Shown here: positions 1-64,000 of the stretch, one piece after another | Layout: every line of letters begins with the position of its first letter | How positions within the stretch are numbered: the stretch's first letter is position 1 | Source: Capsicum annuum | Taxonomy: Eukaryota > Streptophyta > Magnoliopsida > Solanales > Solanaceae | Reading direction: 5' to 3' | Assembly: GCF_002878395.1 (NCBI RefSeq) | Contig: NW_025856049.1 | Span: 62,001-126,000, forward strand | DNA length: 64,000 bases | The notes under the pieces: model-generated | Told to the model about the DNA's origin: nothing | The model's database searches: none | Seen by the model: only the letters and a program-made list of their open reading frames with translations | Position numbers and translations under genes: made by a program

Positions 1-395
1 AATTTTTGAAAATTGACGCCCAATCACAAGCTGCCACGTCATCACTTTTAAGAACAACCAAATTGAGTTCTAAATCAGATTTCTTAGTTTCTATTTTTTT
101 ATTCTAGTTTGTTGTGTGTTAAACTCTATAACTAATCTGTAAGCTAGTAACTACCTACTTGGTTGATAATTATTTTTGAGTCTGTTTGTTTGTGTCTTCG
201 GTTTTTGTGTGCTTTTTTTCATTTTTAATTCGTAGAAGTTTGTTGGTTCAAGTCCATGCATCATTTTATTTGAGTCATATCAAACAAAAATCATTTTCGG
301 GCCAAAGCAGATTTACCACTCAATTCACTTGCATGTATTGACAAGTATTAAACACTTATGAGACCAAGTGTGAGGTGAGATCTGAGTGTGAGAGT

Positions 396-610
396 ACAAC
401 AACAACCCAGTATATTCCCACACAGTGAGTTCTGGAGATGGTGAAATGTACGCAGTCTATACCGCTACCTTCGAAGAAGTAGAGAGGCTATTTCTGATAG
501 AACCACGTCTCAAGAGAGAGAATATTATAGCAAGGTCATAATGCAACTTGAAACAAGAGGTATAACATAACAGAAATAAGTGATAAAATAATAATAGTAA
601 ATATCAAGGA
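396..610 (+). mobile_element. SINE, TS/SolS-like
   Basis: Starts with acaacaacaacccag, followed by the blocks 'gtacgcagtctatacc', 'gtagagaggctatttc' and 'gatagaacc', which I recognise as the body of the Solanaceae TS-type tRNA-derived SINEs; it ends in an A/T-rich stretch with ataataatag. It interrupts the family A leader. The opposite arm of the inverted repeat (about 1080-1140, minus) lacks it. About 30 leader bases seem lost at the 3' junction, so no clean target duplication is visible. Subfamily is recalled from memory, not compared. Confidence 0.72.
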
Positions 611-676
611 AATAACGTGTCTATTTTGTAGGTTTTCCTCTTTGTTCTTTTTTTTCTTTTGTTAGGTACAATTGAG

Positions 677-837
677 ATGGAATCCTAGGGTACCACATCC
701 AAACCCATGGGTAATGATATTTTGGGAGATTTGATGTCTCAGATTGATTCCCTTTCTCGAGAATTGAGGGGTGATTTTGACATTATAAAAGGAGACTTGA
801 GATCCATAAAAGGTGATGTAAGATCCATGAGGGGTGA
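677..837 (+). pseudogene. gag-like N-terminus, family A (copy in A1)
   Basis: ATG at 677 begins MES, then TAG as codon 4, then GTTSKPMGNDILGDL and an 8-residue-type repeat (GDLRSIKGDVRSMRGE). The same start (M-x-x-x-GTTSQPLGNDALG) opens every family A element here, so ATG 677 is the ancestral start even though a frame also begins at ATG 707 after the stop. The repeated basic/acidic octads suggest a coiled-coil-like N-terminus (inference). The sequence ends at the palindrome centre, so no gag core or zinc knuckle follows. Dead copy. Confidence 0.7.
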
Positions 838-860
838 ACCCCGGATTTATTCTAATTATG

Positions 861-1021
861 TCACCCCTCATGGATCTTACGTCACCCCTCGTGGATCTCA
901 AGTCTCCTTTTATAATGTCAAAATCACCCGTCAATTCTTGGGAAAGTGTATCAATCTGAGTTATCAAGGCTCCTAAAGCATCATTACCCAAGGGTTGTTA
1001 TGTGGTACCCTAGGATTCCAT
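861..1021 (-). pseudogene. gag-like N-terminus, family A (copy in A2)
   Basis: Reading from 1021 downward: MES, TAG at codon 4 as in the plus arm, GTT, another stop, then QPLGNDALGALITQID and the octad repeat GDLRSTRGDVRSMRGD. It reads directly into the 23-base spacer. Sharing the codon-4 TAG with the opposite arm suggests either duplication of one copy or a shared defective subfamily. Broken and truncated. Confidence 0.7.
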
Positions 1022-2212
1022 ATCAATTGTACCTAACAAAAGCAAAAAAATAACAACAAAGAGGAAAACCTACAAAACAAACAAACACATTAGTTCAAAA
1101 ATCCTCACCACTCTCACATGCGGATCTCACCTCACACTTGGCAAGTGTATTGAGTGGTGAATATTCTTTGGCCCGGAATTGATTTTTGTTTGATATGACT
1201 CAAATAAAATGATGCACGGACTTGAACTAACAAACTTCTACGAATTAAAAATGAGAAAAAAGCACACAAAAATCGAAGACACGAACAAACGGACTCAAAA
1301 ATTATCAACCTAGTAGGTAATTACTAGCTTACAAATTAGTGATAGAGTTTAACACACAAGAAACTAGAATAAAAAATTAGAAACTAAGAAATCTAAATTA
1401 GAACTCAATATGGTTCTTCTTAAAAGTTATGACATGGCAGCTTGTGTTAGGATGTCACTTTTAAAAAATTTCTAATCTGAAATCCCTTGTTTCGGCCAAA
1501 CACTTCTTTAGGGAAGATAAATTTTGGTTTTAGAGGGAAAATAAGGGTTTGAAGCCTTTTTGGAGCTTCAAATGAATTCAAAATTGATTGATCCCCTCAA
1601 GTGTACTTTCAATTGTACTTTTTTGTCCCCTTGTTCCCTCTTCCTTTTTGGAATACTTAGAATATTCTTGTATAAACACTTAGTACACTCTCTCTCTTCT
1701 CCCTTTTTGGATCAGACAAGCTACTTCAATATTCTTCTTCAGCAAGATTTGAAGATGGTGGATGAACAAGATGAATATTCAAGAGTTGACCACGGTTTGA
1801 CCACTAGGCAAATGAACCCCAAATTCTAATTTTCCTTTTGATCAAGGTTCCCTTTGAAAATAAAAGCACAAACAACAATAAATCAGCAACAAAACACACA
1901 TACAAGGGATCCACCATGATATCCCACCTCAAAAGCTCCAAACAAGTCACAACAATGGTGGATCTAGCTCAAAAATAACTAAATCATGTTCCAAACGTAG
2001 ATATAGACTCCCTAGGTGCTAGGGAACAAGAATCTAGTACTTAAAACAAAAATAACAACACAAAAACATGTAGATCTAAGATTTAAAGTGTTGTCCACGT
2101 ACAAAAACGTGAAACACCTATTTTTGTTTATTTTCTTGACTCTAGACTCTTTTTTTTTAGGAGATTTTCTTAGATCGAAGGCTTAGAGTTGTGGGAAGAA
2201 CACTAATATATG

Positions 2213-2227
2213 GTGCTTGATACCAAA
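2213..2227 (-). other. Primer-binding site (initiator Met-tRNA type)
   Basis: Minus strand reads TTGGTATCAAGCACC directly after the LTR end. It resembles the plant initiator-Met tRNA complement TGGTATCAGAGC, with mismatches from decay. It fixes the LTR boundary at 2228 and the orientation of A2. Confidence 0.75.
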
Positions 2228-2790
2228 TAATACAAGTATCAACTACTAAAAGAAATGAAGGCCTAAAGAAACCAAAAACAGCAACTAGAATAAAGGGAGA
2301 TGAAGATGAAATCCATAAAAATAAAGGATAGTAGTGAGACATACACTAACACCAATGAATTGCATCAATGTGTGTATCAAAAACCAAGACACATAACACC
2401 AATGACAGATAACACCACACTCTTAGGTGGACAAAAGAAATTTACACTCCTCTACAGCACCTTTCTTGCCAATTGATCAACACAAGTGAAATCCATCAAA
2501 AGTATTAATCCCTAGTTTCGTTGTCTTTTCCATGACCAACACAAAGATGCTTTTCCAAGCCTTACTCTAACAAAAGAAAAATACAACATGAGTAATACTC
2601 AATGAATTCATCAATGCTCCATGAAAAGAGAGGCTAATTTGTCTATTTATACTATTACATAATAAATGTCAAATATACCCTTACAGAATAAGGGAATTGG
2701 GGTGCTCCAAAAGGCCTTCAATCACTTGTCAATTCTGAAGCTTGAACCTTTGATAATGCCTTGTACTCTTTCATTCTCTTTAAGGTTGCA
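2228..2790 (-). repeat. Family A LTR (5' LTR of A2)
   Basis: Ends CTTGTATTA (minus) just before the primer-binding site. It contains the family A promoter block (complement of taatagtataaatagac near 2640-2655) and the 'caattgatcaacacaagtg' block. The expected TGATACAAG start is degraded; the best alignment puts it near 2790. About 560 bases, shorter than the ~700 of better copies. Confidence 0.75.
2643..2651 (-). promoter_or_regulatory. TATA box of family A LTR
   Basis: Minus strand TATAAATAG inside the conserved context 'taatagtataaatagac', the same as at 21007, 21459, 34749 and 38183. Likely the U3 core promoter of the LTR; functional state unknown. Confidence 0.6.
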
Positions 2791-2905
2791 TTAGGTGTCC
2801 ACCATGAGTGGAAGACTTGATTTTGTTGAGAGTCGAAGGAACTCATGACATTCTCCTCCTAATCCTTATCAAGTTTCTTCTAGTGTTCCAGGTAACAACT
2901 CATCC
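2791..2905. other. Junction stretch between A2 LTR and A3 interior
   Basis: About 115 bases that I cannot assign: past the degraded LTR start of A2 and before recognisable gag-side sequence of A3. It contains tcctcctaatcctta but no complete LTR end. A deletion or recombination junction is likely. Confidence 0.4.
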
Positions 2906-4100
2906 ATGATTATCACCCCTGAGACCCCCCACAACATGCTTTACCTCCACTATCCCCACGAAACCAATCCTAAACCTCCAAAACTTGAAATGTCTAAAGC
3001 CCATAACATCCTCAAATTAACTAAGTCCAACAAGAAGGAATTGAAACACAAACACAAACCTTCAGATCCAAAGACCTTATCCTCCACAAATCCAAAATCC
3101 TTAAATCCAAAGACCAAATAACCAAAGTCCTTATTGTCCCCCCTAAAGACCCCAAACTGGAAACTACCCTATTCCCATTGAAGACTATAATAAAGGGTAT
3201 CAATAAGGTTATGATGTTCCTAATGATAACTGTTGGTTTAAGGAAGAAATAAAGGCAATACATGGTCAAAGAGGGCATTATGGAAGGAACCGAGGGTAAG
3301 AAGAAAGGCAAGGAAATCATGAGGTTGGCGTTAATTCAATCAAGGTTGGTATTCAAATTTTCAAAGGTGAGAGTAATCTATAAATATATCTTTCTTAGGA
3401 ATATTCTTGTGAAAAGCTTTTACAAGTGAATGACTTTATGGAAGAGATGAAAAGTTGCTATGCTATTGCTTACTTTGAAGGATATGCCAACACTTGGTGG
3501 GATTACACAACGAAGTTAGGTAATGTGTTGATTGGCGGGCAACCACATCTTTGGGATATATTAAAGAGACTAATGAGAGAGAGATATGTATCGGAGCATT
3601 ATAGACATGAGCTCCTTGCCAAGCCTTACAACTTAAGGCAAGGTAGCAAGAGTGTCATGGAATATTATGATGAATTCCAACAACTTGTTTTGAAGCTTGA
3701 CCATAGAGTTTAACAACTGCATCATAATGTTATTCTCTTGAAGGTTTGATTTAACAAGGACATATCCTCCCGTTTGACTCTTCATAAGTTTTAAATCATT
3801 AATGGTATCTTCCAATTGGACATGGAGATTGAAAAAGAGAACAAACAGAAGTCAACGTAGAAGCTCAAAAGCCAACAAGCCTTGGGTTTAAACAAGAAAC
3901 AAGAGGTAACTCAATCTATTTATAGTTGGAACAAGGACTAATTTACTTCATCTCAAACTCCACAAATCGAGAGCAAGGTTGCCAAATACCACCCCCCAAG
4001 AAATGAAGGTAAATCTACTTTTACTTCTCATTATAAATGTCTCCAATGCTTCAATTGTCAAGGTTGGGGTCATAGGTCAAGTTAGTGCCTACATGACATA
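2906..4100 (+). pseudogene. Ty3/Gypsy-type Gag remnant with zinc knuckle
   Basis: 3330-3713 encodes a retrotransposon gag core: YFEGYANTWWDYTTK, then MRERYV, then LRQGSKSVMEYYDEFQQL, the usual 'W..F...F' and 'Q....V..Y...F..L' signatures. A CCHC knuckle lies at 4047-4088: CFNCQGWGH, four positions, then C, with one of the four being a TAG. The upstream part (2906-3330) is proline- and lysine-rich low-complexity sequence like the Gag linker. Gag would package the element RNA. Several stops and frame changes: non-functional. A complete knuckle of the same type is on the minus strand at 19475-19516. Confidence 0.75.
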
Positions 4101-4237
4101 ATTTGATTCTAAGAGAGGGGAATTTATACAATCTTAGGGAGGAAATAGAGTTGGAAACCGAGGGCAATGATGACAACTCTTAATATGGAGAGTATGTAGA
4201 ACCCAAAACTCTAGGGAAGCGAAGTGAGTAAGATGTC

Positions 4238-4852
4238 TTGCCTTTTGAGGGTGAATGTGATGTTCCTAACTATGTAGTTAGAAAAATTATGTTTGATAAG
4301 ACCTTGGATGATTCAAGCCAAAGAGCAGGTCTCTTTCACACCAAGTGCCTTGTTAAATGTGGAGTATGTTTTTTTACTATAGATAGTGGGGGTTCTATAA
4401 ACATTCCTAGTGTCACTATGGTTGACTAATTGAAACAACCCACTAACCCTCACCAAAATTCGTATAAACTACAATGGTTGAATGCTTGTGGTGAATTGAA
4501 GGTGAATCGCCAAAGCTTGATTCAGTTCCAATTGGTAAATTACAAGGATGAAGTTTTATGTGATATACTCCCCATGCAAGCATGTCATGTATTATTGGGT
4601 AGGCCTTGGAAATTTGATAAATCCATTAATCATGATGGAAGGTCTAATAGATACACACTTGAGCATAGTGGCCGAAATTTCACCCTTGTCCCTCTTCCAC
4701 CATCTAGTATGAATGAAAACCATGAGAAATATAAGTTGTCGAAGAATAAAATAAAAAGGAAAAGTGAAAAGGAGGTCTCAGGTAGTGAAGGAGAAAGGGG
4801 AACAAAATATTTAATTATGGGTCTTTCCCACAAAGGTCCCTTTACTAACTAA
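4238..4852 (+). pseudogene. Retropepsin-like aspartic protease remnant
   Basis: One frame broken by a TAA at 4427. Before the stop: CFFTIDSGGSINIPS, a DSG-type catalytic loop. After it: YKLQWLNACGELKVNR, then MQACHVLLGRPWKFDKS, INHDGRSNRYTL, and LVPLPPSS. These are hallmarks of plant Ty3/Gypsy proteases: flap, ILLG-like and 'GRPW.(F/Y)D' motifs. It would cleave the Gag-Pol polyprotein. A Lys/Glu/Ser-rich tail follows, then the ORF-U motif normally read LIVDLVHKEP (here IMGLSHKGP, near 4815). Pseudogene, but the family is clear. Confidence 0.75.
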
Positions 4853-4859
4853 CCCAAAT

Positions 4860-5780
4860 GCTAGCATTTTTCTGTGTATTTTATTTTCTTGTGTGCAGGT
4901 TCAAGAACCTAAAAGTACCAGGGAGAATCCCAAGAAAGTTACCTTCAAACCATCAGCCAAAAGTCCCAATTTTGGGATAAGTGATGAAAAAGTGAGTCCA
5001 AGGGGAAACTTGAAATATTACCTTGTAATGTGGAGAATGAAAACTGCCCTAATGTAAAACAGGATGAAAAATACACTTTCTATTATTGACAAGGTGACAT
5101 TACCACACTCAACACTTCCTTGAACTTGAAAAGTCATGATGTGACTTCTAGTGAAGCGTTCTCAGAATAGCTTAATATAGTACTACATGCTTATTTTTTA
5201 GGTAGTTCTCTTGTGGTGTGGAATGATTAATGTGCTCCAAATAATATCTCACTACTTGAACATGTGAATGGTATGATTAAAAACTTTCAAGTTAGTGTTA
5301 ATGTTTGTATTATTGATCTTGATAGTGAATATGGTCCTTTGAAATTGTGTCATGAAGGCCATGATATTAGGATTGTTCATAGTGATCATGTGTAGGTACA
5401 AGTTCCGAGTAATGCCTTGGATAATTGTGGGTTTGATTTTCCAGTAAAATGGATGAGTAACCTAGGATTAGATACTTGTCTATCTCTTTTATTTGATCCC
5501 GGTGCATTATTAGGGTGGGAAGGGGATGATTTTGTGTTGTACTCTTCTTTGTTTGATGTCTGTATTAATAATTTCCTTTGTGATGATTGTAGTAAGTGTT
5601 TCATGATAATAACAAAGGAGTAATTGCTATATTCCAAGAGTGTACCCCCTTGGTGTGTTTATATAATTGTGGTACTAATCCTAACCCTTCTATCATAAGG
5701 ATTATGTGCTTGTTGTCCCTCTCTTTGGTTTTTCAAGGTGTTAAGAATTTGAGGTTAAATTCCTTTCAAGATGAAGAGGA
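4860..5780 (+). pseudogene. ORF-U remnant (unknown internal protein) in A3
   Basis: The beginning (4900-5010) matches the ORF-U segment near 23700: VQVQEP, KPSAKSPNFGISDE. The end carries DTCLSLLFDPGALLGWEGDD (5481-5540), a MIITK block, then NCGTNPNPSIIRIMCL (5667-5715) and NSFQDEEDNTS (5757-5790), which overlaps the polypurine tract and enters the LTR. The same order is found at 8283-9195 (minus), 25200-25740 and 37740-37960. No enzymatic or retroviral domain recognised. Heavily mutated; function unknown. Confidence 0.6.
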
Positions 5781-6452
5781 TAATACAAGCTTAAAGAGCA
5801 CAATAATTATATGGTCTTGTAAAAGGTTCAAGTTTTGGATTTTTGCAACTGATTGAAGATCTTATGGAGCATTTTTGAAGCCTTGTCCTAGTGAATAGAG
5901 GAAAAAGGTTCTTGTACTCAAGAGGTTCCTCTCATTAAGGGCATTCAGGACTTTTTACTCTCCAGATTAACACTCAAGAGGTGCCCCCACTTAAGCTCTC
6001 ATTAAGGGAAATTTAGTCATTGTTATATAATAGTATAAAAAGACATTATAGCTTCTATTTTTATTTATCTTTGAAGAATTGTTGAGTGAACAAATATTAT
6101 ATTCTTTATTCCACATCCTTAAAAGTGGAATCCAAAATTAGTGTCTTCTTTGAGTGTGGAATCACTATTGTTAACATTTTGGACAGAAAGGTAAGTGCTT
6201 GAGGACATTGACCCCTTTATATCTACATAAGAGTGGGGTGTTATCCATCATTGGTGTTGTGTGTCTTGGTATTTGATACACACCTTGGTGATATTATTTA
6301 GTGTTGGTGTATGTATTATTACTATCCTTTTACTTAAATAAAATTTTGTCTTCTTTTTGTGTTGAATCCGATTGTGTGTTAGTTTATTCTACTTCATCTC
6401 ATCTTCTTCTCTTTAGATTGTGTTCTTGTGCTTGGATTCTAGTAGTTTTTTT
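5781..6452 (+). repeat. Family A LTR (3' LTR of A3)
   Basis: Starts TAATACAAGCTTAAAGAGCAC right after the purine-rich ttcaagatgaagagga. It contains two 'actcaagaggtgcc' blocks, the promoter block (tagtataaaaagac near 6030-6045) and the 'gataca' block near 6270. The end is degraded (about 6452) and no primer-binding site follows. Confidence 0.78.
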
Positions 6453-7622
6453 CAAGCTTTAGGTTTGTTCCTTTATCACACTATTGTTGTTTCTTAGGTT
6501 GTACAAAACTTTAGGCAGGTTCTCAAAATTGGAGGGTTTTTGGTTTGATATTGAGCTTGAAATTATTGGTATTGTGTTTGTGGAGTTGTATTGAGCTTGG
6601 GTTTAGAATTTTATTGAATTCGGGGTTCATTTTCATAAGTGTCATTTTTGAATGTTCTTGGTGTTCTTCAAGTTCTTAAAATATTATTGAAGAAGAAGAT
6701 TCAAAAAGTGGTGTTTGATCCAAAAGGTAATTGAGAGAAAGATTTGGTACTTGTTTATTCTAAAGAATATTCGAAGTCTTCTAAAGAAAGAAAGAATCAA
6801 ATACCATAAAATGTGAATATTCTAAAGAAAGAGACAAAGTAGAGAACAAAGGAGGGTACCATAAAAATTCAAGTCTTTCAAGAGTGTTTTGATACATTGT
6901 TTAAGCCTTTAAGCCCTGAATAATCTCCTAAGAAGCTCACAAGATCATTAAAAGAAGGAGAAAAACATTGAAGGACCTCCACACCTATCCTCCATATGTT
7001 AAAGGACAAAAAGACCCATTGGTTGAGGTTGGTGGACAACCTAATGGTTAGTCAAAAGACTGATGGACTACCACCCCTCCCGTCAAAAAACACCACCTAT
7101 CCAGCAAGCTACTAGTTAGAAAAAATAAACTAGGTAACGGTCAATCACCATTGTGATGGTCAATAACTAAGGCCATAACTTGAAAGAAGTTTACCAATGT
7201 CTTAGAAATTTAATCTAAGCTCATTGTTATATATCCTAGATTCTTTTCTTTGATTCTTATTCTTCTTTTCTTGATTCTAAATGTTAATTCACAACTAGTA
7301 ATCGTCATACTTAGTTATGAAGTAGTATTTTAGTATGTTTCTTTCTTCCTCCTTTTTTCTTTGTGTGCTTTTGTAGTTTTAATTCTTTGTAGATTATTTG
7401 TTTCAAGTTCATAAGTAGATTTTTTATTTCTATGAGTCGATTAAACAATCCATTCCGACTGCAAAGTATAGATTGATACCTTATTGTCCATTGGAGTGTA
7501 CATAACTTTCAATATTCGTTGCCCAATTATGAAGATCACAATGTTGAGTTCATAGAAGTGTTTGTGAGGTGCATTACTACTAATATTATTTGTTCATTTT
7601 GTAGGTACAATGTGATATAAGG
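6453..7622 (+). other. Family A leader-like DNA, no gene
   Basis: Untranslated-leader sequence in plus orientation: 'gtgtttgatccaaaaggtaa', 'ttaattcacaactagtaa', 'tttgttcattttgtaggtac' recur in other family A leaders in the same order. No coding frame is supported. It stops at 7622, exactly where the A4 LTR begins, so A4 seems to have landed just upstream of this copy's gag start. What continues after A4 (11550) is not the expected family A gag start, so the flanks may also be rearranged. Confidence 0.6.
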
Positions 7623-8322
7623 TGTTAGCTAAAAGAAAGATATAACTAAAATTCAAGGCTAAAGAAACAAAAATGAGCAACTAAAGAAAGAAGAGATGAA
7701 GTAAAAACTTGAAGAAAATAGCATTAAATGAAAGATAGTAATGAAACATACACCAACTCTAATGATCAGCACCTAAGTGTATATTAAACACTTAAACACA
7801 CCTCACCATTGATGGATAACACTTCATTCATAGGTGAACAAAAAGGGATCAACTGCTCAAGCACCCAACCTTTCTTGCAAAAATGTCAACAATAGTTATT
7901 CCACACTCAATGATTACCCTAGTTTCAATGTTTTTTCCAAGACCTACAATAAAATGGCTTTTCCAAGCTCTACACAAAGAAAGAAAATACAATTTGAGTT
8001 TCACTCAATCAATTCTTCAAAACTAATGAAAATGGAAGATAAAAGGTTTATTTATACTATTACATAACAATGGCTAAAATGCCCTTAATAAAGGGTGCTC
8101 CTTTGGAGTGTAAAAGGGAGGTCTTAAAAGACCACAATTCCCTTTGTTGAGGCGCCTATGTGATGTAGAAATACCTCTTTCTCTCTTTAATTTGGAAAAT
8201 GCTTTGTAATGGTTCCAAAAGTTCTTCAAGCACTTGCAAATCCGAGACTTGATTCTTTAACAATCTGAAGCTGAAACCTTCTTCAAGACCTTGTAAACCT
8301 TGTGCTCTTTATGCTTGTATCA
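7623..8322 (-). repeat. Family A LTR (3' LTR of A4)
   Basis: Starts on the minus strand with TGATACAAGCATAAAGAGCAC, immediately after the purine-rich tract read as aagatggagaggg (8335-8323); ends near tagctaaca at 7623. About 700 bases. Promoter block near 8040-8065. Used as the reference for the intact LTR start. Confidence 0.82.
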
Positions 8323-9730
8323 CCCTCTCCATCTTGAAAGGAATTTGACCTCAAATTCAAGCTTTGAAACCCCAAAAAGAAGGAAAACAAACGCACAATC
8401 CTCTTAATAGGAGAGTTAACATTAGTGCCACAATTATACAAATGCATCAAGCGGGCACATTCTTGGAATACAACATATAATCCTTTGCTTTGATCATAAA
8501 ACACTTACTAAAAGCATCACAAAGATCATGGCTAAGATAGACATCAAGTAGAGAGGAATGCAATCCGAGGCAAATCCTTCCCCACCCAATAGTATATACG
8601 GGTCAAATGTAAGATGTACATAAGGATCTAAGCCAACTCTACCCTTTCCTTTTACTAGAAAATCATGCTCATAATTAATCCAAGAAATTACCCTTATGAG
8701 AAATCTATCATTCAAGACAAAGGGGTTGGAACCTAAAATTTCTCCCCTATGATCAGACACACCTTTATTCACAAGTTTACCAAACACGCAATCATCATGA
8801 ACAAGATTAGTTCCTTGGTTTTTATCGCACAAACTCAAAGGACCATACTTAATATGTACAACATTACAAGCATCAACAAGCTAAGGTTATAAATATTTGA
8901 AATACATCCGTGGGCCTTTTGTGTTTGATAAAAATGTCTTAGCATAAAGGATACCAAATGCATGAATAGCATCAACATAAAAAATAAATGCACATGTCCA
9001 GAAATTATTCCACCCATACCGCGAAGGAATTTCGAGATCAAATGGAAGTAGAAGATAAAGGTCTAAGCTGCGATGACCCACTCCCTTGATTTGGCTAATT
9101 TTCTCACAATTATTCAAGGCATTAAATACAACTTTAACATACACAAGTCCACTATAAACAAGACTAATATAATGGATTTCATTGCACAAGTTCAAAGGAC
9201 TATGTTAAATACCAAGATCATCATTACAAGTATCATTACTAACATGTAAATTCTCAAACATACCATTCTCATGCTCAAGTAGTGAACCAGTTTTAAGAGA
9301 AAGTTGATCATTATTCACAAAAGAAGAGTTACTAAGGAAAGTGGTATACACTTGTAAACCCAAAAAACTTTGCTAGACACTACATCACAATATTTTGAGT
9401 TAAAAGAAGTGATGAGAGTAGCGAAGTCACCTTGGGTAAGGCTAGGGAAGTCCACTTTTTTGGCTCTCTTGGTCAAGTGAGTCTCTAGTTCTTTTCTAAC
9501 ACATTCATGTGGAACTACTTTTTGATCCTTCTTGATTATCATTTCATCTAGTACCTGCACAAAAGAAGAATCAAAGCTTAGAAAAATGCTAGCTTTTGGA
9601 TTAGGAAGTAACAAGGGTTCTTTGTGGACAAAATCCACAATCAAGCATTTCATTTCCTTTTCTACTTAACTACCCACGGTTTCCTTTTCCATTTCCTTCT
9701 TTTCTTTACACTCTTCTTGTATCTCAACGT
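8323..9730 (-). pseudogene. ORF-U (unknown internal protein) in A4
   Basis: Reading downward from 9660: CLIVDFVHKEPLLLPNPKAS, DEMIIKKDQKVVPHEC, KYCDVVSS; then (9195-8887) VYSGLVYVKVVFNALNNCE, DLYLLLPFDLEIPSRYGW and FIFYVDAIHAFGILYAKTF; then (8838-8494) LVHDDCVFGKLVNKGV; and finally YNCGTNVN and NSFQDGEGDTS (8440-8310), which crosses the polypurine tract. Blocks equivalent to these occur at 25300-25740 and 36925-37700. No known fold or active site seen; some Leu/Phe-rich stretches could be membrane-like. Frames shift several times, so this copy is dead. Possibly a captured host gene or a highly diverged env-like or pol-derived segment (inference). Confidence 0.6.
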
Positions 9731-9821
9731 CAAGCTTCTCTACATCATGAAAACCAACCTCATCACCCTAGGATTCCATCACCATCTCTTCTCTTAGATG
9801 TATGGGGTGATTTTGGTTTAA

Positions 9822-10166
9822 TTAATCTTGGGGAGGACGCATTTGATTACATTTGTGATGTAATTGGATTTGTCGAATGGGATATTGTGGAGTGTGGTGT
9901 CCTTGGTAATGTGAATTTGGGACTTGGTGGTTTGAATTTTGTGCAGGCTTTGGTGGATATAATCTATCAACCCTCGCTTTCATTCTAATCACACCACCTA
10001 TCAAGGATGCCATTTAACTCCACATAGTATCTATATCACCCTTTATGTCTCTCCTCATAGCATTCATATTACCCTTCATATCTCGAGAAAAGGTCTCAAT
10101 ACGAGCCATCGAGGCTCCTAAAATATCATTACCCAAGGGTTGAGATGTGGTACCCTCGAATTCCAT
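9822..10166 (-). pseudogene. gag-like N-terminus, family A (A4)
   Basis: ATG at 10166: MEFEGTTSQPLGNDILGASM, then ARIETFSRDMKGNMNAM and RRDIKGDIDTM, a stop, then VRIDRLYPPKP-like text (observed ARVDRLYPPKPAQNSNHQV). Met-rich, heptad-like basic/acidic repeats precede a proline/glutamine-rich tail. Upstream codons back to 10229 are open but fall in the leader, so ATG 10166, aligned with all sister copies, is preferred. The retroviral gag core is missing; the text jumps to the ORF-U LIVDFVHKEP motif. Confidence 0.65.
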
Positions 10167-10861
10167 CTTAAATGCATCTAACAAAATCCAAAAAACAAAA
10201 AAAGGAAAACCTACAAAATGAACAAACATATTGGTTCAAAAGCCTTACCACACTCACACTCGAATCTCACCTCACACTTTGTCTCACAAGTGTTGAAAAC
10301 TTGACAATACAACTAGTACACTATATTTCCTCCATTTTCAAGATCAGAAAAGAACTTTTGAATATTCTTCTCCAACAAGATGTGAAGATTGAGGAAGAAC
10401 AATATGAATATTCAAGAGTTGACCAAGGTTTGACCACTAGGCAAATGAACCCCGAATTAAATTTCTGTTGTTGATCTAGGTTCTATTTGCCAAGACAAGC
10501 AAAACCAACACAAAATTATACACAAATCACATCACCAACATAAACCAAAAATGGATCTCACCTCCAAAAGCTTCAAACAACTCACAACAATAATGGATCT
10601 TGCAAAAAAATAACCAAATCTTGTTCCAAATGTTATTATAGACTCCCTAGGTTCTACGGAACAAGAATCTAGCATTTGAAACTAACAAAATAAAACAAAA
10701 CATGTAGATCTAAGATTTAAAAATCTGCCAAAACACAAAAATGACTTTAAAATATTTTTTGTGAGATTTTTGACTTTCTACACTCTTTTTTGTTGAGATT
10801 TTCTTAGATTCAAGACTTAGAGTTGTGAGAACAACTTTAATACATAGATCTTGATACCAAA

Positions 10862-11549
10862 TGATAGCTAAAATAAGTTCAATACTAAAAAAGGAAAAAG
10901 AAGCAACTAAAGATAGAGGAGATGAAGTAGAAACATGAAGAAAATTGCATTAAATGAATGATAGTAATTAAACATACACCAAATCTACTGATTAGCACCT
11001 AAGTGTGTATTAAAGACTTAAACACACCTCATTATTGATGGATAACAATTCATTCTTAGGTAGACAAAAACTGATCTACTCCTTAAGCACCCCACCTTTC
11101 ATGCCAAAATGTCAACAAGAGTTATTCCAACATCAATGATGACCCTAGCTTCAATATCTTTTCCAAGACCTGCACTATAATGGCTTTTCCAAGCCCTACA
11201 CTAAGGAAAGAAAATACAATTTGAGTTTTACTCAATTAATTATTCAAAACTAATGAAAATGAAAGCTAAAAGGTCAATTTATACTATTACATAACAATGA
11301 CTAAAATACCCTTTATAAACGGTGGTCCTTTGAATTGTAAAAGAAAGGTCTTAAAATACCACAATGCCCCTAGTTGAGGCTCCTATGTGATGTAAAAATC
11401 CCTCCTTCTCGCTTCAATTTTTAAAAGTCTTTATAATGGTTCAAAAAGGTCTTCAAGCACTTGCAAATCTGAGACTTGATCCTTTCACAATCAGAAGCAT
11501 GAACCTTTTACAAGACTTTATAAACCTTGTTCTCTTTATGTTTGTATCA
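10862..11549 (-). repeat. Family A LTR (5' LTR of A4)
   Basis: Minus strand begins TGATACAAACATAAAGAGAAC at 11549 and ends AGCTATCA at 10862, followed by the primer-binding site TTTGGTATCAAGATC (10861-10847). 688 bases, close to its 3' partner (700). Promoter block near 11276-11290. Confidence 0.85.
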
Positions 11550-12955
11550 GAAAGGGAACATGTCTTTGGTAGCCTCGAATAATTGTGACAATGACATAGG
11601 AAAGTATGATTGTAGTGAAGATAATTATGGCTATGAAAAAGAGGGAAATTAGGGAGTGTATGAATATAGACATGATAAAAAAATAGGTGAAGATGAGAGC
11701 TATTATTTCAAAGAAGAGTGTAAGATGAACGATGGACCTAGTACATATAGGTAATATAGAGATAATAAAGATACTTGTGAGGGTTCTTATGAGAAAGATT
11801 GGGATTGTGAGGAGTTTTGTACTTCCCACTCCGAGTATCAAGACATTGTAAAGTATGAACTTCTATCTTATGCGCCTTATAAAAGTATTGGTGGGAATAC
11901 ACATGTGGAGTATCATATTCTTCATCTTGTAGTACTTCATATCAAAGCCAATATGGTGTGAATGGTTATACTAGCTATAGTGGCTTTTGTCCCATGAGTA
12001 GAAAAAAGTGCATATCTGAAGTCTAAGGGTACTATATCTCAAGATTCTTATTCTAGTGCTAGAATGTGTGGAAGCGAGAACCAAAGTATGGGAACCAATA
12101 TCTTCTTACTCTATCTAATTTCAAAGGAGAATGGGATCCCAAAGTTTACCTTGATTGGCATTGGCAATGTGAAGTAGTCTTCAAAGATTATGCTACAAGC
12201 GAAGACGTACAATCTACATTTTCCCTTAAGTACATACAAGGTCTTACCTTGGAATGGTGCAAGATTATAAGAAAACCCACTAAAACTTGGGGTGCCTTGA
12301 AAGATTTTTGTAGGCCAATTTATGTGACAACGGGTTATATAAAGCTTTACAATAGTGATCTAAGAAGACAACCATGTTCAAGAAAGGTAGATATTTGTGG
12401 AGTTTTGAGGTTTGTTCTTATCATTTATGATTGGTTTCATGCAAACTACATAGATCCACTTATGGTTGATCATCTAGGGATACCTAGAGTGTGCAATCAT
12501 TTCCCATACTTTTTGGTAGGCTATAGTCTCTGAGAGCATGAAGGTTTTCTTCATATGAGATGGGTACTTTGAGAAGGTACGGTTATACATATTATCATTG
12601 GAATGTGGACACTTACACTTAGATGACGTTTGCAGAACATAGATTCCAAATATTCAAAATTAGCCTTAAGTTTGCAAAGGACCAATGGGGAAATCATCTC
12701 TTTCAACTTACCCATCATAAATCTCAAGGAAATATAGCTACTTACTCCATGTCAAATAAAATTGAGAGACAAAAGATTGAGAGGAGTAAGGGAGTAAAAG
12801 GTGGAAACCTAAGAGAGAGAGAAAAAGAAGATGAAGAGTACGAAGTGAGAGGGTTGCCACCAAATAGAGCTAACATTTTTTGTCCTTCTTTTAATAAGGA
12901 CATTTGTGTATGTACCAACATAGCAAGTGGAGTAAAATAACTACCAAAAGAGAAG
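11550..12955 (+). pseudogene. Ty3/Gypsy-type Gag remnant
   Basis: 11550-11960 encodes an acidic, Tyr-rich N-terminal part (KYDCSEDNYGYEKEGN, then YFKEECKMNDGPSTYR). 12066-12533 holds the core: FKGEWDPKVYLDWHWQCEVV, VQSTFSLKYIQGLTLEWC and KTWGALKDF, a classic retrotransposon gag start ('F.G..DP..YL.W...'). 12623-12940 is a charged C-terminal part (RSKGVKGGNLREREKEDEE). No zinc knuckle found before ORF-U begins. Frameshifts and stops make it inactive. Its gag differs from the short family A start, so the element may be a better-preserved relative or another family. Confidence 0.7.
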
Positions 12956-15410
12956 ATTTCCTTTGAAGGCTTGACGAGGGAAATTGTATATGCTTCAAAA
13001 GCTTATGGAGGACCTTCACAACAAGTTAAAGAATGATGTGCTCAATAACTTTAAGGTAACATAGCAATCTCTTTCACTTTTATAAATGGGAATGATGATT
13101 GTGAGGCTAGTAGCCCATGGAGTATGTGTAGTAGCTTATCTTTATACGAGTATATTAATTCTTTGACTTTTGATGGTGATATACGTGTTGTGGGCGTGGA
13201 TACACTAGTTTATCCAATTGATAACCTAATTGGCTTTTCTTGTAAGATCAATTAGTGTCCACCTAGTGTTGAAGCGATTTATTGAATGGTAGTACATTGT
13301 CTTGTAAAAATTATTTTGATCAACTTATGTGAAAAGCTATTCCAATACTTGAGGGTGTATGTAGTCTGATTAAAGGACCTCAAGTAATTGAAAAACTTGA
13401 GAATTTTTATCAAGAAATTGGGAGTAACACTTTGAGCATGACATTTGATAAAAATACTAATGCTTAGTTGTCTCATAGGGGAAATCATGTGCTTGAAACT
13501 TATTTGGAACTTGATAGTTGCCTTTTAGAGTGTGGACTTGCTTATTATACATCCTATTTATGGATAGAACCTTCTCTCTTTAAGAACAATATCTTATTTA
13601 AAGATAATAAAATCACTTTTAGTGTGGTAGATTGCATTGTTTATATAGCTCATCTTAAGGGCTATATTCCATATGATAAACAACTATGGTGTGACAACAC
13701 TCCTCCAAAAGATGGAAATCTCTTCTTGGAAGATGAGAGTATTATTAAGGGAAAGAAATGTTAATTCTTGGAAAGGGATAATAATTGGGAGATGATAACT
13801 TTGATTTTCTTGAATACTTAAGACACACGATAATTAATTGTTCATTGGAAGATGATTCTGGATGTGATCCTTGGTATAAAACTACACCATTGTTTGATAC
13901 CTATGAGGATGAATTGCTTGCTTCTTGTGAAGGCTTAAGTAATCATACCTTTGATGTTTGTGGTAGTATGTGCCTACTTGAGAGTTTCTTCCATGGAAAG
14001 GGAAAGTGCTCATTGTTTGGAAATTTCTTCCTCTTCTACTTTGTGTGACATTATTGTTGAGAGTACTCATGGGGATGATTTTTTGACTAGTAGTGAGTTC
14101 AGACATGAGGTCACCTTAGTTGAAGTTGACTTATGTTATACCTCTCTCTACTCTCTATTTCCTTTTGATGATATGTATGCTATTGTAAAGAGTACATCTT
14201 TAATCTTGGGTAAAGCCTATGGTGGAAAAAAAAATGTTTAGACCCATGTCTATGTCCATTAATTCCTTTTAACCCCGGTGCCAATGGTGGATATGATGAT
14301 TTTGGCACACCTAATTTATTTCATGGTCTACATTACAAGCAATGTTTGATTAAAGATGTTCGTATCCTTCCCTTTGATGGAAAGTCTTTCTTGGGGATTT
14401 GAAATCCACTTGAGGGACCAACATTATGTAAGGAAATGAACTCTAACCAAGAAGAAGGGTTTTTAAAGAAGGGATCCCTGAACGGCTCAAAGAGAGTTCA
14501 ACATTGTGTGTTTCCATTTTTGACCAAAGTTTTACCACTTATTGGTCAAGAAGAGAGTCTTATCTTTAAACTACTTTGGATAATCTCTATTTATGTTATA
14601 CCCTTCTTTAAAATATGTGTAGAGACGTTGACCTCCTTCTCAAACGTAGTATCATTCTTGAGAACTGAGGGCAAATATGTCCTTATCTCTTTTGGTTAAT
14701 GCTTATATATGTGTATCCCTATTTGACACACTAGTGCTTAAATTGAATAAATTAGATCTTGTGGATGCTAAGTTGATGTTTTACTTGAAAGGAAGAAATC
14801 ATATGTGCTTATGTGTCTTGATTCCATCCTTGTGTGCCCTATGTACTATATATTTTGAGCCAAATGACATTCTTATTGGTGATAACACCTTGGATGATTC
14901 CTTTACATTTTAATCATTCCTATATTACCTATTTGCCTATGATAACATCCATGCTAGTTTTGGATTTATTTTATGTAGAGGTAGGACATTTGTTGGTTTG
15001 TCCACTTGTTTGAGTGACTTTGATAAATTTGTCTTGTGGACTTTAATACCAATAGAGGCATCACTCTTGATGTGGTCTCTTAAAGAAGAGATGAAGCAAT
15101 TGTGACTTATGTCTCCTAAGGAAAAGGTAACCTTACCTTTTCAGTTTAGTGATGCCATTCTGACCCTTATGGTTTCCTTACATCGCAGTGATTCCCATTG
15201 ATAACTCCTTTGTGCATTCTTCTATAAGTCCCTAATGTATATCATGAAGGATCCTTGGTTATATTTTAAGTGTGTGCAACCTTGGCATGATGACATAATT
15301 ATTTTTTCTAGCCTTAACCCTCATGCTATGAGGATTTGGTACTTGTTTGTCATTCCATTGATTTTGCAAGGCTTAGATTAAAGGATAAATCCTTTTCAAG
15401 AAGGGGAGGA
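12956..15410 (+). pseudogene. ORF-U (unknown internal protein), plus copy before a B-like LTR
   Basis: A long row of broken frames with ORF-U motifs in order: LFKNNILFKDNKITF, LWCDNTPPKDGNLFLEDES (13688-13740), VEVDLCYTSLYSLFPFDDMY (14119-14178), NPGANGGYDDFG, LPFDGKSFLGI (14369-14400), then PWHDDII and FQEGEDDS leading into the polypurine tract aaggggagga (15401-15410). The LWCDN block is nearly identical to that at 39453-39510. No recognisable reverse transcriptase, integrase or protease. Function unknown. Confidence 0.6.
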
Positions 15411-16110
15411 TGATTCTAGATAAATGGCCATTGAATCTTTTGAACCTATTTTTCGAGGCAAATCCAAAGAGGTCTGATCTATGATCCACTAAGAGCTCAA
15501 GATTAGACTTGGTGGACCCTTTTTAAGCTCCCAAATGCATAATTCCATATAAAGGATAAGGTTATTTAAAGACATTTCAAGAGATCAACCAGCCATGCCA
15601 CAAACCACTAAGGAAGCGAGTGAAGAAACACTTCACTGGCTCAAGGTGACGTCCTAGGATACAACAAGTCAGGAGGGTGACTAATACAGGAACAAGGATG
15701 AAAATGGACATATGTAAAAGTGCATTAACCCAAGACATGGAGTGTGCAAGTGAAGTTGAAGAGGATCCTTATAATATACAAAAACCACCCCTAAGTTGCA
15801 CTTTATTGGCGCCCTTTGCTCATATTTTATTAAAGGGCCTTTTAGTTATTTTACATCTTATTTTGTAATAGCCTATACGTAGAACATTTTAAGATTTTAG
15901 TATTTTGTTGTTCAATGATATTGTAATTATTATAACAATTTGAAACACAAGTCCTCTCTTTTTAGGAGGCAAAAATAAAATGAGATCAACCAAGTGTAGA
16001 TGCACTTGTGTTGTTTGTTTAAGGCTTAGAAACATTGGGTGCTTTGGAGATTAGTGTCCCTCTTGTGTCCACGTAAGAGTGTAGGTGTTAGTATTACATT
16101 TTTTCAGGAT
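15411..16110 (+). repeat. Family B-like LTR (variant)
   Basis: Begins TGATTCTAG directly after aaggggagga. From 15682 (taatacaggaacaagg) it aligns to the family B LTR start at 40110, including 'ggagtgtgcaagtga' and 'aaacacaagtcctctctt' (15949-15963). Bases 15411-15681 have no counterpart in the other B LTRs: either a longer LTR variant or an insertion between polypurine tract and LTR. The end is lost near 16110. Confidence 0.6.
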
Positions 16111-16136
16111 TTTGGTTTTTGATACTAATACCAAAT

Positions 16137-16862
16137 AGTATCTAAGAAAACTCAAATCAGTTCACAATGAACTTAAAACAGTCCTTACAATACAAGACAA
16201 CAACGATAACAAGAAAGCAAACTAACTTAAGACATAATGGATAAATAACTTGACAAAAAGAAAAAATGTAATATATAAACTAACTTAAGATATAATGGAT
16301 AAATAACTTGACAAAAAGAGAAAATGTAATATTTAAACTAAAGAGTATATTAAACTCAAAAAGCCCTACAAACATGTAAACTAACACTAAGTTCTTATGT
16401 TGAACCAAGAGAAACTCATGTTTCTAGCCAATACACAACACAAGTGTAACCTTCACTTGTGAAGTCAAGTTTTGGTGTGCCTCAAGTAGGGAGAGGACTC
16501 TGTTATTTTAAGAACTTAAAAAAATAATCAACTAAGCGAAAATAAGACTAAAGGGCCTATTTATAATTTATTACAATAAAAAGTGTCCAAAATACCCTTA
16601 AAGAGGGTGGGGTGGCCATTGAGTGTATTTTTAGCATGTGAAATCTGTCAAACACCCCTTAGTGAGAAAAGGGTACCTTTCACTACATCCTACACTCCAT
16701 GACCGTGGTCCTTCAAGCTTCACAACTTTTGTAGGCTAAGTCACCTTCTACACACGACTTTGCCTCATGTAATGTCCAAGATGGTCTCCCCATTCATGCT
16801 CTATTCTCCTCAATGTGACCACAATTTGGCTCTTAATGATTTGGCCTTGTATGATATCATCA
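16137..16862 (-). repeat. Family B-like LTR, inverted
   Basis: On the minus strand it starts near TGATATCATACAAGG (about 16862) and ends AGATACTA at 16137, followed by a primer-binding-like TTTGGTATTAG. It contains a tataaatagg promoter block (minus, near 16565) and 'acaagtgaaggttacac'. Opposite in direction to the B LTRs on either side. Confidence 0.6.
16219..16336. repeat. Tandem duplication, two 58-base units
   Basis: 'actaacttaaga(c/t)ataatgg' recurs at 16221 and 16279 with the following ataaataacttgacaaaaag, period 58. The two units differ at only a few positions. It lies inside the inverted LTR and is not seen in other copies. Confidence 0.85.
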
Positions 16863-17197
16863 AACGTTATGATTGACATTTTGGTCAAATTAGATGCAAA
16901 CCTTAGTTCTTAGGATTTATAATATTGTATGTCACACTATCTATCTTTCATTTTCTTGTAATCTTCTCCTAGTTTATTCTTGTTTCTAGTGAAGTCGCGT
17001 GTTGTTGTTCACTTATTATTGTTTTTGTTCTTATCTTCTGATGTTCATCATATTTTGTGGCTGTTTTGGTGTCATTTATACCTTGTTTCTTTATTATTAT
17101 CGAAGCCTTTCTCGGTTGGGCCTTGTTCTCAGCTTAGACTTGTGTTGTGGACTATTTTATGTCATGATGTTTTACTTCCATTGTTAATTTTGTATCA
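16863..17197 (+). repeat. Family B LTR 3' end
   Basis: The 3' part of a B LTR: 'ttgtttctagtgaagtc', a GT/T-rich stretch, and the end TTTTGTATCA at 17197, matching the LTR end at 33026 and 49190. Followed by a primer-binding site at 17200-17209 (TGGTATCAGA), so it acted as a 5' LTR. Its 5' half is missing. Confidence 0.7.
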
Positions 17198-18596
17198 TTT
17201 GGTATCAGATATTTGCTGATATTGTTCCCACAAGATCAATCTTGGGCTTGCGTTCTTGAAAATTAAAAAAAAATTTAGAAAACCAAAAATCAAAACGAAG
17301 CAAATCTGTCCATCTTTGTATCTTGGCCAAAATTGTGTTCTTGTTGTGTTTTGGCCAAAATTCTACTTTTCTTGATTTTTTCTAGTGTTAATTTTGTTCT
17401 TCACTAACACATTAAGTCTATGTCTATGTTTAATCTTTTGTTGTTGATGTTGTTGATGTGAACAAAGTATGGTCATGCGTTGATGTTGTTTTTCTAACTT
17501 GGCCTTTGTATGTTAAACATTGTTTTTGTGGATTCCCCTTGGCCTTGTGTTGTTGTCAATGTTATAAATGTGGCCGTGTGACATTGTTGTTGATAATTGG
17601 TGGCCTATGAAAATTTTATTTAAGTTGTTGTAGTCTTGGCCGTGTGGTGGTTGTTCTTGTTATTGCAGATTTGGAGTTGGCCGTGTGATTGTTGTTGTAG
17701 TTATTTGTCGATGTTGCTATTTTTCTTGAAGTTATTCACCTCCTCCATATATTTTTAAACATAAAGGAGTATTAGATCCCAAAGGTGAAGGAAAAAGGTG
17801 TAAGTACTTCTTAGTCTTGAAAGACTTTACATCTACTCAAAGACTTGTCAATCACTTCTCAACCACCTTCCATGATTTAAGGTCCCATTGTTGAAGGCGA
17901 AGTACAAAAATAGTCAAGTCTTAAATTTGAATTTGAAAAAGCGCTCCAATACTTGTATTTTCCCTCCTTTAAACAAATTCCACCATTTTAAATTGTAAAT
18001 TAGTGAAGTAATTAGTGAGTAAAATTATTCAAAAACCATGACAAATAGTGGACTACCACATCACCATTTTACTGTTCACATTCCAATTTTGTCTTAAATT
18101 TTGATTTCTTTGTTTCATTTTGTTGTTTCTTTGTTTCATTTGTTGATTCTAATACTAATTGACAAACTAGAAATCTCCTAGTATATTATAAGTTAGTTGT
18201 AGAGTCCATTTTTTCGTGTTAGCATTTTCTATGTACTTTTATCGTTTTGAATCATTATTAGTTCTTAACTCTAGTCCTAGAAGATTTTTTTAGAGTGTCG
18301 AATCCAAATCTATTCAAGAAAAGAGTAGACACAACCTTCCACTCCCGATGGGTGTTAAGGTACATGTGAGATCATCAAAGTGTGCGAATTTGGTGAGGAT
18401 AATTTTTGAACTAAATTGCTTATTTTGTTTGTTGTCGTCTCTTTTAGTTATCATTGATATTAATAAATTCAATTCCACGTGTGATAGCTTCAATGACCAT
18501 TGTGAAGATTTCAAATTACACATTTAAAAGGCACTCCAATTAGTACCCAAACTTTTCCCACAAAATCCATTTCCTCTTGTCCAAATACCTTTTATG
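17198..18596 (+). other. Family B leader, no gene
   Basis: Leader after the primer-binding site. It shares 'tgttcccacaagatcaa' and 'tcttggccaaaattgtgttc' with 33050-33200, GTT-rich repeats (17440-17720) and 'ttcaccttcc/ctccatatatt' with 33560-33590. No credible reading frame. The gag start seen at 34341 in B2 is deleted here. Confidence 0.65.
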
Positions 18597-19083
18597 AGAG
18601 CTTCCCAAAGGAAGAAGTGGGCTGCCCCAACCCACACAAAGGTAAAGGTCGTAGCTCATGTGTGCTACAAGTTAAAAACTCTAAATCCTACACTTCAATA
18701 AACTTAGAATATTGTGATGTGGCTAGTAGTATCCAAATGAATGTAGTTGCGAATTTGCCTACAGAAGAGGTTCTTGAGTCTTCCTTTTGTGATACTCTTT
18801 GTGATGTTAGGTCGCGCGAGGATCAAACTCTTGTTGTATGTATGCAAGATCTAGTTGATCCTTTAGATGACGAAATTGATTCATCTCATAAGAATAATTT
18901 GTGTCCATCTAGTAGTAGCACATATAACTTGAATAAGGTTCCATAATCAACTGACAAGATTTATACACTAATTGAACCTTGTGAAAACAAAGGGGAGTCT
19001 ACATTGTTATACGAGTTGCTAACAACTAGTGAGGGCATGCAAAATGACCAATCGGGTGAAGATGAACTTGATTTTCTGGGATG
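18597..19083 (+). pseudogene. ORF-U N-terminal part in a family B element
   Basis: A 109-codon stretch open up to 18946: ESFPKEEVGCPNPHKGK, LEYCDVASSIQMNVVANLPT, SSFCDTLCDVRSRED, then VDPLDDEIDSSHKNNLCPSS. The same motifs occur at 23925-24165 and 62240-62470, and on the minus strand at 28465-28830. After a TAA at 18944 the frame goes on with the ESTLLYELLTTSEGMQND block to 19083, then stops. No known domain. Truncated by the next rearrangement. Confidence 0.6.
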
Positions 19084-19440
19084 TTGATACGAGATGTAAA
19101 ACACAAAATTGGAAACTATATGAAAACAAGGACAACAAAGGAAAATGAAGCAATAACATAAAGAATAGATAGAATGACACAAGAGAAGGAACGCAATCAA
19201 ACCACAATATACTAAATTGAGGCCCTCAAACACAATCTGACTACAAGTGTCAATTCTCTTACGAAGATCGAGAGGGATGTTGAACCCTTACAACCCATGT
19301 TTCTAGACAATTCAGAATCTTCCAACAAGCTTAACGTCAACACTCATAAGTGTATTTTAAAACAAATGCCCAAAATCATCTACCTAAAAATTTAAAAAAA
19401 AACTAGCAATTTATAGCAGTGGGCTATTTACTATGAGTGT
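19084..19440 (-). other. Unassigned LTR-like remnant
   Basis: The block 'gttgaacccttacaacccatgtttctagacaa' resembles the inverted B LTR near 16400-16425, so this is probably a minus-strand LTR or leader remnant lying 3' of the minus gag's position. No boundaries or frames can be fixed. Confidence 0.35.
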
Positions 19441-20575
19441 TTATGTTAATCTTGTTGGAAGCTCGTCTCTTTGGACACATACTCATTCGGTGACCCCATC
19501 CTTGACATTTAAAGCATTGAGTACCCTTAAGATTAGGATTACCTCTTTTTTTAGGTAGATACTTTGGAGCACTCTTCTCAATGGTCTTGATCTGAAAAGT
19601 CTTCTTAAAGTCTAAGCCTTGACTCTAAATGGAGGAAAATTGATTCCCCACCTTAGGCATTGTTGCCTCCTTCTCCAACTTTATATTTCTCTCAACATCA
19701 ATAGATACTTCTAAAAGACCATCCATCTAGGAAAAATTGTGCATTAACATTAAAGAGGTAATATCATGATTCAATCCTACCTTAAACTGAATCTTGGAGT
19801 GCTATTCATCCTCATCGTAATCAAGCTTCAATAGTAGATTTTGAAATTCATCATAGTATCCTTCAATACTCTTATATTTTTGTCTCAAATTATACAACTT
19901 GGCATTCAACCCTTGTCAATATCTCTCTGGTACATATATAGTCTCATAAGAGGCCTTTATAATATCCTATGGTGGATATTAACCTCTATGAAGAATCCTT
20001 TGTGTTCTCTTTGTTGATTCACACCAATTCAAAGCATATCCTGCAAATTGAGAAATGACATAGGTCAAATTTTTAACATCGGGTAAATCATTAGCTTGGA
20101 AGATCCTATAACATTATGACTCCTATTTAAAGTACCCTTAAGGATCAATACCTCCATAAAGGCTAGGAAGAGTAACCATGGTAGAATTGAGACCCATATC
20201 ATGACCTCCAGAGACACCTTTGTCTCTTAGGACATGTCCTTGTGTGCCGTATCCATTACCTCCTTCAACATGTCCTACAAACTCTATTAGAACTCTAGAG
20301 GCTTGGTTTGGTGGAATTAAGGATAGTTGTATTTTGCTAAGTAGAGCTTTGTAGGATGGATTTGGATTTAGAGGCCTTTGGTGGTGTGGTATTTGGATTT
20401 ATGGTACTTGATATGGTGGGTAGTAGGGTGGATTGAAGACTTGTAGGTTCAATCCTTAGGGAATTTGGTAGTTTGGAACATGAATTAGGGATGTTTGATA
20501 GGGTGGAGTTAGGATTGGGGTGCTTGGGTGGTGTTTTAGGGCATTTGTTGGTGGAATTATAGTGGTTGGGCTACA
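19441..20575 (-). pseudogene. Ty3/Gypsy-type Gag remnant (minus) with complete zinc knuckle
   Basis: Reading from 20575 down: a Pro/Gln-rich N-terminal part, then FAGYALNWCE, AKLYNLRQKYKSIEGYYDEF and QNLLLKLDYDE (about 20060-19810), a Lys/Glu linker, and CFKCQGWGHRMSMC at 19516-19475, an intact CX2CX4HX4C knuckle for RNA binding. The knuckle sequence CFxCQGWGH is shared with 4047-4088. No protease follows before the junction near 19440. Several stops; pseudogene. Confidence 0.75.
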
Positions 20576-20766
20576 TGTCATAGAGTTTGGTCGGTAGTAG
20601 TACTGGTAGGCAAGGGAGAACTAACATGTGGGGGAGGGTAGAAAATATAGTGGAGAGTTCTAGGAGAGATGGTAGCTGAAGTCTCTTGTACTTAAGCACT
20701 TGAGGATTCTCAGATATAGTGTTAAGGAGTAGTATTGGAACAATTATGGTTTCCTTCCACACACAC
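20576..20766. other. No recognisable feature
   Basis: About 190 bases between the gag remnant and an A LTR. Purine-rich stretches (gtgggggagggtagaaa) but no frame, repeat or LTR match that I can see. Confidence 0.3.
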
Positions 20767-21334
20767 TGATACAAGCCTAAAGTGCTTATGGATTGAGAGG
20801 ATTTCTTAAAGGACCAAGCTTCGGAATTCACTAAGTGTTGGAGCATTTTGAAGTCTTGTTCAAGAGAAGAAAAGGAGAGGAACTTAGGCACTTAAGAGGT
20901 GCCTCAATTGAAGGGAAAGATGGATTTTGCACACGCCAATTTAACACTCAAGAGGAGCCTCCTTTAAGCCCTCATTAAATGTATTTTAGTCATTATTATT
21001 TAATAGTATAAATAGACATATTAGGTTTTATTTTCCTTAGCTTTGATAAATATTTAAAGAATACACTTTAGTTGTAAATTTTAGTCTTCTAGTTTAGTGT
21101 AGAATCCGAAATTAGGGTTAATCCTAAGTGATGGATTTCACTTGTGTTGACTAATTGGCAAGAAAAGTTGGTGTTTGGGGAAGGTGACTCCCTCTGTGTC
21201 TACCTAAGAATGAGGTGTAATCAATGTTGGTGATTTGTGCTTAAGAATTTAATATACACTTTAGTGCCTCTCATTAGTGTTGGTAAATGTCTCATTATCA
21301 ATCCTTTTTCATTTAATGCAATTTTCATTATCAA
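20767..21334 (+). repeat. Family A LTR, 3'-truncated
   Basis: Starts TGATACAAGCCTAAAGTGC. It has both 'actcaagaggtgcc/agc' blocks, TATAAATAG at 21007-21015 and the 'cacttgtgttgactaattgg' block, then breaks off at about 21334 and joins directly, same strand, to an A LTR lacking its own 5' end. The pair looks like an LTR-LTR recombination scar. Confidence 0.75.
21007..21015 (+). promoter_or_regulatory. TATA box of family A LTR
   Basis: TATAAATAG in the conserved context 'taatagtataaatagac'. Probable LTR core promoter. Confidence 0.6.
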
Positions 21335-21834
21335 TCGTACACCCAAGAGGTGCCTCAAGTGACGGTTAATGAAGACACTTTACAGTCCAAAATGATACTC
21401 AAGAGGCGCCTCCTTTGAGCTCTCATTAAGGGCAATTTTGTCATTTGACATGTAATAGTATAAATAGACCATTTCTTCACTGTTTTCATTAGATTTGGAT
21501 GAATTGAAATTGAGTATTACTCTTAGTTTAGTTTCTACCCTTAGTGTACGGCTTGGAAAAGCCATCTTAGTGTAGGTCTTGGAAAAGACATCCAAACTTG
21601 AGAGATTAATACATTTGATTGTTTTCACTTGTGTTGATCAATTGGAAAGAAAGGTGTGATTGAGGAGTGTGAATTACCTTGGTCCACCTAAGAGTGAGGT
21701 TTGAACTACTGTTGATGAGGTGTGTTTGAAGGTTTGATACACCATCTTTTGTTGACCACTAGGTTTGTCTTGTGGTTGCTGATTTTTGTGTCTTCAGTCC
21801 ATAATTTCATCTATTAGGTTTAGATCTTGTGTCA
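21335..21834 (+). repeat. Family A LTR (5' LTR of A5)
   Basis: Starts within the 'caagaggtgcctcaagtga' block; TATAAATAG at 21459-21467; ends TTGTGTCA at 21834 followed by tttgttatcaaaacg, a decayed primer-binding site. Confidence 0.8.
21459..21467 (+). promoter_or_regulatory. TATA box of family A LTR (A5 5' LTR)
   Basis: TATAAATAG in the same 'gtaatagtataaatagacc' context as the other family A copies. The matching site in the 3' LTR has decayed to TATATATAG (25952-25960). Confidence 0.6.
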
Positions 21835-23089
21835 TTTGTTATCAAAACGTAGGTTAGGGTTGTTCCTACACACCTAAATCTTGGTTTTAGTGTTCTTATT
21901 AAGAAAATCTCAACAAAAAGAGTCAAAAATCCAAAAATCTCAAAATAAAGGGGTGTCTTGTGTTGTCTTGTCGTAGATATGAAATTTAATCCTTAGATCT
22001 ACACATTATTACTTTGTTTTGGAAGTTTCTTTTGTTACATTCATGTTCTATAAAACCTAGGGAGTCTAGATCTACACTTGGAACAAGATTTGGTTGTGTT
22101 TGAGCTAAAAACCTCCATGGATATGGTATTTTTTAACGTTTTTAAGATAGATCCGAAATTGGGTTAGTGATTTGGATGAGTTTTGTAGCTGATTTTTACA
22201 TATTTTAGTTCACCTTGGCCTAAGGAACCTAGGTCTACAAAAAAATCTAGATTTGGAGTTTATTTGTTTAGGGGTCAAACTTTGGTCAACTGTTAAATAT
22301 TCATCTTCTTCTTCCATGTTCATCAAGGCCTACTAAGAAAGAATATTCAAAGAGTGTGCTTGATCCAAAAAAGGAGAAGAAAGAGAGTGTACCTGGTGTT
22401 TGTGAAAGAATATTCCTTGGCATATTCATTGTCATCAAAAAAAAAGATAGAGGGAATAATCAAGCACAATTGAAAGTACAAGGGGGCGAACAATAAATTT
22501 TGAATTCATTTGAAGCTCCAAAAGGTCTCCAAACCTTCAATTTTTCCCTCCCAAATGAAAGTTCTTCTTCTCCAAGGGTGTTCTAGGCCAAGACTTGAAA
22601 ATTTTGGGTGAAAATTTTTTAAAACTCTACGTCCAATCATTAAATGCCACATCATCATATCTCAACTGCCAAATTAAGTTCTTAGTTAGATTTTCTAGTT
22701 CTAATTGTTGTTTCTAGTTTCAATTTTGTTGGTGCTATCACTAATTAGCAAGCTAGTAACTAACTACTAGTTTAGTAATTCGATTAGAGTCCGTTTGTTT
22801 CACCTCCTTGAGTTTTTGTGTGCTTTTCTCGTTTTCAAATTCGTAGTGGTTTGTTGGTTCAAGTCTGTACATTGTTTTATTTGAGTCATATGAAAAAAAA
22901 TCAATTTCGGACAAAATATTATTCACCACTCATTAACTTGCCGAGTATTTCCATGTTTTCAACACTTGTGAAACCAAGTGTGAGGTAAGAAACGAGTGTG
23001 GTGGTGAGGCCTTTTTTTGAACTAACTTGTTTGTTCATTTTGTAGGTTTTTGCCTTTGCTGTTTCTTTGCTCTTTTAGGAACATTTCCC
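21835..23089 (+). other. Family A leader (A5), no gene
   Basis: Untranslated leader with the family landmarks: 'acctagggagtctagatct', 'gtcaaactttggtcaact', 'aaatattc', 'gttggttcaagtc', 'accaagtgtgaggtaag' (22973-22989) and a pyrimidine-rich stretch ending TTTTGTAG at 23045, shortly before the gag ATG. Confidence 0.65.
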
Positions 23090-23370
23090 ATGGGATCTAA
23101 AGGTACTACTTTCCAAACATTGGGAAATGATGCTATTGGAGCCTTGATGGCTTGGCTTGAGGCCTTGGCCTAAAAAATAGATGATAATAATGATGTTTTA
23201 TGGAGTGATAGAGATGTTTTTAGGAGAGATATGAAGGGTTATATGGGATTAATAAGGGGTAACATGACTAGAATAAAAATGAGGGTTGATAGACTATGTC
23301 CACCAAACCCCTCCTTCACAATTGAACAAAGTCCAACAAAAGGGACTTGGTACTCAAATGCTACCACAAA
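23090..23370 (+). pseudogene. gag-like N-terminus, family A (A5)
   Basis: ATG 23090: MGSKGTTFQTLGNDAIGALM, AWLEALA, a stop, then RRDMKGYMGLIRGNM and MRVDRLCPPNPS. Same plan as A4 and A7: conserved GTT...LGND start, Met/Asp/Arg-rich repeat, 'V(D)RL.PP.P', then a proline/glutamine-rich piece. The retroviral gag core is absent. Broken by stops. Confidence 0.65.
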
Positions 23371-25699
23371 ATCAAAACTACCAAATACCAAACCCAATTA
23401 ACCAAAGACCTTATCCTTCTTTCCAAAGGCCACAAAGTTAAAATCTCCCCATCCAACTTGATGAAGAGAAGGATTTAAAAACCCATGAGAGTGAGCCGAA
23501 GCCTCAAGATGGAGAGAAAATGGATGGTGAGATACAAGGAGGATGTGAAGGAAAAACGAAAAAGGAAAGTGAAGCCACGGGTTGTGAAATTGGAAATGAA
23601 AAAGAACACTTGATTGTGGATCTTGTCCACAAATGATCATTGATATTCACTAACCCAAATACTAGCATTTTGCCTAGTATTTTTGCTTCTCATGTTCAGG
23701 TTCAAGACCCTAGAAATCCCAAGGAGAAACCCAAGGAAGTTCCCTTCAAGCCCTTGGCCGAAAGTCCCAATTTTGAGATAAGTGATGAAGAAGTAAGTCC
23801 AAAGGGAATTCTTGGCATATTCTCTTGTAATGTGGAGCAGGAAGGCTGCCATGATGCAAAACCAAGTGAAGAACACACTTCTCATGATCTACAAGGTAAC
23901 AAAGCTATCTTCTACACCCCTAGAAACTTTAATTATTGTGATGTGGCTAGTAGTGGCAAAAGTGGTATAGTTTCGGATTTGCTTAGTGAAGAAGTGTATG
24001 AATATTACATTTGTGATACTCTTGGTGTTTTTAGGTTGCATAAGGACAAAAGTATTGTTTTGAGTATGCAAGCACTATTTGATTTTTTTGATGACAAAAT
24101 CAATTCTTTTCGTAAGAATGATTTGTGTCCATCTAGTTCTAGCACTTATAAATTGAATAAGTTTCCATTTTGAAGTTACAAGAGAATTTACACACTAACT
24201 GACCCTTGTAAAATCCAAGGTGAGTCTACGTTGGTATGTGAGTTGCCAACAACTAGTGAGGGTGTGCAAAATGATCAATCGGGTGAAGTTGACCTTGAAT
24301 TGCTTAAATTTTTAGGAAACCCGAATGGTGATTGTTCTTGAGAGCATGTTTTTGGGTATGATGCTTTTTCTGCTCATGGTGATTTATATCTATGTCGATA
24401 TTACTCTCTTAAAATAGAAAGTGTTGCATACTTAGAAATTCCATCTATTTCTTCTTTGTGTGTTTCCTATGTTGAGCATCCTAGTGATGATGAACCTTGA
24501 ACTAGTTAGTACTTGCATAAGGGTACCTTAGTTGATGTTGATTTGTGTGACACCTTTCTCTACTCTCTATTTGCCTTTGATGATGTGTATACAATTGTAG
24601 AGAGTATGTCTTTTAGATTAGGTGAAGCCTATGGGGATTGTTGTCTAGTTCCATGTCTAAGGCTACTCATTCCATTTGACTCTGGTGCCAAATATGGATA
24701 TGATGATGCTGGTCCACTCAACTTATTTCTTGGTCTAATGACAAGCAAACTATTATTCTTGAAAACCCGAGGGTAAATGTGTCATTGTCATCTTGGGATA
24801 ATGTTTCTAAATGTGCATCCTTTCTTGACACACTTGTTCTTGAATTGAATGAATACCAACTTATGGATGCCATTGATGTTTAACTTAAAATAAGGAAGCC
24901 ATATTTTTTAAAATGACTTGATTCCAACCTTATGTGCTAAACCTACTAAATGAATTGACATTCTTATAAATGATAGTACCTTGAAGGATGCCTTTACACT
25001 TGATGCCTTCCTATACTACCTCTTTTCTTATGATGATATCTATGTAAGTCTTGGATTTTTTTTATGTAGGGGTAGGACATTTGTTTGTTCATCCACTTGG
25101 AGTTACAATGCTATATGGCTTTTATCGACCTTTGTAGTTGCCTTACTTCCGGATGCTTCCCTTAGCTGTGTCCTTTATGATGTTTGTGGTAGCTGTTTCA
25201 TGATCATAGCGAAGGATAATTGGTTGTATTTCAAATGTGTACCTCCTTGGAGTGTTTCTTTGAACTTGTGTGTTAAAAACTATGACATTAATGTTGTTTA
25301 TAGTGACCTTATGTATGGCAAAGTTTTGTGTAATGTGTTGGATAATTTTGAAAATGATCCCCAAGTAAAAGGGATGATTAGTCTCGGCTTACGCCCTTTG
25401 TTACTTCGACCCTTTGATCTCAGCGCATTCTTAAAGTATGGGAGGGATAGCCTTGGATAATGTCCATCCATTTTTTATATTCATCCTATTCATGCTCATT
25501 GTTCTATTTATGCAAAGTATTTCAACTCACAAACAAAGAACCCATGGATGTATGTCAACTGTGAACAACCTTTGCTTATCTATATAACTTATGGTACTAA
25601 TGCTAACCCTCCTGCCTTGAGGATTGTGTGCTTGTTTTTCCTATCTTTAGTTTTGCATGGTGTGAATTTAAGGAAAAATTTCTTTCTAGATGGAAAGGA
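23371..25699 (+). pseudogene. ORF-U (unknown internal protein), most complete family A copy
   Basis: Motif order: EHLIVDLVHK (23610), VQVQDPRNPKEKPKEVPF, KPLAESPNFEISDEEVSPKG, CNVEQEGCHDAKPSEEHTS, FNYCDVASSGKSGIVSDL (23929-23985), YICDTLGVFRLHKDKSIV, DDKINSFRKNDLCPSSSSTY (open from 23640 to 24173, 177 codons); then VDVDLCDTFLYSLFAFDDVY (24529-24590), FDSGAKYGYDDAG; then a 159-codon frame (24981-25460) with NYDINVVYSDLMYGKVLCNV and LRPLLLRPFDLSAFLKYG; finally YGTNANPPALRIVCLF and FLDGKDDTS into the LTR. No recognisable retroviral enzyme. Rich in Cys, Asp, Tyr, Leu; not obviously secreted. Unknown function. Confidence 0.65.
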
Positions 25700-26325
25700 C
25701 GATACAAGCATGAAGAGAACAAAGAGTACAAGGTCCTGTAGAATGTTCAAGTTTCAGATTTTTCATGTGCTTGAAGACCTTTTTGAAAACTTTTCAAAAC
25801 CTTGTCCAAGTGAAGAAATGAAGAGGTTTCCACACTCAAGAGGCATATCAAGTGAAGGTTAATGAAGACCTTTTACACTCCAAAATGACATTCAAGAGGA
25901 GCCTCCTTTAATCTCACATTAAGGGCATTTTTGTTATTTGGCATGTACTAGTATATATAGACCATTTCTTCACTCTTTTCATTAGACTTAGATGAATTGA
26001 AATTGAGTATTACTCTCAGTGTTGTTTCTTCCCTTAGTGTAGGGCTTGGAAAATCCATCTTAGTGTAGGTCTTGGAAAAGACATCAAAACATGAGAGATT
26101 AATACATTTGATGGATTTCACTTATGTTGATCAATTGGAAAGAAAGGTGTGATTAAGGAGTGTGAATTCCTTTGGTCCACCCAGAGTGAGGTTTGAACTA
26201 CCATTGCTGAGGTGTATTAGAAGGTGTGATACACATTCTTGGTCTAATCATTGGTGATAGTAAGGTTCTCATAACTTATGATTACTTTTATGCATCTCTT
26301 CTTCATCCCCTTCTTATTGTGTTAT
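25700..26325 (+). repeat. Family A LTR (3' LTR of A5), 3'-truncated
   Basis: Begins CGATACAAGCATGAAGAGAAC after the purine tract tagatggaaagga. It includes the 'cttatgttgatcaattgg' block and is cut near 26325, where family C sequence starts. Confidence 0.78.
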
Positions 26326-26439
26326 TTTCTTCATCATTATCACTGCCTCATTCAGGTAGAGTTGTACAACCTATGGGCCGTGGTAGAGCTGCTAAAGGAG
26401 AAACTAGATCTAGTGGAATTTAGAGGATTTTCCTAATGG

Positions 26440-26993
26440 GGTTACAGGTACATTGTCCATCTTTTCAAATGATGTATATGCATTAATTGATCCGGGTTCT
26501 ACATTATCATATGCCATTCCATTAGTTGCTGGGAAGCTCAAAAGAATACTGGAATTTCTAGTTTAGCCATTTTAAGTATCCACGCTGGTTAGTGAATCTG
26601 CTAAAGCTAGAAGAGTGCATCTAAATTATACAATAACTATTTCTGGTCGTGATATAATGGCTGACCTGGTTGAGTTAGAAATGATAGATTTTGATGCTAT
26701 AATGGGTATGGATATGTTGGTTTCTTGCTATGCTGCAGTAGATTGTCGAACTAAGAGGGTGCATTTCTATTTTCCAAGGGAGGCAGTCCTTGAATGGAGG
26801 GGTTATATAAGTGCGCCGAGCGGTAAATTTATTTCTTATTTTAAGGCAAAAAGGATGATTTTCAAGGGTTACATATATAATCTAGTTATAGTGAAAGATA
26901 CAGATGTGGAGCCTCCAACTCTTCAAACTATTCCAGTGGTAAATAAATTTCTCGATGTATTTCCTAAAGATCTTCCAGGTTTGCCACCAGAAT
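26440..26993 (+). pseudogene. Retropepsin-like protease and linker (C2)
   Basis: VYALIDPGSTLSYA with the catalytic Asp at 26489 (DPGS loop, typical of Tekay/Del), then GKLKRILEFL, VHLNYTITISGRDIMADLVE, DFDAIMGMDMLVSCYAAVDC (the ILGMD-like motif) and the linker to reverse transcriptase: EAVLEWRG, PVVNKFLDVFPKDLPGLPPE. A stop occurs upstream near 26564. Would cleave Gag-Pol in the particle. The DPGS loop here is intact, unlike C1 (DTYS). Confidence 0.8.
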
Positions 26994-26999
26994 GAGAAG

Positions 27000-27810
27000 T
27001 GGAGTTTGGTATTGATGTAATTTCACGTACTCAACCAATCTCAATTCCTACATATAGAATGGCCCTGACAATATTATTAGAGTTAAATGAGCAATTAAAA
27101 GACCTTCTATAAAAAGGATTCACAAGGGCTAGTATGTTCCCTTGGGGCACCCCAGTGTTATTTGAGCATATGAAAGATGGCTCATTGAGAATGTGTATTG
27201 ACTAATGATAACTTAATAAGGTGACTATTAAGAACAAATATCCCTTTCCAAGAATTGATGACTTATTTGACCATTTGCAAGGTGCCAAGTGCTTTTCAAA
27301 AATTGATTTGAGGTCAAGTTTCCCACAAGTGAGGGTGAAAGAGAATGGTATACCAAAGACAACTTTTCCAACACGGTATCGTAATTACGAGTTTCTAGTC
27401 ATGTCTTTTGGATTAACTAATGCACGCGCAACTTTTATGGATTTTAATAATAGGGTGTTCAAGACATTCTTAGATTTGTTCGTGATAGTTTTTATAGATC
27501 ATATTCTTGTTTGTTCGAGATCAAAGGAGGACTATGCTAGTCACTTATGACAGGTGTTACAGATTCTTCATGATTGTAAGCTATATATGAAGTTCTCTAA
27601 ATGCGAGTTTTGGTTAAACATTGTGGCATTTTTGGGTCATATTGAGTCTGATGAAATGATAATGGTTGATACTCAAAAGATAGAAGCCGTGAAGAATTGG
27701 CCAAGACCTATAATGCCTACGGAGGTTCGTAGTTTCCTGGGGTTGGCAGGCTATTAGAGGAGGTTCGCTGAAGGGTTTTCTTCAATTTCTACACCTTTAA
27801 CAAAGTTAAC
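27000..27810 (+). pseudogene. Reverse transcriptase remnant (C2), catalytic Asp replaced
   Basis: Text in order: [93 protein letters not shown], then [15 protein letters not shown] (27491 on) where the family has FIDD: the second Asp codon is CAT, abolishing metal binding. Thumb-like part: [29 protein letters not shown]. Stops at 27204, 27548 and 27756. Would copy element RNA into DNA. Confidence 0.85.
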
Positions 27811-27849
27811 ACACAAAGCTTCCAAGATTCAATATAATAATGCATGTGG

Positions 27850-28107
27850 AAGGAGTTTCCAAGATCTGAAGAACAAGTTGACTTCTACACCCGTATTGGT
27901 GCTTCTAGAAGGTGCAGAGGGGTATGCTTTGTATTGTGATGCTTCAAGAATTGTCTTAAGATATGTATTGATTCATCATGGTAAATTTATAGCATATACC
28001 TTAAGACAATTACGACCATATGAGAAGAATTATCCGGCACATGATCTGCAACTAGCAACGGTTATATTTTCCTTAAATATATGGCGTCACTACTTGTATA
28101 GGATTCC
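27850..28107 (+). pseudogene. RNase H, N-terminal part (C2)
   Basis: [40 protein letters not shown] (the first catalytic Asp is in YCDAS), [20 protein letters not shown], and LNIWRHYLY, where the match to C1 ends near 28107. Would remove the RNA strand from the RNA/DNA hybrid. The C-terminal half (DHKSL motif) is lost at the junction. Confidence 0.8.
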
Positions 28108-28450
28108 CCTTGAAGATTTGAATTTCTCCAAGAACACTCAAGAACACCAACAACTTTAAAATGCTCTAAATCTTCAATCCTTGCTCGGAATGCGGTGAAA
28201 TTTTGAACATAGGCTATTTTAAAACATCTAAAAACATTCCAAGTATCAACTTCCTCAGATTCTCAACCAAAAATTCCAGATTTTAACTCCACCTTCAACC
28301 TTCAAACTTGAGCTTCTCAATAATGGTAAAACCTCTTATTCATCACCGATTGAGCTCAAATTTAAGGTTTAGACTCTAATGGTGTGAAGGAAAAAAATAT
28401 AACACAAAAAAATAATAAAACCAACAAATTGAAAGACTCAAATTTGACCT
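28108..28450. other. Unassigned 340-base piece
   Basis: A/T-rich, no convincing frame, and no match that I can see to LTRs A-D or to ORF-U. It lies between the cut end of C2 and the cut 3' end of A6. Contains repeated 'aagaacac(t/c)caa' and a run-rich tail (aaaaaaataataaaacc). Could be part of another retroelement leader. Confidence 0.35.
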
Positions 28451-28883
28451 AAAGGAAACAATCATCATTCGTGAGTAAATTGATCATCATTCAGATCCTC
28501 ACTAGTTATTGGTAACTCACATACCAATGTAGACTCACCTTGATTTTCACAAGGGTCAACTAGTGTATGAATACTCTTATAACTTGGTAGTGGAACCTTA
28601 TTCATAACATAAGTGAAGGCACTAGATGGAAAAAAATTATTCGTACGAAAAGAATTGATTTTGTCATCTAAAGGATCAACTAGTAATTGCGTACTCACAA
28701 CAAGAGCTTCGTCCTTATGCAACCTAACAACACCAAGAGTATCACAAATGGAAGATTCATACACTTCTCCCTAAGCAAATTCGAAACTACACCACTTTTG
28801 CCACTACTATCCACATCACAACAATTCAAGTTTCTACGAGTGTGGAAGATAGCTTTATTACCTTGTAGATCATGGGAAACATG
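28451..28883 (-). pseudogene. ORF-U segment of host element A6 (left of C1)
   Basis: Minus strand, from 28883 down: CCDVDSSGKSGVVSNLL, YESSICDTLGVVRLHKDEAL, DPLDDKINSFRTNN, PSYKSIHTLVDPCENQGEST, LVCELPITSED. It is the direct continuation, across the C1 insertion, of the ORF-U start at 57033-56849: the same motifs flank the same point in A5 (near 23880). Ends near 28451 with loss of the element's 3' half. Confidence 0.7.
28879..28883. repeat. Left target-site duplication of C1 (decayed)
   Basis: ACATG abuts the LTR; GTGTG (56849-56853) abuts the other LTR. Intact A5 has the equivalent of GTGTG here, so the left copy changed by three transitions. Five bases is the length expected for Ty3/Gypsy integrase. 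Confidence 0.65.
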
Positions 28884-29196
28884 TATGACACCCCATACAT
28901 TGCATGCAATTTCCCTATTTATAGGTAACTTGGTATAGCCTTGTGGTATAGGTAACTGATGAGATTTGTTATGCAGGTATTAATGGTCTAGATTTAATTA
29001 TAAATGTTGCCCATACATTTTTATGTGACACGATCAAGTTAATATCAATACAACTATTTAAACTTGGGATTGTAAGCTAGTATTTGGATCTAAAGTTTAA
29101 AGTGACCAAGTATGTACAAATTGAAGGTTAGATTAAAGGAATAAGGAGCTGGAAATGGAATGAAATATTGAGGTGCTAGCTTGACTTAATTAAGCT

Positions 29197-29215
29197 AGTA
29201 GGTGAGTCACCTACT
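29197..29215. promoter_or_regulatory. Palindromic TGAGTCA (bZIP-type) box in family C LTR
   Basis: AGTAGGTGAGTCACCTACT, a 19-base palindrome apart from the central base, with the GCN4/AP-1-type core TGAGTCA. Conserved in the other two family C LTRs (54321-54339, 63786-63804). Degenerate copies follow at about 29387-29407 and 29437-29455. A transcription-factor site in U3 is a reasonable inference; no factor is demonstrated. Confidence 0.5.
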
Positions 29216-30839
29216 TAAGCATTTTGGACCAAATTAATGGACCCTTGGCTATGGACCAGATTTATGCCTAAACTAATATACACATTTGTGACAAATTGAA
29301 GAAAAGAGGAAGAAAATGGAGTAATGGCCCAACACTTAAATATGCCAAAGGCCCAAGTTAATTGAGCCCAAAATAAGAATTGAACCAAGTAGGTGCATTA
29401 CCTACTTTGAAAGTTTGAGCAGCTTGAACCCTTAAATCGGTGCATCACCTACTTTACTAATTTGTTTCCAGAAATAAGGTCAATAATAAGGGATCAATAT
29501 AAGATAAATATAAATATCTATTTTGCACATTTGAACCACAATATTCCATTTTAAATTATAGCTTTCTACCTTTCTAAACAAGGATAACTATAGCATCCCT
29601 AAAATTTCTTCTAGGGTTCTTGAAGAAATCCTCATCTTTGCAAGCTAAGGTAAGTGAAAACACTATAGTTTTAGCTTAATTATCTCATAGAAGATTAAGA
29701 AAACATGCTATAGGTGTCTAATTATAAATACATGGCAGAATATAGAACAACTACTTGCTCACTTTTTCTTTGTTATTCAGAGATCTCTTTTCTTTTTTGG
29801 TATATAGTGTGAAGGAAAGTGAAAGTTGAAGTTCTTGAGTATTTAAAATTTAAGTATAAATTGCAGAATTAAGGTAAGGTGACTGCTCCATTTTGTTCTA
29901 CTTATATATGAATTTGAAGGAGAATTATGAATGTGTTGTTATTGAGAACTCTAGAGAAGATAAGTTCTGTAAGTGTTTGGTTAAACAAAAGGGATTTTGG
30001 ACTGTTTTGTATGTATATGTTATGGGATGGTAGGTTGATGTTGTAGAAAGGTATGATTAGTTTGTAATGAACTGTAGAAGAAAGGTGTGGTGGTACACCA
30101 CTGAACTAATTATTGTATTTGTTTACTATGCAATCTGCTTTGCGTATTATTTGGAATGTTTAATGAAGCCAAGGTGGTTTTGGTGAACCTTATAAGGACA
30201 TGTATGGTACGTGGGTGTAATTGGAAGAGAAAATTGTTAAAATAACACCCTTGAATGATAGATTAAGAGCTTACTGCCCGGTTAATATTTTTGTGAAGTT
30301 TAATCGCCCAAACGTGTCAGTTTGTTGCCAATATTAGTTTAAAATATCTTCTATTGTAGATAAGTAATCTGAAAGATGGGAATTCAAGTTTTGTTACTTT
30401 CCAATTTATATAATCAGGTATGTAAGGCATACTCTATTTTGCACTCTGTGGCATAGAATTGAACATTTGGTCAATCAAGTAAGATTCCAAGGTTATCCTA
30501 TAGCAAGTGTTACATAATGGCAGTGTATTATATCCCATGTAGTCAATGACCTTATTCCCACTCTCTAAAATTTTAAAATACCTCAATACTTACTCATTAT
30601 TAAACATGGATGTCTATTTGTACTAGACAATTTCAGGAGTTCTCCGTTTAGTCAAATAACACCCATGTGTTATTTTCATCATCTAAACACTTCATTTGTG
30701 TGCCAACACCTCCTTACCTCATTTTTGTTGCATTTACATGTCTCTTAATTGTAGATTACTGCTTTAAGGTACCATAATCTTATGACCACCGAAGTAACAA
30801 TCTCAAAGTTTAATCAAACTAAGTAATGCAATTATTTAA

Positions 30840-31015
30840 AATGAGTGGCATCTTAGGGGCATAAGCCTTGCTAGGGCCGATCTTGATACCTGTATATTTG
30901 AGTGGTAGCTCAAGGGAATAAGCCTAGTATGGGCCGATCCCAACATTTAATTATGGGTGGCAGCTTAGGGGTGTAAGCGTTGCATGGGCCTATACCGATT
31001 TGTCTATTTACCACT
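30840..31015 (+). repeat. Three ~60-base tandem repeats in family C LTR
   Basis: Three units of the form 'gtggcagctcaggggcataagcctagcatgggccgat...' (short form: 'ggggcataagcc' + 'gggccgatc'), spaced about 60 bases, imperfect. The same three-unit block is in the 3' LTR at 56019-56185. Confidence 0.8.
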
Positions 31016-31697
31016 AATCAGCTGGTCATTTGTATTATATAACTTACAAAGATTATGAATTAAGAAAGGTAAAATTAAGAAAGGAATGTAATGTACCTGA
31101 TCCTTCAAATATATAAAGGTGGTCTACTAGCACTATTTTTTCACTGGTATCTGGTTTCTATTGAGATTTTGTATCATTTGTTGTTACATTCAGTCTTACA
31201 TATTTAGCATATATTTTTGTACTGATGTCCCTTACGAGGGACCTATATTTCAGCTGCAAGCATAGGTGCTTAAGCTAATACACTTTGCTAGTAGAAGCAC
31301 AGGCTATTCAGTGACTATTGGTGAACTCTAGGTTGATTTGGGGCTTTTCGAGTTTGTTCCATATGTTTTGGTATTATGCAGTAGTCAAGAGTAGGGTGGG
31401 GGGTTGTACCGACCCTAGCTAAGTCTATCTATCTTTTAGAGGATTTGTAGACTAATGTAAAGCTAAACATGGTAGTATCTTGTCTTTTAGATGTGGTGTC
31501 CCTAACGGTCAAGTGTTGCATATATGATTTTGTGCTTGCCAATGTAGATATTATCATCAATGCATAATATTTGTTTTTTAGAACCTTTGGTTGTCATAGT
31601 TACATGCATGTGAAATACTATGTTATGGATTAGTTCTCTCAGGCCTTTACGGCTATGGGTGCTTGTCCGCCCTAATTGAATTTGAGGCTTGACAAAA

Positions 31698-31711
31698 GTT
31701 GTATCAAAGCC
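31698..31711 (+). other. Primer-binding site of C1
   Basis: GTTGTATCAAAGCC three bases after the LTR end; initiator-Met tRNA type (TGGTATCAGAGCC) with two changes. Confidence 0.8.
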
Positions 31712-31917
31712 GGTCGTTCTATGGAGTCTGCAAATCTGTATCTACGTAGAGTCTTTCTTATGGGTGTGTTATTCATCACATCTATAAACAACACGCTATG
31801 GCCATTTAGAGGTTGTTTTTTTTTCACATCTTAGATCATGCAATAGAGCCCAAGTCGTAGGTGAAGTCATAGTTAACCACTAAACCTATTTTTTCGCTCA
31901 TTATAGTAAAGATGATG

Positions 31918-32229
31918 GTTATAAGAAGGAGTAAGAATACAGTTAAGCGAGTAGACATGGCTACTGGAGAAGGGACCAACAAGTCACCACCTAGACAAGC
32001 TAATCAAATTGAGGCTCAAGCTGAGTTTGTATCACAAACTTTTCTACTCCTCCATCTTTAAAGGAGTTATGGTGGAGAAAAACATCATCCTCAAAACTAC
32101 CTATTAATGGTAATGACTAAGATCTAAGGAGTGCAGTGCAATTGTTGGCTCGTATAGTTACTGGATAGGTTCGAGGGAAAACTATTCTAACTACCGATTC
32201 TAGTGGTGTAGATAGGGTAACTAGCCTAC
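31918..32229 (+). pseudogene. C1 Gag, N-terminal part
   Basis: ATG 31918 opens MVIRRSKNTVKRVDMATGEG, then NKSPPRQANQIEAQAEFVSQ, and after frame changes AVQLLARIVTGQVRGK and SSGVDRVTSLL, the basic, Gln-rich start of Tekay/Del Gag proteins. The sequence is cut at 32229 by the family B LTR, and the missing gag core resumes at 49191 in the frame expected once one copy of the target site is discounted. Confidence 0.75.
32225..32229. repeat. Left target-site duplication of B2 (probable)
   Basis: CCTAC here versus TCTAT at 49191-49195: three of five bases agree, and both differences are C/T. Read with the restored gag frame this supports a simple insertion. Confidence 0.5.
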
Positions 32230-33026
32230 TGATACAAGTACGACCATGAAGAGGGACACATGTGAGCATGTAATGAACCCGGGTCTTGAATTATGTGAGT
32301 GAAAGACTTAAAAAACACCAAACCGACCATAATCTCATACTTTAAGTGTCAATAGGAGCCTTGGAAAACGACAAGGCAGCCCCTAAATACACTTGAACGG
32401 AGCCTAGCTCTTAAAAGGTCATTTGGGACAATTTGTATTTTATTCATAACCTATTATAAATAGAGCATTGTAGGGCTCTTATCCATAGATTGTTCATGAT
32501 GTTGTAAGTCTTAAAACAAAAAAAAACACAAGTCCTCTCTCCTTGAGTCACCAAAACCAAAATTAGGCATAGAGAGTAGAATCACTCTTGTTGATCTCAA
32601 GGATTTGAAACGTGATTCTTGGAAGGTGGATTCCATCCTTTTATCTTCTTAAGAGACAGGTGAATGTTGCGTGTAGTGTTAAGAGTCCAAGAGTAGAATA
32701 TTTTCTTGGGTTCTTAAGATTATACCTTCATTAATTTTATCTAACTATCCCTTTCCTTTTATTGTATTCTTGTAGTAGTTTGTGTTCTTGTAACCATTTC
32801 TATCCCTCGTTAGTAAAACCGTATGTTGTTCCTATCTTGTTATTGTTTTCCATCTCGCCATATTGTTGCTGTTTTGGTGTATTTACACCTTCAATATCTT
32901 TTTGGTATTGTATTTTCATAGTAGTTGTAGTGAATTCGAGAGTGGTTACCAAAGGAGTCCTCGGTTCTTAAAACTTATGTAGTATTTTGGAGTTTGTTTT
33001 GTGTTTCCTAGTATTTTCATGTATTA
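32230..33026 (+). repeat. Family B LTR (5' LTR of B2)
   Basis: TGATACAAGTACGACC ... TTTTCATGTATTA, 797 bases. Contains 'ttataaatagagc' (32455-32467, probable TATA region) and 'aaacacaagtcctctctccttgag'-type text (32525-32547). The terminal nonamers resemble those of family A, but the body differs. Confidence 0.85.
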
Positions 33027-33028
33027 TT

Positions 33029-33039
33029 TGGTATCAAAG
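33029..33039 (+). other. Primer-binding site of B2
   Basis: TGGTATCAAAG two bases after the LTR end; initiator-Met tRNA type. Confidence 0.75.
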
Positions 33040-34340
33040 AAAGGCTTGATATTGTTCCCACAAGATCAACCTTGGTCTTGTTAGTTGAAAAATAAAATTA
33101 AAAAACAGTTGAAAAAATGAAAATTCCAGAAAAAGTGCAATCTGCCCATCTTGTGTTCTTGGCCGAGAGTTGCGTTCCTGTTGTGTCTTGGCAAAGATTT
33201 ATTTTTGTCTAGAGTTTTTCTAGTGTTATCTTTGTTCTTCACTAACAATTGAGTACATATATAAGTTTGAGCTTTGTTGTTGTGGTCGTGAACGAGTAAG
33301 ACCGTGTGGTAGACATTATTGTTCAGAAACTTGTCTTGGCTATGTCTGTTTGTTATTGTTGAAAGGAGCGTTGTTGTTTTAGTTCTTGGTGAATTTTGTT
33401 GTTGTTATTTAATTCCTTTATAACTTTCATCTCTTTTTAAAATTGAAAACACAACACTACGGAGACTTGGTCGTTTGTTGTTCTGGATTGGAGTTGGCCG
33501 TTGGAATTGTTGTTGTTCTTGAAGGTTGTTGTTATTGTTATTGGTGTTGTTGTTTCTGTTCTTGAAGTTATTCACCTTCCTTCATATATTGTTCAAACAT
33601 AAAGTGAGTGCTAGATACTAAAAGGTGAAGGAAAATGGTGTATGTATTAGTTAGTCTTGAAAGATCCCCAACCACCAAAAGAGTTTAAATCACTTCTCAA
33701 CCACTTTTCCATGATTTAAGGACTCATGTATTAAAGAGAAGTACAAGCAAAAGTCAAGTCTTGAACATAAAAAATTTAAAAAGGCTCCAAGACTTATTTT
33801 CCCTCCTAAAACAAACTCCACTATTCCAAATTAATTTTTGGCCAAGACTTGAACATTTCAGAATAACTACTTGATAAAATCGAACCAATACGACGCTGCC
33901 ACATCATAAATGCTACTCTTCACGCTATATTTTTGAGTTCAAATTTTTAGATTTCTTAGTTTCATTTTGTTGTGGCTTAGTTTCATTTAATTAATCCTAG
34001 TACTAATTAATAAGCTTGTCAATTTCTACTAGGTTGTCACTTAGTTCTTGAATCTGTTGTTCGTGTCTATGTTTCTTTTGTGCTTTTTTCTCTTTTGTGA
34101 ATTGGTTGTTTCTTGTTGGTTCAAGTCTATAAGAAAATTTTCTTTGTGTCAACTCAAACGAAAATCTATTCCAGACCAAGGTGGACTCCTCCCTCAATCA
34201 CTCACGAAGTACAAGCCGACTTTCAACACTTTTGAAATCAAGTGTGAGGTAAAAATCGAGAGTGAGAGTATGGTGAGGCATTTTTGATCTAACAAGTTTG
34301 TTTGTTTTTTTGCTCAGTGTTGTCATTTCTTTTAGGTACC
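33040..34340 (+). other. Family B leader (B2), no gene
   Basis: Leader with 'attgttcccacaagatcaa', GTT-rich stretches (33340-33560) and, near its 3' end, text shared with family A leaders ('ggttcaagtctataag', 'caagtgtgaggtaa', pyrimidine tract and TTTTAG). No supported frame. Confidence 0.65.
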
Positions 34341-34494
34341 ATGGCTGCCACCAATATCGATGCAACATTTGACCGCATCACTGATAATATTGAAGACATG
34401 AATTGGAAAATTGAAAGTTTATGCCAATTGGTATCTAAACTTATCCCAAAAAATCCAAAATTTAAGTTCCAAACACTTTGTGGTGAGATCTTCC
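34341..34494 (+). pseudogene. gag-like N-terminus, family B
   Basis: ATG 34341: MAATNIDATFDRITDNIEDM, then NWKIESLCQLVSKLIPK. Helix-like heptad pattern, distinct in sequence from the family A start (GTTSQPLGND). It follows the same pyrimidine tract and TTTTAG as family A starts, in the same position. Cut by the A7 LTR at 34495. Confidence 0.55.
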
Positions 34495-35190
34495 TAATAT
34501 AAGAACAAGGGGAACCAAAAGTAAAAGCTATTGTCCAAGGTCAAGCATCGGAATTGGCAAGCAATTGAAGACCTTTTTAGAGCATTTTAAAGCATTGGTC
34601 CAGAGAGGAAAATAGGAGGGACTTATGCACTCAAGATGCACCTCAGGTGAAGGGAAAATTTTACTCTATACCCTACATTTCTACACTCAAGAGGTGCCCC
34701 TTTGCCTAGCCCTCATTAACGACACTTTTTATATTTGTTATGTATTAGTATAAATAGACAAATAGCCTTCTATTTTAATTAGTTTTGACATAATTAATTG
34801 AGTGACTTTTATAGATTGTAATTGTAGTCTTAGCTTCTAGTCCTCTCCTTCTCCTTAAGAGAGAGAAACCAAAATTGGAAGGTTCTATGCAAGTAAGGTG
34901 GATTCTTCACTTGTGTTGACTATTTGATGAGAAAAGTGGTTTTTGTGGTGTGTAAATTCCCTTGGTCCACCTAAGGATGAAGTGTTATCCATCCATGGTA
35001 AAGTGTGTCTAGTTGTTTGATACACAATTAGGTGCTAATCATTAGAGGTGGTGTATGTTTCATTATCTATCTTTACATTTATGCAATCTTCTTCTTCATC
35101 TCCTTTTTGTGTGTTGTTTTTCTTCTAGTATGGTTGCTGATTTTTGCATCTTGTCCTTAATTTCATTTCTAGAAGTTTTTTCTTGTATCA
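34495..35190 (+). repeat. Family A LTR (5' LTR of A7)
   Basis: Decayed start TAATATAAG, clear end TTCTTGTATCA at 35190, then TTTGGTATCAAAGCC. 696 bases. TATAAATAG at 34749-34757. Confidence 0.85.
34749..34757 (+). promoter_or_regulatory. TATA box of family A LTR (A7 5' LTR)
   Basis: TATAAATAG in 'attagtataaatagacaaat'. About 440 bases upstream of the LTR end. Confidence 0.6.
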
Positions 35191-35192
35191 TT

Positions 35193-35205
35193 TGGTATCA
35201 AAGCC
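35193..35205 (+). other. Primer-binding site of A7
   Basis: TGGTATCAAAGCC, the best-preserved primer-binding site of the family A copies here: one mismatch to TGGTATCAGAGCC. Confidence 0.85.
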
Positions 35206-36448
35206 CTATTTTAGAGTTTTTCCCACAAATCTATGTCTTGGATTATTGATTACCTTGAAGAAAATCAACAAAAAAGAGTGTAGAAATTCGAAAATCTCAC
35301 AAAAAAAATATTAACCCGTTTTTGTATTTTGACAGATTTTTAAATTTTAGATCTACATGTTTTTGTGGTTTTTTGTTTGTTTCAAGTGCTAGATTGTTGT
35401 TCCCTAGCACCGAGGGAGTCTATATCTACATTTGGAACAAAATTTTGTTGTTTTTGAGCTAGATCCACCAGAGTTGTGCCTTGTTTGAAGCTTTTTTGAA
35501 GGTGGAAACATGTGGGTTGTGACATTTGGATGTATTTGTGGCTAATTTTTTTTTATTAGATCTTCCTTGGCCTAACGAACCTAGATCCCAAAGAAAAATT
35601 GAATTTGGGTTCATTTTCCTAGTGGTCAAACCTTGGTCAACTCTTAAATATTCTTATTGTTCATCCTCAATCTTCATATCATACTAAAGAAGAATATTCA
35701 CAAGTTCTTATTTTTTCTTGAAAAAGGAGGAAAGAGACTGTACTAGTCGTTCAAGGCAATTTCCAAGAAGCTTCTTAGTCTTGCCAAAGGAAGAAAACAA
35801 CTAAGACAAAATGAATCTTCAAGTACAATTGCAAGTACAAGTGGTGACCAATTCATTTCTAATTCAATTTATAGCTTGAAAAATCTTCAAACTTGAATAT
35901 TTTTCCCTCCAAATGTATATTATTCCTTCCCTAAGCGTTGTTTGGCCGAGAAAAAAATTTGAAAATTGAAAAATCCAAAAAGTGACGTCCAATCATAAGC
36001 TGCCACATCATCACTATAGAAATTATCAAATTGAGTTCTAAATTAGATTTCTAAGTTTCTATTTGTTGTTTCTAGTTGTACTTGTGTTGATTCTACCACT
36101 AATTAACAAACTAGTAATTACCTACTAGGTTGATAATTAGTCTAGATTTCTTTGTTTCATTTATATGTTTCTTTTGTCCTTTTATCATTTTTAATTTGTA
36201 GTAGTTTATTGGTTCAAGCCCGTGTATCATTTTTATTGGAGTCATATCATAAAAAAATCGATTTTGCACCAAAGCTTATTCACCACTCAATTAACTTACA
36301 ATGTATTGCCAAGTATTCAATACTTGTGAGACCAAGTGTCAGGTGAGATTCAAGTGCAAGTGTGGTAAGGCTTTTTTTGAGCTAACTTGTTTATTCGTTT
36401 TGTAGGTTTTCCCTTTTCTGTTTTTTGCTTTTGCTAGGTACAATTGTA
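35206..36448 (+). other. Family A leader (A7), no gene
   Basis: Leader with landmarks shared by A1, A2, A5 and A6: 'ccgagggagtctatatct', 'gtcaaaccttggtcaact', 'gacgtccaatcataagctgc', 'ggttcaagcccgtg', 'accaagtgtcaggtgag', and TTTTGTAG at 36405. No supported frame. Confidence 0.65.
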
Positions 36449-36670
36449 ATGGAATCCGAAGGTACCACATCCCAACCTTTGGGAAATGATGCTTTGGGAG
36501 CCTTGATGGCTAGGTTTGAGGCCTTTGCCCGAGATATGAAGAGTGATCATGATCCCTAAAGAAGTGATAGGGATGCTTTTAGGAGAGGTATGAAGAATGA
36601 TATGGATACTTTTAGAAAAGACATGAGTAGAGTTAGAGCAGGGGTTGATAGACTATGTCCACAAAAACTT
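36449..36670 (+). pseudogene. gag-like N-terminus, family A (A7)
   Basis: ATG 36449: MESEGTTSQPLGNDALGALM, ARFEAFARDMKSDHDP, stop, then FRRGMKNDMDTFRKDMS and VRAGVDRLCPQK. The cleanest version of the family A start, without the codon-4 TAG of A1/A2. Acidic/basic Met-Asp-Arg repeats follow. No gag core. Confidence 0.7.
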
Positions 36671-37933
36671 TGCCAAAATTCAAATCACCAAGTTCTAAGC
36701 TAACTTGACTCAAGGCTACCTTCACAAATCCAAACAACTCAAGTCCAAATATCCTATACTTCACAAAATCCAATGATTCCTTTCCACAAGTTAGAACCCG
36801 AAGAGAATGAGGACAAGCCTCAAGATGGAGAGAATCTTGATGTTGAGGTAATATAAGAATATGAAGAAAAGAAGAAAGGTAACGCGAAACCACAGGTAGT
36901 GAAGTAGGAAAGCAAACGAATTGCTTGATTGTGGATCTTGTCCACCAAGAACCTTTGTCACTTCCTAACCCAAAAGCTAACATTTTGCCTTGCTTTGATT
37001 CTTCTTATGTGAAGGTACTAGATTCAGTAATAATCAAGAAGGATAAAAAAGGAGTTCCATATGAAATCATGAGAAATGAACTAGAGACTCCTTTGAAAAA
37101 GAATGCCAAAATAGTGGACTACCCAATCCTTACCCGAGGACACTTAACTATTCCCTACACTCCCTTGAATTTAAATTGGTGTGATTTAGTGTTATGTGAA
37201 GTAGTTTCGGGTTTTCAAGTGCATACACTTTTCCTTAGTAGATTTTTTTGTTATGAACAATGATCAACTTACTCTTAAAGCTACTCTTACCCTTCTTTGA
37301 GCATGAAATGTTATGACGTACCCTCTAGTGAGTGGGTCTCGGGTTTTCTTGACATAGGGGTTTTCAAGTTGGTGCTCATTCTTGTGATGTTGATCAAGAT
37401 ATGAAACTTGACCGTTTGATCTTGTATGATAAAAACCGTGCGACAAGTCTTGTTCATGATGATTATTTGTTTGGCAAACTTGTGAATAAAGGTGTGCTTT
37501 TTCCTAGGAGCGGATTTTTAGACCACAACCCCTTAGTCTTAACTGATATCTTTCTCATAAGGGTGATTGTTTTCGGTAATTGTGAACATGATTGTCTAGT
37601 TAAAGAAATGGCTAACCTCAAGATAGCCCCTTGTTTACTACTTCCCTGTGACCTCGGAATACCTTTAAGATGTGGGAGGTGTGGTTTCAATTCATAGTTC
37701 TTACCTTTTAATGTTGATTCCATTCACTTCATGTGTATCCTTTATGACAAGATTTTCATTCCCAATACAGAGGATGCATGGATGTATGTTAAATGTAAAC
37801 CACCTTGGAGTGAAGATGTAATTGTGGTACTAATGCTAACCCTCTTACCAAGAGGATTGTATGCTTGTTTTGCTCCCTCTTTGGTTTTGTAAGATCTGAA
37901 TTTGAGTACAAATTCCTTTTAAGATGGAGAGGA
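36671..37933 (+). pseudogene. ORF-U (unknown internal protein) in A7
   Basis: CLIVDLVHQEPLSLPNPKAN (36925), DSVIIKKDKKGVPYEIMRNE, LNWCDLVLCEVV to 37263; then LVHDDYLFGKLVNKGVLFP and PLVLTDIFLIRVIVFGNCEH to 37697; then CKPPWS and the NCGTNANP(L)TKRIVCL equivalent, and the polypurine tract aagatggagagga (37921-37933). Alignment with the A4 copy (9653-8310) is collinear through these blocks. No known domain; frames broken. Confidence 0.6.
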
Positions 37934-38634
37934 TGATAAAAGCATAAAGAGCACCAGGTTTACAAGGTCTTGTAGAAGGTCAAAGGATCTAGCTTGGATT
38001 TGCAAGTGCTTGAAGACCTTTTGGAACCATAATAAAGCCTTGTCAAAATTGAAGAGAGGAGGAGGGATTTCTACATCACACAGGCACCTCAACTAAGGGC
38101 ATTGTGGTCTTTTAAGACCATTCTTTTACACTCCAAAGGAGAACCCTTCATTAAGGGAATTTTAATTATTGTTATGAAATAGTATAAATAGACCTTTTAG
38201 CTTCCATTTTAATAAGACTTTGATGAATTGGAATTGTGTATTACTCTTACTGTAGTTTCTTTCCTTAGTTTAAGGATTGGAAATGCCATCTTAGTATAGG
38301 TCTTGGAAAAGACATCCAAACTTGAGAGATTAATACATTTCATGGATTTCATTTGTGTTGATCAATTGGAAAGAAATGTGTGATTGTGGAGTGTGAATTC
38401 CTTTGGTCCACCTAAGAGTGAAGTTTTAAATACCATTGATGAGGTGTGTGTGAAGGTTTGATACATTTTCTTGTGATAATCATTGGTGATAGTAAGGGTC
38501 TCATTACCTATCTTTACTTCTATGCATCTCTTCATCATCTCTTTTCTTATTTGTGTTGTTTTCCTTATCTTGTGGTTGCTGATTTTTGTGTCTTGAGTCC
38601 TTAATTTCGTTTTTAGTAGTGTATTCTTGTATCA
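37934..38634 (+). repeat. Family A LTR (3' LTR of A7)
   Basis: TGATAAAAGCATAAAGAGCAC ... ATTCTTGTATCA, 701 bases, TATAAATAG at 38183-38191. Followed by a primer-binding-like ttggtatcaaag (38636-38647), unexpected after a 3' LTR. Confidence 0.85.
38183..38191 (+). promoter_or_regulatory. TATA box of family A LTR (A7 3' LTR)
   Basis: TATAAATAG in 'aaatagtataaatagacc', matching the 5' LTR copy. Transcription from here would run into the B2 ORF-U. Confidence 0.6.
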
Positions 38635-38649
38635 GTTGGTATCAAAGTC

Positions 38650-38765
38650 TAATGAAAATGGAAGCTAAAAGGTCTATTTATACCATTACATAACAATGAC
38701 TAAAATGCCCTTAATGAAGGGTACTCTTTTCGATTGTAAAAGGAAGGTCTTAAAAGACCACAATG
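38650..38765 (-). repeat. Inverted family A LTR scrap
   Basis: 'taatgaaaatggaagctaaaaggtctatttatac' followed by 'cattacataacaatgactaaaatgccctt' matches the minus-strand LTR at 8025-8080. It lies right behind the primer-binding site of the A7 3' LTR, in opposite orientation. About 115 bases. Confidence 0.7.
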
Positions 38766-40109
38766 ACCTTAGTTTTGAAGGACTTTCACACCAAGGTAAA
38801 GACGAACATACTCATGAATGTCAAGGTAAAATAACTATCTCTTTCACTTTGGTACATGTGGATGATGAACGTGTGACTAATAAACCATTAAGTATGAGAA
38901 GTATCATACCTACATATGTTTATATTGATTCTTTACCACTTTCATAAGATGTACATGTTATCCGAGTGGATACACTAGTTGATCCTATCGATGACCGAAT
39001 TGACTCTTCTAGTATGATTGATTTGTGTCTACATAGTGTTGAATCTATTGTGTTGTATGAAAGCACATCGTCGTATAAAAATTGTATTGACTAACTTCTG
39101 TGTAAAACTTGCCCACCACTTGAGAATATGTGTGATGTGATTAATAAGGCACAAGTGAGTGAACAATTTGAAAATATTGGTCAAGAAAAAAGGAGTGAAC
39201 CCGTGATCCTATATTGTTGTAAAGATTCTAATGTTTCCTTCGCTCATAGGGTTAATCGTGTGCCTGACATATCTTTGAAACTTGATAATGATTCCTTAAA
39301 TAGTGAAAGTTCCAAATCTGTCCGCGGGTTAGATCATTCACTCTTTAGGTATAATTTCTTGTTTAAAGATAATTTAAACATTCTTAATAGACCTAGAGGT
39401 GAAAATGATGGTACATCTTTCCTTGGAAGCTATAGCCTATATGCGAACCCACTATGGTGTGACAACATTCCTCCTAAAGTTGGAAATCTCTTCTTGGAAG
39501 ATGAGAGTACTCTTAAGGGTAAGGAATGTGTGGTCTTGGAAACTACTACTTCTTCTACTTTATATGACTTTTATGAGGACACCATAGTAGAAGTAGAATT
39601 GAGTTCAACCTTTCTCTACTCTCTCTTTACTTGTGATGATATGTATGCAAATTTAGAGAGTAGGATGTCTGGTTATGGTAAAGACTATGGGAAATAGGTG
39701 TGTTGTTTAGACCCGTGTCTATGGCCACTCTTCCATTTGATCCCAGTTCCATCTTAGGGTGGGGAAGATTTTCTCTCGGCTTAGGCGCATTTCTTTTGGG
39801 TGCTTATCATAGCCAAGTCCATGGTGAATTTTTCGATGGCTTCATAATGTTTAACACTAAGGACTCTTGGTTATATGTTAAATATGAATCACCTTGGCAT
39901 GTTGAGACTTGTTGTTGGCCGAGACTTGAACTTAAAGGGTCCTCAGTTTCTTGTTTTTTGGTGTGGGCTGTTTTGAGTGTTTTGAATGCATACCATTATT
40001 GTTTTTTTTGCTAATCCTAACCCTCATTCCATGAGGAAGTATGCTTGTTTGTCTCTCCTTGATTTTGCAAGGCATGGATTTGAGGTCGACCTTTTTATGG
40101 AGGGGAGGA
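38766..40109 (+). pseudogene. ORF-U (unknown internal protein) in B2, longest frame
   Basis: The 189-codon frame 39128-39697 is the longest uninterrupted ORF-U stretch: VNRVPDISLKLDNDSLNSES, LFRYNFLFKDNLNIL, LWCDNIPPKVGNLFLEDEST, LKGKECVVLETTTSST, VEVELSSTFLYSLFTCDDMY. Upstream (38800-39120): VDTLVDPIDDRIDSSS, LLCKTCPPLENM. Downstream (39715-40109): LPFDPSSILGWGRFSLG, TKDSWLYVKYESPWHV, then the polypurine tract tatggaggggagga. It matches the 12956-15410 copy almost block for block. No recognised domain, no transmembrane pattern that I would trust. Confidence 0.65.
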
Positions 40110-40452
40110 TAATACAAGTACGACTACGAAGATGGACGCATGTGAGAATGTAATGAACCTGGGGCTTGGAGTGTGCAAGTGAACGACTTAAAACCCACCA
40201 AAACGGCCCTAATATCACACTTGTAGTGTAAAGGGGAACCTTAGAACACAAAAAGGCATCCCTTAAATACACTAGAAGGGAGCCTACCTCTTAAAAGAGA
40301 ATTTTGGGCATTTTGTATTTGATTTGTAACCTAATATAGATAGAACATTGTAGGGATTTTAGACATAGATTATTCATGATGTTGTAAGTCTTGAAACACA
40401 AAGAAACACAAGTCCTCTCTCCTTGAGGCACTAAAACCGAAATTAGACATAG

Positions 40453-42865
40453 TCTAATGCCCCGAAAACGGGTCCCGGAGCGTCACACGGTGCTTGAGGC
40501 TACGAGTATCCCCAAGCTAACCCTTTGATCCATTTTCATTCAGTTCAACATGAATCAACTGGGTTTCCATAAATATCCCTCAAATATTAACAGAGTAATC
40601 ATCATTGAAGGATAAAAGAACTTCAGAAAGATAACAAAATACGACTTATTAGTCAACTCCCAACATCTATACTAGTCTGACAAGGCTTTAAGAAAATCAA
40701 TAAAACCAGCGATCCATTGAGACATGCCCCAACTGAATAATACTCAGTTATCAAATGTAAACAATTCCATGAAACCAACATCAGACATCACGTCCTCGGA
40801 ACTTGAGGACTAACCACAACAGAAGATGTAGAACAGCGTGCCTAAAGAATTATTGTCGAACCTAGAACAGAGCACCTGAACCTAAATTCCGGGAAAATAC
40901 AGCCCACATCCGAAGATATGGGTCAGTACTACGTAAAGGAACCGAGTATATGGGGGTGTATGTAGTTTTATAAACATCATCATCAAAAATATTTATAAGA
41001 AATATGCAGGATGTATGAAAGACTCACATAGCCCGAAGAAAAACATCATAATCTTGAGAGGATGTAATAAGTATAATAACACATGTGAGTCATCATATAA
41101 TTTGTCAATCACTTTTAGTTCATCAAGAATATCAATTCTCAGAATATAAATATCATTTAAATCATTCGAAAGCGTAACTTTCACAATTCCACTTTCAAAT
41201 CACTTCACCGTCCATAATAGACACAAGGAAACACACACACTGGGATATCCTATAACCGACATAAACCATGTGATCTACATAGAGTCCAACATACAACCCA
41301 CATTGGGGAGATCCATCCTATCCGTTCCATCGGTGTAGGACTACCGATATTGAATCCACACAAACTAATGATCACTATATAAATAAGCCTTAGGCTCACT
41401 CCTACAGGGGCACGTAGTTATAGGGAAGTAAAGTCACTTTATACCTCCCACTCGGTTATAAAGATTTCTCCCGGACTTAGCTCAGATCATTTCAAAGACA
41501 ATCCACAACAAAACAATTTCAACAATATATAAATATACATCGGGAGCCATCACGTTTCCGATCTATCAAAATCAACCACGTTGTGGATTTCTTTCACACT
41601 CGAGTTCAAAACAACTTCATTAAGACCAAAAGGTCAAATCATTCAAAATATCTCAAATATTTAACATCAATATGCTTATAACACACACTTTCTCAAAAAA
41701 CACAATTTCCAATAGGGATTCATGATCCAAATATCAAAATCATGATAAATATCATTCAAGATTCATGCTTTTATCCCCACACATGTAAATTCTTCTTTCA
41801 AAATCATAAACATCAAAATTTCATAATAATCATCAAAATATATGGGTTCATGCTTCAAATTCGTAAAAATCACATAAAAATTATGCCTTTGTAAAGAAAA
41901 TTACTTTTGGGCACAAGAACGAAAGAGAGTTCTTGTTGAAAAAACCCACATACCTTGAATGATGAACTTTAGATCGATACTCATTTTTGAGATGTTAATC
42001 GTGTCTTTGAATGATGGTTCTTGGAGTTCTTGAACTAGAAACTTAGAATCTTGAATAAATTTGCAGAATTAATGGTGAACTTTGGAGGGTCTTGAAGTTG
42101 GATGTAGGAGCTTAGGGTTTTCTTTTAGAGGGAATTTGATGAAATATAATATATAATGCTTCTACTAGGATTTAATATAAGGTTTGGATGGATTTTGGGT
42201 CAGGGAGAATGAACCAAAATGCCCCTAAAAATCAAATAATTTTCGAATCTATCCTTTGTTGGACTATTTTGATATTCTGAAGTAGATCAATCAAAACGTT
42301 TTACTCTGATATCCAAATTGGATGAAACCAATTTCATTAGAAAGAAGACTCTCATATCTTTCCGTTGATATATAGTATCTCAGCTAGATCATTGTGTACG
42401 AGGAGTTATAATCATTTGAATTTGACCCAAAAATTCAATTTTGATAGGCTGAAGTAGATCGACCCTAAATTTTTGCTTCGATAGACAAATTGGATGAAAC
42501 CAATTTCATTGGAAAAAGGACTCATAGTGATTTCCGTTGATATATAGTAGATCACCCTGATCATTATCTACAAGGATTTATAATTGTTTAAAGTTGGAGA
42601 AAAAATACGCCAGTCCTTAGTACTTTTTCCTGCACGTTTTACTGTTTACTACTATTCACAGTTCGATCAGAATATTCATAACTAGTCACTTGGGTGTCCG
42701 TTTTGGATGATCCACATATCCTTCGAAATCTTATTCGATACTCTATGCAATGGTGGGTCATAATGTAAGACATTCCGCACGGAAAAATTTATAATTCATT
42801 CTAGAAGATAGAACCCAATACGTTTACGCACAAAATTTCAATGAAGAATTTCTCGGGGTATTACA
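40453..42865 (-). repeat. Family D LTR (3' LTR of D1)
   Basis: On the plus strand TCTAATGCCCCG...CTCGGGGTATTACA, 2413 bases. In about 243 bases compared by eye with the 5' LTR (from 40510 and 46410) I count roughly 26 differences, mostly transitions. No coding frame. Confidence 0.88.
42267..42610. repeat. Two ~172-base tandem units in family D LTR
   Basis: 'ttttgata(t/g)(t/g)ctgaagtagatc' at 42267 and 42439, each followed by 'caaattggatgaaaccaatttc' and 'gttgatatatagta'. The partner LTR has the same duplication at 48133 and 48306 (period 173). Confidence 0.8.
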
Positions 42866-43079
42866 TCATCCCCACCTTGAAAATATTCATCCTCAAATGA
42901 CGTTAGAAATTCAAAGATTAGATAGGGAATAGAGCATAAAGAGAAAACCATTTGTTAGACTCATCACCACATCGTTTCTCACTCTGAATGCAACATAGAA
43001 TGCATAAATTCAAGAAACTACAACAGAACACATAATAAATGACAGCTGAACTGCTGCAAATTTTATCGAAAGTTTATGA

Positions 43080-43398
43080 TTTAGGAAAGAATGGTACCTT
43101 TGGGTTGATCGGAGTTCGCAGAAAATAGGTACGGGTACTTGGATCGCATATCCGCCTCATCTTCCCAAGTTGCACCCTCAACAGATTGGTTTCTCCAGAA
43201 CACCTTGACTAAGGGAACTTCTTTGTTCCTTAGTCTTCAAACACTGAAATCAAGAATCTCAACAGGAATCTCATCAAAAGAAAGATTTTCTTGAATGTCA
43301 GCACTCACAGAGGAATCCACTACCACAGCATCGCTAATATGCTTTCTAAGCATGGAGACATGGAATATTGGATGAACAGAGGACAACTCGGAAGGAAA
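43080..43398 (-). pseudogene. D1 integrase C-terminus: chromodomain
   Basis: Minus strand after the integrase: IQENLSFDEIPVEILDFSV, a stop, RLRNKEVPLVKVFWRNQSVE, GATWEDEADMRSKYPYLF (around 43140). This is the 'E.P..IL....R.LRN+....V+V.W.....E.ATWE.E..M...YP.LF' signature of chromoviral integrase tails, thought to direct insertion to heterochromatin. One stop seen. Confidence 0.85.
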
Positions 43399-44556
43399 CT
43401 AAACCTCATAAGCTACCTTACCAACACGGCTAAGAATTTTGTAAGGACCAACACAACGGGGACTAAGCTTCCCCTTTTTTTCGAATCTCTTCACCCCCAT
43501 CATGGGTGAAATTTTCAACCTTTCCCTAATCAACTTTACTTTTTCCATAGCCTTAAATACCAAATCAGGACCACTCATAGCCGCTTCACCCACCTCGAAC
43601 CAACCTATGGGTGATCTACACTTCCTTCTATATAAGGCTTCAAACGGAGCCATGCCAATACTAGAGTGGAAACTGTTATTATAAGCAAACTCTATCAACG
43701 GTAAGTGATCATCCCAACATCCCTTAATGTCAAGTGCATAAGCTCTCAACATATCCTCTAAGGTCTGGATGGTCTGCTCAGCCTGACCATCGGTCTGCGA
43801 ATGAAAAGCATAACTCAAAAGCACTTGGGTACCAAGATCCTTCTGAAAAGCTTTCCAAAATTGCTAAGTTAACTGAGTACCCCTATCCGAAATGTTTAAC
43901 AAGGGAACTCCATGCACTCTAACTAGCTCTCGGATATACAATCTAGCGTAATCCTCAGCAGTATATGAAGTATGAATAGGCATGAAATAAGTAGACTTAT
44001 TCAACCTATCAACCACAACCCAAATGGAATCATGATGGCGTCGAGAAGGAGGTAAACCAATCACGAAGTCTATAGTTATCTCTTCCCAATTCAAGGTGGG
44101 AATACTAAACTTTTGCATCATACCACCAGGTCTTTGGTGTTCAACCTTAACCTGTTGGCATGTTGCACATTTAGCTACAAATGTTGCTATATCTTTCTTC
44201 ATGCCACTCCACCAATAGATTTCCCGTAAGTCTCGGTACATCTTGGTGGCACCAGGATGAATAGAATATTGCGCCCCGTGCGCTTCATCCATAATCCTGT
44301 GTCTCTGATCATCAACATTCGGGACACACAATCTATCCTGCAATCTCAACAAACCTTCTCCCCCTTGGGAGAAAACCTCTACTATTTGGTCCTTGACTAA
44401 CTCCTTCAGTCTGATCAAACTAGCATCTAAGTATTGCTTTTCCTTCACTTTTGAAACCAAGGAGGATTTGGAACTACTCTGAACCCCTATACTACCTTCA
44501 GGAGAGTCAAACAACCTAACCCCCAATCTAGCCAAACGATGTACATCATGAGCCAA
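43399..44556 (-). pseudogene. D1 integrase (zinc domain, DDE core, GPY module), one internal stop
   Basis: From 44556: a linker, then the HHCC domain (SIHPGATKMYRDLREIYWW ... FVAKCATCQQVK), the core with Asp in ITIDFVIGLP, Asp in ISDRGTQLT, and Glu in TDGQAEQTIQ, then WDDHLPLIEFAYNNSFHS, APFEALYRRKCRSP, and the C-terminal GPYKILSRVGKVAYEV (GPY/F module). The catalytic D, D, E are all present. Between the two long open parts the same frame continues, broken only by a TAG near 43864. About 385 codons. Splices element DNA into the genome. The best-preserved enzyme in the window. Confidence 0.9.
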
Positions 44557-45240
44557 CTCTTTCTTGCCTTATACCACATGTGAAACACTACCCATGGACA
44601 CTCTACTTAGGGCATCTGCCACAATATTAGCCTTGCCTAGATGGTACAACACACTCATATCATAGTCCTTTAACAATTCTAACCATCATCTCTGCCTAAG
44701 ATTCAATTCTCTCTGGGTAAACACATGCTGCAGACTCTTATGATCAGTGAAAACATCAACATGGACACCATACAAATAGTGTCTCTATATTTTCAAAGTA
44801 AGCACAACAGCAACCAACTCAAGGTCATGGGTGGGGTAATTTATCTCATGGGGTTTCAACTGTCTAGAAGCATAAGCTATCACGTTATCCTTCACATCAA
44901 TACGCAACGCAACCAAACTCTCAAAGCATCACAGTATACCACAAAACCATCAACACCATTAGGCAAAGTCAAAATAGGGGCTAAAGTGAGTCAAGTCTTC
45001 AACTCCTGAAAACTATTCTCACAAGATTCGAACCACAAGAACTTCACTTTCTTTTGGGTCAACCAAGTTATAGGAGATGCTATAGAGGAGAAACCCTCAA
45101 CAACATAGCGGTAATAGCCCGTTAAACCCAAGAAACTTTGGATATCAGTCGGAGAAATAGGTCTTGGCCAATTTCTAACCGCTTCAGTCTTTTGGGGATC
45201 AACTCTAATACCCTCAGAAGAAATGATAAGACCCAGAAAA
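44557..45240 (-). pseudogene. D1 RNase H remnant
   Basis: Reading down from 45240: VRNWPRPISPTDIQSFLGLT, GYYRYVVEGFSSIASPI, FLWFESCENSFQELK, then after stops and frame changes LTLAPILTLPNG, the catalytic-start equivalent VYCDA near 44935, QRLWRHYLYG-type text, and a [13 protein letters not shown] motif near 44730. Strongly eroded compared with the flanking reverse transcriptase and integrase. Confidence 0.7.
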
Positions 45241-45830
45241 GCAACTGACCTCAGCCAAAACTCATACTTACTGAACTTGGCAAAAAACTTGTGATCTCTA
45301 AGGGTTTACAAGACTGTTCGGAGATGATCAGAATGTTCATCCTGACTACGGGAGTACACCAGGTAATCATCGATGAACACTATGGCAAAACATAACCAGA
45401 TATGGTCTAAACACTCAATTCATGAGGTCCATTAAAGCTACTGGGCATTAGTAAACCCAAAAGACATAACAAGAAACTTAAAATGGCCATAACTAGTTCG
45501 GAAAGTGGTTTTTGGGATGTCACACTCCCTAACTTTGAGTTGATGATAGACCGAACGAAGGTCTATCTTTGAGAAATAACTTACACCTTCTAATTGGTAA
45601 AAAAAATCATCTATTCTCGGAAGGGGGTACTTATTTTTTACGGTGACTTTATTCAATTGGCGGTAATCAATGCACATACGCAAAGAGCCATCTTTCTTTC
45701 TCACAAACAACACAGGAGCAGCCCAATGAGAAACACTGGGCCTTATGAAACCCTTATCTAGTAGATCTTTGAGTTTCTCTTTCAACTCTTTAAGTTCTGT
45801 AGGGGTCATATGGTAAGGAGGAATAGAAAT
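45241..45830 (-). pseudogene. D1 reverse transcriptase
   Basis: From 45809: [95 protein letters not shown], stop, then the catalytic box IVFIDDYLVYSR (FIDD at 45366-45377) and KFFAKFSKYEFWLRSVAFLG. Both catalytic Asp of the box are intact. The open stretch 45809-45438 is 123 codons. Copies RNA to DNA. Confidence 0.88.
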
Positions 45831-46111
45831 GGGCTGAGTATCGAGAAGAAGATCAATCCCGAATCTATCTTTCTATCAAGAGGTATCCCTGGGAGATCAT
45901 CGAGAAAGACATTAGAAAACTTATTGACGACATTAACAGACTGGAGAGTTGGAATCTTAGACTTAATGTCTCTGACTCTAACAAAATGGTAAGTACACTC
46001 CTTGGAAATAAGCTTTCTACCTTTAAGGTAAGAGATAAAATTACTCTTGGGTGACACAGAATTCCCAGACCACTCAAACACGGATGCACCCAAAAAGTAA
46101 AACTTGACCAT
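45831..46111 (-). pseudogene. D1 protease C-terminus and linker
   Basis: From 46111: MVKFYFLGASVFEWSGNSVS, FISYLKGRKLISKECTYHFV, VRDIKSKIPTLQSVNVVNKF and [13 protein letters not shown], the linker between protease and reverse transcriptase in Tekay/Del elements (compare C1 50609-50845). The catalytic loop of the protease lies in the deleted part. Confidence 0.75.
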
Positions 46112-46350
46112 TCAGGTCCAATAATCAATAGAGGCATATTTTTGAAAGAGGAGAGCACGAATCAATAGCAGAGAGAGATATTTTAAGCATGATAGACTTC
46201 TAAAAGAAAGAATCAGACTTTTCCCTAAAACTTCTTGTAGCCTTTTGCTCATAGATGTGGCACGCTACACACCGATGATCAAGACTCTACTTAACGCGGC
46301 TTGTCAAACTCCCTAGGACACCTTAAAATCTTAGGCTCTGATGCAATGTT
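46112..46350 (-). other. D1 leader and primer-binding site; gag deletion scar
   Basis: After the LTR end (GGGTGTTACA) the minus strand reads AACATTGCATCAGAGCC, where TTGCATCAGAGCC is the decayed initiator-Met primer-binding site (46347-46335). About 200 bases of leader ('aggtgtcctagggagtttg') follow, then protease-linker text. A whole gag and the protease active site are missing between them. Confidence 0.75.
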
Positions 46351-48732
46351 TGTAACACCCTAAAAATGGGTCCCGAAACATCACACGGTGCTTAAGTATA
46401 CGAATAGCCCCAAGCTAACCCTTTGAGCCATTTTCATTTAGTTCAACATGAATCAACGAGGTTTCCATAAATAACCCTCAAATATCAACAGAGTAATCAT
46501 CATCCAAGAATAAAAGAATTTTAGAAAGATAACAAAATATGACTTATTAGTCAACTCTCAACATCTACACTAGTTTAAAAAGCTTCTAAGAAAATCAATA
46601 AAACAAGTGAGCCATTGAGACATGCCCCAACTGACTCATACTCAGTTATCAAATGTAAATAATTCTGTGAAACCAACATCAGACATCGCATCTCAAAACA
46701 TGAGGACTCACCACAACAGAGAATATAGAATAGCATGCTCGAAGAATTAATGTCGAACCTATAAATGAACACCTCAACCTACATTCTGAGATAATATAGC
46801 CCATATCCGAAGATATGGGTCAGTACCATGGAAAGGAACCGAGTATATGTAGGTGTATGCAGTTTTATAAACATCATCATCATAAATATTTTTAAGAAAT
46901 ATGCAGGATGTATGAAAGACTCACATAGCTTGAAGAAAATCATCATAATCATGAGAGGATAAAATAAGTATAACAACATATGTGAGTCATCATATAATTT
47001 ATCAATTACTTTCAATTCATGAAGAATATTATTCTTATAATATAAATATTATTTAAATCTTTTGAAAGAGTAACCTTCATAATTCCACTTTCAAATCACC
47101 TCACCGTTCACCATACACACAAGGAAACACACACACACACACTAGGAGATCCGATAACCGACATAAACTATGTTAGCTACATATAGTCCAGTGTACAACC
47201 CACGTTAGGGAGAGCCATCCTTTCCTTGACATTAGAGTAGGACTATTCATATCAAATCCAAATCAACTAGTGATCACTATATAAATTAGCCTAAGTCTCA
47301 CTCCTATGAGGGCACGTAGTTCTAGAAAAGTAAGGTCACTTTATACCTCCTACTCGGTGCTAAAGATTTCTCCCAGACTTAGCTCAGCATATTTCAAAGA
47401 CAATCCATAATAAAACAATTTCAGTAATATATAAATATACACTAGGAGCCATCATGCTTCCCATCTATCAAAATCAACCACATTGTGGATTTCTTTCACA
47501 CTTGAGTTCAAAACAACTCCATTAAGACCAAAAGGTCAAATAATTTAAAATATCTCAAATATTCAATATCAACGTGCTTATAACACACACTTTCTTGAAA
47601 AAACACAATTTCCAATCGGGATTCATGACCCAAATATTAAAATCATGATAAATATCATTCAAGATTCATGCTTTGTATCTCCACACATGTAAATTCAACT
47701 TTCAAAATCATAAACATCAATGTTTCATAATAATCATCAAAACATATGAGTTCATGCTTCAAATTTGTAAAAATCAAATAAAAATCATGTCTTTGTAAAG
47801 AAAATTACTTGTGGGCACAAGAACAAAAGAGAGTTCTTCTTGAACTAGGAACCTTGAATGTTAAATAAATTTATAGAATTAATGGTGAACTTTGGAGGTT
47901 CTTGAATTTCTTGAACTAGGAACTTGGAATCTTGAATAAATGGTGAACTTTGGAGGTTCTTGAAGTTGGATGTAGGAGCTTAGGGTTTTCTTTTAGAGGG
48001 AATTTGATGAATTATGACATATAATGCTTCTAATAGGCTTTAATATAGGGTTTGGATAGATTTTGGTTGAGGGGAAATGACCATAATGCCCCTGAAAATT
48101 AAATAATTCTCGAATGTGTCCTTTGGTGGACTGTTTTGATAGTCTGAAGTGGATCGACCATAACGTTTTACTCCGATATCCAAATTAGATGAAACTAATT
48201 TTATTAGAAAGAGGACTCTCATATATTTCCATTGATATATAATATCTTACCAAGATCATTGTGTATGAGGAGTTATGATCATTTGAAGTTGACCCAAAAA
48301 TTTACTTTTGATAGGCTAAAGTAGATCGACCATAACATTTTGCTCCGATAGACAAATCGGATTAAACCAATTTCATTAAAAAGAGGACTTGTAGAGCTTT
48401 CTATTGATATATAGTAGATCACATAGATCATTATGTACAATGAGTTATGATTGTTTAAAGTTGGACCAAAAATACGTCAGGCCTCAGTACTTTTTCCTGC
48501 ACGTTTTACTATTTACTACTATTCACAGTTCGATCGGAATGTTCATAACTCGTTGCTCGGGTGTCTATTTTGGATGATCCACATATCGTTGGAAATATTA
48601 TTTGATACTCTACCTAATGATGGGTCATAATATAAGATATTCCGCACAGAAAAATTTATAATTCATTCTAAATGATAGAACCCAACACATTTACGCGCTA
48701 AATTTCAATGAAATATTTCCCGGGGTATTACA
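46351..48732 (-). repeat. Family D LTR (5' LTR of D1)
   Basis: Plus-strand TGTAACACCCTAAAAATGG ... CCCGGGGTATTACA, 2382 bases. Includes a short local duplication near 47848-47960 ('aggttcttgaa..tt' and 'aatggtgaactttggagg' twice) that is absent from the partner. No coding frame. Confidence 0.88.
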
Positions 48733-49190
48733 CATAAAGTCTAGAATCACTCTTATTGATCTCATGGGTGGGAAATGTGATGCTTGTGAGGTGGATTCCA
48801 ACCTTGTATCTTTTTAAGAGGTAGGTAAATGTTTTGCGTAGTTTTAAAGGTCTAAGAGTGGAAAATGCTCTTGGGTTCTTAAGATTATAAATTCAATAAG
48901 TCTATGTAACTATCCCTTTAATTTTATTCTAATCTTGTAGTAGTTTAATTTCTTGTAACCATTTCTAACTCTTGTTAGTAAAATCATTTTTTGTTCCTAT
49001 CTTGTTATTGTTGTCCATCTCGCTATATAGTTGCTGTTTTGTGTATTTACACCTTCAATATCTTTTTATTATTGTATTTTCATTGTTTTTGTAGTGAATC
49101 CGAGAGTGGTCACTATAGTGGTCCTCAGTTCTTCAAACATGCGGACTGTTTTGGTGTTTGTTTCGTGGTTCCTAGTATTTTCCTGTATTA

Positions 49191-50110
49191 TCTATGGACA
49201 TAGGATTTTCTTATATTGCATCCTCCCACATTCTTTGGATCAATTATTAATGAAGACCCAAAGGACTTTATTGATCAAATACAAAGGTCTCTAGATGTCA
49301 TGCATGTATTGGGTAACTAAATAGTTGAGCTAGCAGCATATGGATTCAAAGGGAAGGCTATATTTTGGTATGAAGAATGGAAACGATCTATCGATACACC
49401 TTCAGCTACTTGGAAAGAGTTCAAAAAGGCATGTCTTGGTCATTATCATCCATTAATTATTCGAGAGGCTTGTACAGATCAGTTCCTAAATCTTTGCCAA
49501 GGGAATATGAGCTTGAGGGAGTACAAAAAAATTAGACCCATATCTGCCAAGTAACTCTTTAGGTAGGTATACTCCTAATCTAGTAGATACAATGGATGAT
49601 AGCGTTGATTGTTATGTGAATAGATTCAACCTATATCTGGTTAGAGATTGTACTATTGCTGCTTTGAACAATGACATGGACATAGCAAGGATACAAGATT
49701 TTACACGAAAAATAAAGGATTAGAGCCAAACAAGAAGAATACAAGAATTGTAAATAGGGTGTTCTAAGAGGGCTAGATCTATGGGGTAGTTCATAGGATC
49801 CCAAGGTGAGTTCAGGCCTTATTTTTCTAATAAATCTCCTAGGCCATTATCTTTCCATACTACAGCTAGTACTCCACCACAGTTTTAACGATCCAAAGGC
49901 AACCATTTTTGACAAAGAAGTGAGAGTCAGAGTTCATGAACAACGGGGTATCAAGAGTAAGGGAGTATGAGACACTTAAGGCCTCCTCGATAGCCATACA
50001 AACTATATGGAAAGCTTCATTTAGGTGCATGTAGGTCAGGGACCAATGCCTGCTTTTAGTGTCTTATATCGGGGCATATGATGAGAGAATGCACACCAAG
50101 AGGCATAGGT
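49191..50110 (+). pseudogene. C1 Gag, core and zinc knuckle
   Basis: Starts with LHPPTFFGSIINEDPKDFID, QIQRSLDVMHVLGN, then IVELAAYGFKGKAIFWYEEW, TPSATWKEFKKACLGHYHP and NLCQGNMSLREYKK, the retrotransposon gag core of Tekay/Del. The CCHC knuckle is at 50051-50092: CFxCLISGHMMREC with x a TAG. The N-terminal part is at 31918-32229 on the other side of B2. Binds element RNA. Numerous stops. Confidence 0.8.
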
Positions 50111-50239
50111 GGTATGGCACGATCTACTGGATCAGCCATTGTATTATTATCATTGGTGCCTCATTCAGGTAGAGGTGTAAGGACTATGGGTAGTGAGAGA
50201 GGTGCTGAGGGAGCAGCTAGCTCTAGGGTAGTTCAGAAT

Positions 50240-50845
50240 CATATATATGCGTTAGTAGATCAAAAAAATTTAGAGGCTTCTCCAGATGTTGTTACAGGTA
50301 CATTTTCCATCTTTTCACAATATGTGTATATTTTAATTGATACCTATTCTACATTATCATATGTCACTCTATTGGTTGCTGGGAAGTTCAAAAGAATACT
50401 AGAATTGCTAGTTACGCCATTTAAAGTATCTACGTCAGTTGGTGAAGCTATTATAGCTAGAAGAATGTATCAAAATTTTATAATAACTATTTGTGGTCGT
50501 GATACAATGGCTGACTTGGTTGAGTTAGAAATAGTAGATTTTGATGCTAAAATGGGTATTGATTGGTGTGCTTTTTGTTAGGCCGCAGTAGATTGCTGAA
50601 CTAAGTGGGTGCATTTCAATTTTCCAAGAAAGGCAGTCCTTGAATGGAGGGGTAATATTAGTGCGCCAAGAGGTAAATTTATTTCTTATTTTAAGGAAAA
50701 AAGGATAATTTCCAAGGGTTACATATATCATCTAGTTAGAGTGAAAGAAATAGATGTGGAGCCACTAACTCTTCAAACTATTCCAGTGGTAAATAAATTT
50801 TTTGATTTATTTCCTGAAGATCTTCCTATTTTGCCACCAGAATGA
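50240..50845 (+). pseudogene. C1 protease and linker, altered active site
   Basis: A long frame from 50078 continues from the Gag knuckle to 50581. Protease text: QVYILIDTYSTLSYVT equivalent at 50324-50362, with DTYS at 50339-50350 where C2 has DPGS; the catalytic Asp stays but the loop Gly is lost. Then GRDTMADLVELEIVDFDAKM, GIDWCAFC, a TAG at 50580, and the linker KAVLEWRG, YIYHLVRVKEIDVEPLTL, FFDLFPEDLPILPPE. Confidence 0.8.
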
Positions 50846-51715
50846 TAGGTGGAGTTTGGTATTGATGTAATTCTAGGTACTCAACCAATCTAAATTCCTC
50901 CGTATAGAATGTCCCCGACAGAATTATGGGAGTTAAAAGAGCAATTAAAAGACTTGATAGAAAAAGGAATCATAAGGCCTAATATGTCCCCTTGGGGAGC
51001 ACCAGTGTTATTTTTATAAAAAAGATGTCTCATTGAGAATGTCTATTGACTACCGATATCTAAATAAAGTGACTATTATGAACAAATTGCTCCTTTCGAG
51101 AATTTATGACTTATTCAAGCAGTTGCAAGGCACCAATTTCTTTTCAAAGATTGACTTGAGGTCATATTACCACAAATTGAGGGTCAAAGAGAATGATATA
51201 CCCAAGATAGCTTTTCAAACATGGTATGGTTATTATGAGTTTCTAGTCATGTCCTTTGGACTAAATAATGCACCCACAAATTTTATGGATTTGATGAATA
51301 GCGTGTTCAACCATTCTTGGATGTGTTCATTATAGATTTTATAGATGATATTCTGGTTTATTCGAGATCAAAGGAGGACCATTCCAGTCACTTATGACAG
51401 GTGTTATTGTTTCTTCTTAATTGTAAGTTATATGCGAAGTTCTCTAATATGATTTTTGGTTAAAATCTGTGGCATTTTTGGTTCATATTGTATTTGATAA
51501 AGGGATAATGGTTGATACTGAAAAGATAGAATCTGTGAAAAACTGGCCAAGACCTACAACGTCTATGGAGGTTCATAGCTTATTGGAGGTTGCAGGTTAT
51601 TATAGGAGGTTTGTTGAAGTGTTTTGTTCAATTTCATCACCTTTAACAAAGTTAACACACAAAGCTTCCAAGTTTCAATGGAATGATGCATGTGAAAGGA
51701 GTTTTTAAGATCTGA
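50846..51715 (+). pseudogene. C1 reverse transcriptase
   Basis: [20 protein letters not shown], then after a frame change [24 protein letters not shown] text (51033), [40 protein letters not shown], and FIDDILVYSRSKEDH (FIDD at 51338-51349, both catalytic Asp present). Then AFLVHIVFDKGIMVDTEKIE, NWPRPTTSMEVHSLLEVAGY, and [19 protein letters not shown]. At least four stops or frameshifts. Confidence 0.88.
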
Positions 51716-52200
51716 ATAATAAGTTGACTTCTACACCCGTATTGGTGCTTCCCAAAGGTACAGAGGGGTATGCAATGTATTGTGATACGTTAAAAATTAT
51801 CTTAGGATGTATATTGATGAAGCATGTTAATGTCATAGTATATGCCTCAAGAAAATTGCGACCACATGAGAAGAAATATCCAACACATAATCTAGACCTA
51901 GTAGCGGTTATATTGGCCTTATAGATATGGCATCACTACTTGTATGGGATTCATGTTGACATATATACAGACTACAAGAGTTTCCAATATATCTTTAATT
52001 CAAAGAAACTAAATTTAAGGCAGAGAAGATGGCTTGAATTATTAAAAGACTATGACGTTGATAACTCTTATCTTCTAGGGAAAGAAAATGTGCTAGCAGA
52101 TCCGCTATGTCAGAAGTCCATGGCACCATCTATAGAAAGACAAGGGATGGCTAAAGATCTGCACCAATAAGAAAATTTGGGAGGTCGCCTTCTTTTAACT
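51716..52200 (+). pseudogene. C1 RNase H
   Basis: [60 protein letters not shown], one TAG at 51922, then WHHYLYGIHVDIYTDYKSFQ and RQRRWLELLKDYDVD, ENVLADPLCQKS. First catalytic Asp (YCD) and the TDYKS motif are kept. Continues into the integrase linker. Confidence 0.85.
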
Positions 52201-52379
52201 CCAAATAAAGGGCATAATGTGTCATGATCTTCGCTAGTAGCTGAAGTGAAAGAGAAGCAATATGCAGATCCCATATATTAAAACATAAGGAGAATGCACA
52301 ATATCGTATGACAAAGTTATTTGAGCTAATGCAAGAGGTAGTACTTTGGTGCCAAAACATATTATGTGTACCTAATGTA

Positions 52380-53200
52380 GATGGGCTAAAAAAGAGAATC
52401 ATGACAGCAGCACATCATTCAAGGTATTCCATAAACCTGGGGTAAACTAAAATGTATCATGATTTGATAGAAATGTATTGGTGAGGTAACATGAAGATGA
52501 TAATTGCAAAATTTGTAGCTAAATGTCTAAGTGGTCAAAGAGTTAAAGTAAAGCATCGAAATCCCGGTGTTATATGCAATGTATAGATCTTCGAATATGG
52601 AAGTGGGACATCATCAACATGGATTTTTCCACTGGTTTGCCTCATACATCTCGAAAGTTTGATTCCATATGGGTGATAGTTTATAGGCTTACCAAATCAG
52701 CACACTTCTTACCAGTTAAGAATACTTATACAATTGAAGAGTATGCCAAATTGTATATCAAATAGATAGTTTGACTACACAGAGTACCAATCTCTATTAA
52801 ATCAGATCAAGGTGCTCAATTAACTACAAATTTTTGGATGTCTTTTCAGAGAAATTTGGGGACACAAGTGAATCTAAGTACAACTTTTTACCCTCAAACA
52901 GATGGACAAGCAGAACGTAATATTCAAATGCTAGAAAATATGCTACAAACTTGTGTTTTGGACTTTAAAGGTAGTTGGGATGATCATTTACCTCTCATCG
53001 AGTTTGCTTAGAACAATAGCTATCATTTAAGTTTCAAAATGGAACCATATGAAGCTTTATGTGGAAGAAATTGTAGATCACCAATTAGATAATTTGATGT
53101 GGGAGAAACTACCTTATTCGGGCAAGATGTTGTTCATCATGCTATGGGAAAGGTTAAAGTGATCCAACAACAGCTGGAGATAGCTCAAAGTTGACACAAC
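52380..53200 (+). pseudogene. C1 integrase, zinc domain and DDE core
   Basis: The zinc domain is eroded: AAHHSRYSINLG, TKMYHDLIEMYW, FVAKCLSGQRVK (the second Cys of CxxC became Gly). Core: Asp in IINMDFSTGLPHTSRKFDS, Asp in SIKSDQGAQLTTNFW, Glu in QTDGQAERNIQML, then DDHLPLIEFA and EPYEALCGRNCRSPI. Catalytic triad kept; stops at about 52763 and 53010. Joins element ends to target DNA. Confidence 0.88.
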
Positions 53201-53590
53201 TCATATATGCAGATGATAGAAGAAGGGGGTTAGAGTTTGCCATAGGTGATTGGGTATTCTTAAAGGCGTCACCAATGAAGGGGGTTATGTGATTTTGTAA
53301 GAAAGGAAAACTAATTCCACATTATATAGGCCCATACAGGATTACTCGGAGGTTTGGCCAAGTTGCTAGAGACAACTAAAAGTCAATACAAGTCATAAGC
53401 AGATGTTAGAAGAAAGGGGCTAGGGTTTTCTCTAGGTGATTGGGTATTATTAAATATGTCACCAATGAGGGAGGTTATGAAATTTGGTAATAAAGGAAAA
53501 CAAAGTCCACGTTATATAGACACATACAAGATTATTTGGAGGTTTGGCCAAGTTGCTTATGAATTAGAGCTAACTCAAGAGCTCTAAATT
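53200..53590 (+). repeat. Tandem duplication of the integrase GPY module, ~190-base period
   Basis: 'aggtgattgggtatt' at 53244 and 53434; both units continue with the 'sPM(K/R)(G/E)VM.FG.KGK' and 'YI(G)(P/T)Y.I' text (ASPMKGVM, KKGKLIPHYIGPYRI in unit one; SPMREVMKFGNKGK, PRYIDTYKIIWRFGQVAYE in unit two). The second unit joins the chromodomain part. The units differ at many positions. Confidence 0.85.
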
Positions 53591-53673
53591 GTTCATCTAG
53601 TATTTCACATCTCAAAGCTTCGAAGTGCATGGCTGATCCATCTTATATTACTCCTACTTAGGATATACAAGTT

Positions 53674-53889
53674 ATGGTAGATCTCACCTATAAAGAAATA
53701 CCAATTACTATCCTAGATAAACTAGTTAAAAAGGTAAGGAATAAAGAAATAGCTTTGGTAAAAGTGCGTTGGAGAAACCCACAAGTAGAAGAGATAACAT
53801 GGAAAGTTGAAGAAGCAATGAAATCTATGTACCCCCATTTGTTCAAATACAAAGAAAAAGTCCAAGATGCAAAATTGGAGCAAGATTGA
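53674..53889 (+). pseudogene. C1 integrase C-terminus: chromodomain
   Basis: An open 71-codon stretch: YKEIPITILDKLVKKVRNKE, IALVKVRWRNPQVEEITWKV, EEAMKSMYPHLFKYK, ending at TGA 53887. Chromoviral chromodomain of the Tekay/Del type, lacking classic aromatic-cage residues as usual in this clade. Thought to target heterochromatin. The 3' LTR begins 115 bases later, after aaggaggggagga. Confidence 0.88.
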
Positions 53890-54320
53890 GTAAGTATAAT
53901 ATATAAGTACTAGAGGATAATAGGGATATTTAACTTAGGCTTGAACTTGTTTTGGTTGGATAGTTATGCAAATATATGAGGTAATGTTTCTAAGGAGGGG
54001 AGGATGTGACACCACATACATTGCATGTAGTTTCACTATTTATAGGTATCTTGGTATAGCCTTATGGTATATATAACAAATGAGATTTTTTATGCAAGTA
54101 TTAATGGTGAAGATGAAATTATTGATGCTGCCCATACTTTTTTATGTGAGACGATAAAGTTAACATCAATACAAATATTTAAACTTGGGATTGTATGCTA
54201 GTATTTGGATCTAAAGTTTAAAGTGACCAAGTGTGTACAAGTTGAAAGTTCTATTAAAGGAATCAGGAGGAGCTGGAAATGGAATAAAATATTGAGGTAC
54301 TTGCTTGACTTAATTAAGCT

Positions 54321-54339
54321 AGTAGGTGAGTCACCTGCT
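54321..54339. promoter_or_regulatory. Palindromic TGAGTCA box (3' LTR of C1)
   Basis: AGTAGGTGAGTCACCTGCT, one change from the 5' LTR box. The core and its GGTGAGTCACC surround are unchanged despite roughly one change in ten elsewhere. Confidence 0.5.
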
Positions 54340-56018
54340 TAAGCTTTATGGACCAAATTAAAGGACCCATGGCTATGGACCAGATTTAGGCCTAAACTAA
54401 TGTACTCATTTGTGCCAAATTGAAAAAAAGAGGAAGAAAATGGAGAAATGGCCCAACACTTAAATTTACCAAAGGCCCAATTTATTTGAGCTCAAAATAA
54501 GAATTTAAGCAAGTAGGTGCATCACCTATTTTGAAATTTTGAGCAGCTTGAACCCTTACGTAGGTGCATCACCTACTTGACTAATTTGTGGCTGGAAATG
54601 AGGTCAATAATAAGGGCTCAATATAGGATCAATATATATGGCCATTTTACTCATTTTAACCAAAATATTCCTTTTTAAATTTTAGCTTTCTCCCTTTCTT
54701 AACATGGATAACAATAGCAACCCTACAATTTCTTCTAGTGTTCTTGAAGAAATCCTCATCTTTGAAAGCTAAGGTAAGTGAAAACACTCAAGTTTTAGAT
54801 TATTATCTCATGGAATATTAGGAAAACATGTTATAGGTTTCTAATTATAAATACATGGTAGAATATAGAACCATGACTCGCTCACTTTTCCTTTGTTATT
54901 GAGAGATCTCTTTTATTTTTGGTTTAAATTGAGAGATCTCTTTTATTCTTTGGTTTAAAGTGTGATGGAAATTAAAAGTTAAAGTTCATGAGGAGTTCAA
55001 ATTTAAGTATAAGTTACAAAATTAAGGTAACGTGATTGCCCCATTTTGTTCTCCTTATATATGAATTTGAGAGAGAATTATGAATGTGTTGGTTTTTAGA
55101 ACTCAAGAGATGATGAGTTCAATAAGTGATTACTACAATAAAAGGGATTTGGGACTGTTTTACGGACTATTTTGTATGTATATGCTATGGGATGCTAGGT
55201 TTATTTTAGAGAAATGTTTGATTAGTTTGTAATGAAATATGGAAGAAAGGTGTGGAGGTACACCACCTAACTAATTATTGCATTTGTTTACTGTGCAATC
55301 TATTTTGCGTATTGTTTGGAATGTGTAATGAAGCCAAGGTGGTTTCGGTGAACCTTATAAGGGAATGTATGGTATCTCTATCTAATTGGAAGAGAAAAGG
55401 GTTAAAATAACACCCTTAATTGATAGATTAAGAGCTTACAACCAGGTTACTATTTTGTTGAACTTAAATAACCTAAAGGTGTTGGTTGGTTGCTAATATT
55501 AGTTTACTATATCATCTATTAAAGATAAGTAATCTAATAGGTGGGAAGTGAAAGTTAGTTAGTTTTGGAGTTATATAATCAGGTATGTAAGGCATACTCT
55601 AATTTGTACTCTTTAGCATTAAATCGGATATTTGGTCCATCAAGTAAGATTCCAAGGTTATCATATAAAAAGTGATATATAATGGAAGCGTATTATATCC
55701 CATATACTCAATGACCTTATTCCCAGTCTCCAACATGTTAAAATACCTCAATACATGCTTATTATTAAAACTGCATGTCTGTTTTCACTAAAGAATTTCA
55801 AGAGTTCTCCGTTTACTCAAATAAGACTCATCTGTTATTTTCATCTCCTAAACACTTCATATGTGTGACAACAACTCCTTACCTGATTATTATTACATTA
55901 AGTGCCCATTTACATGTCTCTTATTTGTAGATTACTGTTTTAAGGTACCATAATATTATGACCACCAAAGTAACAATCTCAAAGATTAAACAAACTATGT
56001 AATGCAAATTTGTAAAAC

Positions 56019-56185
56019 GTGTTGCAACTCAGGGGCATTAGCCTAGCATGGACCGATCTCGATACCTTTATATGTGGGTGGAAGCTCAAGGGCATAAGCC
56101 TAGCATGGGCTGATCCCAATGTTTATCTATGGGTGGTAGCTCAGAGGCCTAAGCATAGCATGGGCCGATCACGATTTTTCTATTT
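56019..56185 (+). repeat. Three ~60-base tandem repeats in family C LTR (3')
   Basis: Same block as 30840-31015: 'aggggcattagcctagcat', 'agggcataagcctagcat', 'agaggcctaagcatagcat', each followed by 'gg(a/g)c(c/t)gatc'. Confidence 0.8.
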
Positions 56186-56848
56186 ACCACGGATCAACTA
56201 GTCATTTGTATTATATGACATGCAAAGATTATGAAGTAAGAAAGGTAAAATAAAGAAAGGACTGTAATGTACCTGATCCTTCAAGAATATAAAGGTGGTC
56301 TACATGCACTATTTATTCACTGGTATCTGATTTATATTGAGCTCTTGTATCATGTGTTGTTACATATTTTCGTACTCACGTCCCTCACAGGGGACCTGTA
56401 TTTCATGCTGCAAGCATAGGTGCTTCAGCTATTACACCTCCTAAGTAGAAGCACACTCTATTCAGTGACTAATGAGGAGCTCCAGGTTGATTCGGGGCTT
56501 TCTGAATTTGTTCCATATGTTTAGGTATTGCATTGAACTCAATAGTAGGTTGGGAGTTTGTCCCGACCCTAGATAAGTCTATGTATCTTTTATAGGCTTT
56601 ATAGACTAATGTAAAGTTAAACATAGTAGTGTCTTGTCTTTTAGATGTGGTGGCCCCTATGGCTAAGTGTCGTATATATTATTTTTTGCTTTCCATTATA
56701 GTTAGTCTCATAAATGCATAATATTATATTTGTCTAAACCTTTGGTTGTCATAGTTACATGCAAGAGAAGTACCAGGTTATGGATTGGTTCTTTCGGGCC
56801 TTTATGGCTACGTGTGCCTTCCTCCCCAATAGTATTTGAGGAATGGCA

Positions 56849-57435
56849 GTGTGTTCTTCACTTGGTTTTGCATTAGGGCAGCCTTCATGCTCGACATTAC
56901 AAGGGAATATGTCAAGTTGGACCTTTGGGCTAATTTCTGCATCACTTATCCAAAAATTGGGACTTTCTGCCAAGGGATTGAAGGGAACTTCCTTGGGTTT
57001 CCACTTGGGAATTCTTGGGGGTTGAACCTGCACATGAGAAGAGAAAATACTAGGAAAAAGGCTAGTAATTTGGTTAGTGAGTAATAGGGATTATTTGTGG
57101 TCAAGATCCATAATCAAGCATTTCTTTCCACTTCCAACTTCACAACCCATGGTTCCCCTTTCCTTTTCCCTCCTTCCTTCACATCATTCTTGTACCCTAC
57201 CATTTATTTTCTCTCCATCTTGAGGCTTAGCTTTCTCCTTAGGTGCTAAATCTACCACTTCTCCGACTTAGATGGATTGAGTTCGGTTTAGGGATGTTTG
57301 GAGAGTGGGAACCGGATTTGGTTGAGGAAGGACTTGATACCATTTAAAGTCATGGCTTAGTGCTTCTATCTTAGCCAACAATACTCCCAAAGCGTCATTT
57401 CCCAAAGGTTGCGATGTGGTACCTTTGTTTGCCAT
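56849..57435 (-). pseudogene. A6 gag-like start and ORF-U beginning (right of C1)
   Basis: ATG 57435: MANKGTTSQPLGNDALGVLL, AKIEALSHDF, then a proline-rich stretch (PQPNPVPTLQTSLN), the CLIMDLDHK motif near 57118, and from 57033 VQPPRIPKWKPKEVPF, LAESPNFWISDAEISPK, CNVEHEGCPNAKPSEEHT, interrupted by C1. Continues at 28883 downward. The Met/Arg/Asp repeat of other family A starts is shortened. Confidence 0.65.
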
Positions 57436-58668
57436 CACAATTATACCTAATAAGAAGCAAAAATCAGCAAAGAGAAAACCTAGAAAACAAACAAACAAGT
57501 TAGTTCAAAAAGAGCCTCACCACTCTCACACTGGGTTCTTTCCTCAAACTTGGTCTCATAAGTGTCAAAATCATTGCATGTACTTGGAAAGTGAATGAGT
57601 GATGAATCTAATTTAGCCTAGAATAAATTTTTGTATGATGTGACTCAAATAAAGATGATGTCAAGACTTGAACCAACAAATTACTATCACTTAACAACGA
57701 GAAAAACACTTAAAAAGGGAAGAAAAGAACAAACGGACTCAAGCCTAATTACCAACGGAGTAGGTACTTACAATTTTGCTAATTAGTGATAGAATAAAAA
57801 CAAAAGAAACTAGAAACAATAAATTGAAACTTAGAAATCTAATTTTAGGACTCAATTTGGTTGTTCATAAAGTAATGATGTGGCAGCTTGTGGTTGGATG
57901 TCACTTTTCAAAATTTTCAAGTCCCCAAATCTCTTTTTTCTGCCAAAAACATTTCGGAGAAGAAGAAATTTTGTTTGGGAGGGAAATATTGAAGGTTTGT
58001 AGCCCTTTTGGAGCTTCAAATGAATTCAAAATGGATTGGTCCCCTCAAGTGTACTTTCAATTGTACTTTCTTGTCCCCTTGTCCCTTGTTCCTTTTTCGA
58101 AGACTTAGAATATGCTAGGGAATATTCTTGTACAAATACTTTGTACACTCTCTTTCTTCTCCCTTTTTGGATCAAATAATCTACTTGAATATTCTTCTTC
58201 AACAAGCTTTGAGGATGGTGGATGAATAAGATCAATATTCAAGAGTTGACCACAGTTTGACAACTAGGCAAATGAACCCTAAATTCAAATTTTCTTTTAG
58301 ATCTACGTTCCTTTTGCCGAGAAAAGCTTAACCAACAAAAAATTAGCCATAAAATGCCACAAACAATATATCTACCATGAGATCTCACTGCTTCAAACAC
58401 ACCTCAACAATGGTGGATCTAGCTCAAAAACAACTAAATCTTTCTCTAAACTTAGATCTAGACCCTTTAAGTGTCAGAGAACAAGAATCTAGCAGTAGAA
58501 ACTATCAAAACAAACTAAAAATTAGTAGATCTAAGGTACAAGTTTTGGATGTACTACTTCAACATAAAAAACTACTTTTTTGTGATTTTTCTTGACTCTA
58601 GACTCTTTGTTTGTTAGATTTTCTTAGATCATAGGCTTGAAGTTGTGGGAACAACTCTAATTCATGGA
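57436..58668 (-). other. Family A leader (A6), no gene
   Basis: Same landmarks as the other family A leaders, read on the minus strand: 'gttggttcaagtc' equivalent (57675-57660), the 'accaagtttgaggaaag' block (57553-57537), pyrimidine-rich end before ATG 57435, and 'cattttcccaagtgtactttcaattg'-type text near 58040-58060. Confidence 0.65.
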
Positions 58669-58681
58669 TCTTGATACCAAA

Positions 58682-59410
58682 TGATAGGTAAAACAAAGCT
58701 ATAACCGAAATTCAAGACTAAATAAGCAAAAATCAGTAACTAAAGAATGGGGAGATGAAGTAGAAACAAGAAGAAAATTGCATTCAATGAATCATAAACC
58801 AACTCTAATGATTAGCACCTAAGTGTATAATAAACACTTAACATACCTCACTGTTGATAGATATCACTTCATTCATAGGTTGACACAAAGGGATCAACTC
58901 CTCAAGCACCTAACCTTTCTTTCAAAAATGTCAACAAGTGTGATTCCACACTCTTTGATAAGCCTAGTTTCAATGTCTATTCCAAGACCTACACTACAAT
59001 GATTTTTCGAAGACCTACACTAAGGAAAGAAAACACAATTTGAGTTTCACTCAATCAATTCTTCAAAACTAATGACAAATGGAAGCTAAAGATCTATTTA
59101 TACTAATACAAGAAAATATCTAAAATACCTTTAATGAAGGGTGCTCCTTTGGAGTGTAAAAAAGGAGTCTCAAAAGACCATAATATCGTTAAGTTGAGGC
59201 ATCTTTAGAGTGTATTCAAGGCTTCCTTAGAGTGTATTCAAAACTTTTCTTCATATTTTAGAAAATACACTCCCTTGGTTGAAGGCATCATGCTCTCATA
59301 AGCTTCCATTTGCATGAACAAGCCTTGAAAAGGCTCCAAAAAGTCTTCAATCCTAAACTTGAACCTTTGAAAATACCTTGTACTCTTTTGTGCTCTTCCT
59401 GCTTATATCA
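58682..59410 (-). repeat. Family A LTR (5' LTR of A6)
   Basis: TGATATAAGCAGGAAGAGC ... CCTATCA, then TTTGGTATCAAGATCC. 729 bases. Promoter block decayed (minus, near 59090-59105). It contains a duplicated 'gcttccttagagtgtattca' segment (59190-59245). Confidence 0.83.
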
Positions 59411-61910
59411 TCCTGGGTGCTACACGATGCTTACAAAACCAAAGGACCACAAGCTAACTCATGACTGATATCTACTATGAGCACTAGATAAAAATACTAA
59501 AATAATTGCAAAACTAGGTAAAAATGCCATAAGATTCAAAATTTAAAATACTGATAAAACATAACTTCTGAAATATTAATCCATAATATTGAATACTATC
59601 TGAAAATCTAGTCTGAAAGCCTCTAATCTAAATTGTCTAAAAGTAGAGTTGATGGGACAAGCCCCCAACTAACCCCAACTACAAAACTTCTGATAAACTC
59701 AAATACTAAAATAAAAGTTTATCCTTGATAGATGAGGACTCATTACTAAATCTGCGACTGCTAACTGGATCTATCTCAGTGCGGTCGGGAACTTGAGCAT
59801 CCGAACCTATGATATAGGATATCATAGAGCAAAAAATGAGTGTGCAGTTAGTACGTGGAATATACTGGTGTGCTAGATGATGTAAGTTTGAATGCAAGGG
59901 TTTATATGCATTAACAATAACTGACTGAATAGTATAGAGTAATTGACTATTGGAGTACATGGATAACCAAAACAACTGTAAATACTGAGTATGTAATACT
60001 GTGAACATACGTGTATACTATAACTGAGATTGTTTGAAGCTAAGTCATGAGTTATGATAACTTAGTAACTGCTATCTAAAATTACTAATAACTGATTTAC
60101 TGATACTGAGTCACTGTGTTTGATAGTCCTGTTTCTATAGGACTGAACTAAATTCTAAACCTAGACTAAAACTAAGACCGTGGGAGGTAATCATCTAACT
60201 GACATGCCCTAAATCTAAGCTGATAGGGGTCAAACATGTGACCCCAGTTGGAAGGATGCTAATACCGTACCACGAGTACTAATACAGGAAAACCAAGATG
60301 CCAAGCTTAATCTAACGTATGACCCCTAGGAGGTAGTCAAGCCTAATCTGACGAGTAACTCCTCATCCTATGCTGGCTATGTAGTTCTAGAGTATAGGGA
60401 CTGCTACAGATGGGGAAGTCGTCATTCCTACACTCGCTCGGTGTTAAATCCTACTCCCAACTGAAATACACTGAATTGATTATACTGAACTAGACTGGAC
60501 TGATACTGAGTTTTCTTGATTTATGTAACTGACTGGATTTTTCTGATTACGACATAATTGATACTATTCTAGAATAGACGTTTGATCTAGGTAAACAGCT
60601 AAATTGTTGGGTATAAAATACCCTAGGAATCGATAGCATAAAAAGAAAAACATAACATGATCATAAAGGCATAACAATACTTGCTTGCTAATAATACACT
60701 CATTTAGACATTTTGTTAGACACTTCATATACATGAACTTTCACATAAATGGGATCATATATTAACATGTCATGCTTTCTCTAGTCAAATCACATGAGCA
60801 TTTCATTAAACACTTATAGGGATAATATTGTACATGATTGGGGACCACATAATAACATGTCATGATTCCACTATTTAGTTCACATAGGAAATTTAACAAA
60901 AACTTGGGGAGCATGGATTATTTGCATTACAATGGCCAACACATGAACATCATGATACATTAATCAATTTGTAAATGCAAGGATTTATCAAGATAATTAC
61001 ATATTTATCACACATGGTATTCAATTTTTCATGAATCTTGCAATTAAATCATGGATTGAAACCCTTCTAATTTCATGAACATGAATTCAATCTAATCTAA
61101 ACATAGAAATTTATAATTCAACAATCTTATAGTTTTAAAAATGGATTCGTGGACTCTATGGGTGAAAGAAACCCATAGATCAACACCTAACATACCTGAT
61201 TATTATGGATTCTTGAAGTTCTTGAAATATTTCTTGAGGATTAATCTTGATTCTTGAAGCTAGGGTTTTTGCCTCTTTGTGAGAGAATGCCTTTTGATTA
61301 GGGGAAATGTTAAATAATGAACAACATAAAATGTTTTTTGGGATTAAATCCTGTATTTGGGCATATAACGATTATAGGAAAAAATAGTTTTAACCTTGGA
61401 TGAAATATTCAATATTTGTCAAACTTTTTCAAATTGAGCCCTTGGTGCGATACGGCGCTGTCATGCTATGTCTCTGGATATTGCCAATTAGGAAAGTGGC
61501 TGGTGGCGTGACATGATGGCATCGCGTTGCAATCTTGGATGCGACCTGGAAGTTAGTCGCGATGCGGTGGATCACGTTGGTACATTAAAAATTGATAAAT
61601 GTTAAAATAATTTATAGCGCGATGCATCGGTATTGTAGTACCTCACTGAAAACTGACAATTGCCATTTTGACATACTCCACGACGTGCTACTAGTCTTAA
61701 TGATGGTGTTTAGTGATTGAAACTTAAAATAGCCATAACTTGTTACCCGATGATCAGATTTAGGTAAATTTTATATAGTTGGAAAGATGACTAAATTTTC
61801 TACACATTGGTGAGCTCTAAACAGGAAAAAACTTTGTATTTCAAAAATTTTACACTCAATAAATCATGGACTAAGAGTTAATTTTAGCTAGAGAAATATG
61901 AGATATTACA
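59411..61910 (-). repeat. Solo chromovirus-type LTR (family D-like)
   Basis: Plus-strand TCCTGGGTGCTACACGATGC ... GAGATATTACA, about 2.5 kb, no internal domain on either side. Layout parallels the family D LTR: a 'gggtgc..cacgatgctt' start, a 'gtagttctagagtatagg' block near 60380 and 'actcgctcggtgttaaatcctactccca' equivalent to the D LTR block near 41440. GC-richer stretch at 61440-61570. No frame supported. The first bases are missing, so it is truncated where A6 starts. Confidence 0.6.
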
Positions 61911-63475
61911 TGACTTGAGACCCTTAATCGTGAAATGAAAAGAATAAAAATGAACTTTGGTAGACTAGAAAGGGGGGTAAAATAACATAAAGGGATTACA
62001 TCTACTATGAGTGGAAGGTTGGATCACAAGGATGGTCAAAAGAGCTCTATTCACTCCACTCCTCAAAACTACCAAGCTCCTTTAAGGTATGAAGAATTTA
62101 TGCGGGGGAAAAGACATAACAAACTACCTTATTATGAGAGCTTCCCAAAGGTTCAAGTGGGCTACCATGGTCAAAACCAAGGTGAAGACCATACTTCATA
62201 TGGGCTAAAAGGTAACAATGCTGCCTCTTATACTCCTATATACATAGAATCTGGTGACGTGGCAAGTAGTAGCCAAGTGGATGTAGTTGGCGGTTTTCCT
62301 AAAGGATAATTTCAAGTGTTGACCCTTTGTGATACTCTTGATGTTACTAGGTTGCATGAGGACCAAAATTGTATTGTAAATATGCAAACACTATAGGTCC
62401 TATAAATGACAAAATTGATTCTCTTCGTAAAAATAACTTGTGTCTATCTAGTGCTAGCACTTGTAACATCAATGAGGTTATATTACCGAGTGATAAGAGT
62501 ATTCACACACTAGTTTACCATTATGAAAATAAAAGGTGAGTCTACATTTATATATGAGTTGGCAACAACTAGTGAGAGTGTGCAAAATAATTAATCGAGC
62601 GGAGATGACCTTCATTTGCTTGAATGTTTAGAATACCCGAATTGTGATTGTACTTGTCGAAATGGTTTTATTGTGATCCCTTTTCTTCTCGTTGTGGTTT
62701 GAATATCTATGTGGACTACTCTCTTGGAAAAGAAGGCAATATTTCTTTAGGTATTCCATCTACTTCTTTTTTGAGTCTTTCCTATGTCGATCATACTAAT
62801 GGTGTTAAGTTTGAGACTAGTAAGTATATGCATAAGGACACCAAAGTTGAAATTTACTTGTGTGAAACCTTTGTCTACTCTCTTTGTACTCATGATATTT
62901 CTAATGATGATAAAGAGGGTATGCCTAATTGTAAGGATGGCCCCATAGGGCAAAGTAAGTATAGCCTTGACCCATGTTCTTGGTTAACTTATGCTTTTGA
63001 ACTCGATGAATTATTTGGTTGTGGGAAATGGAACACAGCCAACTTGGTGATAGGTCAAGACAATAAGCACATGTTAATTGTGGATGTTGGTATCCTTCCC
63101 TATGATGGAAAGACTTTCTTGGGAATTTACAATCCACTTGATAGACCAAAGTTGTGCTTGGGAGGGATTTCCCATTACGATAAGTGTTCCCTAATAAGGG
63201 GAGTAGTGTTTCTATTCTTGACCAAGGTATCACTACTACTAGGTCAAGGATAGTGTTACATCTTCAAAACACTTTGGGTGAATTCCATTCATATGATACC
63301 CTTCTTTGTGACATAATTTTGATTATGGACCTTAGGGAAAATGTCTCATTGCCTCTTTAGGGTATTGCTTATATACTCGCATCCAAGGTTTACACAGTTG
63401 TGATTAAGTTATGTGAACAACAACTTGTGGTTGCCAAGTTGAATTCATTGTTGTGGAAGAGTCCGAGGATGCTAA
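61911..63475 (+). pseudogene. ORF-U (unknown internal protein), plus copy
   Basis: A 100-codon frame (62007-62309): YYESFPKVQVGYHGQNQGED, ESGDVASSSQVDVVGGF; then DTLDVTRLHEDQN, ESTFIYELATTSESVQN; then a 201-codon frame (62648-63253): RCGLNIYVDYSLGKEGNISL, VEIYLCETFVYSLCTHDISN, SKYSLDPCSWLTYAFELDEL, LIVDVGILPYDGKTFLGIYN, PLDRPKLCLGG. This is the longest continuous ORF-U frame in the window and has a part missing elsewhere. Continues eroded to 63475 (LNSLLWKSPRMLM), where a family C LTR starts. No known domain. Confidence 0.65.
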
Positions 63476-64000
63476 TGTGACACCCCATATGTTCCATGTA
63501 CATTTTCTATTTATATGTAACTTGGAATACACTTGTGGTAGGTAATGAATGAGATTTTTTATGCGAATATTAATGGTTTAAATGGACTTCGAGACTCTTC
63601 CCGCACCTTTTTGTGTGACATGATAAAGATAATATCAATACAACTATTTAACTTGCAATTCTAAGTTGGTATTTGAATCTTACGTTTAAAGTAACCAGGT
63701 AGGTACAAGGTGTAAGCTAGATTAAGGTGAATACGAGATGGAAATGGAATGAAATGTTGAGGTGGTGGATTGACTTAATTAAGCTAGTAGGTGAGTCACC
63801 TACTAGGGTTATTTAAGACAAGTTAGTGGACCAAGTCCATGAATCAGCTTTGGGCCTTTATTGGTATACTTATTTGGGCCCAAATTAAGTAAATGAAGAA
63901 GGAAAAAGGAGAAAAGGCCCAATACTCAAATCTGCAAAGGCCCAAATATAACTGAGCCCAACTAAGAAATTAAGCATATAGGTGCATCACCTGCTTTGAA
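63476..64000 (+). repeat. Family C LTR, 5' part (runs off the window)
   Basis: TGTGACACCCCATATG at 63476, then text collinear with 28884-29410 and 54005-54535, including the palindrome at 63786-63804 and one degenerate box at 63977-63996. Cannot tell whether a full element or a solo LTR follows. Confidence 0.82.
63786..63804. promoter_or_regulatory. Palindromic TGAGTCA box (third family C LTR)
   Basis: AGTAGGTGAGTCACCTACT, identical to the box at 29197-29215. Confidence 0.5.

What the first reader, a model, noticed from the sequence alone, without database searches (positions are those of the whole stretch)
23371..25699. ORF-U: a recurring internal protein of unknown function in place of pol
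At least eight copies in this window (4860-5780, 9730-8323, 12956-15410, 18597-19083, 23371-25699, 28883-28451 with 57033-56849, 36671-37933, 38766-40109, 61911-63475) share ordered short motifs: LIVDLVHKEP, YCDVASS, CDTLGVxRLHKD, DDKINSFRKNDLCPSS, VDLCxTFLYSLF, LWCDNxPPKxGNLFLEDES, LP(F/Y)DGK(S/T)FLGI, GTNxNPxxxRIVCL. The copies are in elements with LTRs, a primer-binding site and a gag-like start but no reverse transcriptase or integrase. Seen: the shared motifs and their order. Inference: an ancestral protein of well over 700 residues that elements keep carrying, either a captured host gene, an extremely diverged pol part, or a new retroelement protein.
Basis: partly seen in the sequence, partly recalled or inferred. 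Interest (0 to 1): 0.9.

Follow-up and report, generated by a model that had tools for sequence, protein, structure and literature searches.

The report
Unknown ORF replacing polymerase in retrotransposons
Pepper and potato relatives carry a large family of "borrowing" jumping genes in which the copying enzyme has been swapped for a long reading frame of unknown function that stayed readable while its letters changed almost freely.

Summary
The window is Capsicum DNA. All nine listed places share a long reading frame; the named copy has 10 stops in 684 codons against 42 and 95 in the other frames.

ORF-U is the 3' part of a gag–protease–ORF-U frame in a Ty3/gypsy-type LTR family. Of 32 protease-bearing copies examined (40 scored), 31 have ORF-U right after the protease and none shows RT or integrase. 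Two sisters share leader, gag and protease (69–84% DNA identity) and have RT downstream instead. Many young copies lack gag and protease but keep LTRs, PBS and PPT.

Relatives occur in Solanum (annotated proteins up to 790 aa). No credible Pfam or PDB match and no host donor gene was found.

Selection is odd. In the same 11 loci gag+protease give dN/dS 0.36 and ORF-U 0.86, about neutral for this method, yet ORF-U stops are 0.18–0.31 of neutral expectation: the frame was kept open, its amino acids barely constrained. In young copies, alleles with shared stops multiplied too.

Verdict: a pol-less, TR-GAG-like family with a new ORF; a new variant of a known kind. Function unproven.

The parts
21339..21764 (+). 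part of the 5' LTR of the named element (LTR positions about 134-558; the first ~130 bp are missing or rearranged)
   Evidence: 88.7% to the L014 LTR; 88.5% to 25832-26240
23090..23400 (+). start of the element's ORF: ATG and N-terminal stretch (piece A), decayed
   Evidence: (ATG), piece A; similar N-terminus in P0008 and L009
23400..23800 (+). charged segment and protease-RT linker (LIVDLVHK...TNPNTSILPSI...), the beginning of ORF-U
   Evidence: piece B; continuous with the protease tail in one open frame in L040:1874-2539
23637..24170 (+). ORF-U block C, longest open stretch of this copy (178 aa)
24174..25690 (+). ORF-U blocks D, E, F with TFLYSLF..DD-like repeats, decayed
25660..25705 (+). 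coding tail that contains the polypurine tract, abutting the 3' LTR
   Evidence: related tail in P0045, P0066, P0067 and L017
25701..26331 (+). 3' LTR of the named element
   Evidence: 84-87% to L014 and L027 LTRs, 68% to L025
3246..3812 (+). gag (capsid) of the element that carries the 4754-5907 ORF-U copy
   Evidence: 68% to L034 gag, which matches Retrotrans_gag at E 1.7e-13
4097..4738 (+). aspartic protease region of the same element
   Evidence: 61-74% to L037/L034 protease halves; Pfam RVP_2 only weak, E 0.16, on L037; none on the window's own two pieces
4754..5907 (+). ORF-U copy directly after the protease
8262..9812 (-). ORF-U copy in the element with LTRs 7642-8322 / 10864-11549
12120..12353 (+). 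weak gag match upstream of the 13-15.4 kb ORF-U copy
   Evidence: 28.6% to L034 gag, E 2e-5; no Pfam hit for the ORF 12063-12530
13003..15417 (+). ORF-U copy with the LWCDN block
18611..19078 (+). ORF-U fragment, blocks C-D
28480..28883 (-). ORF-U fragment; its other part is probably 56815-57315, split by a nested insertion
56815..57315 (-). ORF-U fragment, 5' part of the split copy
36480..37985 (+). short ORF-U copy in the element with LTRs 34514-35203 / 37934-38647
38773..40106 (+). ORF-U copy with the LWCDN block
62154..63436 (+). ORF-U copy

Best explanation
ORF-U is the 3' part of the single reading frame of a pol-less Ty3/gypsy-type LTR retrotransposon family of Solanaceae (Capsicum and Solanum). 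An ancestor with leader, gag, protease, RT and integrase lost what followed the protease and gained ORF-U there; the cis signals (LTRs, tRNA-type PBS, PPT) were kept. Shown: the anatomy, sisters with RT in that place, multiplication, relatives in two genera. Inferred: the elements make their own Gag and protease (these show purifying selection) and borrow RT and integrase from RT-bearing sisters that share leader and gag; ORF-U is translated as a C-terminal extension of Gag-Pro. The frame was kept readable before insertion, but its amino-acid content drifts at about the neutral rate, so what mattered most was probably an uninterrupted frame to the 3' LTR (for example a stable, translated genomic RNA). 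Later lineages without gag and protease became passengers; ORF-U is then no longer needed in cis.
For: Position: ORF-U follows the protease in 31 of 32 protease loci and RT/integrase hits occur in 0 of 32; the same RT queries do find RT in the sisters. L040 reads protease tail, linker and ORF-U in one natural open frame of 222 aa. Sisters: L065 and L062 align with ORF-U elements over up to 2.4-3.0 kb of leader and gag (70-84% DNA) and through the protease (69-73%), then stop matching; RT begins about 0.1 kb on, in the same orientation (L068 E 1e-64, L067 E 9e-37). Gag: Retrotrans_gag E 1.7e-13. Mobility: 16 LTR pairs, K2P 0.027-0.128; exact 5-bp target repeats in 4 of 16 by eye. Cross-genus: P0064 and P0068 of potato, P0066 and P0067 of S. 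verrucosum. Selection: same 11 loci, gag+protease dN/dS 0.36 (bootstrap 0.33-0.39), ORF-U 0.86 (0.77-0.98), higher in 11 of 11; neutral simulation gives 0.74-0.87 for ORF-U pieces. ORF-U stops are 0.18-0.31 of neutral expectation, gag/protease 0.45-0.72.
Against: L039 (1 of 32) shows neither ORF-U nor RT; L070 (1 of 5 downstream stretches) shows nothing. The protease call rests on similarity within the family, recalled motifs and a weak Pfam match (E 0.16). Shared stops in young copies (14 seen, about 8 expected) show that an open ORF-U was not required in recent bursts. Some blocks hint at constraint: D/E pairs 0.47-0.76, U_L040b 0.66, linker 0.53, and amino-acid identity between subfamilies slightly above neutral (hit selection favours this). 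Copies of an ordinary pol family 83% alike also give 0.79, so dead copies look neutral in any case. Translation of ORF-U is not shown. Comparisons share queries.
Confidence: 0.68

Rival explanations
1. ORF-U encodes a fast-evolving accessory protein under host conflict (for example counter-silencing). Amino acids change at or above the neutral rate because a host target keeps moving, while stops are purged because the protein matters.
For: Two of four ORF-U pieces lie above all 16 neutral simulations: U_L037 1.12 (simulated max 0.96) and U_L040a 0.94 (max 0.92). Third-position share of the four pieces is 0.27-0.34 (neutral 0.31-0.33). Strong stop depletion. Precedent: the VANC anti-silencing proteins of Arabidopsis VANDAL elements (abstract of PMC10398659).
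Against: Pooled dN/dS is only about neutral; U_L034 (0.83) is within the simulations and U_L040b (0.66) below the mean. The simulations do not model shared ancestry of the compared copies, so their spread is too narrow. No domain found, and structure models without confidence. Nonsense alleles spread in recent copies. A word search of PMC5735166 for positive selection gave no passage.
Confidence: 0.22
2. ORF-U is a pure passenger: an exogenous coding stretch trapped once, then carried as filler with no selection at all; its openness is a leftover of its origin.
For: dN/dS in frame equals control frames in young copies (0.74-0.88 against 0.60-1.01); shared variants spread about evenly over codon positions; shared stops as frequent as neutral expectation.
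Against: Between divergent lineages stops are far below expectation (0.18-0.31). Stop-free stretches of 393-538 aa occur in seven of 20 fetched loci of different structure; annotated Solanum proteins reach 790 aa.
Confidence: 0.2
3. ORF-U is a captured host gene.
For: Capture of host genes by LTR elements is known in plants (text of PMC7264820), and ORF-U has no recognised retroviral domain.
Against: Profile search of 5.8 billion proteins at E<=1 gave 66 proteins: 52 named Capsicum, 4 named Solanum, 10 unnamed; no donor gene was recognised, but only 14 of the 66 were opened. No single-copy host locus was sought directly.
Confidence: 0.1
4. ORF-U is an extremely diverged RT-RNase H-integrase.
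For: It occupies the pol position, and the TFLYYLFAYDD repeats look faintly like an RT motif.
Against: The DD of that motif is not kept between the repeats (AYDD, AYDL, AYDE in P0062). No Pfam RT or integrase at E<=1 in 15 members. Sisters with recognisable RT have clearly related gag (72-74% aa in the main hits), so pol would have had to diverge far faster.
Confidence: 0.04

Closest known systems
[quoted passage not shown]
   Same: LTRs, own gag, no POL region, related RT-bearing elements present (class as described in passages of PMC5818461 and PMC8704663; the founding paper is not held)
   Different: Here a protease and a long extra ORF follow gag in the place of RT and integrase; many copies lack gag but keep that ORF.
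LARD elements (large retrotransposon derivatives)
   Same: Non-autonomous, LTR-bounded
   Different: LARDs lack coding regions (passage of PMC5818461); here most of the interior is a decayed long reading frame.
Plant LTR retrotransposons with additional ORFs (env-like sense aORFs; Grande, RIRE2, Retand antisense aORFs)
   Same: Extra ORF of unknown origin and function in many copies (PMC7264820, parts 1 and 2 of 3 read)
   Different: Those add an ORF to gag-pol; this one is sense, in frame with gag-pro, and stands instead of RT and integrase. No 19-residue hydropathy window above 1.6 in P0062, P0068, P0045 (maxima 1.57, 1.20, 1.59).
Non-autonomous centromeric retrotransposons of coffee and rice
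   Same: Gypsy-type elements with gag but no pol, beside autonomous relatives (passages of PMC5818461)
   Different: No ORF-U-like replacement is described in the passages read.
Bdelloid rotifer LTR retrotransposons with captured ORFs
   Same: LTR elements carrying additional ORFs (PMC5408684, search listing only)
   Different: Not compared here.
VANC anti-silencing proteins of VANDAL elements
   Same: Possible functional parallel only: a transposon protein in an arms race (abstract of PMC10398659)
   Different: Recalled to be DNA transposons; no sequence relation shown.

Membership tests
LTR retrotransposon, Ty3/gypsy type | paired LTRs, PBS next to the 5' LTR, PPT next to the 3' LTR, short target-site repeats | tested here: met
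   LTR pairs in 17 of 20 fetched loci, 16 of them measured; PBS in 15 of 16, PPT in 15 of 16, exact 5-bp repeats in 4 of 16 (L015, L017, L018, L027), by eye; no LTR pair seen for L016, L019, L026
LTR retrotransposon, Ty3/gypsy type | gag with Retrotrans_gag domain | tested here: met
   L034 E 1.7e-13, L040 E 3.2e-10; not in the named copy's own element
LTR retrotransposon, Ty3/gypsy type | RT before integrase in pol | tested here: not met
   ORF-U elements show neither (0 of 32); the placement rests on gag/protease and on RT-bearing sisters, whose integrase was not seen. The lineage within Ty3/gypsy was not determined.
TR-GAG | gag present, POL region absent, LTRs present | tested here: inconclusive
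   gag present in protease-bearing copies and RT/integrase absent; but a protease and a second long ORF are present, and the named subfamily lacks gag
TR-GAG | mobilised by a related autonomous element | not testable with these tools
   sisters with RT found; mobilisation not tested
LARD | long interior without coding capacity | tested here: not met
   natural open frames of 393-538 aa in seven of 20 fetched loci
LTR element with additional ORF | extra ORF besides complete gag-pol | tested here: not met
   RT and integrase hits in 0 of 32 loci examined
captured host gene | homologous non-transposon gene in the host | tested here: inconclusive
   none recognised among 66 hits, 14 of them opened; seeding by short exact words limits sensitivity

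The most novel reading that the evidence does not exclude
A retroelement protein family, unrelated to any known one and probably older than the Capsicum-Solanum split, in which selection guards the open reading frame but not (or even against) the amino-acid sequence: either a translation-only requirement (a ribosome-readable path to the 3' LTR that keeps the genomic RNA stable or packageable) or a host-antagonist evolving at or above the neutral rate, carried by elements that gave up their polymerase for it.
Probability: 0.28. Interest if true: 0.85.

Novelty: new variant of a known kind. Interest (0 to 1): 0.62.

Why it matters
Non-autonomous retrotransposons are abundant in plant genomes, and why some keep long unknown ORFs is open. 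Here one copy set allows gag, protease and the unknown ORF to be compared under the same history, and they behave differently: two are constrained, the third is mainly kept open. That makes "is the frame or the protein selected?" directly testable. It may also explain Capsicum and Solanum gene models that contain ORF-U stretches.

Tried and rejected
Structure prediction: C-block alignment mean pLDDT 35, 15-member alignment pLDDT 33; no fold search was run on them. Pfam, NCBIfam and PDB: nothing credible for ORF-U. The gp120-like match of the E block (Pfam E 0.042, 12.8 bits against a cut-off of 27; PDB E 0.011) is rejected as chance. Viral contigs: P0062 finds no relative. Self-BLAST for internal repeats listed none; a motif scan shows the TFLYYLF..D unit three times in P0062 and P0064, twice in P0068, P0045 and L014, once in the other four frames scanned. 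Large indels between subfamilies looked in frame by eye, but the alignment was too fragmented to count. dN/dS over blastp hits between subfamilies (0.60–0.82, one class 0.54) mixed misaligned stretches and was replaced, which drops gappy hits: third-position share 0.333–0.341 at all distances (neutral simulation 0.31–0.33, omega 0.5 0.40–0.45). Window-only comparisons gave ORF-U 0.78–0.86, no lower than control frames taken together. Host-gene capture and diverged pol were considered and set low.

No description of this family was seen in the listings (open-licence full text only). PMC7076952 (Capsicum LTR elements): 12 of 28 passages seen. PMC5735166: term search, no passage. Chaparro 2015 (TR-GAG) is not held.

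Full report
WHAT IS THERE. The window lies in a 3.2-Gb genome. Named proteins that match block C best are from Capsicum, and so are 52 of the 56 named ones in the wider search, so I take this to be pepper DNA. The named copy reads in one main frame from an ATG at 23090 to the PPT at about 25700. From 23637 to 25690 it has 10 stops in 684 codons; the other two frames have 42 and 95. A genome search with block C alone had 2154 first-look candidates, of which 40 were scored, at 88–100% identity; the true copy number was not counted but is probably in the thousands.

THE YOUNG COPIES. I fetched 20 of those 40 places with flanks. Seventeen show an LTR pair; L016, L019 and L026 do not. Sixteen pairs were measured: K2P 0.027–0.128, median 0.068, or roughly 1–5 million years at 1.3e-8 per site per year, a conventional plant rate. 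By eye, 15 of 16 show a PBS of the type TGGTATCAGAGCC, 15 of 16 a PPT, and L015, L017, L018 and L027 exact 5-bp target repeats. Interiors are 2.1–4.1 kb. RT, integrase, gag and protease hits in these loci lie outside the LTRs. Natural stop-free ORF-U stretches reach 538 aa (L019), 463 (L020), 437 (L017), 417 (L014) and 400 (L026); on the antisense strand only one frame reaches 150 aa. Outside four reference copies, the stretch after block C has 30 stops in 4040 codons. The copies fall into several structural subfamilies that share block C but differ in blocks D–F.

THE FULLER ELEMENT. The window copy at 2.7–5.9 kb has gag (3246–3812), protease (4097–4738) and then ORF-U. Searching the genome with its protease-to-linker DNA gave 978 candidates, 40 scored. 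I examined 32 of the 40: of the 12 best (one is the window itself) 11 show ORF-U after the protease, and of 20 more, 20 do (in L052 the match ends after about 0.5 kb). L039 shows neither ORF-U nor RT. RT or integrase appears in none of the 32, with queries that do find RT in the sisters. L040 reads protease tail, linker and ORF-U block C in one natural open frame. The gag is a real gag (Retrotrans_gag E 1.7e-13 in L034). The protease match in Pfam is weak (RVP_2, E 0.16); I call it protease from its place and from motifs recalled, not from a strong call.

THE SISTER WITH RT. A search from the gag start had 1257 candidates, 40 scored. Of five downstream stretches that I could fetch, two hold RT (L067, L068), two hold ORF-U (L069, L071) and one neither (L070). 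The two RT-bearing elements (L062 with L067, L065 with L068) match ORF-U elements over up to 2.4–3.0 kb of leader and gag at 70–84% DNA identity and through the protease at 69–73%; the match then stops. About 0.1 kb between the two fetched pieces of each was not read; RT follows in the same orientation. So the two kinds share a backbone and differ in what follows the protease. Integrase and LTRs of the sisters were not seen.

BEYOND PEPPER. A profile search with 15 natural ORF-U sequences found 66 proteins at E<=1 (63 at E<=0.001): 52 named Capsicum, 4 named Solanum, 10 unnamed. P0068 (potato, 699 aa; only E 0.17 in the profile search) is 53% identical to P0062 over 350 aa. Annotated proteins may be spliced models, so their length is not proof of one open frame. 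P0066, P0067 (S. verrucosum) and P0045 end in the PPT-coding tail. P0066 carries an RNase H match, but after that tail, so I read it as a gene model run into a neighbouring element. Many Capsicum hits are named as carriers, kinases or cytochromes; of the proteins with such host-like names or domains I opened P0006 and P0028, and I take the rest, from the listing, as gene models fused to ORF-U. No Nicotiana or tomato name appeared, which is weak evidence because retroelements are often masked.

SELECTION. In young copies dN/dS in the ORF-U frame equals that in the two control frames (0.74–0.88 against 0.60–1.01), shared variants are spread about evenly over codon positions, first positions somewhat ahead, and stops shared by copies are 14 against about 8 expected. 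One such stop is shared by copies of several subfamilies. So recent multiplication did not need an intact ORF-U. Between divergent lineages the picture changes. In the same 11 loci, gag+protease give dN/dS 0.36 (bootstrap over loci 0.33–0.39) and third-position share 0.44; ORF-U gives 0.86 (0.77–0.98) and 0.30. Neutral simulation through the same pipeline gives 0.74–0.87 for ORF-U pieces; the four pieces lie at 0.83, 1.12, 0.94 and 0.66. The linker piece lies at 0.53. Stops per codon in the ORF-U pieces are 0.0053–0.0097 where 0.028–0.036 is expected if stops were free; gag and protease are at 0.45–0.72 of expectation, ORF-U at 0.18–0.31. In the same 11 loci stops per codon are 0.018 in gag+protease and 0.008 in ORF-U. 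As a further control, three integrase pairs in the window show a clear third-position excess (0.48–0.54), while two copies of one pol family give 0.79. Limits: alignments come from protein hits, comparisons share queries, the simulations ignore shared ancestry, and old copies mix constrained and dead history. A few D/E block pairs give 0.47–0.76, so weak constraint is not excluded.

HOW IT MOST LIKELY WORKS. Shown: a gag–protease–ORF-U element in place of gag–protease–RT, mobile, numerous, with relatives in two genera. Inferred: RNA from the 5' LTR is translated into Gag-Pro-ORF-U; Gag and protease build particles; RT and integrase come from sisters that share leader and gag. Open: why the frame of ORF-U stays readable. 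The evidence fits either a need for an uninterrupted frame to the 3' LTR, whatever it says, or a fast-changing accessory protein. I hold the first slightly more likely.

WHAT IT IS AMONG KNOWN THINGS. It works like a TR-GAG element (passages in PMC5818461 and PMC8704663) but carries a protease and a replacement ORF, and the named subfamily lacks gag, so I do not file it as a plain TR-GAG. It is not a LARD, which lacks coding regions, nor an element with an added ORF beside a complete pol as reviewed in PMC7264820 (parts 1 and 2 of 3 read). No description of this family was seen in the searches listed under Tried and rejected.

Noticed in passing
window 28884-56848: Probable large nested block that splits one ORF-U copy; its parts lie at 28883-28480 and 57315-56815 (minus strand). 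Target repeats were not checked.
   Followed up: partly
window 40465-48732: Probable LTR element with long repeats (40465-42865 / 46363-48732, about 2.4 kb, 85.7% identical) and RT/integrase on the minus strand at 43399-46050; each repeat holds a ~170-bp tandem duplication (42266-42606, 48133-48473).
   Followed up: no
window 26417-31687 and 50267-56841: Two related stretches, 83% identical over 26417-28106 / 50267-51952 and 28886-31687 / 54007-56841, with RT matches at 26.8-28.1 and 50.7-52.1 kb.
   Followed up: no
window 19712-20245: A gag match on the minus strand (41% to L034 gag, E 2e-34) with no ORF-U copy assigned to it.
   Followed up: no
proteins P0011, P0012, P0017, P0022, P0026, P0039 and others (listing only; P0006 and P0028 opened): Capsicum gene models named as carriers, kinases, transporters and the like match ORF-U, probably annotation fusions with this retroelement.
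   Followed up: partly
P0005 (LOC124892086) and P0008 (LOC107860413) of Capsicum annuum: Reference gene models that begin in the element's own N-terminal region and run into ORF-U; LOC107860413 is listed with two isoforms, which hints at transcription.
   Followed up: no
window 1-1470: Inverted repeat pairs (1-332 / 1470-1141, 90%; 642-837 / 861-1056, 88%) in sequence that also matches the leader regions of this family.
   Followed up: no
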